From positions 62,001 through 126,000 of the forward strand of contig JAENZN010000007.1 of the NCBI GenBank assembly GCA_016841245.1: 64,000 bases of DNA, written 5' to 3'. The stretch comes from Syntrophomonas sp. (lineage in GTDB: Bacteria; Bacillota; Syntrophomonadia; Syntrophomonadales; Syntrophomonadaceae). Shown here in pieces: positions 1 to 64,000 of the stretch. Position 1 is the first letter of the stretch. Every line of letters starts with the position of its first letter. The position numbers were made by a program, and so were the translations under genes. Below the pieces are notes generated by a model. It saw only the letters and a list, made by a program, of their open reading frames with translations, was not told where the DNA came from and searched no databases.

Positions 1-120
1 AGGTCAAGGTGTGTGTCCTTGAAGCGAATATCCTCTATATGTGTTTCACAGGCTCACCTTTTGAGATATTTCTGGAAAAATCTGCTGCACATATTTTTAC
101 TGCAGCCTGTAATTTTATAT
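1..120. repeat. Diverged 120-bp repeat, copy 1 (cut by window edge)
   Basis: This stretch matches 8796..8915 in the same orientation over its whole length, with scattered substitutions. Shared blocks include GTGTGTCC, GAAGCGAATATC, CACCTTTTGAGATATTTCT and AAAATCTGCTGCACA. On the minus strand both copies can be read as a short peptide containing RNISKG, but stops interrupt it, so a decayed coding sequence is possible and not proven. The true left end lies outside the window. Confidence 0.7.
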
Positions 121-519
121 AGAGGTTGGAATTCAGATTAGCCATCTATAATTTTGATTCCACTGCAAAAATCCTATTCCCAACTTAGTAGCAGAGAATT
201 CATTCTCTGCTTTTTTGAAATACAGCGGTTATAGCTGAGATTGAAATCTCCGCTGCGGTAAAAAGAATTAAACTGAGACTTTTCGCAGTGGAATCAATTT
301 CCAATTTGTATATTCTCTCCTCCAGAAAATACAAACCCGTAGGGATCATCCCTGCGGGTGATTTATTGAAACAATATTTTGAGTGGCCTGGCGAAATTGA
401 AGCATCGCCTGCGCTTTATAGTGCTAGTTACTTTCTGCATTTATGCAGGGAGAATGAATTCCCCCCAACACAATTAAGTTTCTTTCCACCTTACATAGTA
501 GCGGAGAAATCCACCATAA
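121..519. other. Intergenic, one terminator-like hairpin
   Basis: No convincing gene is present. A 9-bp stem with a 5-nt loop lies at 336..358 (arms CCCGTAGGG and CCCTGCGGG) followed by a weak T-rich run. A sequence-related hairpin lies at 19172..19194, so it may be a recurring terminator cassette. Confidence 0.5.
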
Positions 520-672
520 GATTTATTTTTTAACACTTCCGTCTATTATGATGCCCATAAGAGGATATATGGAGGTCAGGAACAATATGATGGCTTTGGA
601 ACTGGTTGGAAGGATGTTATTGAGAAAGTAACGATAGGGGATCATGTGTTTTTCCGTGTAGAAGGATATTAG
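520..672 (+). pseudogene. C-terminal fragment of an unidentified protein
   Basis: An open frame without a start codon runs from just after a stop at 517 to a TAG at 670. It encodes about 50 residues with a protein-like composition, including YYDAHKRIYGGQEQYDGF and a tail ending in VFFRVEGY. A hairpin terminator follows 24 nt later, as expected for the end of a real gene. No start codon or ribosome binding site was found, so I read it as the surviving 3' end of a gene lost by deletion. The family is not recognised. Confidence 0.4.
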
Positions 673-695
673 TAGTAAAAACCAAGTCTATATTA

Positions 696-736
696 AAGGC
701 CTGCTGTCTATTTTGTACGGCAGGCCTTAATTTATT
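696..736 (+). terminator. Hairpin terminator
   Basis: A perfect 9-bp stem (AAGGCCTGC at 696..704, GCAGGCCTT at 720..728) is followed by a T-rich tract. It ends the coding remnant on its left and can also serve the minus-strand gene on its right. Confidence 0.65.
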
Positions 737-807
737 ATTGGCTTTAGCGATTGAACTCGCGAACCTAGCGAAACAAAAAATACTTGCAATGGAGTTCATC
801 TAAAAAT

Positions 808-1659
808 CTAATATTCTTGATATAGGATTGATCCTGGTTGGTAGCATTGGCTTTGAGGATCATAATGATAAGTAACATCCAGATATCCTATATAATCAGA
901 TGGAGATATTGATATAGACAATTCCGTATGAAGCTGTTTATTAACTATATGATATTTTGTGACACAACCGATGGAAACCCTTTCAAACATTCTCCTGATG
1001 TCATTATCATCTTTAAATTTATATAAGTAATCGTATTTTATGTTATCAATAAACAGGTGGAAAATCCTTTGACTGCTGGAATCGGTGATGCTTGTTTTTA
1101 TCCTGTTCTGAAATAGAGTGTCTGGCTCTAGCACCATAATTTCATCTATATTATCGCATTCTATAACATGAATGTCTTGTTTTAGTATTCCTGTACCTTC
1201 ACCAGTTGTAAGAATAATCACAAACTCTTCGCTGTCATCCTCGTCAGTATCAGCCAGAATTAGCTGCGGTTTCCATTCATCGATGTCAGTTATCATATTC
1301 TCCCATTCGAAATATTTTCTGATGCCGCTGTTCTCCAACACAAAGCCTTTATACATACCCTCTTGAATTTTAAAGGTATACAGGAATATGCCCCTTTCAG
1401 GAATACAGGCTATAATCGGACGCTGTTCCACCATAACAGCATGTCTTTGGGCATCATATTTCACCGCTGCTCCTAGAGAGTTTGCCAGCCATCGGATCGG
1501 AACCATCACATGGCCGTTTACAATTTGCGGGATCGGAGTACATTGTTGCTCTATACCATTAATAATCAGTGTAACAGTTTTAGTACCAGCCAATACCGGA
1601 TAGCCCGTCATTATTACAAGGAGAAAAATACAAATAATAATGCTAATTCTTTTATGCAT
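808..1659 (-). CDS. Secreted protein with copper-amine-oxidase-type stalk domain
   Basis: The protein has 283 residues. I start it at MHKRISII because AAGG lies 7 nt upstream and a signal peptide follows at once; a longer frame upstream would bury that signal peptide. Residues 1-24 form the signal peptide (hydrophobic core IIICIFLLVIMTGYPV). A Cu_amine_oxidN1-type stalk domain follows, with the characteristic VNGHVMVPIRWLANSLGA. The rest contains an acidic ADTDEDDSEEFVII segment that resembles FG-GAP/VCBS calcium-binding repeats. It is probably exported and cell-wall attached. The stalk domain is not an enzyme despite its family name. Function unknown. Confidence 0.75.
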   Translation of the reverse strand: MHKRISIIICIFLLVIMTGYPVLAGTKTVTLIINGIEQQCTPIPQIVNGHVMVPIRWLANSLGAAVKYDAQRHAVMVEQRPIIACIPERGIFLYTFKIQEGMYKGFVLENSGIRKYFEWENMITDIDEWKPQLILADTDEDDSEEFVIILTTGEGTGILKQDIHVIECDNIDEIMVLEPDTLFQNRIKTSITDSSSQRIFHLFIDNIKYDYLYKFKDDNDIRRMFERVSIGCVTKYHIVNKQLHTELSISISPSDYIGYLDVTYHYDPQSQCYQPGSILYQEY

Positions 1660-1809
1660 AATGTACCTTTTTTTGTTACTGCATGATATATTGTACCATG
1701 TTTTACAAAATATGCCAATCTTTAAGAACTGTTTAATGATCCGAGAGATTATTGGCATATCTTCAATAACTTGTTTTTTAAAATCACTCGTATAAAAAGG
1801 TTTAGGAGT

Positions 1810-1977
1810 TTAAAAACCAGCCTCTCCATATAAGTTATACAAATTCACCCATTTCCTAACACTGGATCGGTTTATTGCATTTATACCATACTTTTGTGCT
1901 GCTTCGTCAACAGAAAGTTGGTTATTGTTAATTTTGGTAACTAACTCTAACTTAAATACAACATTGTATTTAGACAT
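1810..1977 (-). pseudogene. IS3-family transposase OrfA, truncated
   Basis: This 55-codon frame begins MSKYNVVFKLELVTKI and contains a helix-turn-helix segment (LSVDEAAQKYGI, then SSVRKWVNLY) typical of the OrfA DNA-binding subunit of IS3/IS150-type elements. It stops at TAA after GEAGF, where a complete OrfA would continue with a leucine-zipper part and then OrfB. Neither is present downstream. The gene is therefore a remnant. Confidence 0.75.
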
Positions 1978-2043
1978 GAAAAAACTACACCCTCCCTTGT
2001 TTGTTCATGATTATACCATGTCCAACTTTTTGGGTGCAGTTCA
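1810..2043 (-). mobile_element. Remnant of an IS3-family insertion sequence, one end only
   Basis: The terminal inverted repeat is visible at 2019..2043; reading on the minus strand it begins TGAACTGCACCCAAAAAGTT, the classic IS3/IS150 end. The OrfA start lies about 40 nt inside. The other end and OrfB are missing. The right border (2043/2044) abuts exactly the 3' half of a toxin-antitoxin-like module, so the element appears to have inserted into, or been deleted together with, that module. Confidence 0.7.
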
Positions 2044-2150
2044 TATAAGTAAGGCGGTCCCAAATATTTTGGACCAGCCGCCTGACCAAAAGCGGCAACT
2101 CCTTTTGTAATTATATGGTAACGCGTTGTAAAACATACGTCAATGAAGCT
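2044..2150 (-). repeat. Toxin-antitoxin-like 3' module, copy A (antisense promoter)
   Basis: This is the 3' half of a module that is complete at 58512..58701. It has a G+C-rich hairpin (AGGCGG...CCGCCT, 2051..2082), the conserved block AAAGCGGCAACTCCTTTTGT, and on the minus strand a promoter with -35 TTGACG (2138..2143), a 17-nt spacer and -10 TACCAT (2115..2120). No toxin reading frame remains because the IS3 end replaces it. Confidence 0.6.
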
Positions 2151-2259
2151 ATCGGCGGCGAAGTGGTGAGCGAAACGAGGTTTTACACCGGTGCCCCGGC
2201 ACTTGTACTTCATGGTAATGCAAATTTACGAATTGATTATATACTATGGCAAATAACTA

Positions 2260-3003
2260 TTAAAAAAACGGTGGCGTATGTCCTGCCGGCGCAGATATAT
2301 CTGAGCTGTCAGGATTGTTCTCAGGGAGAGGTTCATGGCATTTTTGATTGTATGCTGTTACTCGTTTTTTGAATGTTTCAACATTATCCTCACTCATGGT
2401 TAGATCAGTCATTGAATCCTTGAGTTCTTTACTGCAAATCTCTTTTCCGTTATCAAAAAAGAATAAGAACATACTTCCTCCCCCGGGTCCAGAAACGAGA
2501 TGACATTGCTGTATATCCACCTCGTTCGCCCTGGCCACATCATAAGCACACTGAAGTTTATTATTTTTACTACAGGATCCACCCCTTATTTCTCCTTCCT
2601 CAATGGTTGCGGCATAGTCTGCCACTGCCCTTCCCTCGACCATAATTGAAAACCTGTATGTATTGTTAGATATAATTTGCTCTGTTACATTTTTTGCAGG
2701 ATCCAGTTGGACCCCCCACATTTTCTCGCCCTTCTTCAGCTCCCAAACATCTAGATACTCCCCCAACTCTGCTTTTTCCAACTGGCTAATAGTAAAGTCT
2801 GGCAGAAGCTCCGGTGAATCTGCAGGGACTGCACTTATGTATTCCTTGACACTCTCTGCAAACTGTGCTCGAAATTCATTGTAAAACCCCTGCCGGGCAA
2901 TCGTAATATCAGGAGGTTCTTCCCCACTTGTTAAATTGCCAGTACATCCAATACATAATAATAAGAGTACAAATACCATGTGCCGCAAAAAATTCCTGCT
3001 CAT
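2260..3003 (-). CDS. Putative lipoprotein, unknown function
   Basis: The product has 247 residues and a lipoprotein signal peptide (MSRNFLRHMVFVLLLLCIGC, lipobox Cys at 20). A strong AGGAGGG site lies 5-6 nt before the ATG. The mature part has paired cysteines (SCSKNNKLQCAYDV) and a glycine stretch SGPGGGSMF, and ends in a proline-rich tail. I do not recognise the family. The gene is flanked on both sides, in the same orientation, by copies A and B of the toxin-antitoxin-like repeat, which could allow loss or amplification by recombination. Confidence 0.7.
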   Translation of the reverse strand: MSRNFLRHMVFVLLLLCIGCTGNLTSGEEPPDITIARQGFYNEFRAQFAESVKEYISAVPADSPELLPDFTISQLEKAELGEYLDVWELKKGEKMWGVQLDPAKNVTEQIISNNTYRFSIMVEGRAVADYAATIEEGEIRGGSCSKNNKLQCAYDVARANEVDIQQCHLVSGPGGGSMFLFFFDNGKEICSKELKDSMTDLTMSEDNVETFKKRVTAYNQKCHEPLPENNPDSSDISAPAGHTPPFF

Positions 3004-3149
3004 GAGCTCCCTCCTTATCGTTCCCCGCCCTCATAAACTACCTATGTCTCGATGGTACACCACTACGAAAGCTTACGTAGGTTAGCTGATGGAAATTCAC
3101 TTTTATAAATTAGTAATAATAGAATTTAACTTTTTGCTCGCTCTGACAG

Positions 3150-3215
3150 CTTCTTTGACAAAGCGGTTAGCTCCTTTTGTATCACGTTGAAAAACATACG
3201 TCAACGAAGCCGTTG
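3150..3215 (-). repeat. Toxin-antitoxin-like 3' module, copy B (degenerate)
   Basis: It carries AAAGCGGTTAGCTCCTTTTGT followed by ATCACGTTGAAAAACATACG and TCAACGAAGCCG. The minus-strand -35 TTGACG (3199..3204) is kept, but a deletion has removed the segment that holds the -10 TACCAT in the other copies, so this antisense promoter is probably weak or dead. Confidence 0.55.
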
Positions 3216-3226
3216 ATCAGGCCCTT

Positions 3227-4084
3227 CTAGACAAATAGTTTAAAAAGTGCCTGGGTACCATCGTCTTCTGCTCCATCAGCTGCCAGTTTTTCGTACAACG
3301 TTTTTGCCAATTCCAGGCCAGGCGTCATCATTCCCATTTTTTGGGCGGTATCTAAAGCAATCGTCATATCTTTAATAAAGTGTTTTACGTAAAATCCCGG
3401 CGCAAAATCACCTGCGATCATTCTTGGCGCCAGATTGCTGAGAGACCAGCTGCCGGCTGCTCCTGATCCGATACTTTTCAAAACAGTTCCGGGGTCCAGT
3501 CCGGCTTTCTGCGCATAGGCCACAGCTTCACAAACCCCGATCATATTGGCAGCAATCGCAATCTGATTGCACATCTTCGTATACTGCCCTGCTCCCGCTT
3601 CCCCTTGCAGCACAATGTTTTTACCCATGGTCTCGAAAACAGGTTTCACCCTTTCAAAAGCTTCCGGGTCACCGCCAGCCATAATGGACAGTCTCGCTTC
3701 TCTCGCACCAACATCTCCTCCTGAAACAGGTGCATCAAGCGCAGATATATTTCTCGCCTTCGCCTGTTCATAGATTTTTTGAGCCAGCAACGGAGAAGAG
3801 GTTGTCATATCAATTAAAACAGAGCCTTCTTGTGCATGGTCAACAATCCCGTTTTCTCCAAAATAAACCTCTTCAACGTCTTTAGGATAACCTACCATGC
3901 TTATAATAACATCTGACGCTGCAGCAACCTGACCTGCAGTGTTCATCCAGACTGCCCCTTTTGCTGTTAATTCAGCTGCTTTGCTTTTCGTGCGGGTATA
4001 GATATTTAACGAATATCCTGCCTTCATCAGATTCGAAGCAATGCTTTTTCCCATTACCCCTAAGCCAATAAATCCTATTTTCAT
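3227..4084 (-). CDS. NAD(P)-dependent beta-hydroxyacid dehydrogenase
   Basis: This 285-residue protein belongs to the 3-hydroxyisobutyrate dehydrogenase / tartronate semialdehyde reductase family, which oxidises beta-hydroxyacids or reduces the semialdehydes with NAD(P). The N-terminal Rossmann motif is IGFIGLGVMGKSIASNL. The substrate-binding signature is LDAPVSGGDVGA, and the catalytic lysine lies in GQYTKMCNQ. The NADP-binding preference cannot be read with certainty; R34 in YTRTKSKA would favour NADP. I start at the ATG 8 nt after AAGGGAAGG; an in-frame GTG three codons upstream is less likely. Length fits the family (about 290). The exact substrate is not known. Confidence 0.85.
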   Translation of the reverse strand: MKIGFIGLGVMGKSIASNLMKAGYSLNIYTRTKSKAAELTAKGAVWMNTAGQVAAASDVIISMVGYPKDVEEVYFGENGIVDHAQEGSVLIDMTTSSPLLAQKIYEQAKARNISALDAPVSGGDVGAREARLSIMAGGDPEAFERVKPVFETMGKNIVLQGEAGAGQYTKMCNQIAIAANMIGVCEAVAYAQKAGLDPGTVLKSIGSGAAGSWSLSNLAPRMIAGDFAPGFYVKHFIKDMTIALDTAQKMGMMTPGLELAKTLYEKLAADGAEDDGTQALFKLFV

Positions 4085-4249
4085 ATTTTGCACCTTCCCT
4101 TGATTGACTACTAGGTTTCGCTCTTTTCAGCAACGATCCGTCTGCCTCTGTCACAAGCATATAATTGCTACTGTCCGGTAAAGAATCAAATTAAGTGTAC
4201 CCCATTATCTGAAAAGCCTTGCTCAGATCGAACTTAAATATTAGAACAC

Positions 4250-4882
4250 TCACTCCATCGGCTTATGCATCTCAATCCAACCGCCCTTTTTCACTTTAGG
4301 TTTTTCCTCGATAATCTTGAACTCCGAAATTCCAGCCTGTATCGCAACGGCTCCAAGCTCCTCGGCTGTAAGCCGGCGATATCCTTCAGGATGGCCGACA
4401 TTTCGCCTGTGGGCTGTTAATCTCCGCCTCATGGTGGAAGGGATATATCGGCCCAATCCACCGCCAACCAGTGCTGTCCCACCTTTTTTCAAGACCCGGT
4501 ATATCTCTTCTGTCCCCTTGACCTTATCCTCCCAGAACCACATTGACCCGCGGCTGATAATAAAATCAGCAAAGTTATCCTCCAGGGGAAGCCCCTGGCA
4601 GATATCTGCCTGGATAAAATGCGTTTCATTATCAATATTGCTGGCAGCAACAACGCTCTTGGCCAGAGCCATGGCTTCTGGATCGATATCTATGTAATAC
4701 ATCTTCATATTGGTAATCTTGGCAATTTCGGTCCCCAAGTGCCCGCTGCCTGCACCGATATCCAGACAAATGCCCTGATCAAGCTGATAATCATCAATAC
4801 ATTGCTGGGCAATCAGAGGGAATACAGGCATCATCGCATCATAGACAAACCTATTTTCATTGAAATCTCTTGGTATTAACAT
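4250..4882 (-). CDS. Class I SAM-dependent methyltransferase
   Basis: The 210-residue product has the Rossmann-type methyltransferase motifs: I at CLDIGAGSGHLG, II around YYIDIDPEAM, post-II at FIQADICQGLPL and motif IV DFIISRGSMWFW. This is the Methyltransf_11/25 type that acts on small molecules. The start is ATG at 4882, preceded by GAGAGGTGATAAAC; a longer upstream frame lacks a ribosome site. The C-terminus carries TMRRRLTAHRRNVGHPEGYRR. The substrate cannot be deduced. Confidence 0.8.
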   Translation of the reverse strand: MLIPRDFNENRFVYDAMMPVFPLIAQQCIDDYQLDQGICLDIGAGSGHLGTEIAKITNMKMYYIDIDPEAMALAKSVVAASNIDNETHFIQADICQGLPLEDNFADFIISRGSMWFWEDKVKGTEEIYRVLKKGGTALVGGGLGRYIPSTMRRRLTAHRRNVGHPEGYRRLTAEELGAVAIQAGISEFKIIEEKPKVKKGGWIEMHKPME

Positions 4883-5419
4883 GTTTATCACCTCTCTGTT
4901 TCTTATGATACTACACTTATATGGACCTTTAAATTTCAAAGGAGTGCCTTTCATTTTTTAGTTCCGTTCCGTTTTTTCAATGATAAATATAGGTTTTATG
5001 GCGTGCAGGCGGTGAGATAAGCAAATTATATTTAAAGATTTTGAAGCTAAAAAATAACAAATTCCTCTGTATATAATATGCAGAGGAATTAAATATCACT
5101 AACAAGGGCCCCTGTGGAGCGGAGCCTGTTATTAGTCTTTTGTAACCGGACAACTTCTGTACGCCCGACTACTTATCTTAAAAACCCTTAATACCAGTCA
5201 AGCAACTTTCTGTACGCTCCCCTGATGGGTTCACAAGAACATCTAAAGTTAAGATAAAATCATGTACCTTATTTGTATATTATATCAGATATAAATTCTT
5301 ATGCAAATCCTAAAATCGCATGCAAATAGGGCATTAGTCTCAATTTATATGTTTCACGAGAGCTTATCTTACATATTCTAACAAATCCTTCCTCCTTCTC
5401 TCTTTGGTATCTTTGACGT
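4883..5419. other. Intergenic, hairpin at 5060..5090
   Basis: No supported gene. A perfect 10-bp inverted repeat (AATTCCTCTG and CAGAGGAATT) encloses an 11-nt A+T loop at 5060..5090. It lacks a T tract on either strand, so it may be an operator or the end of a decayed element. The rest is A+T-rich without clear coding signal. Confidence 0.4.
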
Positions 5420-5535
5420 GGTGTCAAGGGGACGGGGTTGTTGACAACCTACCTAATTGGAGAGGCTTATCGGTATTAATAGAGGCGTAGTCCTGAAAGC
5501 CTAAAGGTTGTCAATAACCCCGTCCCCTTGACACC
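5420..5535 (+). mobile_element. 116-bp MITE-like palindromic element, copy 1
   Basis: The element begins GGTGTCAAGGGGACGGGG and ends with its inverted complement, arms of about 30 bp with one or two mismatches. A second copy lies inverted at 31872..31987. After reorientation the two copies differ at only about two positions over 116 bp, core included. It encodes nothing, so it must be moved in trans if it is mobile. Its border falls at the stop codon of the adjacent GNAT gene: the TGA is formed at the junction. Confidence 0.75.
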
Positions 5536-5985
5536 TCATCTACGTAAGTCTTTTTTCAGATATATCATATCAATAATCTGCTTGCCGCCTTCGATGATAG
5601 GATGGTCATAATTGTCTGTAAAAAAATTCTTAATCCTGTGTGATTGTGTAAAACCGCATTTCTTATAAAAGGGAATTGTAAGCGGACTGTCACCCGTTCC
5701 AACCATCATGGTGTTAAAATTCGATCTATGATAGTTGCAGATATGTACAATCATTTGTTTTCCATATCCTTGTCCTTGATATTTGGGCTCTGTAGCAATA
5801 CTTTTAAGTTCGCACACTTTGCTGCCCTCATCGGTAACAACGCAAATAGTCTTTAAGTCATCATCAAAAAGTGCAAACATTTCTCCGCGGTCTATATATT
5901 TGTCAATCATACTTTCTTGCTCATCGGCAAGCAGCAGCAAGTTTATATATTGCTTTTTGTTTTCTGTTATCTGCTTAATTATCAT
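5536..5985 (-). CDS. GNAT-family N-acetyltransferase
   Basis: This 149-residue protein has the GNAT fold. Beta-4 and motif A read CELKSIATEPKYQGQGYGKQ, where Q/R-x-x-G-x-G/A binds the acetyl-CoA pyrophosphate. Motif B corresponds to PFYKKCGF near the C-terminus. I start at ATG 5985 (MIIKQITEN), 12 nt after AGGAGG; longer starts upstream lack support. The natural stop may have been altered, since the TGA sits at the edge of the MITE and the last residues are DLRR. Acetyl acceptor unknown. Confidence 0.8.
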   Translation of the reverse strand: MIIKQITENKKQYINLLLLADEQESMIDKYIDRGEMFALFDDDLKTICVVTDEGSKVCELKSIATEPKYQGQGYGKQMIVHICNYHRSNFNTMMVGTGDSPLTIPFYKKCGFTQSHRIKNFFTDNYDHPIIEGGKQIIDMIYLKKDLRR

Positions 5986-6162
5986 GCTCCTGATATTCCT
6001 CCTAATATAAATCATAAGAAATTCCACTTTAATCGTTCATATACCTATTATTAGACTACTGAGTAGCTCCAAATATGGATTATGTGATCTTACAAGTGTT
6101 TGATTTTCTTATTATTATCTAATGAGATATGGATTCTGTCGCCGTTATTTGGAATCCTGGCC

Positions 6163-6855
6163 TTATTTTACTTTCAGTGTCCGCAAGTACTCCTTTGCTT
6201 CAATTCCGATTCGATAGCTCTCAATCGCTTTCTGGATAGCTTTATTGTGCGTCCACTTCTCCAAACGCTGCTCCTGAATGTACGGCAAAGCCGCTTCGTA
6301 CTGCTTGGCCAATGCCGTTGCGAAATACCAGGCGATCATCATGTTTACATAATATTCTTCCGACCGGATACACGCCACAAGCTCAAGCATCTCCGGTCGG
6401 AAATTGCCATCGAGATAAAATCTCATCAGCATTCCGATCCCGAAGCGCACCGTATAAATTCGGTCTGACTTCAGCCAGACTTGGATTTTTTCGTAGAGCT
6501 TGGGCAGATGCTTTTTAAATACCTTCGGTGAAATCATATCACAGGTTGCCCAGTTGTCTATATACGGCAGAAACTCGTCAAGGGCGGCAACGACGGCATC
6601 ATAATCCTTTATTGTTTCAATTATAAAGCCGTGCAGGTTATTTTCTTCGAAATACGCGTGCGGCAGAATTTCGAGAAACTCCAAAGCCTCAGGTGTTTTG
6701 GAAAACTCCCGGGCGAGCTTGCGCAAATCCGGCGTGCGGACGCCAATCACGGTTTCCGGGTTCACCGTCGGCTTAAATTTACACGAAAACTCTTTGTATT
6801 TTAAATCTCTTAACTCAAATAACCGGTGCCGAATGTTTTCTTCTATTTCACTCAT
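6163..6855 (-). CDS. DNA alkylation repair protein (AlkD-like HEAT protein)
   Basis: The 230-residue product matches the AlkD/AlkC-type DNA alkylation repair family (PF08713), all-alpha HEAT-like glycosylases that excise alkylated bases. The start MSEIEENIRHRLFELRD, the GVRTPDLRKLAREF segment and the family signature W-x3-D in NWATCDMISP (W102, D106) are present, as is the arginine of the TVRFGIGML helix (R137). These correspond to the catalytic-cleft residues in AlkD. AAAGG lies 8 nt before the ATG. Length is normal. Whether it is a glycosylase or a non-catalytic relative is not shown by sequence alone. Confidence 0.85.
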   Translation of the reverse strand: MSEIEENIRHRLFELRDLKYKEFSCKFKPTVNPETVIGVRTPDLRKLAREFSKTPEALEFLEILPHAYFEENNLHGFIIETIKDYDAVVAALDEFLPYIDNWATCDMISPKVFKKHLPKLYEKIQVWLKSDRIYTVRFGIGMLMRFYLDGNFRPEMLELVACIRSEEYYVNMMIAWYFATALAKQYEAALPYIQEQRLEKWTHNKAIQKAIESYRIGIEAKEYLRTLKVK

Positions 6856-7304
6856 ATTCTTTACCTTTCATCAAATATGGATATATGAAGCCGGTTATGT
6901 CTAACCCCTATTCTCTATTCGATAAGCTCTGCTGTGCTTTTTTGTTTATAATGTGCAATAAATTTTCAATAATATCTGATCCCATTTTAATCAGAACAGA
7001 TCCAGAAGTTATGAATTTCAGAATAGTGTCAACAACCCCGTCAGGCTGTGTGCAAACTATTTTACCGATTTCATCCGTCCCACTTAGGTCTTAATGCTTA
7101 GTGTTTTTAGGGATTGATCTTAGAATAACCCCTGATATTTATAAGGTTTCCTCCACTTCGGTTAATTAACTTGATGATTTTTAGACTTTTCGCACAGTCT
7201 GCCGTCCCCATGACAACTCATCTGTATATCGTTAAACGCAACAATTATTTCTTGAAATTCAAGCCCAAAGAAAAATAACATATGTCATATTTGTTTATTA
7301 TATT
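6856..7304. other. Intergenic with MITE debris
   Basis: No supported gene. Two short stretches resemble the arm of the 116-bp MITE: 7026..7041 (GTCAACAACCCCGTC) and 7202..7221 (CCGTCCCCATGACAACTCAT). Both are in the same orientation, so this is debris of one or two old insertions. A 60-codon frame without start on the minus strand (6908..7090) overlaps it and is not convincing. Confidence 0.4.
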
Positions 7305-7352
7305 CCTCCTTTTGTAATTATATGGTAACACGTTGAAAACATACGTCAATGA
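7305..7352 (-). repeat. Toxin-antitoxin-like 3' module, copy C (promoter part only)
   Basis: Only the block CTCCTTTTGTAATTATATGG plus CGTTGAAAACATACGTCAAT remains. On the minus strand the -35 TTGACG (7344..7349) and -10 TACCAT (7322..7327) survive with a 16-nt spacer. It overlaps the last codons of the lipoprotein gene that ends at 7318. Confidence 0.55.
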
Positions 7353-8439
7353 AGCCATGCGGTTTTGGTAATACCGAAACTACATGCCCCAATTGGAACG
7401 CATAACCGTTTTCAAAAGAAACTTCACTGCTCATGGGACGTATATCACTGTGCAGCACCTGCACATTATTGTCGTCCTCTTGATAAAGCAGAGCAAAAAA
7501 CGTGCCTACCTTGTTTTTCGTTCCCTCGCCAGCAATTTGAGGCCATCCATCCTTGCTTCTAGGGCTGTTGGCGGCCATCACACATTCATCCTGCCCATCA
7601 CTATCGAAATCACCGCGGACACAGTTAGTAAAATTGGGAATAGTATTATCCATGCTTTTTTCTTTGAATAAATCGAGAAGAACCCGAGTACCTTCAAGTG
7701 TAGGATTACTGTCATATGTTACCTTATCCAACCCTGGTTTTATATCACCGTTAGTTACAACATAGTTGGAAGTATCATAAGTTTCCACTTTCCCATCCCG
7801 GGCAAAATAGGCATAAAAATCATATGCAGGAATAGTCAATCCATCCAGCTCTTCGCCGACTTTCAATGGGAGGTTAAATATTCGATACATGGTGTCGCTA
7901 TTACCCTTGAAGTGATAAAATTCACCGTATTTAGAAAATTCCTTCGACACGTCTTCCATCTCAAAGCTGCCGAGACCATATCCTTCAGTCATCCAGATAA
8001 TTTGCGTTGATTCTCTAGCAGGTTCACTTTTTTCATAGATGTAGTATTTTTCAACAGCCAATAAGTCTTTGGCATAAAAGGTTTCTTCGTTTCCTGAACC
8101 GTGTTTATAGCCGCCTGCAGTATCGCACAGGCTATGCCAACCATTGTCGTCAAAACTACCCAAAAAAATACCCTCGATAAAGTAGTACAGCGGTTCTGAT
8201 ATTTCATCGCTCCCAGTTACTATTGCAGTATCCATGTTCGAATCTGGCGTCTCTTTTATTTCATCATTCCCGGACGCTATTTCCGTATCCTCATTGGAAT
8301 GCAGCTCATCAATTTCATCGTTTCTAGTTACTGCTGGTGCATCCCGATTCTTATCAAGAGGTGTACCTGAACATCCAACGAAAGATAGTGTCAAAACCAG
8401 CATACACAAAGCTGCAGTTGTCTTTTTCAAAATGCACAT
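7318..8439 (-). CDS. Putative lipoprotein with NDEI repeats and FG-GAP-like segment
   Basis: The product has about 373 residues. The N-terminus is a lipoprotein signal peptide (TTAALCMLVLTLSFVGC). After it come three imperfect copies of a short acidic repeat: RNDEIDEL, GNDEIKET, GSDEISEP, each preceded by a T-x-I/V-type stretch. Further on, VRGDFDSDGQDECVMA resembles an FG-GAP/EF-hand-like calcium-binding loop. I start at ATG 8439, 11 nt after GGAGAAGG; a GTG four codons upstream is possible. The last residues (GFIDVCFQRVTI) and the stop codon come from repeat copy C, so the original C-terminus was lost. Function unknown. Confidence 0.7.
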   Translation of the reverse strand: MCILKKTTAALCMLVLTLSFVGCSGTPLDKNRDAPAVTRNDEIDELHSNEDTEIASGNDEIKETPDSNMDTAIVTGSDEISEPLYYFIEGIFLGSFDDNGWHSLCDTAGGYKHGSGNEETFYAKDLLAVEKYYIYEKSEPARESTQIIWMTEGYGLGSFEMEDVSKEFSKYGEFYHFKGNSDTMYRIFNLPLKVGEELDGLTIPAYDFYAYFARDGKVETYDTSNYVVTNGDIKPGLDKVTYDSNPTLEGTRVLLDLFKEKSMDNTIPNFTNCVRGDFDSDGQDECVMAANSPRSKDGWPQIAGEGTKNKVGTFFALLYQEDDNNVQVLHSDIRPMSSEVSFENGYAFQLGHVVSVLPKPHGFIDVCFQRVTI

Positions 8440-8795
8440 ATTATTTTTCACCTTCTCCGTTATGTAAAGTTGCTCCCTCTATGGCCAGGTGTTTATAAAT
8501 TCGATTCCTTATTTACTTATATCCCAATACACTTGCACTGCATTAGCAGCAGTTATATTTATTCCTTCGACATAATGTTAAATATTTCCTGCGCAATAGT
8601 TTACATAATACAACATATTTCTGGTTAAGACCAGCATTAATCTATGTCCTTGTTATACACTGCAGCAGTGTGAATAAGCAATGATTTTTTCTGCCGTACT
8701 ATACAATCTGCTAAATGAAATGCAAATTAAAAATCCAAAGGAACTTTCTAATTCAAAGAAGTACTTTTTATTGGTTCTGTTTTTTTTCCGCCAGC
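8440..8795. other. Intergenic, no gene seen
   Basis: The stretch is A+T-rich and contains stops in all frames at short intervals. It leads into the second copy of the 120-bp repeat. No promoter of good quality was identified for the lipoprotein gene on its left. Confidence 0.4.
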
Positions 8796-8915
8796 AGGTC
8801 AAAGTGTGTGTCCGGGAAGCGAATATCGTCCATATGTGTTTCCAAGACACACCTTTTGAGATATTTCTGCAAAAATCTGCTGCACAGATTTCAACTTGGG
8901 CACTGTGATTTTATT
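8796..8915. repeat. Diverged 120-bp repeat, copy 2
   Basis: Same orientation as 1..120. The blocks GTGTGTCC, GAAGCGAATATC, CATATGTGTTTC and CACCTTTTGAGATATTTCT are shared. Identity is clearly below that of the MITE pair, so the duplication is older. Confidence 0.7.
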
Positions 8916-9027
8916 ACGAGTGATAGGATATTGGGTTGAATGTCGAAGTTTTTTTGGCGGTATGGAATCATAATTCAACAGGCGTGTTATTTTCATTCGC
9001 AGTCACTGATAATCAGCCTTCCATCAA

Positions 9028-9513
9028 TTAAAATATTCCGGGTATGAAACGCCAGGGCACCTGCCGCATATAATCCCGGTATTGATCTCCTAATGTACTC
9101 AACAGGAAACGCTCTTCGTTTACCGCCATCATAGGTATCAGCAGAGTAAAGAGAATTGAAGGGATAAAAATCCATATAATCCCCCATGCCAAGGCTATAC
9201 CTAGATATAAAAAAATTAGACCGAGATACATCGGATGACGAATCATGCCGAATGGTCCTGATTGAACAATTGCGTCTATGTTTTTTGATGATTCATGGGC
9301 TTTTTTATGAAATTTATGGCAGTAGATGTGCAGCACCAAACCGGATACCACCAATATCCATCCCAATATAGTTACTGCAGGATGACAGGATATCCTCGGC
9401 CAGGAAAATAATTCACCCAGAATACCGGTAATTATGATAGCCACAAATCCGATAGACATTATTTTATTAGGTTCTATCACTGCGATACGCTGTATAAGAT
9501 TTTGCGGTTTCAT
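9028..9513 (-). CDS. Isoprenylcysteine carboxyl methyltransferase-like membrane protein
   Basis: The 161-residue protein has about four hydrophobic segments and the C-terminal signature of the ICMT/PEMT methyltransferase superfamily: GPFGMIRHPMYLG (R-H-P binds the cofactor region) and later NEERFLLSTLGDQYRDY, where E-E and Y-x-x-Y are conserved. Members methylate lipophilic substrates at the membrane using SAM. AAAGGGG lies 5-6 nt upstream of the ATG. Bacterial members of this size are common and mostly uncharacterised. Substrate unknown. Confidence 0.8.
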   Translation of the reverse strand: MKPQNLIQRIAVIEPNKIMSIGFVAIIITGILGELFSWPRISCHPAVTILGWILVVSGLVLHIYCHKFHKKAHESSKNIDAIVQSGPFGMIRHPMYLGLIFLYLGIALAWGIIWIFIPSILFTLLIPMMAVNEERFLLSTLGDQYRDYMRQVPWRFIPGIF

Positions 9514-9675
9514 AAACTTCCCCTTTCTACTCTGTTATCAGTAAAATTAAGACTATTTACTGATAATTTATATGAACCTATTTAACCTTTCTATAATTAT
9601 GTGAATATTTCTCTATTATAATCAAAGGCTTGAGCATAATTAAATGATGATTTATTTATGACAGCGGTGTGAAGC

Positions 9676-10053
9676 CAATCAATACAACCAGTAAGACGAG
9701 TACACATACCCAAAGCCGGGAGTAAAAGTAAAAGACCATTGGGTATACCTTCCTTGGAAGACAAGCTAGTGCAAATAGCAATTAGTAAAATCTTGGGAGC
9801 TATATCTACGAAGAAGACTTTCTAGAAAGCTCATTTGGGTTCAGACCTAACAGAAGCTGCCACGATGCACTAAGAGCACTAGGTGAAATCATCGCAAGGA
9901 AGAAAACAAACTTCATTGTAGATGCTGATATTAAAGCTTTCTTCGATAAAGTAGATCACAAATGGATGATGAGATATCTAGAAGTAAGAATCAAGGATAC
10001 CAAACTTTTACGACTCATTGCCAGAATCCTTAAAGCAGGCATATACAGCGAAT
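9676..10053 (+). pseudogene. Group II intron reverse transcriptase/maturase fragment
   Basis: The fragment encodes PVRRVHIPKAGSKSKRPLGI, then PSLEDKLVQIAISKILGA, then after a frame change EEDFLESSFGFRPNRSCHDA and FIVDADIKAFFDKVDHKWM. These are RT domains 1-3 of LtrA-type proteins, with the first catalytic Asp in DADIKAFFD. The frame is broken near 9810, consistent with about two extra bases. The YADD motif, thumb, maturase domain and endonuclease are absent. At about 10045-10053 the reading frame runs straight into the toxin remnant, giving a chimeric frame that ends at 10115. No intron RNA domains V/VI were recognised. Confidence 0.8.
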
Positions 10054-10240
10054 TATTTCAGTTTTGCTTAGTAATTGTAGGAGTTATTTCCTTGTGCATT
10101 ATGCTCAAAAAATAACTCGATCGCCCTATAAGTAAGGCGTTCCCAAAACATTTTGGATCAGCTACCTGACCAAAAGCAGCAGCTCCTTTTGGAATTATAT
10201 GGTAATACGTTGGAAACTGTAGTTAATGAAACCGGTACGG
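10047..10240 (+). pseudogene. Toxin-antitoxin-like module, copy D, toxin 5' end lost
   Basis: The frame YSELFQFCLVIVGVISL ending in CIMLKK at 10115 aligns with the intact 26-residue toxin at 58512 (GELFQFCLVVLGVISL, then CLLHRK). Its start codon and ribosome site are replaced by the RT fragment. The 3' part keeps the hairpin region, the block AGCAGCTCCTTTTGGAATTA and a minus-strand -10 TACCAT (10199..10204), but the -35 has decayed to TTAACT (10221..10226), spacer 16. Confidence 0.65.
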
Positions 10241-10277
10241 AGAAGCGGCGATTTGACAAAATTTAATTTAGCTCTTA

Positions 10278-10308
10278 CAACTAAGTAAACTAGCAGTTTA
10301 CTTAGTTG
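10278..10308. repeat. Perfect 14-bp inverted repeat
   Basis: The arms CAACTAAGTAAACT and AGTTTACTTAGTTG are perfectly complementary with a 3-nt loop. It is immediately upstream of the kinase remnant. The A+T-rich stem and lack of a T tract argue against a standard terminator; it may mark a deletion or element border. Confidence 0.55.
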
Positions 10309-10315
10309 CATTTAT

Positions 10316-10624
10316 GTGCAATATGGAGGTCTGACAAAATTCAGATTCATTATTGAAATCTCAGACGATGGCATCGGAATAGAACCGTCCATGCTAGAAA
10401 AGCTGAATTGCGGTATTCGGGATGAAAACTCGGGCGTGGGTCTGTTAAATGTAAAGCAGCGGATAGAGAGCCTGCGCGGGACCGGTTTAGTGATTGAGAG
10501 CAAACTGGGACGCGGGACGAAGATCGTGATCACAATACCAAGGAATATCCTGGAACTGAATGGTGAGGGTCAGAAAGAGTCTGGATCCTCTTTATTTCAC
10601 GATAAGAAAGCGGGGAAAAAATGA
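10316..10624 (+). pseudogene. Sensor histidine kinase, C-terminal ATPase fragment
   Basis: The roughly 100 residues carry the end of a HATPase_c domain: N/G1 box SDDGIGIEPSMLEKL, G2 box ENSGVGLLNVKQRI and the final GRGTKIVITIP. The order and spacing match LytS/HisKA_7TM-type kinases that pair with receiver-type regulators. The N box, dimerisation domain and sensor are missing, so it cannot phosphorylate. The TGA overlaps the ATG of the next gene (ATGA), showing the original operon arrangement. Confidence 0.75.
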
Positions 10625-11408
10625 AAACGGTTTTGATTGATGATGAATACTACGCGCTGCAGGGATTGAAGATGCGGCTCGACGAGATCGGCGGAATCGA
10701 CGTCGTGGGAATATTCAAAAGCGGAAAGCAGGCGCTTGAAAACATCAAGGCTCTCAGCCCGGATATTGTTTTTTTGGATATCGAGATGCCGAGTGTTTCC
10801 GGGATAGAGCTGTTTCCGCAGATACTCGATATAGTGAACGATGTGAAAATCGTATTCACGACGGCCTTTACTCAGTATGCGGTTGAGGCATTTGAACTCA
10901 ATGCCCTGGATTATATTGTAAAGCCGGTCGAAAAGGAGCGGCTGCAGAAAACCCTTGAAAGACTTGGACCGGTGAAGCCTCCGGCAGCGAAACGCTGTGG
11001 CCCGAGGCGGAGAAGGATAAAGCGGCAAACAATCTTTACGTCGCATTTTATAACCTGAAACGGCAGGGTGTGGACACGCTTACGGAGTCTCTGGAATCTG
11101 CAAGGGGAAAGATGCGGATAGATCCCGAGCGAATAGAATGCGATCTGTATGAGTTCAAAAAACTTGTCCGGCTCTGCGGCAGCGTAGACGGCGCTACGAT
11201 CGCAGCGGCACGGAAGGCTGTCGAGCTATACCGAGGAACATTGTTTGAGGAAAACTATTATGACTGGGCCGCTATCCCGCAGTCGGAATTGGACGTTGCG
11301 TATCTTGAACTGCTCGAAAAAGCAGCAGCTTATTGCAGGGCGATTGACGACGCCGCAGGCATGCGGTACTTCGAAAAGAAAAAAGAGGCTTACGAAATCA
11401 TCGGATAA
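10621..11408 (+). pseudogene. Response regulator with BTAD domain, broken by deletion/frameshift
   Basis: The first part (10621..10975) is an intact receiver domain: MKTVLIDDEYYALQGLK with the acidic pocket DDE, phospho-site in DIVFLDIEMPS, FTTAFTQYAVEAF and KPV. After KTLERLGP the frame goes off. In the +1-shifted frame from about 10990 one reads SETLWPEAEKDKAANNLY and VAFYNLKRQGVDTLTE, the end of a winged-helix domain of SARP type, followed by a bacterial transcriptional activator domain (DPERIECDLYEFKKLV to KKKEAYEIIG). The front half of the winged helix is missing. The DNA-binding domain is therefore incomplete and the gene is a pseudogene. Confidence 0.75.
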
Positions 11409-11424
11409 CGAAATAACGCAATTT

Positions 11425-11457
11425 ACCCGGAAGAAATGTTCTTCCGGGTATTTTTTT
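11425..11457 (+). terminator. Strong intrinsic terminator
   Basis: An 11-bp stem (ACCCGGAAGAA and TTCTTCCGGGT, 3-nt loop) is followed by ATTTTTTTG. It lies 17 nt after the stop of the BTAD frame and separates the regulator remnant from the next gene. Confidence 0.9.
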
Positions 11458-11487
11458 GTCGAAACAATACAGAATCCGGCGCTTCGT

Positions 11488-11519
11488 TAAGATTTCTGTA
11501 AGATTATGCTTTGTATAAT
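11488..11519 (+). promoter_or_regulatory. Promoter with direct heptamer repeat (OmpR-type operator?)
   Basis: TAAGATT occurs at 11488..11494 and 11499..11505, exactly one helical turn apart. The -10 TATAAT lies at 11514..11519, 8 nt after the second copy. No good -35 hexamer is present. Direct heptamers at 11-bp spacing ahead of a lone -10 are typical of promoters activated by OmpR/PhoB-family response regulators. The regulator is not identified. Confidence 0.5.
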
Positions 11520-11547
11520 TATACCATAAGTCTGTTCTGGAGGTGTT

Positions 11548-11910
11548 TTGTCTTTGAAAGCGTTTATCCTCATCCAGGACGAGAATGCTGCGGATTTTCT
11601 GAGGAACCAGATGCAGATGCTGGGAAATACGGATAAGGCCGTCGCCATTCGCGATCCCGCCAGGGTCCTTCGATATCTTGAAAGGCATCCTACCGACGCG
11701 GTATTTATGGACATCGACGGTGAGACCGACTGGCAAAGCGTCTGCGAAATGGTAAAGTATACGGACCAAAGAATAAAGCTTGTGCTTCTGAGCAGCAATC
11801 CGCTTAACGCGGTCAAGGCTTTCGAGGCGGGCGCTTCCGATTTCCTGCCGAAGCCTGTTGAACAGTCGCGGCTTGCAAAAGCAATCGAGAGGTTCGTTCA
11901 GGCCGTATAG
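11548..11910 (+). CDS. Stand-alone receiver-domain protein
   Basis: The 120-residue product is a CheY-like receiver without an output domain. The acidic pair is in IQDEN, the phospho-acceptor is in AVFMDIDG, the switch Thr position is Ser in LVLLSSNP, and the conserved Lys is in FLPKPV. GGAGG lies 4 nt before the TTG used here and 10 nt before a second TTG (11554), which is an equally good start. It sits between a broken two-component regulator and a large surface protein. It could sequester phosphate or control its neighbour, but no partner is intact here. Confidence 0.75.
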   Translation: MSLKAFILIQDENAADFLRNQMQMLGNTDKAVAIRDPARVLRYLERHPTDAVFMDIDGETDWQSVCEMVKYTDQRIKLVLLSSNPLNAVKAFEAGASDFLPKPVEQSRLAKAIERFVQAV

Positions 11911-11973
11911 CCAGTATGCCTGCCTATACGCTGCAATTCCAAAGAATAAATTGAAAAAGGAGAGATAACTATA

Positions 11974-14900
11974 ATGAAAAGGATGCGATCAAAAGCTTGT
12001 TCTGCAATTCTTGCAATAGTATTATTGCTTCAATTATTGCCGTTTTCGGCTTTTGCAGAGGAAGAGCCATTCAACGGCGGTGTGGGAACATCGAGCGATC
12101 CGTACCAAATAAGCACCCCGGCTGACCTTGAAGAGCTTGCCGATAGAGTAAACGGCACCAATGGATATACAGCCGATAGTTTTCCAGACAAGTATTTTGA
12201 GCTCACCAACGACATCATTTTGGGGTACTGGAACGATGCCGATAACGACGAAGTCGTGGTTGCCAACGAGATTTATAAGGATTCCAGCTTCAATACACTG
12301 ATTGCAAACTCAAACCACACAGCGATCGGTAGTGATGTAACACACCCTTTTGCCGGAATCTTTGATGGTGACAACCATACTGTCAGCGGACTTTATATAT
12401 ATGAAAGCGCCGGTAGTCAAGGACTTTTCGGTGATGTTGTCGGCGGCGCGATCAAAAATCTTCGTGTTACCGACAGCTACATCAACGGTGGAGTTTATAC
12501 CGGCGGCGTTGCAGGCGGGATCTACAACAATTCAACGATTAGCAATTGTGACTTCAGCGGCAATGTTACTGAAGCCAGTGGGGGGATTGGCGGTATTTCG
12601 GGCCAAAGCTATGGTTCAACTATTACCAATTGTGACAACAGTGGTACTGTCAATGGTACAACTGACTGTGCAGCCGGTGTTGTTGGCGTGGTCCGCGGCA
12701 ATTCAACGATTTCCAATTGTGTCAACAGCGGTGCTGTCAATAGTATAGGTGACTATGTAGGCGGTATTGCGGGTGATTTCTGGGATTCAACGATTACCGG
12801 TTGTACCAATAGCGGTACAATCAAAGGTGATGATTTTATCTGCGGTATTTCGGGTTGGAGTAATCCTCTTGCAACCGTTCAATGCTGCATACAGGCACAG
12901 TAACAGGCGAGAATTATAGCGGTGGAATAGTTGGAAGGACTAGTAACAGCACGGTGAGTCACTGTTATAATTTGGCTGACATTACCAGCAATAATTGGTA
13001 CGCCGGGGGCATTACTGGTTTAAATGATTCAGGCACAGTCGAATACTGCTACAATACGGGATATATATGGGCAGCTGACTGTCGGTATACTGGTGGAATA
13101 GCCGGTAGTACGAATGGTATTGTACAGTACTGTTATAATATAGGAGATTTGGACGGCTCGTATTATTGGGGTTATATTGTCGGAGAAAATACCGGTACGG
13201 TACAAAACTGCTATTACGACAGCCAGATGGCTTGGTTTAGTGGCGGTATTGGCAGCGCAATCGGTGCCACATGGGGTGTCGCTGCAGATGATACCGCCAA
13301 TCATGTAGAGGGAAAAACGACGGCGAACATGCTGGGCGACCTGTTTGGCGATACAACCAACTGGACAGCAGATAATAATCTTTATCCCCGCCTTGCCGAC
13401 CCTTCCGGCTCTGCCTTCGATATGGATACGACGGATGCGGCATACGTTTCAGCAACGCCCATACATCTTGCTGGAAATGAAACGATAGCAAAGGTCACAA
13501 AAGATTTTACAGTCTGTACAGATAACGGCGTTTCATGGTCTTCGAGCGACTCCGATTATATCAGTATAACTGGAGGCGACGCTGAAGTTTTAAGAGGCTG
13601 GTCGAATGACTGCTGGTATATAACCCTGACAGCCGCTTTGAACGATTCCTCTAAAAAAGTTTACTATATTGCACCTTACAGCGATAACGCAAGCCTTACA
13701 AGCATACTGTCACAAAGCATCACGGCAGGCAGTGAAGCCGGGACCACCGCCGATCCCAAAACAGCTTCCATAAGCGTTGCCAATTCCGTTTCGGGACTTT
13801 CAGCTGATGATATCACACCGGCAACCGGCGCAACCGTCACCTTCTACGGTACAGACAGCACATTCACCACAATTGAAACAGGAAGCGTATCACTTGCAGC
13901 AGGCGGCAGTACAACGGTTTACATTAAGGTGACGGCCCAAGACGGCACAACGACCCAGTATTATGCCGTTACCATATCCAGAGCCGCGGCCTCAACGCCT
14001 CCTGCAACCTCTGACGGTGGGTCTGACAGCAGCAATGACGGCGGCGGAGCAGAAATCATTGTAAACGGCGAAACACATACTGCAGGAACCGTTGATACCG
14101 TTACAAATGATGACGGCAAAACAACAACAACAGTTACAGTCGATGAGAAACGTCTTGCAGAGGTATTGGAAACAGCGGGCGATGGCACGGAGGTAATAGT
14201 GCCGGTACCGGAAGGCTCAAACAGGGCAAAGGGCATTCTCACCGGACAAATGGTTAGCGATATGGAGGATCGGTCAGCAATCCTTGTCGTTCAGACAGAA
14301 AATTCTTCATACACACTCCCCGCCAAAGAAATCAATATCGATGCGGTAGCGAAACAGTTGGGCGAGGACATCACCCTTTCTGATATCGAGGTGGCAATAA
14401 CTATATCCGAGCCTGATGATATGACTGTCAAGGTCGTAGCTAACACAGCTGAAAACGGTGGATTCTCCCTCGTCGTGCCTGCTGTTGATTATAATGTGGA
14501 GTGCACCTATAACGGCAGGAGAGTGGAGGTCGACACTTTCAACTCATACGTTGAAAGAACCATTGCCATTCCGGATGGAGTCGATCCAAGCAAAATCACA
14601 ACAGGCATCGTAGTCAACCCCGATGGAACAACAAGACATGTGCCGACAAAGATTGTGGTTATTGACGGTAAGTATTATGCAACCATAAACAGCCTGACAA
14701 ACAGCACATACGCAGTTGTATGGCATCCGTATGAATTCAGTGATGTTACAAACCATTGGGCAAAAGATTCCATAAACAACATGGGCTCCCGTATGGTAGT
14801 CAACGGCATCGGAGAAGGTATATATGAGCCTGACAGGAATATGACCAGAGCCGAATTTGCAGCGATCATTGTTAAAGCATTGGGACTTGCTCCGGGTGAA

Positions 14901-15299
14901 GGAGCGACAACCTTTAACGATGTCTCAACCAGCGACTGGTATAATGGCTATGCAAAGACTGCTGCAGAATACGGTATCATCACAGGTTACCCGGATGGAA
15001 GCTTTGGTCCAATGGATGCGATAACAAGAGAGCAAGCCATGACTATGATCGCAAGAGCTATGAGCATAATCAAGCTCGATGCAAATCTTGCTTCTGGAGA
15101 AGAAACAACACTGCTGGACAATTACAGCGACAGTGGCACAATTTCCGAATATGCAATAAATAGCATCGCCCAGTGCGTTAAGGTAGGCATAGTCTCAGGA
15201 AGAACAGAGACCACTATTGCGCCTGCGGAAAACATCACTCGCGCTGAAGTGGCAGCTATTGTCGAACGACTGCTAAAAGCGTCGGATCTGATAGACTAA
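11974..15299 (+). pseudogene. Large SLH-anchored surface protein with GLUG repeats, frameshifted
   Basis: A signal peptide (ACSAILAIVLLLQLLPFSAF) starts the frame after AAAAAGGAGAGA. GLUG-type repeats follow (GIYNNSTISNCDFSGN, GISGQSYGSTITNC and others). Near 12885-12900 the frame ends in QCCIQAQ and a TAA. The next frame, from about 12882, continues the same repeat pattern (TGTVTGENYSGGIVGR) to 15299. One missing base in what should read TGC-TAC-AAT-ACA-GGC explains the break. Downstream are a cadherin-like segment, a Ser/Gly linker, and three SLH domains (FSDVTNHWAKDSINNM, FNDVSTSDWYNGYAK, ITRAEVAAIVERLL) that would hold it to the cell wall. Without the shift it would have about 1,100 residues. 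A sequencing error cannot be excluded. Confidence 0.8.
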
Positions 15300-15360
15300 T
15301 TTCTCACATTTATTGAGACTACAATCGTTTTATGTAAGCGTCAAACCTAATGTCGCATAA

Positions 15361-15392
15361 AAGAGGGGCTGCCAACGGCAGCCCCTCTTTTG
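15361..15392. terminator. Bidirectional terminator
   Basis: A 13-bp stem (AAGAGGGGCTGCC / GGCAGCCCCTCTT) with a 3-nt loop ends in TTTT on the plus strand and is preceded by AAAA. It closes the surface-protein gene 62 nt after its stop codon. Confidence 0.85.
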
Positions 15393-15533
15393 CGCCGTAC
15401 TGAGTCAGACGTTCGAGCTGAGCGTTGGTAAAAGCGTACAATATGACTCGCCTATGAAAAGACCTCTTGCGGTGAGATAATGCAGATATGCCGAAAAACT
15501 GCATAGCAGAAAATAAGCAACGATTGCATATCA

Positions 15534-15726
15534 GGGGACAATCATAGTATTGCCCTTGGCGAGAAAACCTTGGGTTATTTGATGGAGGCGTTGGAAAAAT
15601 GTATCGCAGAAGGTTCCGTTTACAGTGATTTGAGTATTTCAGATGCTTGTGCGCTTAGGCGAGCCCACTAAAGAAGTTCCACCAAGTATGCGGCGTGATG
15701 TCATGGACCTGATTATTAAGGAATAA
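15534..15726 (+). pseudogene. Short coding remnant, unidentified
   Basis: One frame reads GDNHSIALGEKTLGYLMEAL to a stop after LRRAH. A second frame continues to EPTKEVPPSMRRDVMDLIIK and ends in a natural-looking TAA at 15724. The two together look like the 3' end of one gene with a frameshift near 15665. No family was recognised and no start is visible. It abuts the convergent membrane-protein gene. Confidence 0.35.
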
Positions 15727-15728
15727 TG

Positions 15729-16139
15729 TTAGTCCTGCACCCTGTATTTCTGCCAGATAAAACAGAACATATATATAAAAAGGCCTATGGTTCCTATCAC
15801 AGCCAGAGCCAGGCTGAAATATTCCTTGAGAAAGGCAGGATCAAAAAATTCCAGGACAGCTGCCAGACACCAAATACTGATGAATAAAAACCAGAATGAG
15901 TTTCTTTGCGCTTTTACTGATATTTGCCAAAGGCGTTCATCATTTATCCCATTCATAAACAAAGGTCCATCAATTTTTCTAAGAATAAGTAAATATACAA
16001 ATATGATTAACATAAGCAGAGCTATTATTAAAGATATATGGTAAGGGCTTTGTCTGATGATTCTTATGGCAGCAACGGCAATGGCCAAAACGGTCAACAG
16101 TGCCCATCCAATGATTACAAACGAGTCTTTTCTGACCAT
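15729..16139 (-). CDS. Small membrane protein paired with XRE regulator
   Basis: The 136-residue protein has four hydrophobic segments, two in the N-terminal 55 residues and two in the C-terminal 60, separated by a basic/polar stretch (NGINDERLWQISVKAQRNS). The upstream XRE gene ends two bases before this ATG, so the two are co-translated. Small integral membrane proteins of the DUF2178/DUF3796 kind are commonly encoded next to such short regulators; this arrangement is repeated at 18515..19057. Function unknown. Confidence 0.7.
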   Translation of the reverse strand: MVRKDSFVIIGWALLTVLAIAVAAIRIIRQSPYHISLIIALLMLIIFVYLLILRKIDGPLFMNGINDERLWQISVKAQRNSFWFLFISIWCLAAVLEFFDPAFLKEYFSLALAVIGTIGLFIYMFCFIWQKYRVQD

Positions 16140-16361
16140 TTATATACCCTCCCCTTCATTCTCTAAATAAAATATCTCCTCCACCGGGACTTCAAAAAAC
16201 CGGGCCAGGGCTAATGCCACGGCAATTGAAGGCTCATATTTTCTGCTCTCCAGGGCCATAATCGTATGCCTGGTAACCCCCAGGGCTCTGCCCAGCTCTT
16301 CCTGAGTCAAATCTTGTATGCGTCTTAAATATCTAAGGTTGTTTCCTACTTTGCCCAGAAT
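16140..16361 (-). CDS. XRE-family regulator with a non-canonical start
   Basis: The 73-residue frame reads GKVGNNLRYLRRIQDLTQEE then LGRALGVTRHTIMALESRKY, a classic helix-turn-helix (YgzD/SinR-like short XRE). It has no ATG, GTG or TTG at the right place. GGAGGAGG lies directly upstream of ATT (16359..16361, spacing 4) and CTG (16356..16358, spacing 7), so one of these rare codons must start it. Gene finders may miss it. A palindromic operator and a promoter (TTGACA, 17 nt, TAACGT) lie just upstream, and the same operator occurs at 18332..18385. It probably represses its own operon and that one. Confidence 0.8.
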   Translation of the reverse strand: MLGKVGNNLRYLRRIQDLTQEELGRALGVTRHTIMALESRKYEPSIAVALALARFFEVPVEEIFYLENEGEGI

Positions 16362-16383
16362 GCTGCCTCCTCCAGATAATATG

Positions 16384-16431
16384 GTAATGTTAACTTAACT
16401 ATACGTTAAGCTAGCGTTACAATATTGTCAA
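16384..16431 (-). promoter_or_regulatory. Promoter and palindromic operator of the XRE operon
   Basis: The half-sites GTAATGTTAACTTAAC (16384..16399) and GTTAAGCTAGCGTTAC (16405..16420) are inverted copies with 3 mismatches around the 5-nt spacer TATAC. On the minus strand the -35 TTGACA is at 16426..16431 and the -10 TAACGT at 16403..16408 (17-nt spacer), so the operator covers the spacer and the -10. Confidence 0.7.
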
Positions 16432-16455
16432 GCGGGTTTTAGAAGCGACTATGCT

Positions 16456-17367
16456 TTAGCCTTTTGATTGCAGAAATTTCAATATCTTCATGTTGACCAT
16501 TTCGGTTTGTGCCCACAGCAGGTCATGTCCAGTATCAGGGATTAATGCAGTTTCTATCTGAGGAGCGATACGATTAAGCCGCCGCAGAGCTTTTTGAGCA
16601 GAATAAATTATTTCGTTTTCCCCAACTATAAAAAGAGCCGGTGTCCTTATGCTGCTCAATTCACTGTCCTGCAAAACCGTGGGACCAGGTGTAGGTTTGG
16701 GGGCAAAACATTTGGATGCCAGAGAATAACAATGTACAAAGCTTTCCGCCGCTTTTCTATCTTCTTTTAGATAGTCTTTAACCAGCCAACGCATTTGCAT
16801 TTCAAAAAAATGTTCCGGCATTACCAGGGGAAGAAAGGTTCGTAGAGCAGGCATTGCAAAACCGGGCCTGATAGGAAAACTTCCCGGCAGTATGGTAGCG
16901 GCTGGCGCTATTAGCACAATGGTATTCAGCCTTTCGGGAAATCGGATGGCATATTGACTGGCCTGCCAACCTCCGTAAGACATGCCAATGAGGTTTATAT
17001 TATTAAGCTCAAGCCTATCGAATAATTCGTTTAGCCAGTTCACGTAATCAGCCGGGCCATTAACAGCTTTCGTGTATATGCTGCGGCCATAATCATAAAT
17101 ATCATCAATGGCAAACGCACGATAATCTTTGGATAATTCCTTTATTTGAGGCAGCCACATCAGTGAACTGCAGCCTATCCCATGCAGCAGCACCAGAGGA
17201 GGAGCCTCCTCTGGTCCGCTAATCCGTACTAATGTTCGGCCATAAGAGGTATTAACCATTTTGGATTCTGAGGGAACCGGCCAAAATTTTTCAGTATCAT
17301 CATATGCTTTTAGATATTTATCTCTGGCAAAAGGCGATTTAAATGGGTGATATTCGGCTGTTCTCAT
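16456..17367 (-). CDS. Alpha/beta-fold hydrolase
   Basis: The 303-residue protein has the oxyanion-hole HG motif in VLLHGIGCSSLMW, the nucleophile elbow GMSYGG (Ser130), an acidic residue in FIVGENEI and the catalytic His in DTGHDLLWA. This resembles MhpC/BioH-like esterases and C-C hydrolases. Its ATG overlaps the stop of the SRPBCC gene (ATGA), so it is translationally coupled. It is the last gene of an operon that starts from the palindromic promoter near 18360. Substrate unknown; a lipophilic ester is a fair guess given the SRPBCC partner. Confidence 0.8.
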   Translation of the reverse strand: MRTAEYHPFKSPFARDKYLKAYDDTEKFWPVPSESKMVNTSYGRTLVRISGPEEAPPLVLLHGIGCSSLMWLPQIKELSKDYRAFAIDDIYDYGRSIYTKAVNGPADYVNWLNELFDRLELNNINLIGMSYGGWQASQYAIRFPERLNTIVLIAPAATILPGSFPIRPGFAMPALRTFLPLVMPEHFFEMQMRWLVKDYLKEDRKAAESFVHCYSLASKCFAPKPTPGPTVLQDSELSSIRTPALFIVGENEIIYSAQKALRRLNRIAPQIETALIPDTGHDLLWAQTEMVNMKILKFLQSKG

Positions 17368-17912
17368 TGCTCTTCACCTTGTTGTTCCGCCAGCATCTTT
17401 AGTCTCAGGAATTGCTTACGCATCATTATTAAATCCAGCCCGGGCATTAAACGCTTTACTAATCTGCCTGCTAAATTTTTTCGATACTTCATCAAGCCTT
17501 TAACCAGCAGGCGGCAGGTTTGATCATCCTGGGGATATATCAGATAACTGACAACCAAATCTTGAAGCTGATATTTCTTAAGACCTGCCGGTGTCGCGCG
17601 GAGGGTAAGACTTCTACCCATCTCGAAATCAATCAATTCGAAGATGTTCCATACTATTTGACCGGTTGCCAGGGGGGGCAGATCAGATAACAAACGGTTG
17701 GGGCTTGGCCGGCCATGGTTGTCTATCCAGTCATAGCTGTAGGGTGCGATACGCAATTGGGACACCCATTTAAAAACCTTGTTGATCGGTGCTTCTATAG
17801 TAATACCCCGGTATAGGGTACAGTCCGGATCATATTCTTTTATAAAATAATCACAGGAGAAAACCAGTTTTCGCTCCTGGGAGGTCATTCCCCAGATGTT
17901 AGCGATTCCCAT
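17364..17912 (-). CDS. SRPBCC-family protein
   Basis: The 182-residue protein resembles the START/Bet v 1-like SRPBCC fold. The typical segments are ITIEAPINKVFKWVSQLRIA near residues 40-60, a WIDNHGRPSPNRL insertion and a long C-terminal helix (LDLIMMRKQFLRLKMLAEQQ). These proteins bind hydrophobic ligands or act as cyclases. I start at ATG 17912, 9 nt after GGGGG; a TTG two codons upstream is possible. It is the middle gene of three, and overlaps the hydrolase gene by 4 nt. Confidence 0.7.
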   Translation of the reverse strand: MGIANIWGMTSQERKLVFSCDYFIKEYDPDCTLYRGITIEAPINKVFKWVSQLRIAPYSYDWIDNHGRPSPNRLLSDLPPLATGQIVWNIFELIDFEMGRSLTLRATPAGLKKYQLQDLVVSYLIYPQDDQTCRLLVKGLMKYRKNLAGRLVKRLMPGLDLIMMRKQFLRLKMLAEQQGEEQ

Positions 17913-17925
17913 ATCCAATAACCCC

Positions 17926-18240
17926 CTATACTCCGGTATTTTTTCCGATGGTTTTTAGATTTTTTTGATAGGCTTTCCAGCCCGGACACCATTTGGTATG
18001 CCAGGACCACAGCCTGCTCCGGAAGGAACTCTTATGCTTCTCGGCATATGCTCTTAACTTGCAGTTCTCGCACTTGGACTCCATTTTTATCATCTCCTGA
18101 TTCTTGGCCTTTAAAATCAATGAACCAATCGGCGTAACATTTGGCTGCCCCATATTATTAACGGAACCTATCATCGAAGTCTGTTTTAATTCATCATAAT
18201 ATTTAACGATTTTTTCCCATGTGTCTGTGTTAATTTTCAT
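17926..18240 (-). CDS. PNPOx-like N-terminus with a cysteine-rich tail
   Basis: The 104-residue product starts MKINTDTWEKIVKYYDELKQ and continues with GSVNNMGQPNVTPIGSLIL, typical of the first strands of the pyridoxamine-phosphate-oxidase/flavin-reductase fold. After residue 55 it changes to a basic segment with KCENCKLRAYAEKH and LWSWHTKWCPGWKAYQK. The central FMN-binding strands of a full PNPOx protein (about 140 residues) are absent. It may be an internally deleted gene or a chimeric small protein. GGAAGG lies 9 nt upstream of the chosen ATG. It is the first gene behind the shared XRE operator. Confidence 0.6.
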   Translation of the reverse strand: MKINTDTWEKIVKYYDELKQTSMIGSVNNMGQPNVTPIGSLILKAKNQEMIKMESKCENCKLRAYAEKHKSSFRSRLWSWHTKWCPGWKAYQKNLKTIGKNTGV

Positions 18241-18331
18241 GATCAGCAACCTTCCTTTCTGGCAAATAGAGGTTAGATATATCATGCAGCTGGTTCTTTC
18301 TCACTTGTACAAAAATGTGCTTGAATGCAAT

Positions 18332-18385
18332 AAAAATGTAACGCAAGCTTAACTACATGTTAAGCTTGCATTACATTTTTGTCAA
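18332..18385 (-). promoter_or_regulatory. Promoter with 22-bp-arm palindromic operator
   Basis: Arms 18332..18353 and 18359..18380 are inverted copies with one mismatch in 22 bp, around the spacer TACAT. The core half-site GTAACGCAAGCTTAAC matches the half-site GTAACGCTAGCTTAAC (minus strand) of the operator at 16384..16420 at 15 of 16 positions. The minus-strand -35 TTGACA is at 18380..18385 and the -10 TAACAT at 18357..18362, a 17-nt spacer as in the other site. Confidence 0.75.
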
Positions 18386-18514
18386 GTAGTAAGTCGTTTA
18401 ATTGTTCAATGGAAGAGATTTGTTTGCGGGTCAATTATAAATGATTCTCAATGAAGCTGTTGATAAGGTGTTATGATTTGCTTCTATAAACTATTCATCG
18501 GCAGCCCCAGGTTC

Positions 18515-18718
18515 CTAATCATCAATAAAGATAAATAGTTCATCAATCGTTGTATTTAGAGCTATTGCAATGTCATGAGCTAATTTTAGTGAAGGATTAT
18601 ACTTACCATTCTCAAGATGCACTATCGTTTCCCTTCTTACCCCGACTTTATTCGCTAATGCATCCTGGGTAATATTTTCTTTAGCTCTATATTCTTTGAT
18701 TTTTGTCATCATTGCCAT
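18515..18718 (-). CDS. XRE-family regulator
   Basis: The 67-residue protein is a minimal helix-turn-helix repressor: [20 protein letters not shown], then [20 protein letters not shown] and a short tail DELFIFIDD. It follows the stop codon of the membrane-protein gene directly (TAAATG), with AAGG 11 nt upstream. This type is often paired with a DUF3796-like membrane protein. A perfect 20-bp palindrome in the operon promoter (19092..19111) is the likely binding site. Confidence 0.85.
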
Positions 18719-19057
18719 TTATACATCACCCTTTGCTTCATATCTAGCCAATGAAATACCAAAGATAATAGATTGCAGAGCAAAGTTAATGGCAAAACCA
18801 AAAACCAGGCCATTTTCAACTGAAAATGATGTTACAGCTCCCCAAATAGCGACAATGGGAAAAAATATCACACTTGAAAAGAAAGCATTTTTGGCTGCTC
18901 TATTGATATTTCTTTTCAGCATTTCATCAGGCAGCACTTTTGCAAAGACAAAGAAACTAAAGAAAGAAAAGAATCCATAATATCCTGGATTGTCTGTAAA
19001 TACACCTAAAAACCCCAAAACTCCAATAAGACCTATAATGCATAATTCGTTCTTCAT
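18719..19057 (-). CDS. DUF3796-like membrane protein
   Basis: The 112-residue product has four membrane segments: IGLIGVLGFLGVF, YYGFFSFFSFFVFAK, AFFSSVIFFPIVAIWGAV and VFGFAINFALQSIIFGISL. The motif MLKRNINRAAKNAFF between segments 2 and 3 is typical of DUF3796/DUF2178-type proteins encoded next to XRE regulators. I start at the ATG 8 nt after GGAGG. A GTG three codons upstream is the alternative. Function unknown; the pair may sense membrane stress. Confidence 0.75.
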   Translation of the reverse strand: MKNELCIIGLIGVLGFLGVFTDNPGYYGFFSFFSFFVFAKVLPDEMLKRNINRAAKNAFFSSVIFFPIVAIWGAVTSFSVENGLVFGFAINFALQSIIFGISLARYEAKGDV

Positions 19058-19091
19058 CTCAAGCACCTCCTTGTTATATATTTGTAACTTT

Positions 19092-19128
19092 GTGTTATAA
19101 ATTTATAACACTATAACTCCCTTGTCAA
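19092..19128 (-). promoter_or_regulatory. Promoter with perfect 20-bp palindrome
   Basis: GTGTTATAAATTTATAACAC (19092..19111) is a perfect palindrome. On the minus strand -35 TTGACA (19123..19128) precedes it; the -10 is TAAATT at a 17-nt spacing or TATAAA at 15 nt, inside the palindrome. It is likely the autoregulatory site for the XRE gene of the following operon. It differs from the operators at 16384 and 18332. Confidence 0.65.
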
Positions 19129-19171
19129 TTATTTATGGTATATTACCACTGTATTCTTTTCAAAACACAAA

Positions 19172-19206
19172 CCCGCAGGTATGATCCCTGCGGGCCGTTT
19201 TCTTTA
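19172..19206 (+). terminator. Terminator-like hairpin
   Basis: The stem CCCGCAGG/CCTGCGGG has a 7-nt loop and is followed by CCGTTTTCTTT. It is related to the hairpin at 336..358. The flanking genes are both on the minus strand, so it fits no plus-strand transcript seen here and may be a carried cassette. Confidence 0.5.
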
Positions 19207-19249
19207 GTTTTCAACTTGCCTGGGGACACAATGGGAACATCCCTTGGGT

Positions 19250-21217
19250 CTAACCGGGTTCATTCAACAAGGGCAAAATCCCGGTAAAATAATCAAGTGA
19301 TTCGGGATTACCCAGGGCATCTCTATTAGTAACCCTGCGCCCGTTCACGATATTGGTAACTGCACTTTCGACTTTTTTGCCATTCAGTGTTTTGGGGATA
19401 TCAGGCACCTGCATGATAATTGCCGGGACATGCCGGGGAGAAGCATTTACCCGCAAAATCTTTGATATTTCTTCTTTCAGCTGCTCATCCAGTTCAATCC
19501 CCTCTTGGGTTTGAACAAAAAGGATAATCCTCTGGTCGCCACTATAGTTCTGGCCTATTGCCAGACTATCCGTAATTTGCGGAATTTTTTCAACCTGGTT
19601 ATAGATTTCTGCAGTTCCGATTCTAACCCCGGATGGTTTTAAGATGGAATCAGAGCGGCCAAAATACGTTATTCCCCCGGTATCAGAATGTATCATTACG
19701 TAATCTCCATGATGCCAGATGCCAGGATACATTCTAAAATAAGCATCCATATAACGGCTGTTATCCGGATCATTCCAGAATTCGATCGGCATTGACGGGG
19801 CAGGCAGTTCACAGACCAGTTCCCCTTGTTCATCTCTGACCGGCTCTCCCTTTTCATTGTACGCATTTACCTTCATGCCCAGCCCGAAGCCTTGAAGTTC
19901 CCCGGAATAAACAGGACTGATAGGATTACCTGATGATAAACAACCGTTGATTTCAGTTCCCCCGGCAATCGAATTAAAATGCAAATCTTCTTTGATATCT
20001 TTATAAATGTATTCAAAGCCCTCATCGGTAAGCGCCGAACCAGTCTGGGATATGGCCCTGAGATACGGGAGCGAAACAGCTTGCTTAGGTGAAAAGTGTT
20101 CTTTCATAATAGTATGCACATAGCTGGCACTAAGCCCGAATATAGTAACCCGCTCCTCCTCTAGAATCTTCCATATAGCATATGTATCGGGATAAGATGG
20201 ATTCCCGTCATAGAGGACTATTGAAGCACCCGTTCCTATAGCTGCAGCCTGCCAGTTCCACATCATCCAACTGCAGCTAGTGATATAGAGCATGCGATCA
20301 GATGGCTTCATGTCATTATGCAAAACCAGTTCTTTTAGCTGATTGATCAAAACACCCGCCGCCGATTGTACCATGCATTTGGGATTTCCGGTGGTTCCCG
20401 ATGAAAACATTATAAAAAGAGGGTGTTCCGAAGGAAGCTGCTCAAACTCAAAATCCTGCGCCACATTCCTGCTAAGATAGTCTGCATAACCAACACTATT
20501 GGGAATTTTATTTATTTTAGGACTATTACCCGCATAAGGAGTGATAACCACTCTTTTTATGGAACTGATTCCGTCCAAAACTGCTTTTACATTTTCTAGA
20601 ACATCGAATCGTTTTCCTTTATAGAAATATCCATCGGTTGTAAATAAAACCGAAGGTTTTACCTGGCCAAGCCGGTCAATGGCTGCCTGTGGTCCAATAT
20701 CAGTAGCGCACGAGCACCATACCGCACCTACAGCTGAACACGCGAGCATCGCAATAACTGTTTGAGGTAGATTGGGCATATAGGCGGCGATTATATCCCC
20801 TGCTTTTATTCCCTCTTGTCTGAGCGCTTCAGCAAGTCTGATAACCTGTTCATATAACTCCTTATGACTGATCTCTTCTCTGATTTGATTCTCACCCCGA
20901 AATATAATAGCCGGAGCCGAGCTGGAAGAAAATCGGAGCATATTCTCCGCATAGTTTAATTCAGCACCTATGAACCAGTCAGCTCCAGGAAATTTTGATA
21001 AATCATCGACTGGTTTTGAATAGGGCTTGGAACACTTGATATCCAGATAGTGCCATAGTGTGTCCCAAAATTCGATAGGATAATCAATCGACCAGTTATA
21101 AAGAGACCGGTAATCATCAATTGCAAAGCCAAATTTGGCATTTACATAACCCATAAAAGCGTTCATATTAGTCTTTTTTACATATTCAGCAGAGGGCTTC
21201 CATAATAATTTTTTCAT
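19250..21217 (-). CDS. Acetoacetyl-CoA synthetase (acetoacetate--CoA ligase)
   Basis: The 655-residue protein is a member of the ANL adenylating family, closest in layout to acetoacetyl-CoA synthetases, which activate acetoacetate with ATP and CoA via an acyl-AMP. It has the ACAS-type N-terminal segment (FWDTLWHYLDI, ADWFIGAELNYAENML), the P-loop-like IMFSSGTTGNPKCM, the A5 motif GGTEINGC, the A8 hinge region GRSDSILKPSGVRIG and the catalytic Lys in IPKTLNGKKVE. The ATG lies 8 nt after GGGAG; a TTG five codons upstream is less likely. In a syntrophic or butyrate-metabolising organism it would feed acetoacetate into acyl-CoA metabolism. Confidence 0.9.
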   Translation of the reverse strand: MKKLLWKPSAEYVKKTNMNAFMGYVNAKFGFAIDDYRSLYNWSIDYPIEFWDTLWHYLDIKCSKPYSKPVDDLSKFPGADWFIGAELNYAENMLRFSSSSAPAIIFRGENQIREEISHKELYEQVIRLAEALRQEGIKAGDIIAAYMPNLPQTVIAMLACSAVGAVWCSCATDIGPQAAIDRLGQVKPSVLFTTDGYFYKGKRFDVLENVKAVLDGISSIKRVVITPYAGNSPKINKIPNSVGYADYLSRNVAQDFEFEQLPSEHPLFIMFSSGTTGNPKCMVQSAAGVLINQLKELVLHNDMKPSDRMLYITSCSWMMWNWQAAAIGTGASIVLYDGNPSYPDTYAIWKILEEERVTIFGLSASYVHTIMKEHFSPKQAVSLPYLRAISQTGSALTDEGFEYIYKDIKEDLHFNSIAGGTEINGCLSSGNPISPVYSGELQGFGLGMKVNAYNEKGEPVRDEQGELVCELPAPSMPIEFWNDPDNSRYMDAYFRMYPGIWHHGDYVMIHSDTGGITYFGRSDSILKPSGVRIGTAEIYNQVEKIPQITDSLAIGQNYSGDQRIILFVQTQEGIELDEQLKEEISKILRVNASPRHVPAIIMQVPDIPKTLNGKKVESAVTNIVNGRRVTNRDALGNPESLDYFTGILPLLNEPG

Positions 21218-21378
21218 ATGATTCACTCCCAATATTAAGTTTTAGGACACCAGGGACTATTTAACCTTTCTACATTATGCTAATCAGTTCCTATCTAAGC
21301 ACTAGGAAGAGGTGAGCATTAATTACCTGGTGATTAATATACGGCAGTGAGATTTTTCCATGTTACGTCATTCTGTTT

Positions 21379-21882
21379 TCACCAGGCATTCAGGTGGACC
21401 CGGTCTTCACGATAACGGTTTTCCCCGCTCCTATGTTCAGCTGGATAGCCAACTGGAACCAGAGCAAAAGGAACTACCTCATCGGGAATATTAAAAATCC
21501 GACGCAGTCCTTGTACTCGTTCCTGCCGGGGGTAAACGCCAAGCCATACCGCACCCAGCCCTAAATCCTGCACTGCTATCAAAAGGTTTTCGGTCGCGGC
21601 AGCGCAGTCCTGTATCCAATAATCAACATCATATTTACTTAACCTGGTATCCGCACATATTAGTATCGCTAAAGAGGCCTGTTTTATCATACTGGAATAG
21701 GGATGATACTCAGGCACCCTGTCAAGCAACTGTCGATCTCTGATTACTATAAAATGCCAGGGCTGTTCATTGCCAGCTGAGGGTGCGCACATGGCTGCCT
21801 CCAACAGTGTTTTGACCTGCTCATCATTGACTTTTTGGTCAGTGTAACATCGGATACTTCTTCGATTCATAATTGCTTTCAT
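21379..21882 (-). CDS. Nitroreductase-family flavoprotein
   Basis: The 167-residue protein has the FMN-binding nitroreductase layout. NRRSIRCYTDQKV at the N-terminus contacts FMN phosphate, APSAGNEQPWHFIVI is the second signature, and the mid-region DYWIQDCAAATENLL with LGLGAVWLGVYP completes the site. GGAGG lies 7 nt before the ATG. Length is normal for the short class. It follows the same direction as the ligase but is separated by 160 nt, so a shared transcript is uncertain. Natural substrate unknown. Confidence 0.85.
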   Translation of the reverse strand: MKAIMNRRSIRCYTDQKVNDEQVKTLLEAAMCAPSAGNEQPWHFIVIRDRQLLDRVPEYHPYSSMIKQASLAILICADTRLSKYDVDYWIQDCAAATENLLIAVQDLGLGAVWLGVYPRQERVQGLRRIFNIPDEVVPFALVPVGYPAEHRSGENRYREDRVHLNAW

Positions 21883-22201
21883 TTCTAAACCTCCAAATTT
21901 ATTTAGGATATGTATTAAAAATAAATTTTTTATTTCTTACAGTCAATTCATTTCCTTGGTCATTGGTATAACATCCGATTGATTTATATATTATTTATTA
22001 TACTCTCAGCAGTACATGAGCAGCAAAATCATTAGCTGTTTTATCAATCATTCCCCCCAAGGTAATTAGTTTTTCTTACACGTATTATTATCATCGGCAT
22101 GTCAGTATATGTTTCTTTATCAAGTGTAGAGGGCTGCATCCGAAACCGAAGTTTTGGCACAGCCCCTTTTCTTTCCATATTATTGATAAATTATATGATT
22201 C
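21883..22201. other. Intergenic, weak hairpin
   Basis: No gene. A stem-loop with arms GGGCTG and CAGCCC near 22130..22160 is followed on the plus strand by CCTTTTC. It may end transcripts but its T tract is short. The rest is A+T-rich. Confidence 0.4.
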
Positions 22202-24124
22202 CTATTTCATCCTCCCCCCGGAGCCAAGTCTCTGACCATCCATTCCGCCCATACCACCGCCGCCGCCGGTAACTTCAGAGCCGTTGTCAGAAATGCCGGT
22301 ACTGGTACTGGAAATTGTAATATCGCTTAAAACCGTACCGCCGGAATATGTGCCCCCGGCATAAAATCCGTCATTAACTTCTCCGCTGCATGTGCCGCCA
22401 GAGCTGAGGATATATGTCTCTCCCTGCTCCAAGTCAGAACTGCTGATAACGATGCACTGATAATCTTTGGCTGGAGCAAAGGTCAGGATAGCGTTCCCTT
22501 TCTCATCACTCAAGTTTACCAGGGTTCCAACTGCCTGGGCAGAGGAATAATATACCATCAGGCAGTTTTGAGTCGAGGTTTCCTGGGGAGCCTGTGCCAT
22601 TCCTGAACTGCCGGCAATTGCCAGGGTACCTCCGGTGACTTCACAGGTGCCATTGTAGTCCAGAGGACCGTTACCGTTATTGGTAGGACCGCTCACCAGT
22701 ACCGTACCGCCATCAAAGTAAAGTGCACCATTGGAATCGATGCCGTCACCATAAGCATCAACATATAAATAGCCGCCAGTTATACGAATATAATAATCTT
22801 CATCGCTGCTGAAGCTGTTTTCTCCCGGTCTGCCTCCCATGGACGAACCATCATTTCCGCCACCTGCGTTTAATCCATCGTCACTGGCTATCAGATGTAC
22901 TGTTCCGCCATTCATAGTGATATTGGCACTCTCCAGGCCTTCATAACACTGGCTGATATCGATCGTTCCTCCGTCCACTGTCAGGGAGGAATCAGTATGA
23001 ACCCCATCATCTCCGGATGAAATCGTAAGTTCTCCTGCTTCGATCAGGATATCGCCATTGGAGTGAATCGCATCATCTGAAGAATCGATATTTATTACTC
23101 CGCCATTGATCAGGATACTGCTGCCTGCTTTGATTCCCTTGGCGGAAGCAGTTTCCTCTTCAGAGGTGTTGGTGGAATCTGGTTTTACCCATTGACCCCA
23201 GTCTGAACGGGGATCGCCGCTGCTGTCAGCGCTGGTGGCACTGCCGCCTCCGGTGACCAGATTGATTTCCCCATCGCTGACCTGCAGGGCGGTTTCTGCC
23301 TGAATTGCGTCATTACCCGCAGTGATAACGAAAACTCCGCCATCGAAAGAAATCCAGCCTTTATCGGTATCTTCGTCATTGTTAGATTGGAGACCATCTC
23401 CACCTGCTTCAATATTAAAGGTACCGCCATTGATAGCTATGGAATCCCGGCCGCGCAATGCATCGTTAACCGCCGTAACGGATATTTCTCCACCAGTAAT
23501 AACCAGGTCAGCCTTGCTCCCAATCCCGTTGTTGAAATTGGCGTTGACCGTCAGGGAACCTGAACCATTGAGGGTGAGGTCATCCTTTCCGAAAATTACA
23601 GCGTTCGGTTCATCCTCTCCTTCGGCACAAGAATACTCAATCCCATCCTCCAGGGTATTGCTGCTGCCTTCCGCCAATGTCACTATGGTCTTTTCAGATT
23701 GCTGCGCATAAATGGGCGCACTATCTGAACAATATATCTGAACGCCATTTAGAACCAGCCTGACTGTATCGTCCTTTCCTGCGTTCACGATGATCTGACC
23801 ATCGTTTAAAGTGCCCTGCAATACATAAGTACCTGCACTGGTAATAGTAAGAACGCTTCCGGAAGCTGCTGCTCCATCACCGTTTACTGTTATAGAATCA
23901 CCGTCCAGAGTAATCATATTCGCAGATGAAGCATCCCAGCTGCTGTCCATATCTTCAGTACTGTATTCGACTGTAATCTCAGCCACCCCTGAAGAAACCA
24001 CCGAGGAAACCAGTTCTGAAGTACTGTCGTTACTGTCAGCACTGGTTTGGGTGCCGCAGCCAACAATACTGCTCAATAACAGCATTCCTATAATAATTGA
24101 GGATAATAATTTTGACTTTCTCAT
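22202..24124 (-). CDS. Beta-helix carbohydrate-binding lipoprotein (Cthe_2159-like)
   Basis: The 640-residue product has a lipoprotein signal (IIIGMLLLSSIVGCG). The body is built of parallel beta-helix coils with the repeated G-x-I-x-I-x-x-x-D-D-A/G pattern: ISSGDDGVHTDSSLTVDGG, IDSSDDAIHSNGD, IEAGGDGLQSNNDEDTD. This corresponds to the Cthe_2159-type carbohydrate-binding domain, whose founding member binds polygalacturonate with calcium. The C-terminus is a low-complexity Gly/Met tail (GGGGGMGGMDGQRLGSGG). It is the last gene of a VTC/DUF4956/beta-helix operon. A paralogue lies divergently at 26005. It is likely displayed on the cell surface. Confidence 0.85.
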   Translation of the reverse strand: MRKSKLLSSIIIGMLLLSSIVGCGTQTSADSNDSTSELVSSVVSSGVAEITVEYSTEDMDSSWDASSANMITLDGDSITVNGDGAAASGSVLTITSAGTYVLQGTLNDGQIIVNAGKDDTVRLVLNGVQIYCSDSAPIYAQQSEKTIVTLAEGSSNTLEDGIEYSCAEGEDEPNAVIFGKDDLTLNGSGSLTVNANFNNGIGSKADLVITGGEISVTAVNDALRGRDSIAINGGTFNIEAGGDGLQSNNDEDTDKGWISFDGGVFVITAGNDAIQAETALQVSDGEINLVTGGGSATSADSSGDPRSDWGQWVKPDSTNTSEEETASAKGIKAGSSILINGGVINIDSSDDAIHSNGDILIEAGELTISSGDDGVHTDSSLTVDGGTIDISQCYEGLESANITMNGGTVHLIASDDGLNAGGGNDGSSMGGRPGENSFSSDEDYYIRITGGYLYVDAYGDGIDSNGALYFDGGTVLVSGPTNNGNGPLDYNGTCEVTGGTLAIAGSSGMAQAPQETSTQNCLMVYYSSAQAVGTLVNLSDEKGNAILTFAPAKDYQCIVISSSDLEQGETYILSSGGTCSGEVNDGFYAGGTYSGGTVLSDITISSTSTGISDNGSEVTGGGGGMGGMDGQRLGSGGRMK

Positions 24125-24149
24125 TTTAACCTTATTCCTTTCGCTAAAT

Positions 24150-24827
24150 TTATAATTCGCCGCGGCTGCTACGGACTTTGCCGCAGATAATGTTCAAATT
24201 TCCATTACGGCAGCGAAGATCATCAAGAAAGCTCTTTTCAATTTCTGAACCTTTCAAAGTTATGTGATAGTAAAGTTCATACAGACTGCCCATATTAGTT
24301 GTTTTTACCCGAATCAATTCTGTTCCCTTAGTGTATTTTGCAAACAGATCATCAAATAAACCAGTATAATCCAGGTTTTCAGGGATCGTTATTTTGAGTT
24401 CTTTTTCAATGCTTTCCTGTTCCCCAAAGTTAATGGTATTTAAGAGCAGTGTCATTAATCCCACAACTATCAGGAAAACAAAAGCAATGGCCAGATATCC
24501 CATCCCAGTTGCGAGCCCAACCGCCATGGCAAAAAAGATGCTGCCGATTTCCTTGGCACTGCCCGGTATGGAGCGGAAACGAACCAGACTAAAAGCACCC
24601 ATTACTGCGACTCCAGCCCCCACGTTGCCGTTTACAATCATAATTACCAATTGAACCATGGCTGGAAGCAGGGCCAGAGTTACGACAAAGTTTTTACTAT
24701 ATGTATTGCGATACATATAGATTACAGCGCAGCCCAGGCCTAATATGATGGAAGCCAGCGTGCAAATCAAAAGATACTCGATACTTATAGCTGTAGTTGG
24801 TATTATGCTTATAATGCTGTCAAGCAC
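24150..24827 (-). CDS. DUF4956 membrane protein
   Basis: The 225-residue protein has four membrane segments in its first 130 residues and a cytoplasmic C-terminal domain. The family signature GAFSLVRFRSIPGSAKEI is complete and likely forms a conserved loop. The last 80 residues (LDYTGLFDDLFAKY to CGKVRSSRGEL) look like an ACT/ferredoxin-like fold. The start is GTG 24827, 6 nt after GGAGGAG, and overlaps the VTC gene by 8 nt, so the two are coupled. DUF4956 is regularly found beside VTC-domain genes. A role in export or assembly of an anionic polymer is an inference. Confidence 0.85.
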   Translation of the reverse strand: MLDSIISIIPTTAISIEYLLICTLASIILGLGCAVIYMYRNTYSKNFVVTLALLPAMVQLVIMIVNGNVGAGVAVMGAFSLVRFRSIPGSAKEIGSIFFAMAVGLATGMGYLAIAFVFLIVVGLMTLLLNTINFGEQESIEKELKITIPENLDYTGLFDDLFAKYTKGTELIRVKTTNMGSLYELYYHITLKGSEIEKSFLDDLRCRNGNLNIICGKVRSSRGEL

Positions 24828-25545
24828 TGATATCTCCTCCCTTTTTATAAACTTGATGGATTAGATGTTCTTTGTAACAGGTTCCATATTTGGAATAAGA
24901 GTTTGGGAATATTTCCATCTGGTTCAAAATACCACTAAGCCATAAAGGCATGGAACCGGGAATCTTTATCTCCATCAGGACCTTTTGCGAATCAAGCAGG
25001 GGATTACCCCAGGTACCTTTTGACAAATCCAATTGAGATTGGCGAAAGCGTATATTGCGGTCAAAGGTGATACGTAAATTTTCATCCTCCTTACCGAACA
25101 GAGCCAGTCTGTCATAGGCAATAAATACTTTTGGAACCGGGTGATACCTCATCATAAACCAATCAATTTCACGCAGGATCTGGCTGGATACACCCGGCTG
25201 TTCACCATGCAGGAGATAATTGTCAGCTTTCTCCAGCGGAAGCTGTATCCTCCTCTTGTAAACAACACCAGTGAATTTCTTTTTCAGTTCTACAAAAACT
25301 TTATCGCCAGATTTAGGAATTCCATAGCTGCGCAGACGAAGTTTTTCCTTGTAGACTGGCTTTTCTATAGATGCCCTGATAAGATCATAGCTATCAGTAT
25401 CAAAATATATGTTACCTATAGTGTGCCAGCCAAACCTGTCCTGGTTCATATAAGCTTGTAAAGCCAGCAGCAGAGTATGATGCTGCCGCTCGGTCAGCAT
25501 ATATTTTTTTTCATAACGTTTAAATACGTTTTGATAAGCTGCCAT
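24820..25545 (-). CDS. VTC-domain protein (polyphosphate polymerase-like)
   Basis: The 241-residue protein corresponds to the VTC domain, a triphosphate-tunnel fold that in yeast Vtc4 makes polyphosphate from ATP. The tunnel residues are visible: FKRYEKKYML at the start, YFDTDSYDLIRAS, KLRLRSYG, FVELKKKFTGVVYKRR, RITFDRNIRF and LMEIKIPG. These basic and acidic residues line the tunnel in the family. The start is ATG 25545, 8 nt after GGAG; a GTG three codons upstream is possible. Being followed by DUF4956 and a beta-helix lipoprotein matches a widespread conserved cluster. Polymerase activity has not been shown here. Confidence 0.85.
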   Translation of the reverse strand: MAAYQNVFKRYEKKYMLTERQHHTLLLALQAYMNQDRFGWHTIGNIYFDTDSYDLIRASIEKPVYKEKLRLRSYGIPKSGDKVFVELKKKFTGVVYKRRIQLPLEKADNYLLHGEQPGVSSQILREIDWFMMRYHPVPKVFIAYDRLALFGKEDENLRITFDRNIRFRQSQLDLSKGTWGNPLLDSQKVLMEIKIPGSMPLWLSGILNQMEIFPNSYSKYGTCYKEHLIHQVYKKGGDISA

Positions 25546-26004
25546 GTGAAACACTCCATTTCATTTATTATTTGAACTGTTGTTATAATAAAGCCTATTA
25601 CTTAAATTAATCTGAAAAATATTTAAAGAAAAGACAACCATTCAAAAAAACCCTGACCCGTAATTCAGGCTAAAGCAGAGCAAACCTTTATCGAGAGGGT
25701 ATTGATAGAAACCCCAAAATGAAAATGGGTTTTTTCTTGATAATTGGGTTTTGTTTTTTTGGTGATGAATTATGGCCGGAAACAAATGAGAGATTATTAA
25801 CAGTCGTTCATGGATGGCATCATCAGAACTACTAAACTAAAGTTATGTTTGTGCAGTTACCATAAAACAGCATCCGGAAAACGATTACCCCCCCAACAGC
25901 GGATATTATTTCCCCTGCAAATTTAAGGGTTATTTAAGGTTGACGCGGTATTATGATATTGAACAATCGTCAAATAAACACTTTGAAAAGGAGTAGGATA
26001 TTAA
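25546..26004. other. Divergent intergenic region of the VTC/beta-helix cluster
   Basis: This region separates two oppositely transcribed units. It contains a hairpin with T tract (AACCCC...GGGTTTTTTC, about 25710..25738), a further run of T-rich sequence, and a candidate activator site at 25922..25957 listed separately. A -10-like TATTAT/TATAAC on the minus strand near 25585 may serve the VTC operon. Confidence 0.45.
25922..25957 (+). promoter_or_regulatory. Candidate OmpR-type direct repeat ahead of beta-helix gene
   Basis: TTTAAGG occurs at 25922..25928 and 25933..25939, spaced 11 bp. A -10-like TATGAT lies at 25952..25957. The layout parallels 11488..11519, where TAAGATT repeats at the same spacing precede a -10. 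No response regulator gene is adjacent. Confidence 0.45.
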
Positions 26005-27252
26005 ATGAAAAAGTTTTTACCGGCTGTGATAGCTTTATTACTTGTGTTTACATTTGCGGGATGTTCTGCGATGACGGAGGACAGCAGCGGAACGGCAGAT
26101 ACGCAGATTTCGAATACTGAGACCGCAGATACCCAGGCTTCAAACGTCGGAGCTGCAGCAAGCAGTGTCTTGTCCACCGGCGATTCACTCCTTAACACCT
26201 CAGATATGTTTACGGATCGGGATCTGGAGCAGGAAGCTGATTTAACAGCTGCGGTATCCTCAGAATTGGTAAGCGGTGAAGATATCACAATTGAAGAAGA
26301 AGGTGTATACCTACTGAGTGGTGAGGCTGAAAATGTCACAGTTATTGTTGCTGCGGATGATGAAGCAAAAGTGCAGCTTGTGCTGGACGATGTATCGATT
26401 ATCAATGAAAATACCCCGGCAATTTATGTGAAATCAGCGGATAAAGTTTTTGTGACAACCACTGACAGCGATAACTATATGGAAGTCACGGGTGCGTATG
26501 CAGCAGACGGAGAAACTAATTTAGATGCGGTTATTTTCTCAAAAGATGACCTGGTTTTAAACGGAACCGGCATACTGGAAATTGTGTCTAATGAAGGCAA
26601 TGGCATTACCTCGAAAGACGATCTGAAGCTTACCGGGGGCACTTACGACATTACCTCAGCTGAAGACGGTTTAGAGGCAAATGATTCGATTCGCATATAT
26701 AGCGGAGATATAACCATTAACAGCGGTAAAGATGCCCTGCACAGTGAAAATGATGATGACGCATCACTCGGACATATATATATCTATGGAGGTACCTTGA
26801 ATATAACCGCAGCAGATGATGCAGTTCGCGGAACCAGCGTGGTTCAGATTGACGGAGGCACCATTAATATCGAAACTTGTACGGAAGGCATCGAAGGAAC
26901 CTATGTCCAGATTAACGGCGGAGAGATCGATATATATGCCACAGATGACGGGATCAATGCTACAGCGAAAAATTCAAGCTATAGTGTCGTTATTGAAGTG
27001 AATGGCGGAACGATTTATGTAAAAATGGGCAGCGGCGATACGGACGCATTTGATTCAAACGGGAATATATATATCAACGGAGGAACCATTGATATTGAAG
27101 CAAGGTCTGCATTCGATTCAAATGGCACAGCTCAGCTGAATGGTGGAGAAGTGACGGTAAACGGTGAAACGATAACGAGTATTACGCAGTCGCAAATGGG
27201 AGGACACCAGATGGATGGTCAACCTCAAATGGGCGGGGGAAAACGCAGATAG
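26005..27252 (+). CDS. Beta-helix carbohydrate-binding lipoprotein, second paralogue
   Basis: The 415-residue product has a lipoprotein signal (IALLLVFTFAGCS) and the same beta-helix repeat type as the protein encoded at 22202: SAEDGLEANDSIRIYSGD, INSGKDALHSENDDD, ITAADDAVRGTSVVQIDGG, IYATDDGINATAKN. It is shorter and lacks the extra C-terminal domain of its paralogue, but has a similar Gln/Met/Gly tail (QMGGHQMDGQPQMGGGKRR). AAAAGGAG lies 11-12 nt before the ATG. The gene is divergent from the VTC operon, so both may respond to one regulator. Likely a surface polysaccharide-binding protein. Confidence 0.85.
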   Translation: MKKFLPAVIALLLVFTFAGCSAMTEDSSGTADTQISNTETADTQASNVGAAASSVLSTGDSLLNTSDMFTDRDLEQEADLTAAVSSELVSGEDITIEEEGVYLLSGEAENVTVIVAADDEAKVQLVLDDVSIINENTPAIYVKSADKVFVTTTDSDNYMEVTGAYAADGETNLDAVIFSKDDLVLNGTGILEIVSNEGNGITSKDDLKLTGGTYDITSAEDGLEANDSIRIYSGDITINSGKDALHSENDDDASLGHIYIYGGTLNITAADDAVRGTSVVQIDGGTINIETCTEGIEGTYVQINGGEIDIYATDDGINATAKNSSYSVVIEVNGGTIYVKMGSGDTDAFDSNGNIYINGGTIDIEARSAFDSNGTAQLNGGEVTVNGETITSITQSQMGGHQMDGQPQMGGGKRR

Positions 27253-27313
27253 AAATTAATATTACGATTGGCAACCAGGGGGACGGTTCGAGACCACTGA
27301 AAAAGTAGCCTTT

Positions 27314-27607
27314 TTAAACCGTTTGGGCGTCAGACCCAGTCCAAGCTGGTCGGATAATGAATGACCAACAGGATAAACAGTTCAGAAAATAAGAGTTTAA
27401 TCCCTGTAAAGCGGATACCAGCTTGGCTATCCGCTTTACATTTATCACCAGGAGTGTTGGTTTGGCCTGAATGCCGATACTTCGAAAACCGCAGCCTTTG
27501 GTTTGGTCTAATCCGTGGAATTTTATTAATTCTGCATTCTTTGGTTCGATTTTCGACCGCTTACGGTATTCCTTAAGAAATTCTAGGGTTTTTGCTATTC
27601 CCTTCAC
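27314..27607 (-). pseudogene. IS1182-type transposase, C-terminal remnant
   Basis: The frame carries YRKRSKIEPKNAELIKFHGL followed by GCGFRSIGIQAKPTLLVI and NVKRIAKLV. This is the end of a DDE transposase of the IS1182/IS5-like group: the R-x-x-I-E-x-K-N/F-x-E block holds the catalytic Glu, and N-V/L-K-R-I is the usual tail. Everything upstream is missing. CCACTGAAAAAGT at about 27291 may be part of the terminal repeat. The fragment is immobile. Confidence 0.65.
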
Positions 27608-27634
27608 CTTCTCATTATGATGAACAGCAGAAAG

Positions 27635-28240
27635 CTACAATTTATCAGGCAATTTATTATAAAGCATCTGCCAATCCGAATTCTGCTTTAATGCAGTCAT
27701 GGTATTGGCATTTGGTTCTGTATAAATAATGGGATAATCTATTTCATCATATTCCTTCCTTATCGGGAAAGCCAATTTCTCCTCGTCAATAGAAAATTGA
27801 GAATTGACCCCTGCTTTATTCCCACGGGCATCTAATCTTATCCAACGCTGCAGCGTTTTCAGATATACCGCATTTAAAGCATGTATGCAATAGCCTGTAT
27901 CAGGCGTATCGCCCCTGGTAAGCCTTTGATAACAAAACCCGGTGGGAATGCCCTTACTTCTTAATATGGCTGCTAATAAGTTTGACTTTGCATAGCAAAT
28001 TCCTTCTGCAAAGAAAAGAACTTCTGATGCTTTACATGTCACACGGGAGCCTTGTATGTCAAAAGAATGGGCAATATTATCACGGACATATTCAAATGAA
28101 GATTTGATCATTTCAATTTCGTTAAATGAACCAGAGACTATTTCACTTACTTTCGTTCTGGTTAATGGGTGATTGTAATCAACCACATCCAATTCACGTA
28201 AATAGTCTTTAAGATAACGAGATTCACAAATTAATTTCAT
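27635..28240 (-). CDS. Transglutaminase-like domain protein
   Basis: The protein has about 201 residues from MKLICESRYLKDYLR. The transglutaminase-core triad is present: Cys in FFAEGICYAKSNLLAAILRS, His in CIHALNAVYL and Asp in IRLDARGNKAGV. Proteins of this class are cysteine proteases or transamidases, often acting on peptides. GGGGGGAAGG stands just ahead of the ATG. A longer frame upstream reads through the gene fragment at 28287..28398 and is not credible. No signal peptide is seen, so it is probably cytoplasmic. Confidence 0.8.
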   Translation of the reverse strand: MKLICESRYLKDYLRELDVVDYNHPLTRTKVSEIVSGSFNEIEMIKSSFEYVRDNIAHSFDIQGSRVTCKASEVLFFAEGICYAKSNLLAAILRSKGIPTGFCYQRLTRGDTPDTGYCIHALNAVYLKTLQRWIRLDARGNKAGVNSQFSIDEEKLAFPIRKEYDEIDYPIIYTEPNANTMTALKQNSDWQMLYNKLPDKL

Positions 28241-28286
28241 GCCTTCCCCCCCAGCGCAATAATACACATTCCATTCCCTATAGTAT

Positions 28287-28398
28287 TTATTTGGAACGGA
28301 CTGTAAAAGTCTCTTCCTGATCATTCCATCTGACGGTAAAGGCCATTTTGGGGTCAGCATGGGGAATTGCTCCTGTGCCTCCTGACGAACCCAGAATC
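28287..28398 (-). pseudogene. Duplicated 3' fragment of the gene at 37520
   Basis: About 110 bp match the end of the gene at 37520..38356: both encode LGSSGGTGAIP then FTVRWNDQEETF. Here the fragment ends with VRSK and a natural TAA at 28287..28289, whereas the longer gene ends in sequence derived from the MITE. This copy probably preserves the ancestral C-terminus. It lacks a start and all the rest. Confidence 0.7.
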
Positions 28399-28422
28399 CC
28401 CATGAGCTGCTGCTGCGCAGTT

Positions 28423-30162
28423 TTATTTTATATTGTTTTTAATCCAATAAACGCTGATCATGTCCGGGAAATAGCTGCCGTAATAGCCGGCATTAGCCTG
28501 TATATTATCCATAAGCTTGACCATATGGCTGTCTTCCAGGTTCATCAGCCAGAGGTCACCCAGGTCGATATAGTCCAGCCTTTGCATAAGCAGGTATTGG
28601 CCGTCCGGTGATAAGGATAACGGATAATCAGCCTGTTCATTGCCAGGTTCGCTCAGGCTCTGCACCTGCTCATCCCTGCTGCAGAATATCTGCTGCCCCG
28701 GGACTTGTACTTCTTGATGCCGTCCTTCTTCCAGCCAGGCTTCACTTTCCTGACCGCGGCTGAAATATAGTGTGTTGCTATTTGCGTCCCAGATAGGCTT
28801 GTTATCTACCTGGCTCGCTTCGCCCAGGTCTTTGATATTTAGTCCGTTTGCATCCACCTGTACCAGTTCCAGATGTTTGTTGGTACTGGCCATGCGGCCA
28901 GATCCGATTATGGCCGCCAGTTTCTCACTGTCCGCGGACCATTGCACCCATTCCCGGTATCCCAAAGCCACCCCCAGATTGATCGAGAGTGACTTTTCCT
29001 GTAGATCAATTATCTGCAGACTCATACCGTCTGAATTCAAGGATGCTGAGTTAATCCCCAGAAAACAGGCCAGATAACGACCATCCGGGGACAGCTTGAG
29101 ACCATTGATGTCTCGGATGTACAATCCGTCTTGATAACTTCCCGCTAAATCTGCCGGCAGGGCCAACAGGCAGCTGACCTTCCCCTGTAAATCGACTCGG
29201 TCCAGTTCAGGCAGATGGTCTTCATCGTGCACCCGGCTCACCACCAGGCTCTGACCGTCCGGGAACCAGGCCAAACCCAAACCCAGGGGCTGATCCGCAG
29301 GCTGCAAGAGCTCATGATGCTGCCACTTCCCGTTTTCCTGAACGGCTATCCTCAGACTCCAGTCGACGGAATCCTCCTGCTTTCTTATTAAAGCCTGATA
29401 TGCAATGGTGTTTTCCGTCGGAGACCAGATCGGGGAACCATATGTAATCGGCAGCACATCCAGGCATTGGGGGTTCTGTCCATCAGAAGATACCACCCAC
29501 AGAATCACATCCTCCGGGTACCTGTCATCACTTGATCTCTGTAAATAGGCCAGCCATTTTCCGTCATGGGACCAGCCAATTATCTGCTCCATATTGCGGC
29601 TGGGTACCAACGATGGCTGGGCCTCCGGTTCACTCGCATCCAGCAGCCATAACTGCTCATCCTGGATGAATGCCACCCGCAGCGGCAAACTGCTGGGGCT
29701 AAGATTTTCTGGAATAGTCGGGGTTGGTACCGGAGCGGTGATATAAATGGCTCTCTCATTTTCGTCCCATCTGACGCTGGCTCCCAGGGATTCAAAGAGA
29801 TCGCGGCCAGGTACGGCGATCCCGTACCGCCATAACTGCAACCCGCACCGCCAGGTTTTGTTCTGTCCATCTATAACGCAGGTATTGCTCCCCACCGTAC
29901 TGCTCAACTCCCTGCCGTTGAGGGCAAACCAGGCCTGATTATCTCGTACATCCAGGCGCAGCCCCGGCAGACCTTGGATCAGCACCAGCGGTACCATGCC
30001 TACCCCAGTATCGGGATCAATATAGGCAGTGCTGCCCTGGAAATCACCGTTGCAGTATACTCTTATGCCTCCGCTTTCGTTACCGGCGCCTTGAACCGGT
30101 ATCACCGGAGACAGGATCAGGATGGAGAGTATAAAAGAGACCAGCAGTATAATCTTTTTCAT
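28423..30162 (-). CDS. Secreted stalk-domain and beta-propeller protein
   Basis: Starting at MKKIILLVSFILSILIL the product has about 579 residues, with a signal peptide, then a copper-amine-oxidase-type stalk region (YIDPDTGVGMVPLVLIQG, GIAVPGRDLFESLGASVRWD), a Pro-rich linker and a TolB/WD40-like propeller (IIGWSHDGKWLAYLQ, GSPIWSPTENTIAYQ, LAWFPDGQSLVVS, LKLSPDGRYLACF, DNKPIWDANSNTLYFS, LSLSPDGQYLLMQ). About six blades are visible. The chosen ATG lacks a clear ribosome site; AAGGAG stands farther upstream before an ATG at 30246, but that would put 28 residues before the signal peptide. Likely exported and wall-associated. Function unknown. Confidence 0.75.
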   Translation of the reverse strand: MKKIILLVSFILSILILSPVIPVQGAGNESGGIRVYCNGDFQGSTAYIDPDTGVGMVPLVLIQGLPGLRLDVRDNQAWFALNGRELSSTVGSNTCVIDGQNKTWRCGLQLWRYGIAVPGRDLFESLGASVRWDENERAIYITAPVPTPTIPENLSPSSLPLRVAFIQDEQLWLLDASEPEAQPSLVPSRNMEQIIGWSHDGKWLAYLQRSSDDRYPEDVILWVVSSDGQNPQCLDVLPITYGSPIWSPTENTIAYQALIRKQEDSVDWSLRIAVQENGKWQHHELLQPADQPLGLGLAWFPDGQSLVVSRVHDEDHLPELDRVDLQGKVSCLLALPADLAGSYQDGLYIRDINGLKLSPDGRYLACFLGINSASLNSDGMSLQIIDLQEKSLSINLGVALGYREWVQWSADSEKLAAIIGSGRMASTNKHLELVQVDANGLNIKDLGEASQVDNKPIWDANSNTLYFSRGQESEAWLEEGRHQEVQVPGQQIFCSRDEQVQSLSEPGNEQADYPLSLSPDGQYLLMQRLDYIDLGDLWLMNLEDSHMVKLMDNIQANAGYYGSYFPDMISVYWIKNNIK

Positions 30163-30437
30163 AAGAACGCCGGAATAGCAGCACACGGTATATTTTGAGA
30201 TAACACTTCCTCGGATATTTCTATAATTATAATCATGATGGTTCATTCTTATTAATAATCTCCTTCCCCGGCTACAGCCTTTTCCATTATATACGCTTAC
30301 CGATGAACTATCTTACGTTGTTTCTGCCGATATGCTATTCCACCAGGGCATACATACACGAATCAAAAATTACTCCGTTTTTGCATATACTGTTTTTCCA
30401 GCGTGAAATCCATGTTTTTTTACCTCACAGCTTTCAA
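30163..30437. other. Intergenic, no gene seen
   Basis: The stretch holds the upstream region of the propeller-protein gene, including AAGGAG near 30265 and an alternative start. No repeat or structured element was recognised. Confidence 0.35.
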
Positions 30438-30727
30438 TTAGTCTCTAACTGATTCCTCGATCATTTTGCCAAACAAATAAAATCGAGCCTGGGTTACACC
30501 CGGGAATTCGTCCTCCGGCATAAAATTTCCTTCTATATCAAATGAATACCCTAATCCTTTATATGTACCGGAACCGCCATCATCCGCTGTTGCTGCTGGT
30601 ACAGCAAAAACAGGTCTTTCAAAACTAGACAGACCCGCCTGTAATCAAAGATTGTAATACCGCTCCAGATTAACATGATAATGATCAAGACTGATATAAT
30701 CCTGGCGGGATTATGCTTCTTTTTCAT
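30438..30727 (-). pseudogene. Small membrane-anchored protein, frameshifted
   Basis: The frame starts MKKKHNPARIISVLIIIMLI, a signal anchor, and reaches IFDYRR. There one base is missing; the next frame goes on GLSSFERPVFAVPAATADDG, GSGTYKGLGYSFDIEGNFMP and ends QARFYLFGKMIEESVRD with TAA. The joined protein would have about 96 residues. GAGGAG precedes the ATG. The TYKGLGYSFDIEGNF block looks like a conserved family of small exported proteins in Firmicutes that I cannot name. Confidence 0.65.
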
Positions 30728-30821
30728 CTCTGCTCCTCATACTTCACAATGTAAAATAAATCGCTCTACTATCAAATTCATACTCTACTTTATGGCTATA
30801 AATAGTTCGGTATTTCTCTCA

Positions 30822-31250
30822 TCACTTTGTCCATAACATAAGATATTCCAAACTTCCGGAATCTTCATTTTGTCCTTCGGCTTCTATAGTAAAATTGTTT
30901 TTCTTATAAAAAGCAACAGCCTGTTCATTTTCAGCATAAACAGCCAAACTCAATTTATCATATAAACTTTTACAGTATCTGATCAGACTTTCCCCTATAC
31001 CCTGTCTCTGATAACTAGAATCTATGAATAATGCTCCAATAAATCCATTTGGCAGTATGCTTATAAATCCTTTAATCTCATGGTTCTCTTCATAAACATA
31101 GGTCTTAGATGCGGGTATATAAGTGTTTTTAACCACCTCATAATTGTTCACCCAGTATTCTTCCGGTAAGAAATCATGTGCTTTTATATTCGTCTGCAGC
31201 CATATATCCATTATTCTGTCTATCTGATCAGCGCTGAGCTCTTTTATCAT
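30822..31250 (-). CDS. GNAT-family N-acetyltransferase
   Basis: The 142-residue protein is a short GNAT. GALFIDSSYQRQGIGESLIRY holds motif A with the Q-R-Q-G-I-G acetyl-CoA loop, and AVAFYKKNNFTIEAEG holds motif B. The N-terminal MIKELSADQIDRIMDIWLQT resembles the YjaB/PhnO type. AGGAAGG lies 11 nt before the ATG. Acceptor unknown. It is unrelated beyond fold to the GNAT at 5536. Confidence 0.85.
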   Translation of the reverse strand: MIKELSADQIDRIMDIWLQTNIKAHDFLPEEYWVNNYEVVKNTYIPASKTYVYEENHEIKGFISILPNGFIGALFIDSSYQRQGIGESLIRYCKSLYDKLSLAVYAENEQAVAFYKKNNFTIEAEGQNEDSGSLEYLMLWTK

Positions 31251-31389
31251 AAAAATATTATCCTTCCTGTCTGCTTTTTCACCCTGAGCCTCCGGGCAGC
31301 CCTGTCACGGTATCCACTGTCCAAGATATGTCTTATACCTTTGTTGATATTTTTTAATCCAATACGCATCAATAGCATAAATAAAACAA

Positions 31390-31839
31390 CTATCTTTTCG
31401 CCCCATAAAAAAACCCTGCTGTGAATACCAGGAACATAAGAATGTATGAAATTGTGACATATCCATTTGTAAGCACCTCGGGGTTAGTTAAAAGGTATAA
31501 CCTGGCACTTATTGCGAGAGTAGGACCAGCATAATATTGAGAAAAACCAGCTAGTAATAAGTTCCTATTTTCGTCTGAAGTGATAAAAAATGACCAAATA
31601 AACAGAATAGCAGATATTATATTTATGCTATTTCCTATCAATAAGCTGTAAACTTTACTTATATTTAATTGGTAGAACTTAGTTCCTACCCAAAACCAAA
31701 AAGCCAAAAATAATAACGAAAACAAAAGCGGGAAGTAATACCCAAATATTGGTGTGTTTATTAGAAAACCTAAAATTAATGGTATGCATATCAACGAGTA
31801 TGTTTTTAGGTATTCTCTTGTTTTAGATGAATTTTTCAT
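31390..31839 (-). CDS. Four-helix membrane protein, unknown
   Basis: The product has 149 residues and about five hydrophobic segments, among them YSLICIPLILGFLINT, YYFPLLFSLLFLAFWFWVG, IISAILFIWSFFIT and ISYILMFLVFTAGFF. The start is ATG 31839, 11 nt after GGAGG; an ATG six codons upstream contains that site and is less likely. No family was recognised. The MITE copy 2 lies directly upstream, between this gene and its promoter region. Confidence 0.6.
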   Translation of the reverse strand: MKNSSKTREYLKTYSLICIPLILGFLINTPIFGYYFPLLFSLLFLAFWFWVGTKFYQLNISKVYSLLIGNSINIISAILFIWSFFITSDENRNLLLAGFSQYYAGPTLAISARLYLLTNPEVLTNGYVTISYILMFLVFTAGFFYGAKR

Positions 31840-31871
31840 TTCTTCTACTACCTCCATTTTGGGATTATTTA

Positions 31872-31987
31872 GGTGTCAAGGGGACGGGGTTGTTGACAAC
31901 CTTTAGGCTTTCAGGACTACGCCTCTATTAATACCGATAAGCCTCTCCAATTAGGTAGTTTGTCAACAACCCCGTCCCCTTGACACC
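31872..31987 (-). mobile_element. 116-bp MITE-like palindromic element, copy 2
   Basis: This is the inverted, near-identical partner of 5420..5535. Both ends read GGTGTCAAGGGGACGGGG inward. The internal 50 bp (GCCTCTATTAATACCGATAA and neighbours) are also conserved, so the core and not only the arms has been copied. No obvious target-site duplication could be fixed. Confidence 0.75.
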
Positions 31988-32068
31988 TTATCGCAGGGTA
32001 ACTCCATATCCCTGCGGTTCATGGAAGAATATTAGTAACAGGCAGGTATTTTCACCTGCAAATAAGAC

Positions 32069-33001
32069 TCAGTGGACGTTTTCTATTATTCGCCTGCGTT
32101 CTTGATCAAGTTCCAATAGTTTTTGGCTGTTTTGCTCCTTCATCATGTTCAGGTCATGAATAGTCACCTTCACCTCACGTTGGAGATGCCTGGTGCGATC
32201 CTGGGCAGTGTTGATTTTAGACTGAACTATTGCGTCGAATAATAATCCATCCAAAAAGAAATCGGCAAATGTTGTTAATCCGCCTATTTCAATGGTGCCA
32301 TTGGTATTTTTGACATCAGCCAGTTCCCGCTGAAATTTTCTCAGCAGCAGCTGAGCCTGATCTATTTCATTCCTGGCATCATTGATGTGGGAATGCTTTA
32401 TCGCAGTGCTTAGAAGACCTCCCCCCAACAAGTCAACCGCCCCCCATCCTGAAGCGCTGCCCAAGCTTTTTTGCACCTTGGAGAATGCTTGCTCCGCTTT
32501 TTTTCCGGCTTCAATTGCTTCTGTCAGTTCTTTTTTCTCAGCTTTTAAGCAGCCCAACTGTTCGGCCATCTCAAACAGATGCTGGGCTTCAGATCCACCA
32601 GAGCCCAGCAAGTACTCTTCCTTGTCCCGTAAAGCCTGCTGGTATTTAGTGTCCACATCACCCATGGCGGTCAAAATCTTGTCCATTCTAATTAGATCTG
32701 TTTCAAGTGCTATCAGGGCAGCATTGGCTTCATCATACTTAAGTTTGGCTTTCAGATATTCCTCCTGCTCTTTGCGTTTTGCTTCTTCCTTAGTTCCTCT
32801 GAGGCTATGCCAAAGATTATGGAGTGTAATGCCGTCTAACCTTTCCACATCTCTGCTTTCCAAAGCCAATTGCTTTTTCATTTGATCCCTAAGATTTTTC
32901 TGTTCTTGAATTAGATTACCGGTTATTTCTCTGCGATGAAGCCACTTTTCTCTTTCCTTTACTAAGCGTACCGCCTCCGTTAAGCGTTCATGCACATTCA
33001 T
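32069..33001 (-). CDS. Coiled-coil protein, unknown
   Basis: The 310-residue protein is mostly alpha-helical with long coiled coils at residues 1-115, 125-175 and 205-310. Two Gly-rich spots interrupt them: SASGWGAVDLLGGGLLSTA and IEIGGLTTFADFFLDGLLFD, which may be amphipathic or membrane-contacting hairpins. There is no signal peptide. GGAGG lies 9 nt before the ATG used here. A YLLGSGGSEAQHLF segment separates the first two coils. I do not recognise the family. It is flanked by the MITE and by a truncated peptidase gene. Confidence 0.7.
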   Translation of the reverse strand: MNVHERLTEAVRLVKEREKWLHRREITGNLIQEQKNLRDQMKKQLALESRDVERLDGITLHNLWHSLRGTKEEAKRKEQEEYLKAKLKYDEANAALIALETDLIRMDKILTAMGDVDTKYQQALRDKEEYLLGSGGSEAQHLFEMAEQLGCLKAEKKELTEAIEAGKKAEQAFSKVQKSLGSASGWGAVDLLGGGLLSTAIKHSHINDARNEIDQAQLLLRKFQRELADVKNTNGTIEIGGLTTFADFFLDGLLFDAIVQSKINTAQDRTRHLQREVKVTIHDLNMMKEQNSQKLLELDQERRRIIENVH

Positions 33002-33157
33002 TAGCAAACACCTCCTTACCCGTTAACTCAAGTGTTTATTTCTGGCAATTATGTACTGATAAATAAAAAGTTATTAGGAGATGGTATCATTGAAAGCAAA
33101 ATCACCAATCGCTGTTCTTCTATTTGCTATATTATATGAATCTGGTCCAGCAGATCA

Positions 33158-34594
33158 TCAATTTTCATTTAGAGCATCTATTCCCAATACATCACCATTC
33201 TCGGCATCAATTATTACCCAGGATGCAGTACCATAATAAATTTTGTAAGCTAGCCTTACTTGGCCGGTTTCTGAATCTGGCGGCCGATAGCAAATCAACG
33301 GCACTTCGGTATTATTTACTGCATATTCATTGTTTTCTGCCGCTTTGATAGCTTCTGTCTCAGTTAAAGCTGGTTCTATACGGTTAGGCGGTACATTGAA
33401 CCTCCGCAGCACGGTCACGGCAGGAGCAACTGAACTCACCTGAACATTGACAGATTCATATATATTTTTAAGACCGTTAGGATACTGACGAGTAAAGGTA
33501 AAGGATGTATAACCATCCGAGCAGATATAGTCATCACCCAAATTAAGCAGCTTACGGACCTTATCTAGTAATACCGCAACATTGTCTTGGGCTGATAGGC
33601 CATTATCTTCTGCTATAAAATTCACGATACTGACAACATTTCTGTCCGCATCTAAATATATTTGAATTCCTTCTATTGATGAAATAAGATAGTATGATGG
33701 ATCATCTACTTTAGGATCGACAAGTTCCATCCTGGTGAGAGTACTGGTATCAACGCCAATGCTTTCCAAATTCTCTGTTAACTCAGTTGTTAGAAGCTCA
33801 TTTAATGAAGGTACTGGCGCTTTCTCAGCAGTATCGCTATAAGTTCCATCAGGTAATAGATCCATCCCTACAAGGAACTTACGAAGTGCTGTTTCCCGTC
33901 CTGCAGCGGTAGTAAAATCCCCTTCTCCACTCCAAGCATATCCTAAATACTGTGGTTTTGATCCTTCATAAGAAAAAATCAACATAGGCTTACCCATACT
34001 GCTATTTTCGGTAATCCATCCATCAACCTCATTCATACCACCTGGTAAGAACGCCTTACTTATATCATCAGGTTTCAATCGATATTCAAGGCTCCAAATT
34101 TCCACAGATGATGAAAGCAATTCATCAAATGAAGCTATTTTTTCAAGCCTGGTAATTTTGTTGTCAATAATCTTGACATCTGTCCCTTCGTTTTCTTCAT
34201 AAGTTGTAATTTGCTGCTCAATAAATTGATTGGCATAATCTTCTACTGTTAATGGCTCTTTTTGTGGTTTATTCACGAGTCCCACACAAATTCCCACCAC
34301 TGCAATAATTACCAGGATAACAACCCAAAATACAGGCTTTTTGTAGTTTAATATATTCATTATGTATCCTTTCCTATTGTTCTCACCAAAGGCAAGAAGA
34401 CAATCACCAATAATTCGTCTGCCCAAGGACAGTGATAAAAGAGAGATTAAATAGTCCTTTTTAATCTCTCTACGCATCTGCTCAATAATACTTTCATCGC
34501 AGGGTAATTCCATATCCTCACCCATAAGGAAGAAAGCAACCCAAACCAGCGGATTAAACCAGTGCAACAGCAAAAATAAAGAGTGTATCTTCAT
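33158..34594 (-). pseudogene. M56 (BlaR1/MecR1-like) peptidase, N-terminally truncated
   Basis: The frame starts inside the membrane peptidase domain: LLLHWFNPLVWVAFFLMGED and ELPCDESII are the conserved segments that directly follow HExxH in BlaR1 proteins. The HExxH and the four membrane helices before it are gone. The C-terminal part (one membrane segment KPVFWVVILVIIAVVGICVG, then a large outer domain ending in a PepSY-like YGTASWVIIDAENGDVLG) is open to the stop. Joined to the left is another gene fragment (34607), so a deletion removed the 5' half. It may be transcribed but cannot be a protease. Confidence 0.75.
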
Positions 34595-34606
34595 TTTGAT
34601 CGCTTA

Positions 34607-34923
34607 TTAGACTATAAACTCCGCAGCCAAATAGTATTGATCATAATCCCCCGGACCTCGAAAATCCAGTACATCTTTCACAATACGATATTCACCTGTG
34701 TCCAGACTGCCATAGAGCCATTCCCAATCGATGGTCCATTCACGCTCGCCAGTGGCCTAAATCAATAAGATTAAATGCATAGTCGCCATCTATAAACACA
34801 GGAAACTGATACCAGCTTCCATTGATTTTCTCCAAGCAAAAGTTTTCACCATAGGTACACTAACTGCCAGAGTTATTCTCAAACACTACTGTCAAACTGG
34901 TAGAGGAAGCTGTTCCTTCTTCT
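34607..34923 (-). pseudogene. Decayed copy of the Ig-like lipoprotein gene at 38524
   Basis: About 315 bp match the gene at 38524..39054 at nearly 90 per cent. The blocks encoding WTIDWEWLYGSLDTGEYRIV and SWYQFPVFIDGDYAFNLI are kept. A codon corresponding to CAG has become TAG (near 34860) and bases are lost near 34760, so it cannot be translated. The 5' third is missing. Confidence 0.75.
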
Positions 34924-34925
34924 GT

Positions 34926-35117
34926 GATATGCGACCTAACTCCTGGCCAGCTTTTATTGAACATGTTAATTATCATAATACCCATGTTGAGGTGAGCTGC
35001 AACGGCAATGGCAACTGGAAAACCGTACTATCAATGGCAGAGTGGCAAAGGCTGTCATTATGCAGAGGTTCCCGGGTTCAATTGTCGGTTTCGGTTGAGG
35101 ATCTGCATTTTTTCTGA
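34926..35117 (+). pseudogene. TOBE-like tail, probably of an ABC transporter ATPase
   Basis: About 62 residues without a natural start. The sequence AFIEHVNYHNTHVEVSCNG and AEWQRLSLCRGSRVQLSV ending in EDLHFF resembles a TOBE domain, the small beta-barrel at the end of MalK/ModC-type ATPases. The left border coincides with the end of the lipoprotein-gene copy on the opposite strand, marking a recombination junction. Assignment rests on pattern only. Confidence 0.4.
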
Positions 35118-35480
35118 TGAATCGAGTAGAAAGATCGATCACCGCTTATAAACATTTGTGTATTTTAAGCCCTCTCTTCTTTATGGCCCAATATTTGTGA
35201 GGATTCTATAACCGCATATTGAGCAATGGTCAGGCGGGAATGGCCGCTTTTTCAAAAGAGCAATACTCGCTCAGGGGGCTTTTTCAATTTGCATATCATA
35301 ATCAGAAAATAAGGAACATCCATCACGTATATGTAATTAAGACAGAGCAGCAAAGATAGCTGAAGGAGTGAAATATATAGTAAAGAAAAGAAAATTTTTA
35401 AAAAAATAGAAAAATTTTGTTGCAAAAAGCCTTCTTGGTTGTCTCTATTATTGAAAGATATTTTAAGGAGGTTTTTATTT
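35118..35480. other. Intergenic, weak terminator
   Basis: No gene is supported. A short stem (GCGG/CCGC, 35234..35247) followed by TTTTT may end the TOBE fragment. The stretch 35320..35450 is very A-rich. Confidence 0.4.
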
Positions 35481-35674
35481 ATTAAAAAATTGATGTGCAT
35501 GGGATTTCTTGTCCTGATGGCCGTTTTTTGGCCATCCCGGTTCACGCCGCTGACGGGACAGAAAACGCAGGGACGCAAGGCGTAATAACGACTAAATTCA
35601 CCTACATTTCCTTGTTAAGTCCGGGCCTATCGATCAACTCGTCGGGGAAAAAATTACCTTGGTATAAACATTAG
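35481..35674 (+). pseudogene. Small exported protein remnant, frameshifted
   Basis: After AAGGAGG a frame reads IKKLMCMGFLVLMAVF, a signal peptide core. In the neighbouring frame the text continues AIPVHAADGTENAGTQGVIT and TKFTYISLLSPGLSINSSGK, then stops. The break lies in the T run at 35524..35529. The segment TKFTYISxLSxGLSINSSGK resembles the start of DUF6147-type secreted proteins. The remainder is absent. Confidence 0.45.
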
Positions 35675-35826
35675 TTCGTATGAACGGAAATAGCAATCGA
35701 CATCCTTGTTAATTTTGTTTTATGCAAGTTCAAGGAACAATCTCTTACCCAACAGTTTCAGATAATAAGAAGGGAGGGAGAAGAACAAGCAATAGTGCAA
35801 TTATTATAAGGAGGTGGATTTCAGTT

Positions 35827-35892
35827 ATGACGCATATAAGATCACCCAATAGCACACGGGGGTTTAATTATCTTAACAAAGTGAAAATATAA
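35827..35892 (+). CDS. Possible leader peptide, 21 residues
   Basis: The frame reads MTHIRSPNSTRGFNYLNKVK plus I and TAA. AAGGAGGTG lies about 10 nt upstream, one of the strongest ribosome sites in this region. It ends 24 nt before the start of the next gene, which has its own GGGAGG. It may be a leader or a chance frame; nothing in its sequence identifies a function. Confidence 0.3.
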   Translation: MTHIRSPNSTRGFNYLNKVKI

Positions 35893-35915
35893 TTTAATTT
35901 AAGGGAGGAATTTTT

Positions 35916-36647
35916 TTGTATACAAAAAGAGTAACTAAATCAGTTGTATTAACGTTAATGATATTATTAACTACTTTGTTTTTAAGCTCTTCAGCTTTTG
36001 CATTGGATCTGGTAGAATCTAATACAGATATGTATAAATCAGGCAGCAATTATTGGTGTCATGGGGAGACTATAGGAAGTGGAGCTGATTATTCAAAAGC
36101 ATATGGTGAAGTGTATGACAATTACTATAACCTCATAAATCATACCCCTAATGCACCGCAAGTACCAGGTAATTTTGCTTCGTATAGCTTTCTATGGGAT
36201 TATACGACAGGACGTACTTATAACGGAAGTACTACCAGCACGGTTTGGGGAGACGGGATGACTATAACAGGTGGTTCGTATGATACCTATGGGAGCAAAT
36301 CGTTATCAATAAATATCATTGAACAAGCAGAAGAAATACAAAAAACAGTTGTTGAGAAGTATAAAGCAGATATCAAAGGATTACAGAAAGCGAGTTGGTT
36401 AGACAAAGCAAATATTGCTCAAGATCTTTCAGAGACAGAAAGAAGTAAATATATATTGGCTTTAATAGATATAGTAAATCAATATCGTGAAATAGGGTCT
36501 AAAATGCCTTTGCTATACTTTAATGAAGACTATTCTGAAACCGTCATTCTTTATCAAGACGTGGATAGTGCAGTTGAACTATTAATTTCTTCTCAAGATG
36601 GACCAAACGGTAAAGAATGGGTGCTTAAGTCAGTAGAAAAAAACTAG
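35916..36647 (+). CDS. Secreted protein sharing a C-terminal domain with the next gene
   Basis: The 243-residue protein starts at TTG after GGGAGG, with a signal peptide (VVLTLMILLTTLFLSSSAFA). Residues 30-140 form a Tyr/Gly/Ser-rich domain (YNLINHTPNAPQVPGNFASY, TYNGSTTSTVWGDGMTITGG). Residues 140-243 are a helical domain with GLQKASWLDKANIAQDLSET and SKMPLLYFNEDYSETVILYQ. That second domain is about two-thirds identical to the C-terminus of the protein at 36764, whose N-terminus is unrelated. The pair therefore arose by domain shuffling. I do not recognise either domain. It probably acts outside the cell. Confidence 0.75.
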   Translation: MYTKRVTKSVVLTLMILLTTLFLSSSAFALDLVESNTDMYKSGSNYWCHGETIGSGADYSKAYGEVYDNYYNLINHTPNAPQVPGNFASYSFLWDYTTGRTYNGSTTSTVWGDGMTITGGSYDTYGSKSLSINIIEQAEEIQKTVVEKYKADIKGLQKASWLDKANIAQDLSETERSKYILALIDIVNQYREIGSKMPLLYFNEDYSETVILYQDVDSAVELLISSQDGPNGKEWVLKSVEKN

Positions 36648-36657
36648 CATAGAAGGC

Positions 36658-36706
36658 TTAGAAGCAAAGCACCCCTTTATGGTGGTAGCTTTGCTTCTAA
36701 ATTTAA
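36658..36706 (+). terminator. Hairpin terminator
   Basis: A perfect 13-bp stem (TTAGAAGCAAAGC and GCTTTGCTTCTAA) with a 17-nt loop follows the stop by 10 nt and is trailed by ATTTAAAT. It separates the two paralogues into independent transcripts. Confidence 0.7.
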
Positions 36707-36763
36707 ATAAACAACATTTCCATGAGCTATGTATAAAATCAATACAAGGAGAGATTATTCATC

Positions 36764-37516
36764 ATGAAAAAATTCGTTTTCATTATATTATGTTCTTTAC
36801 TAATTTGTAATGTTTTTGTTTTACCGGCATTAGCTGTACCTAATGTTGCCCTTGATGACCAGGAAATATCCTTTGACGTACCACCTGTTATAGAAAATGA
36901 TCTTATTATGGTACCAATAAGACCTATATTTGAAGCTATGGGTGCGGCTATAGAATGGAATCAGGAAACAAGAACAGCTACAGCTGTAAAAGGGGATATT
37001 ACTGTAGTACTGCCAATAGGTTCTGAACCAACCATTAATGGGCAGAGGGTACCTATCGAAGCACCCATCAAAATCGTCAATGGAAGAACACTCGCACCCG
37101 TACGCTTTGTGAGCGAAGCTTTGGGCGGACGTTTTTTAGCATGGGATAGATCTGCCCAGACAATTTATATATCATCTGCTGAATTATTGGAACCAAATGA
37201 TATACAAAAAGATATAGCTGATCAATATCTAGAAGATATCATAGGATTGCAGAAGGCAAGTTGGTTAGACAAAGCAAATATTGCGCAAGATCTTTCAGAG
37301 ACAGAAAGAAGTGACTATATATTGACCTTAATAGATATAGTAGACCAATACCGTGAAATTGGGTCTAAAATGCCGGTAATATATTTTAATGAAGACTATT
37401 CTAAAACCATCATTCTTCACCAGGATGCTCAGGGATATGCAGTGAAAATTGCAGTAATTTCTGAAGAGGGGCCAAATGGGATAAAATGGGTCTTTGATTC
37501 AATAGAAAGGAAATAA
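36764..37516 (+). CDS. Secreted stalk-domain protein with the shared C-terminal domain
   Basis: The 250-residue protein has a signal peptide (FIILCSLLICNVFVLPALA) and a Cu_amine_oxidN1 stalk domain with both halves: IENDLIMVPIRPIFEAMGA and IVNGRTLAPVRFVSEALGG. From residue 148 on comes the helical domain also found in the preceding protein (GLQKASWLDKANIAQDLSET is identical in both). AAGGAGAG stands 12 nt before the ATG. Its stop lies 3 bp from the stop of the convergent gene. Function unknown; the stalk domain suggests wall attachment. Confidence 0.8.
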   Translation: MKKFVFIILCSLLICNVFVLPALAVPNVALDDQEISFDVPPVIENDLIMVPIRPIFEAMGAAIEWNQETRTATAVKGDITVVLPIGSEPTINGQRVPIEAPIKIVNGRTLAPVRFVSEALGGRFLAWDRSAQTIYISSAELLEPNDIQKDIADQYLEDIIGLQKASWLDKANIAQDLSETERSDYILTLIDIVDQYREIGSKMPVIYFNEDYSKTIILHQDAQGYAVKIAVISEEGPNGIKWVFDSIERK

Positions 37517-37519
37517 AGC

Positions 37520-38356
37520 TTAGGTGTGATTGCTCTGGGTGTCAAGGGAACGGGCTGCAAAAGTCTCTTCCTGATCATTCCATCTGACGGTAAAGGTCAT
37601 TTCGTGGTCAGCACGGGGAATTGCTCCTGTACCTCCTGACGAACCCAGACTCACCGTCCCATCAGGCTTTAATTTTGACCTTGAGCCCGAACCTCCACCG
37701 GTGGGACACTGTATTTCGTAAGATATTTCTCCTACCGATTCTATATCCTGGCCAAGGTATTTAAGTGAGCCAGATTCCGTATAATAATGGTCATACTTCA
37801 TTGTTGCATTTTCACCATAATAAAAATATTCGTAGTATTTTACTACCGTTAGCGCTTCCCAGTTGTTACCGGCTCCGCTAAAAACAATTTCCTGGGTATC
37901 ATTTAATTCCTCAAAAATAGTTTTTGTTACTTTATATAACAGTTCCATATCCTCAACAGTCATCTGCTCATCATCAACCGGTGTAATAATGAAAATCAAA
38001 TTTTTCGCATTTTGGAGCCCCGAATTTGAATACATACCTCTCCCCTCGTCACTATCTCTATATTTCATATAAGCAGTTTTACGCTCATCAATAGAGTCAT
38101 AGCAATAGATGTCGATTTTGTTTTTCGTATCATTAATAAAATAAGTAGCCGGTCTTATCCCGTTTATTTCGTAAGCTTCAGAGTCACTGCTTTCGTTTAA
38201 ATGAATATCTTCTTGATCAAAAATGTTTACTGCCTGACGAACACTTAGCCTCGGCTCACATTCATCTTTGCCCGGATGAAATTCAACTGGAGTAATTGCT
38301 AAGATTATTATTAAAATAACCAAGACCAAGTATCTTTTTAATGGATATTTATTCAT
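37520..38356 (-). CDS. Membrane-anchored protein, unknown, 3' end rewritten by MITE sequence
   Basis: The 278-residue product has an N-terminal signal anchor (YLVLVILIIILAITPVEF). The rest is extracellular with acidic stretches (YDSIDERKTAYMKYRDSDEG) and a Gly-rich GGGSGSRSKLKPDGTVSLG before FTVRWNDQEETFAARS. The final codons LDTQSNHT come from a MITE arm (37538..37557); the duplicated fragment at 28287 ends instead in VRSK. The start is ATG 38356 after GGGAGA. No family recognised. Confidence 0.7.
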   Translation of the reverse strand: MNKYPLKRYLVLVILIIILAITPVEFHPGKDECEPRLSVRQAVNIFDQEDIHLNESSDSEAYEINGIRPATYFINDTKNKIDIYCYDSIDERKTAYMKYRDSDEGRGMYSNSGLQNAKNLIFIITPVDDEQMTVEDMELLYKVTKTIFEELNDTQEIVFSGAGNNWEALTVVKYYEYFYYGENATMKYDHYYTESGSLKYLGQDIESVGEISYEIQCPTGGGSGSRSKLKPDGTVSLGSSGGTGAIPRADHEMTFTVRWNDQEETFAARSLDTQSNHT

Positions 38357-38523
38357 TCTGCTCTCTCCCATGAATAGGCCAGTTATTACAGCAAATTCTT
38401 CATAACTAAACCTCTGCCAACACTAAGAAGTAACACTTCAAGCAATGATCATCTTCAATGTAATCATAGATATTTAGCAACATAAATATCTAAACACGCT
38501 CCTCATAATCGCTATGAGCTTGG

Positions 38524-39054
38524 TTAGTAGATTGTAAACTCCGCAGCCAAATAGTATTTATCATAATCCCCTACATCTCGAAAATCCAGTACATCTTTCA
38601 CAATACGATATTCACCTGTGTCCAGACTGCCATAGAGCCATTCCCAATCGATGGTCCATTCACGCTCGCCAGCAACCTCATAAGCAATAAGATTAAATGC
38701 ATAGTCGCCATCTATAACCACAGGAACCTGATACCAGCTTCCATTGATTTTCTTTTCCAAGCAAAAGTATTCGCCATAAGTACACTGACTGCTGGAATTA
38801 TTCTCAAATACTACTTTCAAACTGGCAGAGGAAACTGTTCCTTCCTTTACAGTCATAGTAACACCGTCAAAGTTGTTGACCGTTTCATATGCTGTAGGTT
38901 CCCAGTCACTTGTCTCAGCAGGCTGGCTTGAAGCAGTTTCCGTTACGATGTTTTCTGTTCCTATGGCCGGATTGCCGTTACTATGATTTCCGCATCCTGC
39001 TAATAGGACCAAACTTGCAGCCATACAAACCAATAGATATAGATATTTTTTCAT
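38524..39054 (-). CDS. Lipoprotein with Ig-like domain
   Basis: The 176-residue protein has a lipoprotein signal (YLYLLVCMAASLVLLAGCG) and one beta-sandwich domain resembling the bacterial Ig-like family Big_14: TMTVKEGTVSSASLKVVFEN, YGEYFCLEKKINGSWYQVPV, EWTIDWEWLYGSLDTGEYRI and KYYLAAEFTIY. Such proteins are often encoded near M56/BlaR1 peptidase genes. A decayed copy lies next to exactly such a truncated gene at 33158..34923. The ribosome site is weak (GAGTG). Confidence 0.75.
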   Translation of the reverse strand: MKKYLYLLVCMAASLVLLAGCGNHSNGNPAIGTENIVTETASSQPAETSDWEPTAYETVNNFDGVTMTVKEGTVSSASLKVVFENNSSSQCTYGEYFCLEKKINGSWYQVPVVIDGDYAFNLIAYEVAGEREWTIDWEWLYGSLDTGEYRIVKDVLDFRDVGDYDKYYLAAEFTIY

Positions 39055-39321
39055 ACAATCACTCATTCTTATTATTAGCCATCAAATATATGAAGTATCC
39101 GGGAGTGTATAAATGAAATTCTTCAGTATTTCCCTACTATCATTTTATTCTTTAGCAATAAACAGACTGTTCAGTATATGGATAGAACAAAACCGCTAGC
39201 GCGGTGGCAACTATAAGGTCTGTCCATTTTAACAAGAACTGGTAAAAATACTCCCAATTTGATTTATAACATTTTCCTTTAAAATATACAAGAAATCTAT
39301 TTTAAAGGAGATGGTACTATC

Positions 39322-40194
39322 ATGACACAAGATGAAATACTCAAGCAATTACAGTTTGATATGGAGCTCAGAGGGCTGAGCCTGCATACCCAAGAGGAGT
39401 ATTTTACTAAGGCTAAAATGTTTCAAAAGCATTTCGGTAAACCAGCAACAGAATTAGGTGTAAATGAAATCCGTGAATTTCTACACTATCTAAAAACAGA
39501 GAGAAAGCTTAGCAATGGCAGCATAAATACATATAACAGCGGGTTGCGTTTCCTGTATGGTGTTACTCTTGATATTAGCCTAAATTACAAGCAAATCCCC
39601 TGTCAGAAGAAAAAACGTAAAATTCCTGATATTCTTACTCAGGAAGAAATCAAAAGACTTTTTGATTCATGTAATAATCTTAGAGATAAATGCATTCTTA
39701 TGACCATTTATGGTGCGGGTCTAAGGCTGTCCGAGGTTGCAAATCTCAAGGTTTCAGATATTGATAGTAAAAAAATGCGCATATTAATTCGGAGCGGCAA
39801 AGGTGGTAAAGACAGATATGCGCTTTTATCGCAAATGAATCTCGATATCCTTCGAGAGTATTGGCTGTCTTATCGGCCTCAAGATTATCTTTTTAAAAGC
39901 CGCATGAAATCCTCAACACATCTTACCCCCAGAGCTATTGCCAATATCTTTCATAAATACAAAGAAAAAGCGGGAATTACCAAAAAGGTTTCAGTCCATA
40001 CTTTAAGGCATTGCTTCGCCACACATTTACTTGAAGCCGGCACGAATATCTATATCATTAAACAACTACTGGGGCATTCGGATATTAGCACAACCACATT
40101 TTACCTTCATCTGTTACGGCTTGATTCAATTTGCGTTGACAGTCCTCTTGATATGCTAAAATCATTATCTCTTGAGAAAAAAAGTAATGGTTGA
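39322..40194 (+). CDS. Tyrosine recombinase/integrase of the IS91 element
   Basis: The 290-residue protein has a SAM-like core-binding domain (residues 1-85) and a complete catalytic domain. The expected residues are Arg135 in GAGLRLSEVANL, Lys160/163 in RSGKGGKDRYALL, His226-x-x-Arg229 in HTLRHCFATHLL, His252 in LLGHSDISTT and the nucleophile Tyr261 in TTTFYLHL. GGAG lies 11 nt before the ATG. Its end overlaps the transposase by 23 nt. Integrases are known next to some IS91-type transposases; its role may be resolution of rolling-circle products. Confidence 0.85.
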   Translation: MTQDEILKQLQFDMELRGLSLHTQEEYFTKAKMFQKHFGKPATELGVNEIREFLHYLKTERKLSNGSINTYNSGLRFLYGVTLDISLNYKQIPCQKKKRKIPDILTQEEIKRLFDSCNNLRDKCILMTIYGAGLRLSEVANLKVSDIDSKKMRILIRSGKGGKDRYALLSQMNLDILREYWLSYRPQDYLFKSRMKSSTHLTPRAIANIFHKYKEKAGITKKVSVHTLRHCFATHLLEAGTNIYIIKQLLGHSDISTTTFYLHLLRLDSICVDSPLDMLKSLSLEKKSNG

Positions 40195-41350
40195 GATTCA
40201 GGATATATTTTTACAACATGGTGAATCATACCGTAAAAAACACAAGTTACCCGTACATATCCTCAAAGCTATGGCTGCTATTGAAAAATGCAGGACATCA
40301 GCTTTGGGCGGCCATAAAATTATATGCGAAGATTGCGGAAGCATACAGATATCCTATAACTCCTGCCGTAATCGACATTGCCCTAAATGTCAGGCACTGG
40401 CACGTGAGCGCTGGGTCGATAAGCAGAAAAACAATTTACTTAATGTGGGTTATTTCCATGTCGTCTTCACTATTCCTGATACACTCAATACTATGGTATT
40501 TCAAAACCAACGGGAATTATACAATCTCTTGTTTAAAGCTTCTGCTGAAACATTATCTGAATTGGCTGGTGACAAGAAATACCTGGGGGCAAAGATCGGA
40601 CATACCTCAGTGCTGCATACCTGGGGACAAAATCTTATGCATCATCCGCACGTCCACTGCATTGTTCCCGGTGGTGCCCTCAATTCTTTAGGAAAATGGG
40701 TAAACAGCAGAAAGAAGTTCTTTGTTCCTGTCAAGGTATTATCCCGGAAATTTAGAGGCAAGTATTTGTATTACCTTAAACAGTTATATTATCAAAACAA
40801 GCTTCAATTTCATGGTAGTCAACAGCATTTTTCCAAGCACGAAGATTTTGAGCACTTTCTATCAGATCTCTATGAAAAAGAATGGATCGTCTATTGTAAG
40901 CCGCCTTTCAAAAATGCCTCTTCTGTGGTTGAATATCTCGGAAGGTATACTCATAGAGTTGCTATCTCCAATAACCGTATTGTGAATATCAAAGATGGTA
41001 ATGTCACCTTCAAATGGAGAGACTACAAAGATGACAGCAAAGGGAAATTAATGACTGTTTCGGCCGAAGAATTTATTCGACGGTTTCTTATTCATATCCT
41101 GCCTCCGGGATTCATGAAAATCAAACATTACGGTTTACTTAGTAACAGAAATAAATCGATAAAACTTGCACTATGCAAGCAGCTTACTAATACGCCGATT
41201 TTATCTAGGGAAAGAGCATCCGCTATCGACTTAATCCGAAAAATCACGGGGAGGGATTTATCAAAGTGTCCTTTCTGCGGTTCGAGTAAGCACAGGTTTA
41301 TATGCCTTGGAAAATCGCCTCCCTTATACAACAAAACAGTATATGTTTAA
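40172..41350 (+). CDS. IS91-family HUH transposase
   Basis: The 392-residue protein begins with the zinc-binding domain (CEDCGSIQISYNSC, CRNRHCPKCQALARERW). The HUH metal motif is HPHVHCIVPGG (His158-Pro-His160-Val-His162). The Y2 catalytic pair is in VEYLGRYTHRVAISNNRI, two tyrosines four residues apart. A second Cys pair (CPFCGSSKHRFIC) lies near the C-terminus. The start used is TTG; an ATG five codons later with GAGAAAAAAAG upstream is equally possible. The protein looks complete, so the element may be active. Confidence 0.9.
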   Translation: MRKKVMVEIQDIFLQHGESYRKKHKLPVHILKAMAAIEKCRTSALGGHKIICEDCGSIQISYNSCRNRHCPKCQALARERWVDKQKNNLLNVGYFHVVFTIPDTLNTMVFQNQRELYNLLFKASAETLSELAGDKKYLGAKIGHTSVLHTWGQNLMHHPHVHCIVPGGALNSLGKWVNSRKKFFVPVKVLSRKFRGKYLYYLKQLYYQNKLQFHGSQQHFSKHEDFEHFLSDLYEKEWIVYCKPPFKNASSVVEYLGRYTHRVAISNNRIVNIKDGNVTFKWRDYKDDSKGKLMTVSAEEFIRRFLIHILPPGFMKIKHYGLLSNRNKSIKLALCKQLTNTPILSRERASAIDLIRKITGRDLSKCPFCGSSKHRFICLGKSPPLYNKTVYV

Positions 41351-42028
41351 CAATGTGCCCTATCATGGGGAGGGGGAAGTTATGCTCATTTTTCCGGTTG
41401 GCCGGTTGTTTCGACTTAATTATTTTCATTTTTTCAGCAGCGGCTAGTAATATATCATAATTTTGGAAGTGTTCGGAGTTTTAAAACCCCATAGCTATAA
41501 AGAAAGTCACTGCTTCTAAGACTGCGGTTTCGTTCTATCTGAATTATCTAAAGTTTGGCGGGGTGTTCGCTGTAATATAATTCCGATGCAACAATTGAAG
41601 CATCGGTTTTTTTGTGCCAACCTTCAGATAATTCCCTATGGATAATGGGAAGTTCAATAATTTCTATATTCATTCAGATTATGCTCAGTAGGACCCCTTC
41701 AAAGTCGCTCCCAGCATCGGCAGCCACTCCGGCAAAAGTACATATTTCATCATAATTCTCTATATAAAATCATAAAACTTATTAACACATATAACAACCA
41801 TAAATTTACACTTTTGCCTTGTCATTCAAGTTAGAGCGGTTTGTGGCTGTTCTTGAAAGCTATCAATATGTAGTTATAACTTATAGAAAGAAATGGGGAT
41901 CATTGCGATGGAGTAGCAATAAGTGCAAAATAATATTTTGCGCCTGGTAGTTCCCACAGGGGGGAAAGCATAATGAGGAGGCTGACGTAATCAAGTGTGT
42001 TGGAATGGTTGGTATCATCGTGGAACAA
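41351..42028. other. Intergenic with terminator and diverged flank repeat
   Basis: No gene seen. It holds a terminator at 41583..41613. The segment 41805..41868 resembles 45481..45551 on the other side of the SNF2 gene, in direct orientation (see findings). Confidence 0.45.
41583..41613 (+). terminator. Intrinsic terminator
   Basis: A 7-bp stem CCGATGC/GCATCGG with a 10-nt loop is followed by TTTTTTT. No intact plus-strand gene ends just before it; it may close the IS91 transcript 230 bp upstream. Confidence 0.75.
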
Positions 42029-45000
42029 TCAGACTTCAAACAGCATGCGGATATCTTCTTCACTCATTTTACTCAGGAAGTTTTCGCCGGGTTGAATTAC
42101 GGCATCTATCAATGCTTTCTTTTTTTCCTGCAGTTCGAAAATCTTTTCTTCTATGCTGTCTTTACTGATAAGTTTTATGACCTGGACCGCGTTCTTCTGC
42201 CCGATGCGGTAGGCTCTGTCAGTGGCCTGGTCTTCTACGGCCGGATTCCACCAGGGATCGTAGTGGATAACTACATCGGCACCGGTGAGGTTCAATCCGG
42301 TTCCTCCTGCCTTGAGTGATATCAGAAATACTTTCTGCTGACCGGCGTTAAATGCATGGACTAGCTTCATGCGCTGCTCGGCAGGGGTTGAACCGTCCAG
42401 ATAATAATAAGAAATCGCGGAGCGGTCGAGTTCGGTTTTTATCAGGCTCAGCATACTGGTAAACTGGGAAAATACCAGTATGCGATGGCCACTGTCAATA
42501 GCATCTGTCAGGACTTCCATTAGAAGCTCCAGCTTGCCGCTTCCTCCGGTGTAGTTTTCTATAAACAGGGAGGGGTGGCAGCAAATCTGCCTCAGTCTGG
42601 TCAGAATGGATAGGATCTTAATCTGACTCCTGTCGAAACCATGTTTCTGTACTTCTTCCCGAAATTCCTGCTGGGCTTGCATCAAATACGCCAGATAAAG
42701 TTTGCGCTGTTCTGCAGTCATGGGATTGGACATCTTATTTTCAGTTTTTGCCGGTAATTCTTTAAGGACTTCCCTTTTCATTCTTCTCATAACAAAGGGC
42801 TGGATATGCTTTTTCAATTCCTGTATTGCTTCAGGCTGATTGTTTTTTACAATGGGCACTTCATAGCGGCTCTTGAATTTATTATGACTCAGGAGATATC
42901 CGGGCATCAAAAAATCAAATATGGACCACAGCTCGCTCAGGGAGTTCTCGATCGGTGTTCCGGTAAGGGCGAAGCGGGCTGAGGCCTGAATTTTTTTGAC
43001 CGCTTTGGCGGCCTGGGTATTGGGATTTTTAATATTTTGCGCCTCATCCAGAATACAATATCTGAACGGCAGGTCCTGGTACAGATCCAGGTCTCGTTTG
43101 ATAAGGGCATAAGAAGTTACGATAAGATCCGGGGTGCCCAGAGAACCCAGAACTTCCCGGCGTTCTGCTTGACTTCCCGCTACAACGACAACCTCCAAAT
43201 CCGGGGTGAATCGCCGGGCTTCATCCTGCCAGTGGTACATCAAAGAAGTGGGAACGATAGCCAGTGATGTCTGACCGCCTTTGGCCTGGTCCGAAAGCAG
43301 CAGGCTGAGTACCTGCAGAGTTTTGCCCAGACCCATATCATCGGCCAGAATACCTCCGAATCCATAAGCAGACAGAGATTTTAACCATTTAAAGCCGTTC
43401 TCTTGATAATGTCGAAGCTTAGTCTGAATGCGAGCAGGCAATTCATAATCTGATTCCTGAGACTCTCGAATGTCGTGCACCAGGGTCTTGAAGGCCCCGT
43501 TGCCTTGGACATTGAGTCCTCTTTCCCGGGCTGCTTGATCCAGGTAGGGTGCTCGATAGGAAGGGAGCTGGATCTTACCCGCAGCTATGGCATGACTGCT
43601 GACATCCAGTTCCGCTATAAGTTCAGCGACCCCCTGGAGTTCGCTGTTATCCAGAGCAAGAAAACTTCCGTTTTTCAAGCGGTGATAGTTTTTCTTCATC
43701 TTATAGGATTTAAGTAAATCTATAAACTCCCGGGGAGAAATATCCTGGTATTCAAGGGATAATTCCAGAAGGCCATTTCCGGTATTCATCCTTACCCCGG
43801 GGAAAACTGCGGCATTATGGTTGATTCTGGCTTTGAAATCATCGGAATAATAAAGCTCGGCCATAGCTTCCAGTTCAGGTAAGGCGTCCTGGAGAAATTC
43901 GAAGACCAGTGCTTCCTCTTCCTGCACGAATGACCCTTGAAGCAGTTGGAAGTGATATTGCTGGAAAACATTTATAAGTTGTTTTTCCTTTTTGACAGAC
44001 CGCAAGAGCACTTTTCCATCCGGGTTTTTTATTGCTTCACCGGTCTGCTGCAGGGCGGGATTCAAGCTGTAGGTCTTGTATTGAATTTCGATCCGGGCCG
44101 CAATTCCGTTCTGGAAACGATCGAAATACACTTTTGGTTCAGGTTCCTCAACAAAATACTTCTCCTCCAGAGCCGGTTCCACCTCAATATCAGTAACATT
44201 TTCCAGGGCGGGGCGGACCGTTGAAAAAAAACGGGCCACATCGTTATCGGCAATCGCCAGCTCTGGTCGAGACTTCTGAGCAAAAGCCGTAATTAAAGGG
44301 GTTATGGTCTGAGCAAACAGACTATCGACATGATATATCAGACCCTGGTGATAAATATACCGGTTATCTGCATCAAGGCCGTAATATACCTGATTCTGCA
44401 AGTCCAGTGATAACTTGATGCCACCGGGTATACTCTGCAGATTGAGCGGAAAAGGCGGCCGACCCTTATGGATACTCATCCCGCTTATCTTGTAATTGTT
44501 TATGTAAGCATTAAAGGTTTTATCCTCCATTAGCTCCAAAAATCTTAACAGCATGGAGTTGGTCAAACGCATAGATTTTTTGTCGGAAAAGGTCAAGCCC
44601 AGAGTATACCCATAGGAGGACCATCCCTGTAAATATTTTTCATCGCGATAGGCATCAATAATTATTTTCAGCAGTGCAGCCGAAGTGTCATCAAAGACAG
44701 CCGCCTGGGGGTAGAAGGTATAGTTTTTTCCAAAGTAAAGCTCTCGTTGGTTCAGATAGGCAGACAAGAAAGCAGGAATATCCTTCACCACATAGGGCCG
44801 GATGCTGCCAATATGAAACTCCAGGCTGTGCTGCTTTCTTCCTCCAATCGCGGAAAGGCAAAAGGTGGGAACGAGTATGGTGTTGGCTTCCGATTTTTTC
44901 TCAGTTAAGTCAGACCCCACAGCCAGATCCTGCTCAAACAAATCCATCAGCCTGGCAGAGACATGGTCACTCTGTAAGGTTCGGGAATCCAACTGGGATC

Positions 45001-45334
45001 TCCGGGGGGAAGAAAAGGTCACGATATTGCTGGGAAGACCAAAATAAATATCCCACTGCTTCTGTATTACTTTCATAAGTGCGACGACATGTTTGCAGGC
45101 CCCTTCATATTCATAATAAGCCGGGCAATCACAATCATAATCATCAACCAGCAGGTCCTCATTGAAATATACTGCTACATCATAGTGCTCTTCACCAATT
45201 ACAGTGGCCTTAAAACATCGATGGGCTTTATCGAAACTGAGCTTTGTCACCCGAGCTTCAGTATAATACCGTATGCCCCGGTGATAGACCGCACTGCTGC
45301 TGGCTTCATTCTTAATCATTGACTCGCTTAACAT
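42029..45334 (-). CDS. SNF2-family helicase with SWIM zinc finger
   Basis: The 1,101-residue protein starts with a SWIM-type zinc finger (YDCDCPAYYEYEGACKHVV: C68, C70, C80, H82), then about 500 residues of SNF2-associated domain. The ATPase motor fills the C-terminal 460 residues: motif I DDMGLGKTLQVLSL, motif II ILDEAQNIKN, motif III LTGTPIENSL, motif IV region ILVFSQFTSM, motif V LKAGGTGLNLTGA and motif VI QATDRAYRIGQ. Such proteins translocate on duplex DNA or displace bound proteins such as RNA polymerase; several are near defence genes, but none is here. AAGGAG lies 7 nt before the ATG. It is monocistronic. Confidence 0.9.
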   Translation of the reverse strand: MLSESMIKNEASSSAVYHRGIRYYTEARVTKLSFDKAHRCFKATVIGEEHYDVAVYFNEDLLVDDYDCDCPAYYEYEGACKHVVALMKVIQKQWDIYFGLPSNIVTFSSPRRSQLDSRTLQSDHVSARLMDLFEQDLAVGSDLTEKKSEANTILVPTFCLSAIGGRKQHSLEFHIGSIRPYVVKDIPAFLSAYLNQRELYFGKNYTFYPQAAVFDDTSAALLKIIIDAYRDEKYLQGWSSYGYTLGLTFSDKKSMRLTNSMLLRFLELMEDKTFNAYINNYKISGMSIHKGRPPFPLNLQSIPGGIKLSLDLQNQVYYGLDADNRYIYHQGLIYHVDSLFAQTITPLITAFAQKSRPELAIADNDVARFFSTVRPALENVTDIEVEPALEEKYFVEEPEPKVYFDRFQNGIAARIEIQYKTYSLNPALQQTGEAIKNPDGKVLLRSVKKEKQLINVFQQYHFQLLQGSFVQEEEALVFEFLQDALPELEAMAELYYSDDFKARINHNAAVFPGVRMNTGNGLLELSLEYQDISPREFIDLLKSYKMKKNYHRLKNGSFLALDNSELQGVAELIAELDVSSHAIAAGKIQLPSYRAPYLDQAARERGLNVQGNGAFKTLVHDIRESQESDYELPARIQTKLRHYQENGFKWLKSLSAYGFGGILADDMGLGKTLQVLSLLLSDQAKGGQTSLAIVPTSLMYHWQDEARRFTPDLEVVVVAGSQAERREVLGSLGTPDLIVTSYALIKRDLDLYQDLPFRYCILDEAQNIKNPNTQAAKAVKKIQASARFALTGTPIENSLSELWSIFDFLMPGYLLSHNKFKSRYEVPIVKNNQPEAIQELKKHIQPFVMRRMKREVLKELPAKTENKMSNPMTAEQRKLYLAYLMQAQQEFREEVQKHGFDRSQIKILSILTRLRQICCHPSLFIENYTGGSGKLELLMEVLTDAIDSGHRILVFSQFTSMLSLIKTELDRSAISYYYLDGSTPAEQRMKLVHAFNAGQQKVFLISLKAGGTGLNLTGADVVIHYDPWWNPAVEDQATDRAYRIGQKNAVQVIKLISKDSIEEKIFELQEKKKALIDAVIQPGENFLSKMSEEDIRMLFEV

Positions 45335-45876
45335 TTTCTACTCCTTATTGGATAAGATTTTTGACTCAAAATCATTCACCAAATAAATATTAACACCTTT
45401 TTAAATATACTCCCATATACATTCAATACAAATATAATCTAATTATTAATCGCAAAACTTGTTCAGATATATCACAAGCATAATTTTACCCTTAATTCCT
45501 GGTTAATCATAGTCCAAAGCAGTTTGCAGCTGTTACTGAAAACTAGTCAATGCCTTCTTGCTTGCTTGCGTGAAAGCGGGGTAGAAATGTTTAACTGGCA
45601 GGAAGCGTTACAGGAGCCATTCATAATTACGTTTTCCGTAAATAATGCGGCGAATCTGCACGGTGTCACCCTTAACAACAAAAAAGATAAGATAGGCCTG
45701 TTTCTAGGCATAACGCAACTTCTATACTCAATATTTACAGCAATATTTTATCTAAATAATGAGCATTTATCAAAGCCCATTTAGGAAGCTAGCCGGTGTT
45801 ATTCATTGTTTTATGGTAAAGTGCTATGCTACCATATAAGATAGACAGTATACTACAGTAAGGATGGGAGCATGCC
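45335..45876. other. Intergenic, possible operator before the MBL gene
   Basis: No gene supported. An inverted repeat TATGGTA (45812..45818) and TACCATA (45830..45836) lies about 40 bp before the next gene and could be an operator. The part 45481..45551 resembles 41805..41868. Confidence 0.4.
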
Positions 45877-46755
45877 ATGTACGAATTGATCCAGGTGGGA
45901 GAACGAACTTATTATATCGAATGTCCAGCCAAGGTGGGAGTTTATAAAGTAAGCGATAACGACGTCTATCTGGTGGACAGCGGCAATGATAAGGAAGCAG
46001 GACGAAAGATTTTGCGGGTTCTTAAAAACAATGATTGGAACCTGAAAGGGATAATCAATACTCATTCTAATGCCGACCACATTGGCGGCAACAAGTTTCT
46101 GCAGCAGAGAACCGGCTGCCAGATCATTTCCACCCCAATTGAAAACACTATCACCCGGTTCCCCATACTGGAACCCTCATTTCTATATGGAGGCTACCCC
46201 TTTAAGGAGCTACGCAACAAGTTTTTGATGGCCAATGCCAGTGATCCCACCCATAATATCGATGAATATTTGCCCGAGGGCCTGGAGTATATTAAGCTGG
46301 GCGGACATTACTTGGATATGATAGGGTTAAAGACTCCAGATGATGTTCACTTCCTGGCCGACTGTGTTTTCAGCGAAAACATCATTAATAAATACCATCT
46401 GTCTTTTGTTTATGATGTGAGAGCATTCCTGAATACATTGGATACGGTGGAGCAGCTGCAGGCCAGGCTGTTTATTCCTGCCCATGCCGATACCTGCGAA
46501 GACATCCGCCCGCTGGTAAAGGCCAACCGGGATAAAGTTTATGAAATCATCGACCGGATACTTTCAATCTGTATGGATGCCACCGGTTTCGAAGATATTT
46601 TGCAGGCTGTTTTCAATGCCTATGATTTGACCATGGATTTCAACCAGTATGTACTGGTAGGCAGCACGGTGCGTTCTTACCTGTCCTATCTGCATGATGA
46701 AGGCAAAATGGACTGCCTAATAATGGACAACAGAATGTTATGGCAGACCATCTAA
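45877..46755 (+). CDS. Metallo-beta-lactamase-fold hydrolase with altered HxHxDH motif
   Basis: The 292-residue protein has the MBL fold. Metal motif 1 reads THSNADHIGG: His63, Asn65, Asp67, His68, so the second ligand His is Asn. Later ligands are at GGHYLDMIGLKT (His), FLADCVF (Asp) and FIPAHADT (His). The loss of one zinc-1 ligand may still allow one metal or another metal. The N-terminus VGVYKVSDNDVYLVDSGND is typical for hydrolases of this group. The start is ATG after AAGGATGGGAG. Substrate unknown. It converges on the second MBL gene. Confidence 0.8.
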   Translation: MYELIQVGERTYYIECPAKVGVYKVSDNDVYLVDSGNDKEAGRKILRVLKNNDWNLKGIINTHSNADHIGGNKFLQQRTGCQIISTPIENTITRFPILEPSFLYGGYPFKELRNKFLMANASDPTHNIDEYLPEGLEYIKLGGHYLDMIGLKTPDDVHFLADCVFSENIINKYHLSFVYDVRAFLNTLDTVEQLQARLFIPAHADTCEDIRPLVKANRDKVYEIIDRILSICMDATGFEDILQAVFNAYDLTMDFNQYVLVGSTVRSYLSYLHDEGKMDCLIMDNRMLWQTI

Positions 46756-46776
46756 GCGGGCCTGGTTGCTGACAAC

Positions 46777-47949
46777 CTAGGGTTTACATAACCGGCAGGG
46801 TTCATATCCTGCTTCCAGGGCTTCTTCCAGGGTGATCTCCACTGCTTTTTCATCTAAGAAGCTGCAGCCTGCAGCATGATATTTGTTGCTGTTTTCATTG
46901 ACAAATACCAAGTTCTGCAGGTCTGCCTCATCCAGCCCTTCCGGTTCTGCAACTTCTTCACTGCTATTCTCACTTGCTATCATTTCCGGCCAGGTATAAG
47001 TGCCTGGTTCAACGTTAAATGTAATACTATGGCCATCTGACACCGCTGCTATGGAACCCTGTTCATCGGTGCGATATACCGGGATCTCATGGTCTTTAAG
47101 TTTAAGCATGGTTCCCATATGAGGATTTAAATAATGGTTGTCTCTTCCCACACTGATAACTGCTGAATCAGGGTTTACTGCGCTCAGAAATTCATCGGTG
47201 GCAGATGAACTGCTGCCATGCCTTCCTAATTTCAGTACATTAGCTGACAGGTCGTATTCCATATCCAGCATTTCCTGTTCTGAAACCTCCCCTGCATCAC
47301 CGGTAAGTAAAAAAGAGGTTTCTCCATAGATCAGCTTTACCACTATTGAGTAATCGGCTAAAGTATCATAACAGCTGCTGTTCGGAGCAAGTATGGTAAA
47401 GCTGGCATCACCCAGAGTGTAATTTTCCCCTGGTTCCGGTTTGATCGGTTTCATATATCTAGCCAGCAGTTCCATCTGCAGTTCTTTATAAGTCTGGTTC
47501 AAGCAATCTATCTGGGGTATTATAATCCGGCTTATCTCATAGTTTCCGATCAGGTCAATCATTCCTCCGATGTGGTCTTTAAGAGGGTTGGTTCCTATCA
47601 CATAATCCAGCTTTTCTATCCCCTGCTGGTCCAGATATTTCTTTAATCGTACGGAGTTATTTTTAGTGCCGGTGTCGATCAGCATGGCTTTAGATCCATT
47701 TTTGACCAGTATGCTATCTCCCTGGCCAACATCTATGAAATGCACCTCCAGCAGGTTTTCATCCTGAGTTTGCTGTTTAACCCCGCTTGAATCCTGTCCG
47801 CTGCATCCCCCCACTGCCAGTAAAGCAATTATTAAAGCTGCTGAAATTGAAGAATCCCTTAATTTACTCTTGTTAGGCAGAAAATGCAGTTTGCTGTTAA
47901 CTATTAAAATTATCGCTATTAGAACGATTAAAAAATAAATTCCCATCAT
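46777..47949 (-). CDS. ComEC-like MBL-fold lipoprotein with degenerate active site
   Basis: The 390-residue protein starts with a hydrophobic segment and a second one with a lipobox (AALIIALLAVGGCS). The MBL domain resembles the ComEC C-terminal nuclease-like domain (VHFIDVGQGDSILVKNG, AMLIDTGT). The metal motif expected as THPHxDH is TNPLKDH: Asn121 and Leu123 replace two ligand histidines. The usual GHHGS is LGRHGSSSS. It may therefore be non-catalytic or use another site. The last 45 residues (VFVNENSNKYHAAGCSFLDE, ending PCRLCKP) form an Ada-like Cys-rich domain. GGAGGGG precedes the start ATG-ATG. Confidence 0.8.
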   Translation of the reverse strand: MMGIYFLIVLIAIILIVNSKLHFLPNKSKLRDSSISAALIIALLAVGGCSGQDSSGVKQQTQDENLLEVHFIDVGQGDSILVKNGSKAMLIDTGTKNNSVRLKKYLDQQGIEKLDYVIGTNPLKDHIGGMIDLIGNYEISRIIIPQIDCLNQTYKELQMELLARYMKPIKPEPGENYTLGDASFTILAPNSSCYDTLADYSIVVKLIYGETSFLLTGDAGEVSEQEMLDMEYDLSANVLKLGRHGSSSSATDEFLSAVNPDSAVISVGRDNHYLNPHMGTMLKLKDHEIPVYRTDEQGSIAAVSDGHSITFNVEPGTYTWPEMIASENSSEEVAEPEGLDEADLQNLVFVNENSNKYHAAGCSFLDEKAVEITLEEALEAGYEPCRLCKP

Positions 47950-48089
47950 TTTATCCCCTCCAGTAACTCTAATAATTAGACACCTGCCACATTAATCCCT
48001 TTTATGAATCATATTTAAAGTTTTAATATGATTTACCCCTAGACCAGTTTAACTGCTTTTTGTTCGCTATCCTATGGGAATATAAGTTA

Positions 48090-48119
48090 TGGCCCCGGAT
48101 CATCAATAATCCGGGGCCA
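48090..48119. terminator. Terminator hairpin of the VanW gene
   Basis: TGGCCCCGGAT and ATCCGGGGCCA form a perfect 11-bp stem with an 8-nt loop. It lies past the palindrome at 48129..48197, so minus-strand transcripts from the VanW gene meet it second. The T tract is poor. Confidence 0.5.
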
Positions 48120-48128
48120 CATTCACCA

Positions 48129-48197
48129 GGGAAACGGGGACAGGTCCCTTTTCCCTGGCCCAATTTATGTGGGAAAAGGGACCTGTCTCCGTTTCCC
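48129..48197. repeat. Long palindrome, GGGACAGGTCCC type
   Basis: Arms of 27 bp (48129..48155 and 48171..48197) with one mismatch and a 15-nt loop carry GGGGACAGGTCCCTTTTCCC. Sequences of this type recur in Firmicutes and can be linked to REP-associated tyrosine (Y1) transposases. No such transposase is in the window. The element abuts the stop codon of the VanW gene by 7 nt. Confidence 0.7.
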
Positions 48198-48204
48198 GCT
48201 TTCT

Positions 48205-49701
48205 TTACCAGGTTCTGCCACCGCTAACTTGTAATTTGCTATTCTTGCCTGGCATAATACGCTTGCTTAGTATAATATTCTCACTCTCCCACGGAAGAGA
48301 CTGGCTATCAGATATGGCTGCGGTATCTTCCTTCTTAGTCTCAGGCCGCTTAAAATTGACTACTACGCCTGCACTGCCAAGCAAATCAAGTTTAGCAAGC
48401 TCTTCTGGGTTTTCAAGATTCATCTCATTTTCTCCTACATAAAGGAGGCATCCTTGGCCCAGCAGTATTCTGCCGGTGGGATCAAAGAAAGCTGCCAAAC
48501 TGCTAATACAATTATCACTCAGATCGATTTCCTGCAGATGTGGTAAATATGGCAGCAATGGGCTGATATCCCCGATAAGATTGTCAGCCAGGTCGATCGA
48601 GTGTAAATTAGCAGCATATTCTAGTCCTTTCAAACAGCTTATATCTCTGCCGGCTGCGTCTAAGCGAGTCAAATTAAGCAGATCATCATATCTCACTTCA
48701 CCCTCTGGTTTACCCAGAGCATATTTCACAGCTTGTTCCAATCCCGGATCAGGTATAAATACCTGATCATTTTCATAAGATTTCTTTTCCTGCCATCCCT
48801 GGTCAGTATCCTCATTGTTAATGATCACAGCAGGTTTTTGTTTCAGATCTGTTTCAATACTGAGATCGAAAGCGTGGGCCAGGAATGATATAGGAACCAT
48901 GGCATTACCCTCCCATAAAAACACTTCCGATTCCATCGTGATCGGTTCACTTTCTATGGTGGCTGTATCATTCAATACTTCTAATCTAATAACTGATGAG
49001 TGGTATTTTATCGCTATCCTTTGTACAGCACTATCCCAGTGCACTTCTGCCCCCAGGGCCTGCGCTGCTGCTCTTACCGGTACCATAAGAATACCGTCCT
49101 GATTGATTAAAGCTGGGCAGCCATTTATCGCCTGGCCGTTTACCACCATGACCGGTTTCGAATAATCGGGCTGCATCTCCACAATACTGATTTTAAGAGC
49201 ATTGTCAGATACCCCGGCATCTATCCGGATCGGGTTTCCCAAATTATTCCTGAAACGATAGTCTTCTACTCCATACCAGATAGCCGCGTCTTCTCCCTGG
49301 GGAAGATAACTGGTCGGTGCAACATGATTATGCCTCTCTATCACTTCCAGGCCCGAGGCTTTAACCGCCTGGTGAAGAATACTGGCAGTGGTACAGACCC
49401 CACCTCCGATGCTGTAAACTGCCTTTTTGGAGCGGCTGGAAATTATACCAGCTATGAACCCCCGATCCGATGTCCTTTGGCCAACGGTCTGGTTATAGGA
49501 GAATACTTCGCCTGCCTCAATAATACTACCATTCAGATATTTTCCTGCCAGTACCGCATTCTGGGCATTGGCAGGTGAAACCATGCTGGGAATTTTTATC
49601 TGGTATGATCCTCGTTCCAGATTGTCCGCCAGTGATGGGGAGCAAAAAGCCAGCAGCAGTATCAATATCAGCATCACGCCTACCAAAATGTCAATTTCCA
49701 A
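48205..49701 (-). CDS. VanW protein with stalk domain and leucine-rich repeats
   Basis: The 498-residue protein starts at TTG with a signal segment (ILVGVMLILILLLAFCSPSLA). A VanW domain follows: EAGEVFSYNQTVGQRTSDRG, SIGGGVCTTASILHQAVKAS, VIERHNHVAPTSYLPQGEDA, DYRFRNNLGNPI. Then come a stalk domain (DGILMVPVRAAAQALGAEV) and LRR-like turns (LDAAGRDISCLKGLEYA, DLADNLIGDISPLLPYLPHL, IDLSDNCISSL). The start is weak: GGAGG lies farther upstream before a basic KKN stretch in the same frame, and a run of nine A there leaves room for an alternative start. Likely a wall-associated protein; a second VanW protein is at 63366. Confidence 0.8.
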   Translation of the reverse strand: MEIDILVGVMLILILLLAFCSPSLADNLERGSYQIKIPSMVSPANAQNAVLAGKYLNGSIIEAGEVFSYNQTVGQRTSDRGFIAGIISSRSKKAVYSIGGGVCTTASILHQAVKASGLEVIERHNHVAPTSYLPQGEDAAIWYGVEDYRFRNNLGNPIRIDAGVSDNALKISIVEMQPDYSKPVMVVNGQAINGCPALINQDGILMVPVRAAAQALGAEVHWDSAVQRIAIKYHSSVIRLEVLNDTATIESEPITMESEVFLWEGNAMVPISFLAHAFDLSIETDLKQKPAVIINNEDTDQGWQEKKSYENDQVFIPDPGLEQAVKYALGKPEGEVRYDDLLNLTRLDAAGRDISCLKGLEYAANLHSIDLADNLIGDISPLLPYLPHLQEIDLSDNCISSLAAFFDPTGRILLGQGCLLYVGENEMNLENPEELAKLDLLGSAGVVVNFKRPETKKEDTAAISDSQSLPWESENIILSKRIMPGKNSKLQVSGGRTW

Positions 49702-50123
49702 GCAGATATTTTTTTTTCTTACCTCTATCTACCTCCTCCCTCCTGCCCCTTTAACCAGCAAAGACAGGCCCTCTGTTAACAAGAAAAACAACCACTCCGG
49801 TGAATACCAGGTGATTGTTAAATGCGCTCAAACCGGGCGATCTCGCCTGATTAAGACGCGGCAGGAATTATATAACATATATATCTGATTCATTATCTAT
49901 TTATGCTTATTAAATAAAATGTGATCATTTTTGAAGTATACAAGATAGAGTATTAATTGATGCAGCTATTATTTATAGGATTCTCCACCAAGAAGTGTTT
50001 TCTACACGATTCTGCCTCCAAATCAAATGATTTACAGCTAAGATATGCTTAAAACAAAGAAAGTTGAAATAAAAAGGGCTGCCGGTAATGGCAGCCCTTT
50101 TCAAACAATATTAAACGAGGTTA
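49702..50123. other. Intergenic, holds a shared terminator
   Basis: No gene seen. The upstream region of the VanW gene contains GGGAGGAGG. The strong terminator at 50073..50103 lies at the right end. Confidence 0.4.
50073..50103. terminator. Bidirectional terminator
   Basis: AAAGGGCTGCC and GGCAGCCCTTT form a perfect 11-bp stem with a 6-nt loop, with A tract on one side and T on the other. It serves the minus-strand DUF1858 gene. Confidence 0.8.
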
Positions 50124-50324
50124 TTAATTTTTAGGCGCTATCATCTCATTCAATGCTTTTACCATGGCATCAACATCGATTCCATGTCCTACGGCTCCCT
50201 GCTCCAGGGTTTCAAACAGAGCACCGCTGCATCCCAAACATCCCATCTGAAACTGCCCAAACACAGGCAGGGTCTGGGGATATTTCTCAACTATATCTTT
50301 AATAATCATGTCTTTGCTTATCAG
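50124..50324 (-). CDS. DUF1858 protein with CxxC, likely CTG start
   Basis: The protein has 66 residues if it starts at CTG 50322..50324. It reads (M)ISKDMIIKDIVEKYPQTLPV, then FGQFQMGCLGCSGALFETLE. DUF1858 domains usually begin M-I/V-T-K-D-M, which fits this start. AGGAGG lies 9 nt before CTG but 24 nt before the first ATG (50307..50309), which would give a 61-residue form. The CLGC pair suggests a thiol or metal role; these domains occur near hybrid-cluster and redox proteins. Function unknown. Confidence 0.75.
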   Translation of the reverse strand: MISKDMIIKDIVEKYPQTLPVFGQFQMGCLGCSGALFETLEQGAVGHGIDVDAMVKALNEMIAPKN

Positions 50325-50415
50325 TTCAGTTCACCTCCTATCACTATTCTGGTGAAAAAGCTTATCTAATTGTAAGTTTTGTTTATAGGTATTGCAAGTC
50401 ATACAAAATATATCT

Positions 50416-50439
50416 GTGCAAATATTTGTGCAAACATTT
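50416..50439 (+). repeat. Tandem 12-bp repeat upstream of the symporter gene
   Basis: GTGCAAATATTT and GTGCAAACATTT are immediately adjacent and followed by GTATACAAT, a possible -10 at 50441..50448. It may be an operator for the symporter gene that starts 150 bp downstream. Confidence 0.5.
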
Positions 50440-50590
50440 GTATACAATGATTCAGCAGGGATTCTGAGAATTAAAGGCGAATATTAGTATTTGTAGTTTT
50501 TTTCACAGGCCTGATAGGGCAGCAGGTTTGTGCCGTATTTTTAATACGTGGAGATTATAATTTGTTAGAGATAAGAGGAGGATTTTGGTT

Positions 50591-51952
50591 GTGGATTTAT
50601 TTGCTAATTTGATCAGTACCATCAATAGCTTTGTCTGGGGCCCCTGGATGCTGGTGTTTTTGGTAGGTACAGGTGTATTCCTAACCTTAAGGTTGGGGTT
50701 CTGGCAGTTTCAGAGTTTGGGTTATGGCCTCAAACTTGCTTTCACTAAATCGCAGGACGAAGAGTCAGAAGGAGATATTTCTCACTTTCAAGCCTTGATG
50801 ACCGCTCTTGCAGCAACTATTGGAACTGGTAACATTGTGGGTGTTGCAACAGCTGTTATCCTGGGAGGTCCGGGAGCTGTATTCTGGATGTGGATCACAG
50901 CTATATTCGGAATGGCTACCAAATATGGAGAAGCAGTACTGGCAGTTAAATATCGTATTATAGATGAAAATGGCAATATGGCCGGGGGTCCAATGTATTA
51001 CATTGAAAAGGGTCTGGGCTGGAAATGGCTGGCCTGGATATTCGCCCTGTTTGGGGCAGTAGCGGCTTTCGGTATCGGCAACCTGGTACAAACCAATGCC
51101 GTAGCAGGTGCAGTTAGTTCGACTTTTGGAGTAAGTCCATATATTACCGGCATCATCCTGGCTGCTTTAACAGGAATAGTTGTCCTGGGTGGAGTTAAGA
51201 GTATAGGAAAAGCTACCGGGGTTGTAGTTCCTTTCATGGCGGTATTCTATATACTGGCCGGCTTATATATAATAATAGCTAATATTACCCTGGTACCGCA
51301 TGCTTTTGGGGTAATAATCACCCAGGCCTTTACAGCTCAGGCCGGCTTTGGAGCTTTGATTGGAACCACCATAAGATTTGGAGTGGCCAGAGGAGTTTTC
51401 TCCAACGAAGCAGGTCTGGGTTCTGCACCTATAGCTGCAGCTGCTGCCAAAACTGACCACCCCTGTCGGCAGGGTGTGGTATCTATGACCGGTACTTTTC
51501 TTGATACCATAGTTGTATGTTCTATTACCGGGCTGGCTCTGGTAATGTCGGGCTTGTATGTGGGAGCAGATACTTCCGTAGCTGCCTCTCTAACCGGAAA
51601 TGCCTTCGGATTTTTCCTGCCTGGATTCGGAAGTACTCTGGTTACCGTAGCATTGATATTCTTTGCATATTCTACAGTATTGGGCTGGTCTTACTATGGA
51701 GAAAAATGTTTTTATTACCTGGTAGGATATAAAGGCTTGATTCCTTACCGGGTCATATTCTGCATCTGTACATTCCTCGGTGCGATCACCAAAATAAGCA
51801 TAGTATGGGATATTGCGGATACCTTCAATGGGGCTATGGCCATACCTAATTTGATTGCGCTCTTGGCTTTATCATCAGTTATCGTGGCTGAAACCCAGGA
51901 TTTCAAAAAAATCCGGGAAACCGAGAAAAAGAATGAAAAATCCGCTGCCTGA
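50591..51952 (+). CDS. Alanine or glycine:sodium symporter (AGCS family)
   Basis: The 453-residue protein has about 11 membrane segments and AGCS signatures: GTGVFLTLRLGFWQF, ALAATIGTGNIVGVATAVIL, AVFWMWITAIFGMATKYGEA, GGPMYYIEKGLGWKW and RGVFSNEAGLGSAPIAAAAA. The last one is the family's conserved EAGLG(S/M)AP block. It takes up alanine or glycine with sodium. I start at GTG 50591, 9 nt after AGGAGG; a TTG two codons earlier is close to the site. A 130-nt leader shows no glycine riboswitch. A strong terminator follows the stop. Confidence 0.9.
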   Translation: MDLFANLISTINSFVWGPWMLVFLVGTGVFLTLRLGFWQFQSLGYGLKLAFTKSQDEESEGDISHFQALMTALAATIGTGNIVGVATAVILGGPGAVFWMWITAIFGMATKYGEAVLAVKYRIIDENGNMAGGPMYYIEKGLGWKWLAWIFALFGAVAAFGIGNLVQTNAVAGAVSSTFGVSPYITGIILAALTGIVVLGGVKSIGKATGVVVPFMAVFYILAGLYIIIANITLVPHAFGVIITQAFTAQAGFGALIGTTIRFGVARGVFSNEAGLGSAPIAAAAAKTDHPCRQGVVSMTGTFLDTIVVCSITGLALVMSGLYVGADTSVAASLTGNAFGFFLPGFGSTLVTVALIFFAYSTVLGWSYYGEKCFYYLVGYKGLIPYRVIFCICTFLGAITKISIVWDIADTFNGAMAIPNLIALLALSSVIVAETQDFKKIRETEKKNEKSAA

Positions 51953-51987
51953 TTCGATGCAGCGGGGTTAAACTAAACAGATCGATT

Positions 51988-52025
51988 AAAAGCCCCTGAC
52001 AGGATTATCCCGTCAGGGGCTTTTT
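51988..52025. terminator. Bidirectional terminator
   Basis: AAAAGCCCCTGAC and GTCAGGGGCTTTT form a 13-bp stem with an 11-nt loop and flanking A and T tracts. It ends both the symporter gene and, from the other side, the heat-shock operon. Confidence 0.9.
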
Positions 52026-52099
52026 GTCATTGGTCTGTCAGCTTGCTGATTTTCATCGACAAGCTGCAGCGGATACCTGCACCTTTTTATTTTTGACCC

Positions 52100-54700
52100 T
52101 TACTCATTTCGCTCTACTTCTATAACTACCCCATTATTATCAGCGCTGATATTCACCCGGTCATCGGGTCCAATCTCACCGGCAATGATTTTCCTCGATA
52201 ATGCTGTCTCGACTTCCTGTTGGATAAATCGTTTCAATGGTCTGGCACCGTAAGCCGGGTCATAACCCCTTCGGGCTAAATAGTCCAGAGCATTTTCGTC
52301 CCAGGTCAGCAAACCTCGTACCGTCTGACGAAAACGAAGAGCCAGATTTTTAAGCAGCATACCTGCAATTTTTTCAATCTGTTCTTTTTCCAGGGCATGG
52401 AATACGATAGTTTCGTCAATCCGGTTGAGGAATTCAGGCCTGAAATTCATCTTCAACAAGCCCAGAACCCGCTCTTTCATCTCTTCATAATTACCGCCTT
52501 GTTCCTGGTAATTCAGGATTTCCTGACTGCCAATGTTCGAAGTCATGATAATTATGGTGTTTCTAAAATCGACCCTTCTTCCCTTGCCATCGGTTAATCT
52601 GCCATCATCCAGTATCTGCAGAAGTATATTAAAAACATCATAATGAGCTTTTTCGATTTCATCGAAAAGTACAACCGAGTAAGGTTTACGGCGTACAGCT
52701 TCCGTCAATTGTCCTCCTTCTTCATAACCTACATATCCGGGAGGAGCTCCTACCAGTCGAGATACACTGTGTTTTTCCATATATTCTGACATATCCAAAC
52801 GAATGATGCTCTTTTCATCATCAAACAAAGCTTCGGCCAGCGCTTTACTAAGTTCAGTCTTTCCTACCCCGGTAGGTCCCAGGAATATGAAACTTCCCAC
52901 CGGACGGTTGGGGTCTTTCAGTCCGCTGCGGGAACGCAGTACTGCGTCAGCCACAGCTGTTACCGCCTCTTGCTGACCGATAACTCGCTCATGGAGTATG
53001 TCATCCAGGTGCATAAGCTTTTCCTTTTCCCCTTCCAATAACCTGCTCACCTGTATGCCGGTCCAGCGGCTGACCACCCGGGCAATATCTTCTTCATCCA
53101 CCTCTTCTTTCAATAAGCTGCTACCCTGCTTATTCAGCATTTGGTCCTCTTCTTCTCTCAATTTGCGTTCCAGCTCATTTAGTTTTCCATATTTAAGTTC
53201 AGCAATCCGATTCAAATCATATTCTCGCTCGGCTTTCTCGATCTCGGTACGGCATTCATCCATTTCCCTCTTGATATCGCGGACTCTGGAAATAGCAGCT
53301 TTTTCATTCTCCCACTGTCCCTGCATCACATCTGATTCGCTTCTCAAATCCTGCAGTTCTTTTAAAATATTATTATGTCTTTCCTTGGAGGCATTATCCT
53401 TTTCTTTTTCCAGAGCAGCGGCTTCTATCTCCAGCTGCATGATACGGCGGGTTATTTCGTCCAGTTCTGACGGCATACTGTCTATCTCAGTACGCAGCTT
53501 GGCCGCCGATTCGTCCATCAAATCAATAGCCTTATCAGGCAAAAAGCGGTCCGATATATAACGATCTGAAAGTACTGCAGCTGCTACCAGTGCTGAATCC
53601 TGTATCCGTACCCCATGATGCACTTCATAGCGTTCTTTAAGACCCCTTAGAATGGATATGGTATCTTCGACCGAGGGTGGATTAACCATAACCGGCTGAA
53701 AACGCCTTTCCAGGGCGGCATCCTTTTCAATATGCTTACGATATTCATCCAGAGTAGTAGCTCCTATAGCCCGCAGCTCTCCCCGGGCCAGCATCGGTTT
53801 CAATAGATTACTGGCATCCATGGCTCCCTCGGCTGCTCCCGCACCTATAACGGTGTGCAGTTCATCGATAAACAGGATTATTTGTCCACTGGATTGTTCA
53901 ACTTCTTTCAGAACTGCTTTTAATCTCTCTTCGAACTCACCCCGATATTTGGCTCCTGCTACCAGAGATCCCATATCCAATGATATAAGCTGCTTGCCTT
54001 TCAGTCCCTCGGGTACATCGCCGGTTACAATTCTGCGGGCCAGGCCTTCTACGATGGCGGTTTTTCCGACCCCGGGTTCCCCGATCAATACCGGGTTGTT
54101 CTTGGTGCGGCGGGATAATATTTCCATTACCCGGCGTATTTCTTCATCCCGCCCGATTACCGGATCTAGTTTACCTTCTCGGGCTAAGCTGGTTAAATCT
54201 CGTCCATATTTCTGCAGAGCTTCATAGCTCTCCTCCGGGTTATCACTGGTCACCCTCTGAGAACCGCGCACTCGTTTTAATGACGACAAGAGTACTTCCC
54301 GGGATAATCCTACCTGCGCCAATAGGGCTTTTAAATCGTTTTCCCCTTCTGCTATCAGACCCAGGATAATATGTTCCACACTTATATAATCATCTTTTAA
54401 ATCTGCAGCTTCTTTTTCCGCCTGACCCAACACTCTGGCCAGGGCCGAGCTCATATAAACCTGGCTTTCATAACCATGTACCGAGGGCACTTTATCCAGC
54501 AACTGGGTAAGACGCTGCTCAAAGTCAGCCGTATTTATGCCGGCTTGTTCCAGAAGTCTAGGAGTAATGCCATCTTCCTGCTTCAGCAGTACCGCCATCA
54601 GGTGTTTTCCGCTGACTTCCTGCTGGTGCCTCTCGGCTGCTAACTGCTGGGCAGAAGCCAGGGCCTGCCTTGATTTTTGAGTTAATTTTTCAGGATTCAT
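52100..54700 (-). CDS. clpB: ClpB disaggregase
   Basis: The 866-residue protein is full length. Order: N domain ([34 protein letters not shown]), first AAA+ ring with Walker [16 protein letters not shown] and Walker [16 protein letters not shown], the long middle coiled coil ([20 protein letters not shown] to about residue 520), second AAA+ ring with Walker [16 protein letters not shown] and Walker [14 protein letters not shown], and sensor residues [10 protein letters not shown]. The middle coil marks ClpB as opposed to ClpC. It rescues aggregated proteins together with DnaK. It is the last gene of the heat-shock operon; the start has GAGAGGTGAG upstream. Confidence 0.95.
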
Positions 54701-54982
54701 TTATCTCACCTCTCTTTTTAAACGCTCGATCTCCTCTTCCAGCTCTTCTATTCTCTGCAGCAAATCGACAATAACCGCTGCTCCGTTAAAATTGACCCCC
54801 AGAAATTCTTTCAGACGCAGCATTTTGTACAAGCGCCGGCTGTCCTGAGACTCAATATAATTATCTTTGATATCTACTATCCCCAATTCCTCAAGCATAT
54901 CCAGGAAGTCCGGATGGATATCCAGCTCGGAAATCGGGAGTTTATCATGAGCGGTATGGTAATATATCCTTAACATCCTCAT
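54701..54982 (-). CDS. CbpM/HspR-like MerR-type small protein
   Basis: The 93-residue protein has the winged-helix MerR-like outline: ISELDIHPDFLDMLEELGIV, an RRLYKMLRLKEFLGVNFNGA stretch and a C-terminal helix LLQRIEELEEEIERLKREVR. In bacteria this position beside a DnaJ-like gene is held by CbpM, a modulator of CbpA-type J proteins, or in Actinobacteria by the repressor HspR. The short N-terminus and the missing classic MerR recognition helix favour CbpM. AGGGG lies 7 nt before the ATG. It is directly upstream of clpB and 10 nt after the J-protein gene. Confidence 0.75.
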   Translation of the reverse strand: MRMLRIYYHTAHDKLPISELDIHPDFLDMLEELGIVDIKDNYIESQDSRRLYKMLRLKEFLGVNFNGAAVIVDLLQRIEELEEEIERLKREVR

Positions 54983-54992
54983 ATCTATACCC

Positions 54993-55994
54993 CTACTTCC
55001 TTCGCAAGTCCTTTAAACTGGCATATAACTGCTTTTCCTCTTCCGTGAGATCCTGCGGTATATCGATCTTCACTACTAGATAGTGATCCCCGCGTCCGCC
55101 TCCCTTTTTAGGCATTCCTTTTCCTTTGAGGCGCATCTTTCGTCCACTGTGACTTCCCGGGGGAATAGTAACATTTACATTGCCATCAATGGTAGCTGCA
55201 CTGATTTTGTCACCTATCACAGCCTGTTCGGGCATTACCACAACTTCCGATTCCAGATCACTCCCTTTGACAGTAAATATCGGATGCGGACTGATGCGCA
55301 CTTTCAAGTGCAGGTCACCCCTGGTTCCTCCTGCATAACCCTCTCCCCCTTGATTCTTGAGCCGAATAATACTACCTTCACTCACCCCGGGGGGAATTTT
55401 TACTTCCAGGTTTTTCCTCTCAGGTATGCTGCCTGTGCCACCACACCGGCTGCAGAATCCGCGATCTACAATTCCACGTCCCTGGCATGCTGAGCAGGCT
55501 TTACTGGAGGTAAGACTCAGGGAGCGAGTACCGCCATGATAAGCCTCTTCCAGAGTAACTTCGATTTCGCTTTCTATATCCTGCCCCCGCATAGGTCTGC
55601 TATTATACCCTCCCATATCCGGTCCGGCTGTCCTTCTGCCACCGGTACCAAAAAGAGTTTCAAAGAAATCACTAAATCCACCCATGTCGCCATCACCGGC
55701 ACTGTAATAACGAACTCCCTCCCCCCAATCAGGCGGGGGGGTGAAGTTATCGCCATTACGCCAATTTTTCCCCAGGCGATCATATTTCTCCCGGTTTTCC
55801 GGGTTGCTCAGTACCTCATAAGCTTCATTGATTTGTTTAAATTTCTCTTCTGCTTCGTCCTTTTTTTTCTTCCCCGTATGAAGGTCCGGGTGCCATTTGC
55901 GAGCCAGTTTTCTATAAGCTGCTTTTATATCTTTGGCCTCGGCATCTCTCCCCACACCCAGAACCTCATAGTAATCCTGATATTGTACTGCCAT
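54993..55994 (-). CDS. CbpA/DnaJ-type co-chaperone
   Basis: The 333-residue protein has an N-terminal J domain ([20 protein letters not shown], with the HPD motif in [18 protein letters not shown]). A Gly-rich segment follows. The zinc-finger region is reduced to two CxxCxGxG motifs ([16 protein letters not shown]) instead of four, between CbpA and DnaJ in type. The C-terminal peptide-binding domains read [20 protein letters not shown] and [20 protein letters not shown]. It stimulates DnaK. GGAGG stands 9 nt before the ATG. A zinc site with two motifs may be partial. Confidence 0.85.
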
Positions 55995-56023
55995 GTTAAA
56001 CAGCCTCCGTTATTATTTATCTT

Positions 56024-57886
56024 TTAGTTTTCCTCATACTCAGCATCTATTACCTCGTCTCCCTGCTCACTGCCCTGGTTTGCAGTCGATTCGGTTTTTC
56101 CCTTCTGGTATAAAACTTGTGCTGCTGTCTCCATATCGGAGATAAGCTGATCGATTCTATCTGCGGAAGCCTTTTCTTTTATAGCTTCTTTAAGTTCTTC
56201 CAGTGCTTTTTCCACTTTTGCCTTTTCCCCGGCTGGCAGACCGGCATCGTTTTCCTTCAACTGCCTTTCTACCCGATAAACTGCCGTATCGGCTGCATTC
56301 AATTTTTCACTTTGCTCCCTTTTTCTGCGGTCTTCTTCCTGGAATTTCTCGGCGTCTTTGACCATACGATCGATTTGAGCTTCATCCAGGTTGGATGAAC
56401 CGCTGATAGTAACCGTCTGTTCCTTGCCGCTGCTTTGGTCTTTGGCACTCACCTTTAAGATACCATTGGCATCTATATCAAAAGTTACTTCTATCTGGGG
56501 CAAACCCCGGGCGGCCAGAGGGATACCCTCCAGTTTAAACTGGCCCAGAGTACGATTGTCCACTGCCATTTCGCGTTCCCCTTGAAGCACATGTATATCC
56601 ACCGCCGGCTGGTTATCCTCTGCCGTTGAGAATACTTCGCTTCGTCTTACTGGTATAGTAGTATTTCTCTCGATGATCCTGGTCATAATCCCTCCCATAG
56701 TTTCTACCCCCAGGGATAAGGGAGTGACATCCAACAAAACTACATTTTTTACTTCTCCGGCCAGTACCCCGGCCTGTATAGCTGCGCCAACAGCAACTAC
56801 TTCATCCGGATTAACTCCCATGTTAGGTTTTTTGCCGGTTATCTCCTCGACCACTTTTTGTACACCTGGAATACGGGTAGAACCTCCAACCAGGATTACT
56901 TCTTCTATGTCTACGGCGGTAAGCCCGGCATCTTTAATAGCATTTTCAACCGGCTCCCGCAGACGTTCTAAAAGATCATGTATTAAGTCTTCAAATTTAG
57001 CCCGGGTCAATTTCATATCCAGGTGCTGCGGGCCGCTGGCATCTGCGGTAATAAAGGGCAGACTGATATGGGTTTCCATCATACTGGAAAGCTCCATTTT
57101 AGCTTTTTCTGCGGCTTCAGTAAGACGCTGCAAAGCCTGTTTATCTTTCCTTAAATCAATACCAAAGTCCTTTTTAAACTCTTCCGACATCCAATTAACG
57201 ATGGCTTTATCAAAATTATCGCCTCCCAGATGGGTATCACCACTGGTCGACTTGACTTCAAATACCCCATCCCCGACTTCCAGTATGGAGACATCGAAAG
57301 TACCTCCCCCCAGGTCAAATACCAGTATGGTCTCATTCTTCTTCTTATCCAGACCATAGGCCAGAGAAGCTGCGGTAGGTTCATTAATTATACGCAGTAC
57401 ATTTAATCCTGCAATTTTTCCGGCGTCTTTAGTAGCCTGTCGCTGGGCATCATTAAAATAAGCAGGTACGGTAATAACTGCATCACTTATCTTTTCTCCC
57501 AGATATTGAGAGGCATCTTCAACTAGTTTCTGCAGAACCATAGCAGATATCTCTTCCGGCGAATATAATTTTTCATCTACCTTAAAACGTACCGAATCAT
57601 CCTTACCTTTGGCAATGGTGTAAGGTACTAATTCTCTTTCATTTTCCGTTTCCGAGTAGCGGCGGCCGATAAACCTTTTAACCGAGTAAAAAGTCTTCTC
57701 GGGATTTAAAGCTCCCTGCCGCTTGGCTACCTGTCCTACCAGTCTTTCATTAGCAGATTTAAATGCAACAACCGAAGGGGTAGTTCTTGCTCCTTCGGCG
57801 TTCACTATTACGGTGGGGTTGCCACCTTCTATTATTGCTACAACTGAATTAGTTGTACCCAGGTCAATTCCAACAGCTTTCGGCAT
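56024..57886 (-). CDS. dnaK: DnaK (Hsp70 chaperone)
   Basis: The 620-residue protein starts [23 protein letters not shown]-binding motifs [32 protein letters not shown] and the linker [18 protein letters not shown] precede the beta-sandwich substrate domain and a helical lid. The acidic end ([12 protein letters not shown]) lacks EEVD, as usual for bacteria. AGGAGG lies 8 nt before the ATG; an in-frame ATG 16 codons upstream is less likely. No grpE is in the operon. The order dnaK, J protein, CbpM-like, clpB is unlike the hrcA-grpE-dnaK-dnaJ operon of most Firmicutes, so this is probably a second or specialised chaperone set. Confidence 0.95.
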
Positions 57887-58020
57887 ATTGTCAACCTCCT
57901 TTTTCCCAATTGTCAATAATTGCCTAATAATCAAACTCCTTAAAATGGTTTTTTTATTAACTATGCCAATATCCTTATATAATCATGCATGAGCCTATCT
58001 TATTGGATATCTTAAGTTAA

Positions 58021-58060
58021 ATTATAATAGCACTTTGTATAATAGTCAATAATAGTCAAG
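58021..58060 (-). promoter_or_regulatory. Heat-shock promoter with CtsR-like operator
   Basis: On the minus strand -35 TTGACT (58044..58049), a 17-nt spacer and -10 TATAAT (58021..58026) form an excellent promoter. The -35 is part of a direct repeat; on the plus strand AGTCAATAATAGTCAAG (58044..58060) matches the CtsR consensus (A/G)GTCAAANAN(A/G)GTCAAA at 15 of 17 positions. No CIRCE element was found. The operon is therefore likely repressed by CtsR or a similar factor. Confidence 0.7.
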
Positions 58061-58136
58061 AAATTTTTATTATTATTTTGCCTTCCCTTTTGCGGCACTA
58101 AGTAAAACTTTTTGCTTAAGGTCAAAGCGGTGCAAG

Positions 58137-58365
58137 GCACTAACTTACTAGCTCAACTCTCGCACTTACCCCACTGGTGAGTTTTATGCTTTGTTTTAGC
58201 AAGGAGGGTAAGGCGGTTACAGGGGGTAAACAACTTGCCATAACCAGGTATTACGTATGAAGACCATATTTCTACATTGTTTAAAATAAGACCGGCCGAC
58301 GGCGGGACAAAGTATAAAGCTCACCACGCCGAAGCTGTTACCATCTGTGAAAGTTGAGTTAGTAC
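58137..58365. repeat. Diverged inverted repeat, possible RNA structure or element
   Basis: TGGTGAGTTTTATGCTTTG (58175..58193) pairs with CAAAGTATAAAGCTCACCA (58308..58326) at 17 of 19 positions. Farther out CTCAACTCTCGCA (58152..58164) pairs with TGTGAAAGTTGAG (58346..58358). The whole forms a long, imperfect hairpin around a loop of 115 nt. No gene lies inside. Confidence 0.45.
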
Positions 58366-58511
58366 CTGGCGCCGAAGTTCAGTATCTACAATAGTAACTT
58401 TGAGTTTTAGTTTTTAGGTAAAAATAGTAAATATTTTCCACATTATGATAAAATAAGTCTTGGGAGTTACTGCTTGGCGGTTGGTCACTTCCCGGAAGGG
58501 AGGTGATGCCT

Positions 58512-58592
58512 ATGATTACATATGGAGAGTTGTTTCAATTCTGCCTGGTAGTCTTAGGGGTTATTTCTCTGTGTCTGTTGCATAGAAAGTAA
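58512..58592 (+). CDS. Holin-like small toxin of a type I toxin-antitoxin module
   Basis: The 26-residue peptide MITYGELFQFCLVVLGVISL plus CLLHRK has an N-terminal MxTYxxL/F pattern, one hydrophobic helix and a basic tail. It fits the tiny 'putative holin-like toxin' class of Firmicutes, which damage the membrane and are held off by an antisense RNA. AAGGGAGGTGATG lies 4-8 nt before the ATG. A possible -10 (TATGATAAAAT) stands about 70 nt upstream, so the messenger has a long 5' leader. A hairpin-rich 3' region follows, overlapped by an antisense promoter. A sequence-related C-terminus is at 10047..10115. Confidence 0.7.
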   Translation: MITYGELFQFCLVVLGVISLCLLHRK

Positions 58593-58596
58593 CCAG

Positions 58597-58666
58597 GCCG
58601 CCCGTGAGAGCGGCCTAAAACCCTTTAAGGACTAACCGCCGTCACAAAAGCGGTAACTCCTTTTAT
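58597..58666 (-). ncRNA. Predicted antisense RNA of the toxin module
   Basis: The promoter at 58673..58701 on the minus strand would start an RNA near 58666 that runs through the 3' hairpins of the toxin messenger (GGCCGCCCG...GCGGCC and ACCGCC...GCGGT) toward the toxin gene. Convergent 3' overlap is typical of type I antitoxins such as RatA and SR-type RNAs. The ends are estimated; the RNA may extend into the toxin gene. Confidence 0.45.
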
Positions 58667-58672
58667 ATTTAT

Positions 58673-58701
58673 ATAATAGCATCACGGAATATATACGTCA
58701 A
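58673..58701 (-). promoter_or_regulatory. Antisense promoter of the toxin module
   Basis: -35 TTGACG (58696..58701), spacer of 17 nt, -10 TATTAT (58673..58678), all on the minus strand. The same -35 hexamer and the adjacent block (A)AGCGGTAACTCCTTTT are found in copies A, B and C. Confidence 0.65.
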
Positions 58702-58789
58702 ATAAGACAGGATGACCCTTTATATCCAATACGGGTCGGTTATTGCCATCATTTTGAATGCCTATCTCTTTACCGTTAACAAAGGTCAG

Positions 58790-58979
58790 GGGACACACCA
58801 GGTCGAGACTACAGAGTTTTCTGAGTGGATCTCGTGGATGTTAGGCAGTGAGTATGAAGGTCTTAGGCTAAGGAACGGGGACACACCTGCTTGGTATTTT
58901 GGAGTATGTTGGTTAACTTGCGTCAATATTCGGAATAGGGCTGGAGGTCTCAGGCTAAGGAAAGGGGACACACCTGCTT
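58790..58979. repeat. GGGGACACACC repeat cluster
   Basis: Two 35-bp direct repeats (58858..58892 and 58945..58979) differ at 2 positions and contain CTAAGGAA/CGGGGACACACCTGCTT; each can fold with CTAAG pairing CTTAG. A third, shorter relative (AGGGGACACACCAGGTCGAG) lies at 58790. A plus-strand frame spans them but is repeat-derived. These are REP/MITE-like. Confidence 0.6.
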
Positions 58980-59009
58980 AGGGCTCCCAGTAATGCAGGA
59001 ATGTCCCCA

Positions 59010-60725
59010 TTATAAGATATCTAGCATGCCGTTGGCTATTTGTTTGAAAACCGGGGCGGCATCGGCGGCTCCAGATGTTCCATCCTCTACCAGTACTACT
59101 ATCGCCCAGCGGGGTTGATCCGCCGGGAAAAACCCTGCAAACCAGGTATTCAAAATCTCTCTTTCTTCATCACCATTGTTAATTATCCCCTCCTGGCTGG
59201 TAGCGGTTTTACCTGCTGCCTGTACTGTCTTCAGGGCGGCTGTTTTTCCCGTACCTTCATTCACAGTCTTGATCATCAAGTCCTGCACCATCTGGGCGGT
59301 TTTCTCGCTGATCACTTGTTCTTTATCGGTATTATCCAGGGATGTTTTAATCCCTTGCTTATTTACCGAATAGCGAACCAGCGAAGGTGGTGCCCACTGA
59401 CCGTTATCAGCAATAGTTGCAACCAGCGAAGCAATCTCCAGGGGGGTAAGCATTACCCCCTGCTGCCCCAGACAAGCATTAGCCAGAGCCGGTTTCACCG
59501 CTTCGATGTTTACATAAGAATAGTCCCGATCACCGTTATAACCCAAAAGAGTCTCATCCGTAATATGAAATTTCTCGGCATAATCCAAAAGCCGGTTCCG
59601 ATTTAGCCTCAATCCTATTTCGATAAATGAAGGATTGCATGACATGGCAAATGCCTCCGGGAAAGTTAACTGGCCATGTCCTTCTTCCTTCCAGCAGGAG
59701 ATGGAAAGATCCTCAGAAAATTTGTAGCTGCCCGAGCAAAAAAATTCGTCATCTAATCCAACTGCTTTTTCCTCCAGGGCTGCCGAAGCAACCAGTATCT
59801 TGAATATGGACCCGGGATGATACCTGCTCAAGGCTCGATTAATGAGAGTGCTGCGTCCGTCATTCTCAATTAATTGTTCTATATCTGCATAAGGATTAAA
59901 AGTTGGCCTGCTGGCCATAGCCAGGACTTCTTTGCTGTTGACGTCTAAAACTACGACTGCTCCTTTAGCCACCTTTTCATTCATGGCTTTTTCAACCAGC
60001 TCCTGTACCCGACTGTCTATAGTCAAAACTACACAGCTTTTTTCGCTATCCTGTTCCTGCCGCATACGAAACATCAGTCCCTGAATGGTAATCCCACGTG
60101 CATCCTGTACTGATACTATCTCCTGTCCAGGATCACTCCCTTCCAGGATATCATTATACAGTTTCTCTAGCCCTGCTTTTCCCGAACTATCTTCCCCTTT
60201 ACCCACATAACCCAGCAGGTGGGCACAAAAACCATCATCTCTATATCTTTTTAAAACGGGGGCAGCTATTACCCCGATTAGACCCGAATCATTAATAGCC
60301 TCGATTTCCTGCTGCTCCAGATCCGCGGCAATTCTAATAATACTTCCCCCGGCTGCATTGGCCTTCTCAAGTTTTGTTTTAATTTCGATGCTATCGGTAT
60401 GTTTAAGACAGGCAGCCAGGATTTTTGCTGCCTCAGCAATTCTTTGCTCTTCATTAGATGCCATGCTGCTGATGGCTTTTATATCCCGGGGCAGGCAATA
60501 AAGGGCAGTAGAGGTTGTACTTTCGGTTAAGGGCAGGTGATTGCGATCATATATTTCACCCCTGGACCATTCCTTAATCTCAATCTTTTTATTTCTCATA
60601 GCCGCTGCTTGTCTGGCCATAACAGGTCCCTTTACCAGCTGATAATAAGCAACAGCACCTGATAAAAACAGGAATATTGCCAAAAAAATACACATCAGAC
60701 CGGCAATCCGGTACTTATTTATCAA
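59010..60725 (-). CDS. Penicillin-binding protein, class B transpeptidase
   Basis: The 571-residue protein has an N-terminal membrane anchor (GLMCIFLAIFLFLSGAVAYY), a dimerisation/pedestal domain (EIYDRNHLPLTESTTSTALY) and a transpeptidase domain. Active-site motifs are SxxK in YHPGSIFKILVA, SxN in MSCNPSFIE and KT(A) in AGKTATSQEG, where KTG is replaced by KTA. It cross-links peptidoglycan; the replaced Gly could lower beta-lactam affinity. The TTG start lies 7 nt after GGAGG; the upstream frame contains this site. It is the last gene of the VanW-MltG-U32 operon. Confidence 0.85.
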   Translation of the reverse strand: MINKYRIAGLMCIFLAIFLFLSGAVAYYQLVKGPVMARQAAAMRNKKIEIKEWSRGEIYDRNHLPLTESTTSTALYCLPRDIKAISSMASNEEQRIAEAAKILAACLKHTDSIEIKTKLEKANAAGGSIIRIAADLEQQEIEAINDSGLIGVIAAPVLKRYRDDGFCAHLLGYVGKGEDSSGKAGLEKLYNDILEGSDPGQEIVSVQDARGITIQGLMFRMRQEQDSEKSCVVLTIDSRVQELVEKAMNEKVAKGAVVVLDVNSKEVLAMASRPTFNPYADIEQLIENDGRSTLINRALSRYHPGSIFKILVASAALEEKAVGLDDEFFCSGSYKFSEDLSISCWKEEGHGQLTFPEAFAMSCNPSFIEIGLRLNRNRLLDYAEKFHITDETLLGYNGDRDYSYVNIEAVKPALANACLGQQGVMLTPLEIASLVATIADNGQWAPPSLVRYSVNKQGIKTSLDNTDKEQVISEKTAQMVQDLMIKTVNEGTGKTAALKTVQAAGKTATSQEGIINNGDEEREILNTWFAGFFPADQPRWAIVVLVEDGTSGAADAAPVFKQIANGMLDIL

Positions 60726-60787
60726 AAGGAAACCTCCTTGCAAAGCCTATATTTGTATAATTGGCTGTCAAGGAGGTTGTTATACCA

Positions 60788-61003
60788 TTAATTATCGATT
60801 ATTTCTACCGGAAAAGGTAAAGTAGCAAGTATCTGTATAAGCTCAGGTCTGGTATCCGCAGTGCCCCTGATTATTACCGTCCCTTCTCTCTGGCTGAGGG
60901 TGGAAACAATACCAAGATGATCGTAGGCTTCTATAATCTTGGTCAATAAATCTATATCTTTGACCGCTACCCTGGCATATATGTCGTTCTTTATCTCAGG
61001 CAC
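60788..61003 (-). CDS. DUF4911 protein
   Basis: The 71-residue protein reads VAVKDIDLLTKIIEAYDHLG and ends TLPFPVEIIDN. It matches the small DUF4911 type, a ferredoxin-like fold. Its start overlaps the U32 gene by 8 nt, so it is translationally coupled; this linkage is common and suggests a joint role. Function unknown. Confidence 0.8.
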   Translation of the reverse strand: MPEIKNDIYARVAVKDIDLLTKIIEAYDHLGIVSTLSQREGTVIIRGTADTRPELIQILATLPFPVEIIDN

Positions 61004-62219
61004 CTGCCCTTCTCAGTATGGAACTTTCCGGCACCGGCTCAGGGTTGGGAATCAGGATTCTTTGCCGTGGATGCCGGGCCCGGTCTATTTCCTTACCTTC
61101 TTTATCATACATATAGTATATCTCTAACTTCTGGACCCCCTGTCCAGGGATCATAATTTCCATATCTTCACCCGGCCCAAAATTAGCTCTCTGTTCAATC
61201 TCCAGCATTCCTCTGTCATGATGGTAATCTTTCACTATTCCACAAAAATCAACTCTCATCTGTTGAATATTTTTATTGATATCCTGCAGTATTAGAGATT
61301 CTCCTTCTATAAAACCATTGGTGAAGGGTCTGGTAGCAGTACTGGAAAGCTCATTAACCCAGGTATTGATTTCTTCCGCAGTGAATGCACATCTATCAAT
61401 CGCACATTGGTCTATTGCACTACGATAAGCAGACGCTGCACTCGCTACATATAAGGGACTTTTCATTCTGCCCTCAACTTTAAAAGCATCTATACCGGCC
61501 TCCATTAGCCTGGGAATATATTCTATGAGACAGAGATCGCGCGAATTTAATATATAGGTTCCTTTTTCATCCTCATGAATGGGAAAATATTCTCCTGCTC
61601 GCTTTTCTTCCATCAGAGTATATGAATAACGACAGGGATGAGCACATTCACCCCGATTGCCGCTCCTGCCTGCCATGTAATGTGACAACAGGCAGCGACC
61701 TGAATAGGAAACACACATGGCTCCATGTATAAAGATTTCTATCTCCACCTCTGCCTTGCTTTTTATTTCCATAATCTCCTCCAGGCTAAGCTCGCGGGCC
61801 AGCACGATCCTTTTGGCTCCCAACTCACTATAAAATCGAGCGGTTTCGTAATTGCTCACACTGGCCTGGGTGCTTATGGTAATCGGCAGCTGCGGAGTAT
61901 ACCGAGAGGCTATCTTCATCACCCCCAGGTCTGAGATTATCAGACCATCTACACCGATTTCAGCCAGCTGCTGCAGATATCCGGGTAATTGTACAAAATC
62001 ATGGTTGCGGGCCAGTACGTTGATAGCTGCGTAGACCTTTATTTTTCGAGTATGGGCAAATTCAAGACCTTCCTCGATTTCTGGTATGCTCAAATTACCT
62101 GCATACGCTCGCAGGCTGTACTCCTGTCCACCCAGGTATACAGCATCTGCTCCAAACAAACAGGCGGTTTTTAATTTTTCCAGATCTCCTGCGGGTAATA
62201 CCAGCTCAGGGCATTTCAT
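60996..62219 (-). CDS. U32-family protein (TrhP/YrrO-like tRNA hydroxylation)
   Basis: The 407-residue protein has the U32 signature IEIFIHGAMCVSYSGRCLLS, then RSGNRGECAHPCRYSY with the Cys residues that bind an iron-sulfur cluster. The N-terminus KCPELVLPAGDLEKLKTACL and GADAVYLGGQEYSLRAYAGN is typical. Family members in E. coli (TrhP) and B. subtilis (YrrN/YrrO) make 5-hydroxyuridine in tRNA from prephenate; older names call them peptidases or collagenases. GAGGAGG lies 8 nt before the ATG. It stands between mltG and DUF4911. Confidence 0.85.
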   Translation of the reverse strand: MKCPELVLPAGDLEKLKTACLFGADAVYLGGQEYSLRAYAGNLSIPEIEEGLEFAHTRKIKVYAAINVLARNHDFVQLPGYLQQLAEIGVDGLIISDLGVMKIASRYTPQLPITISTQASVSNYETARFYSELGAKRIVLARELSLEEIMEIKSKAEVEIEIFIHGAMCVSYSGRCLLSHYMAGRSGNRGECAHPCRYSYTLMEEKRAGEYFPIHEDEKGTYILNSRDLCLIEYIPRLMEAGIDAFKVEGRMKSPLYVASAASAYRSAIDQCAIDRCAFTAEEINTWVNELSSTATRPFTNGFIEGESLILQDINKNIQQMRVDFCGIVKDYHHDRGMLEIEQRANFGPGEDMEIMIPGQGVQKLEIYYMYDKEGKEIDRARHPRQRILIPNPEPVPESSILRRAGA

Positions 62220-62292
62220 AATCAGGGCCTCCTCAATAAATAGGGAAGTAAAGATAATGACCCCTTAGCTTTTTTCACTCCCCTTTTTGCAC

Positions 62293-63333
62293 TTAGTCTA
62301 TGTAAGCTGCTTTCGCCTGTAAATGTTCACTAAAAGTTTTGCTAAATTGGTGGCTGCCATCTCCCCGGGCTACGTAATATAGATATTCATGCTGCTCCGG
62401 GTTTAAAGCCGCATCAATAGCCGCCTTACCCGGGCAGGCTATAGGAGCCGGTGGAAGTCCCGGATATAGGTAGGTATTATAAGGTGAATCTATTTCCAAA
62501 TCTTCATAATAAACCACGTCTTTTTCTTCCTGGTTCAGGGCATACAAAACAGTAGCGCAGATCTGCAACAACATGCCTTTTTCCAGGCGATTTTTTATAA
62601 CTCCGGAAATAATCTTTCTTTCATCATCGACCATGGCTTCTTTCTCGATCATTGATGCTATGATAATGGTGTCGTAGACATTCATACCTTGATCCAAAGC
62701 CTGCGGTTGAAATTCTTCCGCCCAAAGCTTTTCAAAATTGCCCAGCATGGCATTCACTATTTCAGCGGCGCTGGTATCTTCAGCTATCACATAAGTATCC
62801 GGAAAGAGAAAACCTTCCAGATAAGATTTACCTTCTCCTGGATCAGCCAAGCGGAGAAATTCGTAATTATAATCTCTGTTAATCGCTTCCTGCCATTCCT
62901 CGAGGGTACAGATATCTTTTTCTGCCAGCAGTTCTCCAATTTTGTCCACTGTATATCCTTCTGGTATAGTGAAAGCGATGGTCACTACTTTCCCCGTTGA
63001 GATAGCTGCTGCTATTTCCTGTAATGATTGGCTGCGATTGAATTGATAGTGCCCTGCTTTCAAGCTGCTGTCCAGACCTTCATGGCGGCAGTAGGCTAAA
63101 AATAAAGTTTCATTTCGAATAAGCCGGTTGCTGTAAAGAAGCTCTGCCACCTGACTGGCAGTACTGCTTTCGGCTATTCTAACATCTATAAAGGTAATAT
63201 CTCCAGGATCGACTGGATTAAATTGCATTAACAGTATGTAATAACCGGTTAATGTGAGTCCAACCAGTAATAATATGAGCAGCATAACCACCCGGGTTAC
63301 TTTTGGGTTCATCATCAACTTTAATTCACTCAC
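62293..63333 (-). CDS. mltG: MltG-like endolytic transglycosylase
   Basis: The 346-residue protein has a membrane anchor (VVMLLILLLVGLTLTGYYIL), a LysM-like segment (DVRIAESSTASQVAELLYSN, RNETLFLAYC) and the YceG domain: IPEGYTVDKIGELLAEKDIC, EGFLFPDTYVIAEDTSAAEI, the catalytic Glu in IIASMIEKEAMVDDERKIIS, and NTYLYPGLPPAPIACPGKAA. It cuts glycan chains during wall growth. I start at GTG 63333, 9 nt after AAAGG; an in-frame ATG 12 codons upstream overlaps the previous stop. It follows the VanW gene in the same direction. Confidence 0.9.
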   Translation of the reverse strand: MSELKLMMNPKVTRVVMLLILLLVGLTLTGYYILLMQFNPVDPGDITFIDVRIAESSTASQVAELLYSNRLIRNETLFLAYCRHEGLDSSLKAGHYQFNRSQSLQEIAAAISTGKVVTIAFTIPEGYTVDKIGELLAEKDICTLEEWQEAINRDYNYEFLRLADPGEGKSYLEGFLFPDTYVIAEDTSAAEIVNAMLGNFEKLWAEEFQPQALDQGMNVYDTIIIASMIEKEAMVDDERKIISGVIKNRLEKGMLLQICATVLYALNQEEKDVVYYEDLEIDSPYNTYLYPGLPPAPIACPGKAAIDAALNPEQHEYLYYVARGDGSHQFSKTFSEHLQAKAAYID

Positions 63334-63365
63334 TTCTTTACACCTTTCTCCAGAATGCTTCTTAC

Positions 63366-64000
63366 TCAACTATCTTCAGACTGTTCCTCTATCTGCGGAT
63401 CTTCAGCTTCAGCTTCAGCTTCATCACTTTCTGCTTCAGGTTCATCCTCAGGGTTATTACTATCCTGACCCTCTTCTTGACTATCCTCCTCAATGTCGGT
63501 TTCACCATCTGCCGGAGGTTCAAGCGGGTCTATTATTTCTTCTACACCAGGAGGCCCTACATAGGTGATTTCATCAAAAGGTTTATATCTGTCCCGCGCC
63601 AGCATTTCACTGCTTATCAACTGTTCGGCATTATCATAATAAGCCCGGAAAGACCTGACTACATACCCTGGAAAACCTTTATGGTCTACCCGGCTCTCAC
63701 CCGTTTTCATTTCAGGATCTATCTCATCCCGATATTCGAACGGAATGATCTCATCTACCACATGACTGGTCACAATATTTTTCTTATATTCGAGATGTCC
63801 GTATATATTTATGCTTAACTTTCCTCCGCCCGCCAGGGCCCTGATGTACACCGGATAATCGGTATTATTCTTGAAGCGAAAATCACTAGCTCCATAAGCA
63901 ACCGTAGCATCCAAACCGAGCGGGACATAAGATACTGCCAATCCATGGTTATGTCTCTCAACTATATCCAATCCAGCCAGAAGACATGCATTATATAAGG
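63366..64000 (-). CDS. VanW-domain protein, C-terminal part (runs off the window)
   Basis: About 211 residues are visible; the 5' end lies outside. The VanW core is clear: LYNACLLAGLDIVERHNHGL, AVSYVPLGLDATVAYGASDF, RFKNNTDYPVYIRA. Next comes a beta-rich domain (GYVVRSFRAYYDNAEQLISS) and an acidic Glu/Asp-rich tail from about residue 160, ending EEQSEDS. Such proteins are exported and bound to the wall. The tail is highly negative, unlike the VanW protein at 48205. First visible gene of the wall operon. Confidence 0.85.
   Translation of the reverse strand, partial: LYNACLLAGLDIVERHNHGLAVSYVPLGLDATVAYGASDFRFKNNTDYPVYIRALAGGGKLSINIYGHLEYKKNIVTSHVVDEIIPFEYRDEIDPEMKTGESRVDHKGFPGYVVRSFRAYYDNAEQLISSEMLARDRYKPFDEITYVGPPGVEEIIDPLEPPADGETDIEEDSQEEGQDSNNPEDEPEAESDEAEAEAEDPQIEEQSEDS

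Follow-up and report, generated by a model that had tools for sequence, protein, structure and literature searches.

A recurrent clostridial gene module that links a VTC-domain tunnel protein and a DUF4956 membrane protein with Cthe_2159 beta-helix lipoproteins

The locus considered here raises the question of what a tunnel-fold, polymerase-like protein, a small membrane protein, and two beta-helix lipoproteins might be doing together. It lies in a 64,000-nt stretch of Syntrophomonas sp. DNA (GCA_016841245.1, contig JAENZN010000007.1, positions 62,001–126,000), which we refer to as the window. An earlier note had placed the four genes within 22202–27252, with the second lipoprotein gene divergent from the rest; both points are borne out, with Pfam matches far above the curated cut-offs. 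A minus-strand operon opens with the gene for a soluble VTC-domain (PF09359) tunnel protein (24820–25545; 241 aa, 141 bits), whose start is the ATG at 25545 (the open reading frame listing runs to 25554). It continues with a DUF4956 (PF16316) membrane protein (24150–24827, minus strand; 225 aa, 57.8 bits), and ends with a long Cthe_2159 (PF14262) right-handed beta-helix lipoprotein (22202–24124, minus strand; 640 aa, 337.7 bits). The GTG start of the DUF4956 gene overlaps the end of the VTC gene by 8 bases and its AGGAG ribosome-binding site sits inside the VTC gene, so that translation of the two is probably coupled. A short Cthe_2159 lipoprotein (26005–27252, plus strand; 415 aa, 265 bits) is encoded divergently, 459 bases upstream of the operon. 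The region between them (25546–26004) holds no Rfam family even at a permissive threshold, and its matches in a promoter and terminator scan are no better than those of shuffled sequences; a c-di-GMP or other riboswitch ahead of the second lipoprotein, GEMM-like by eye, was rejected for lack of an Rfam match. None of the four proteins matches an NCBIfam model above threshold.

Whether these genes belong together can be judged from how often they recur. When the window VTC protein was searched against 84,980 genomes, 80 nearest loci were obtained, and their neighbouring genes were scored with profiles made from the genes of the set: DUF4956 is found near VTC in 74 and Cthe_2159 in 60, some of the loci that lack a partner being clipped by contig ends. 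In a set of 98 VTC loci, the genes that keep recurring nearby encode Cthe_2159, CotH, an MBL-fold protein, and a response regulator with a kinase. Of the 92 VTC–DUF4956 pairs in these loci, 87 have the two genes overlapping or almost touching. Cthe_2159 is found downstream on the same strand in 42 cases, upstream and divergent in 19, and upstream on the same strand in 6. Because the 80 loci had been picked by similarity to the window, we added a second sample of 199 genomes spread evenly over the phylum (Bacillota), in which VTC is present in 26 genomes, Cthe_2159 in 18, and both in 15. The association is strong (Fisher p 4e-13, or 1.6e-11 without the genus of the window; about 1e-6 when collapsed to 93 families), with the p values to be read as indicative only since kinship was not corrected by a tree. 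The two genes are adjacent in 8 of the 15 genomes that have both, and 31 of the 32 VTC loci in this sample have an adjoining DUF4956, the remaining locus beginning at a contig end. The gene arrangement is thus far beyond chance, and the four-gene set is almost certainly a real, conserved module; the earlier note had made its proposal depend on co-occurrence outside this genome, which proves to be strong in the nearest loci and in the phylum sample alike.

This recurrence also bears on another account of the lipoproteins, namely that they serve as adhesins for plant fibre and only happen to sit in an operon with a pair for phosphate storage, with which they have no pathway in common. Many carriers of the set are rumen and gut Clostridia, the founding member of the family, Cthe_2159 of Clostridium thermocellum, has cellulose and polygalacturonic acid as ligands (PMC6712302), and the Syntrophomonas genome has one more, orphan Cthe_2159 gene away from the window. 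However, Cthe_2159 is seldom found without VTC (3 of the 18 phylum-sample genomes that have it, two of these cases being partial or weak), and its adjacency to VTC recurs in three different arrangements. We regard coincidental operon sharing as improbable, and continue with the reading in which the four genes act in one pathway.

The lipoprotein is not an obligatory part of the module, since most VTC loci of the phylum sample have CotH in its place: 7 of the 32 carry Cthe_2159 only, 19 CotH only, 1 both, and 5 neither. Both forms occur in the Syntrophomonas genome itself, where a second VTC–DUF4956 pair, on another contig, is preceded by a regulator/kinase pair and followed by a CotH kinase-like gene; the pair in the window has no adjoining CotH kinase-like gene. 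A maximum-likelihood tree built from 98 VTC proteins keeps the Cthe_2159 type mostly apart from the CotH type (the label changes 4 times, compared with 14 in shuffles), and the window VTC is on a different branch from the CotH-type VTC of its own genome. An exception is a long-branch CotH row (L028) that falls among the Cthe_2159-type proteins, and at one locus (L159) VTC, DUF4956, CotH, and Cthe_2159 are consecutive. Given the sister form with CotH in place of Cthe_2159, and the locus that has both, the extracytoplasmic partner appears to be exchangeable around a fixed VTC–DUF4956 core.

The sister form is already in the literature. One paper (PMC7112168) describes genes for a polyphosphate polymerase, DUF4956, DUF4832, and CotH beside pel genes, and places the polymerase, DUF4956, and CotH next to such genes in streptococci as well as in clostridia and bifidobacteria. 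Another (PMC2879425) lists VTC and CotH genes for the NELoc-2 locus of C. perfringens; the 222–226 aa "tubulin/FtsZ GTPase" genes that follow each VTC gene there are, judging by their place and length, probably DUF4956. These sets share with the one in the window a VTC-type polymerase beside DUF4956 and a partner gene of extracytoplasmic type, but the latter has Cthe_2159 instead of CotH and no pel genes in its immediate flanks. The claim in the earlier note that the link had not been described therefore needs dividing: VTC–DUF4956–CotH sets are published, whereas the version bearing Cthe_2159 appears new, as we found nothing joining VTC or DUF4956 with Cthe_2159 in the papers searched (an open-access collection with few subscription articles and no preprints). 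The same papers contained no activity test of a bacterial VTC protein of the window type.

The published loci bring in a further explanation, in which the VTC–DUF4956 pair would take part in assembling an envelope polysaccharide: it would deal with the phosphate-bearing precursors of an exopolysaccharide or a wall polymer, or with their modification by phosphate, and the beta-helix lipoproteins would bind that polysaccharide. The contiguity of VTC-like polymerase, DUF4956, and CotH with pel genes (PMC7112168), the chitin-synthase-like glycosyltransferase in the C. perfringens locus (PMC2879425), and the affinity of Cthe_2159 for cellulose and polygalacturonate (PMC6712302) all fit such a role. 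Yet in a Pfam scan of the genes that flank the set in the window, neither a polysaccharide synthase nor a glycosyltransferase turned up, and across the 98 VTC loci neither is a frequent neighbour. On balance we consider a polysaccharide pathway rather unlikely, and favour a product made by the VTC protein itself.

The case for such a product begins with the tunnel. The earlier note had staked its reading on the tunnel surviving structure modelling, and it does so: the model of the VTC protein (pLDDT 94) finds its best structural match in Vtc4 (3g3r; Z 19.9, rmsd 3.0 Å, 222 aligned residues, 23% identity), with Vtc2 and Vtc3 matching about as well and tunnel phosphatases and cyclases at Z 15.1 or less. 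Across 69 relatives, 17 positions are invariant (R10, E12, K14, Y47, K68, R70, R72, Y74, E86, K88, K97, R146, R158, D162, K194, S218, and K219). A profile alignment to 3g3q puts those up to R158 on Vtc4 R196, T198, K200, R264, R266, E279, K281, K294, R361, and R373, among others, such that window K14, R70, R72, K88, K97, R146, and R158 correspond to K200, R264, R266, K281, K294, R361, and R373. The HMMER alignment to Vtc4 stops at position 168, and later residues were matched by motif; E192, K194, S218, and K219 are accordingly put, by motif, on what we take to be Vtc4 E426, K428, S457, and K458. The catalytic set, including E192, is invariant or nearly so among the 69 relatives. The basic tunnel residues that the earlier note considered retained are therefore largely in place, except that serines stand at the positions of Vtc4 R253 (S59, by alignment) and K455 (S216, by motif spacing), two single sites that do not define the family.

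Compared with Vtc4 (PF09359; 3g3q/3g3r, 8i6v), then, the window protein shares the tunnel fold, the order of catalytic basic residues, the metal-site glutamate E192, and S218–K219, but differs in having S59 and S216 for R253 and K455, and E12 for T198. Pfam finds the VTC domain alone on it, with neither the SPX domain nor the DUF202 membrane part of the yeast complex, and its partner is DUF4956, which is a different domain from DUF202; because SPX and DUF202 are absent, we class it as a VTC-domain protein and not as a VTC complex.

Residue E12 deserves attention in its own right, as it is among the points that a different function would build on: the VTC protein could be a tunnel phosphatase, or a nucleotide or triphosphate sensor, that works with an MgtC-like protein to steer surface adhesins through the two-component system that is often its neighbour. 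Hydrolytic tunnel enzymes hold their second metal by three glutamates that are missing in Vtc4 (PMC4641920). At the corresponding site of the tunnel tripolyphosphatases (CYTH/TTM; E4, E6, and E162 in ygiF), the window protein has R10, E12, and K194, that is, one glutamate of the three. That two of the three are basic favours a polymerase, with E12 as a point of caution. An MgtC-like DUF4956 whose ACT-like domain possibly binds a ligand would suit a sensor, as would the OmpR-type regulator/kinase pair close by in 37 of the 80 nearest loci, but the window genes have no adjoining regulator/kinase pair and the fold is clearly nearer to Vtc2, Vtc3, and Vtc4 than to the phosphatases. A hydrolase or sensor thus strikes us as a poor prospect; from the modelled fold and the aligned residues we infer that the VTC protein probably makes polyphosphate.

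The gene content of the genome is compatible with this assignment. In an assembly that is 99.99% complete, neither PPK1 (PF02503) nor PPK2 (PF03976) has a match anywhere, so that VTC could be the polyphosphate polymerase of this genome. As a general stand-in for PPK1 it was rejected, since PPK1 is commoner, not rarer, among phylum-sample genomes with VTC (9 of 26) than among those without it (20 of 173; p 0.005); VTC is thus no plain replacement and probably has an envelope-linked role of its own. On a separate matter, foreign origin of the genes is unsupported by composition, third-position GC being in line with that of the neighbours; transfer would, however, fit with the scarcity of the Cthe_2159 family in the class, where 3 of 40 genomes have it.

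If the VTC protein does make polyphosphate, DUF4956 may be what docks it at the membrane. The DUF4956 model (pLDDT 84) has five transmembrane helices followed by a C-terminal ACT-like (ferredoxin-like) domain of beta-alpha-beta-beta-alpha-beta fold. Matches in the PDB came from the ACT-like domain, which filled the list, so that the lack of a match for the transmembrane part carries no weight; within that list, the C-terminal domain of MgtC (2lqj) scores Z 8.4, level with other ACT-like folds. At the profile level, hhalign aligns DUF4956 with the MgtC alignment over 141 columns (probability 89%, E 2.5e-6), covering the last transmembrane helices and the ACT-like domain, and PF02308 (MgtC) matches 45 of 63 DUF4956 relatives (best E 7e-5), making it their second most frequent Pfam match. 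Taken together, we take DUF4956 to be a remote relative of MgtC/SapB (PF02308), one that resembles it in having five predicted transmembrane helices and then an ACT-like domain, but that stays below the Pfam cut-off (9.1 bits for the window protein, cut-off 31.4), keeps few of the MgtC signature residues, and sits with VTC. The loops that follow helices 1 and 3 carry its basic residues, and Arg82-Phe83-Arg84 is invariant; by the positive-inside rule, this motif and the ACT-like domain are predicted to be cytoplasmic, on the VTC side. That DUF4956 moves or gates polyphosphate is a plausible role, which we put forward tentatively.

The lipoproteins would then face the product from outside. Both window proteins match PF14262 over its full length (338 and 265 bits, cut-off 25.8), with lipoboxes IVGC in the long protein and FAGC in the short one, and the long one matches PDB 4peu with E 4e-50. 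Relative to Cthe_2159 of C. thermocellum (4peu, 4phb), with which they share the beta-helix family, the set in the window has two copies, both lipoproteins, tied to VTC and DUF4956, and its long copy has a longer C-terminal half and a Gly/Met-rich tail. Among relatives of the short lipoprotein, the nearest are likewise short Cthe_2159 proteins, encoded ahead of VTC at loci of other Clostridia (L068, L104, L065, and L107), which makes it a recurring part too; two of these loci (L104 and L107) have both kinds, as the window does. Both proteins are strongly acidic (88 D/E to 22 K/R in the long, 70 to 18 in the short), so a polyanion would need cations to be held, and ligand recognition by the C. 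thermocellum protein, the one family member for which it is reported, does need Ca2+ (PMC8746771). It is a guess that the lipoproteins bind what the enzyme encoded next to them makes, and binding of polyphosphate by the lipoproteins is somewhat doubtful.

The arrangement as a whole suggests the following sequence of events. The cytoplasmic VTC protein would use ATP to build polyphosphate, or a comparable chain of phosphates, within its beta-tunnel; DUF4956 would dock it at the membrane and pass or gate the chain outward, much as the yeast VTC complex makes polyphosphate in the cytosol and translocates it (PMC4641920). Outside, the lipid-anchored Cthe_2159 lipoproteins would bind an anionic polymer through Ca2+, as predicted from the Ca2+-dependent binding of polygalacturonate by a family member, and that polymer might be the exported chain or an acidic polysaccharide of the cell wall or the environment. 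Polymerase activity, export, and ligand are each parts that we infer, and the full scheme, in which polyphosphate is made at the membrane and sent outward and calcium lets the lipoproteins retain an anionic polymer, seems to us the likeliest of the readings, though one that falls somewhat short of probable. A bolder version is a long shot: a VTC/MgtC-like machine would display polyphosphate on the outer surface, with Ca2+-binding beta-helix lipoproteins to retain it there, and in the sister form CotH, as an extracytoplasmic kinase, would draw its phosphate from the exported chain in a place that has no ATP.

On the proposal set out here, a widespread clostridial gene set without a described function would gain a testable role: a eukaryote-type polymerase would supply polyphosphate with a link to the cell surface, in carriers whose genomes may be missing the standard polyphosphate kinases. 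DUF4956 would be tied to MgtC, a family that itself still lacks a settled function, and the Cthe_2159 proteins would gain a partner pathway besides the binding of plant fibre.

Besides the window's own VTC-DUF4956 module, which is accompanied by Cthe_2159, the same Syntrophomonas sp. genome holds a second VTC-DUF4956 pair (locus L010 on C37:185000-201000, locus positions 4077-9470), this one with a CotH kinase-like gene and with a divergent regulator/kinase pair alongside the set. The third Cthe_2159 lipoprotein of this genome (651 aa; locus L011 on contig C21, locus positions 7868-9823) is an orphan, with no VTC gene nearby.

Beside the cluster, at window positions 27635-30246, lie a transglutaminase-core protein and a copper-amine-oxidase-N/beta-propeller protein, the latter with a third-position GC of 0.59; neither was seen to recur as a neighbour among the other loci. 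Within the divergent intergenic region, a hairpin-like stretch at 25710-25745 (AAACCCCAAAATGAAAATGGGTTTTTT) is without an Rfam family match. A short ORF at 17926-18285 resembles, by eye, a truncated or frameshifted flavin-binding-type protein.

Other neighbours appear in the compared loci. An MBL-fold protein (PF00753) with a lipoprotein-like start directly follows DUF4956 in six Oscillospiraceae-type loci (L054, L072, L091, L104, L109 and L121). In locus L176, VTC is adjoined by a protein that combines leucine-rich repeats and a lamin-tail domain (4719-5879), as it is by similar ORFs in L174 and L179; the Cthe_2159 genes of these genomes sit elsewhere.

At a further compared locus, L159, VTC, DUF4956, CotH and Cthe_2159 form a single run (1307-6798), and this locus thus unites the two module forms, that with CotH and that with Cthe_2159.
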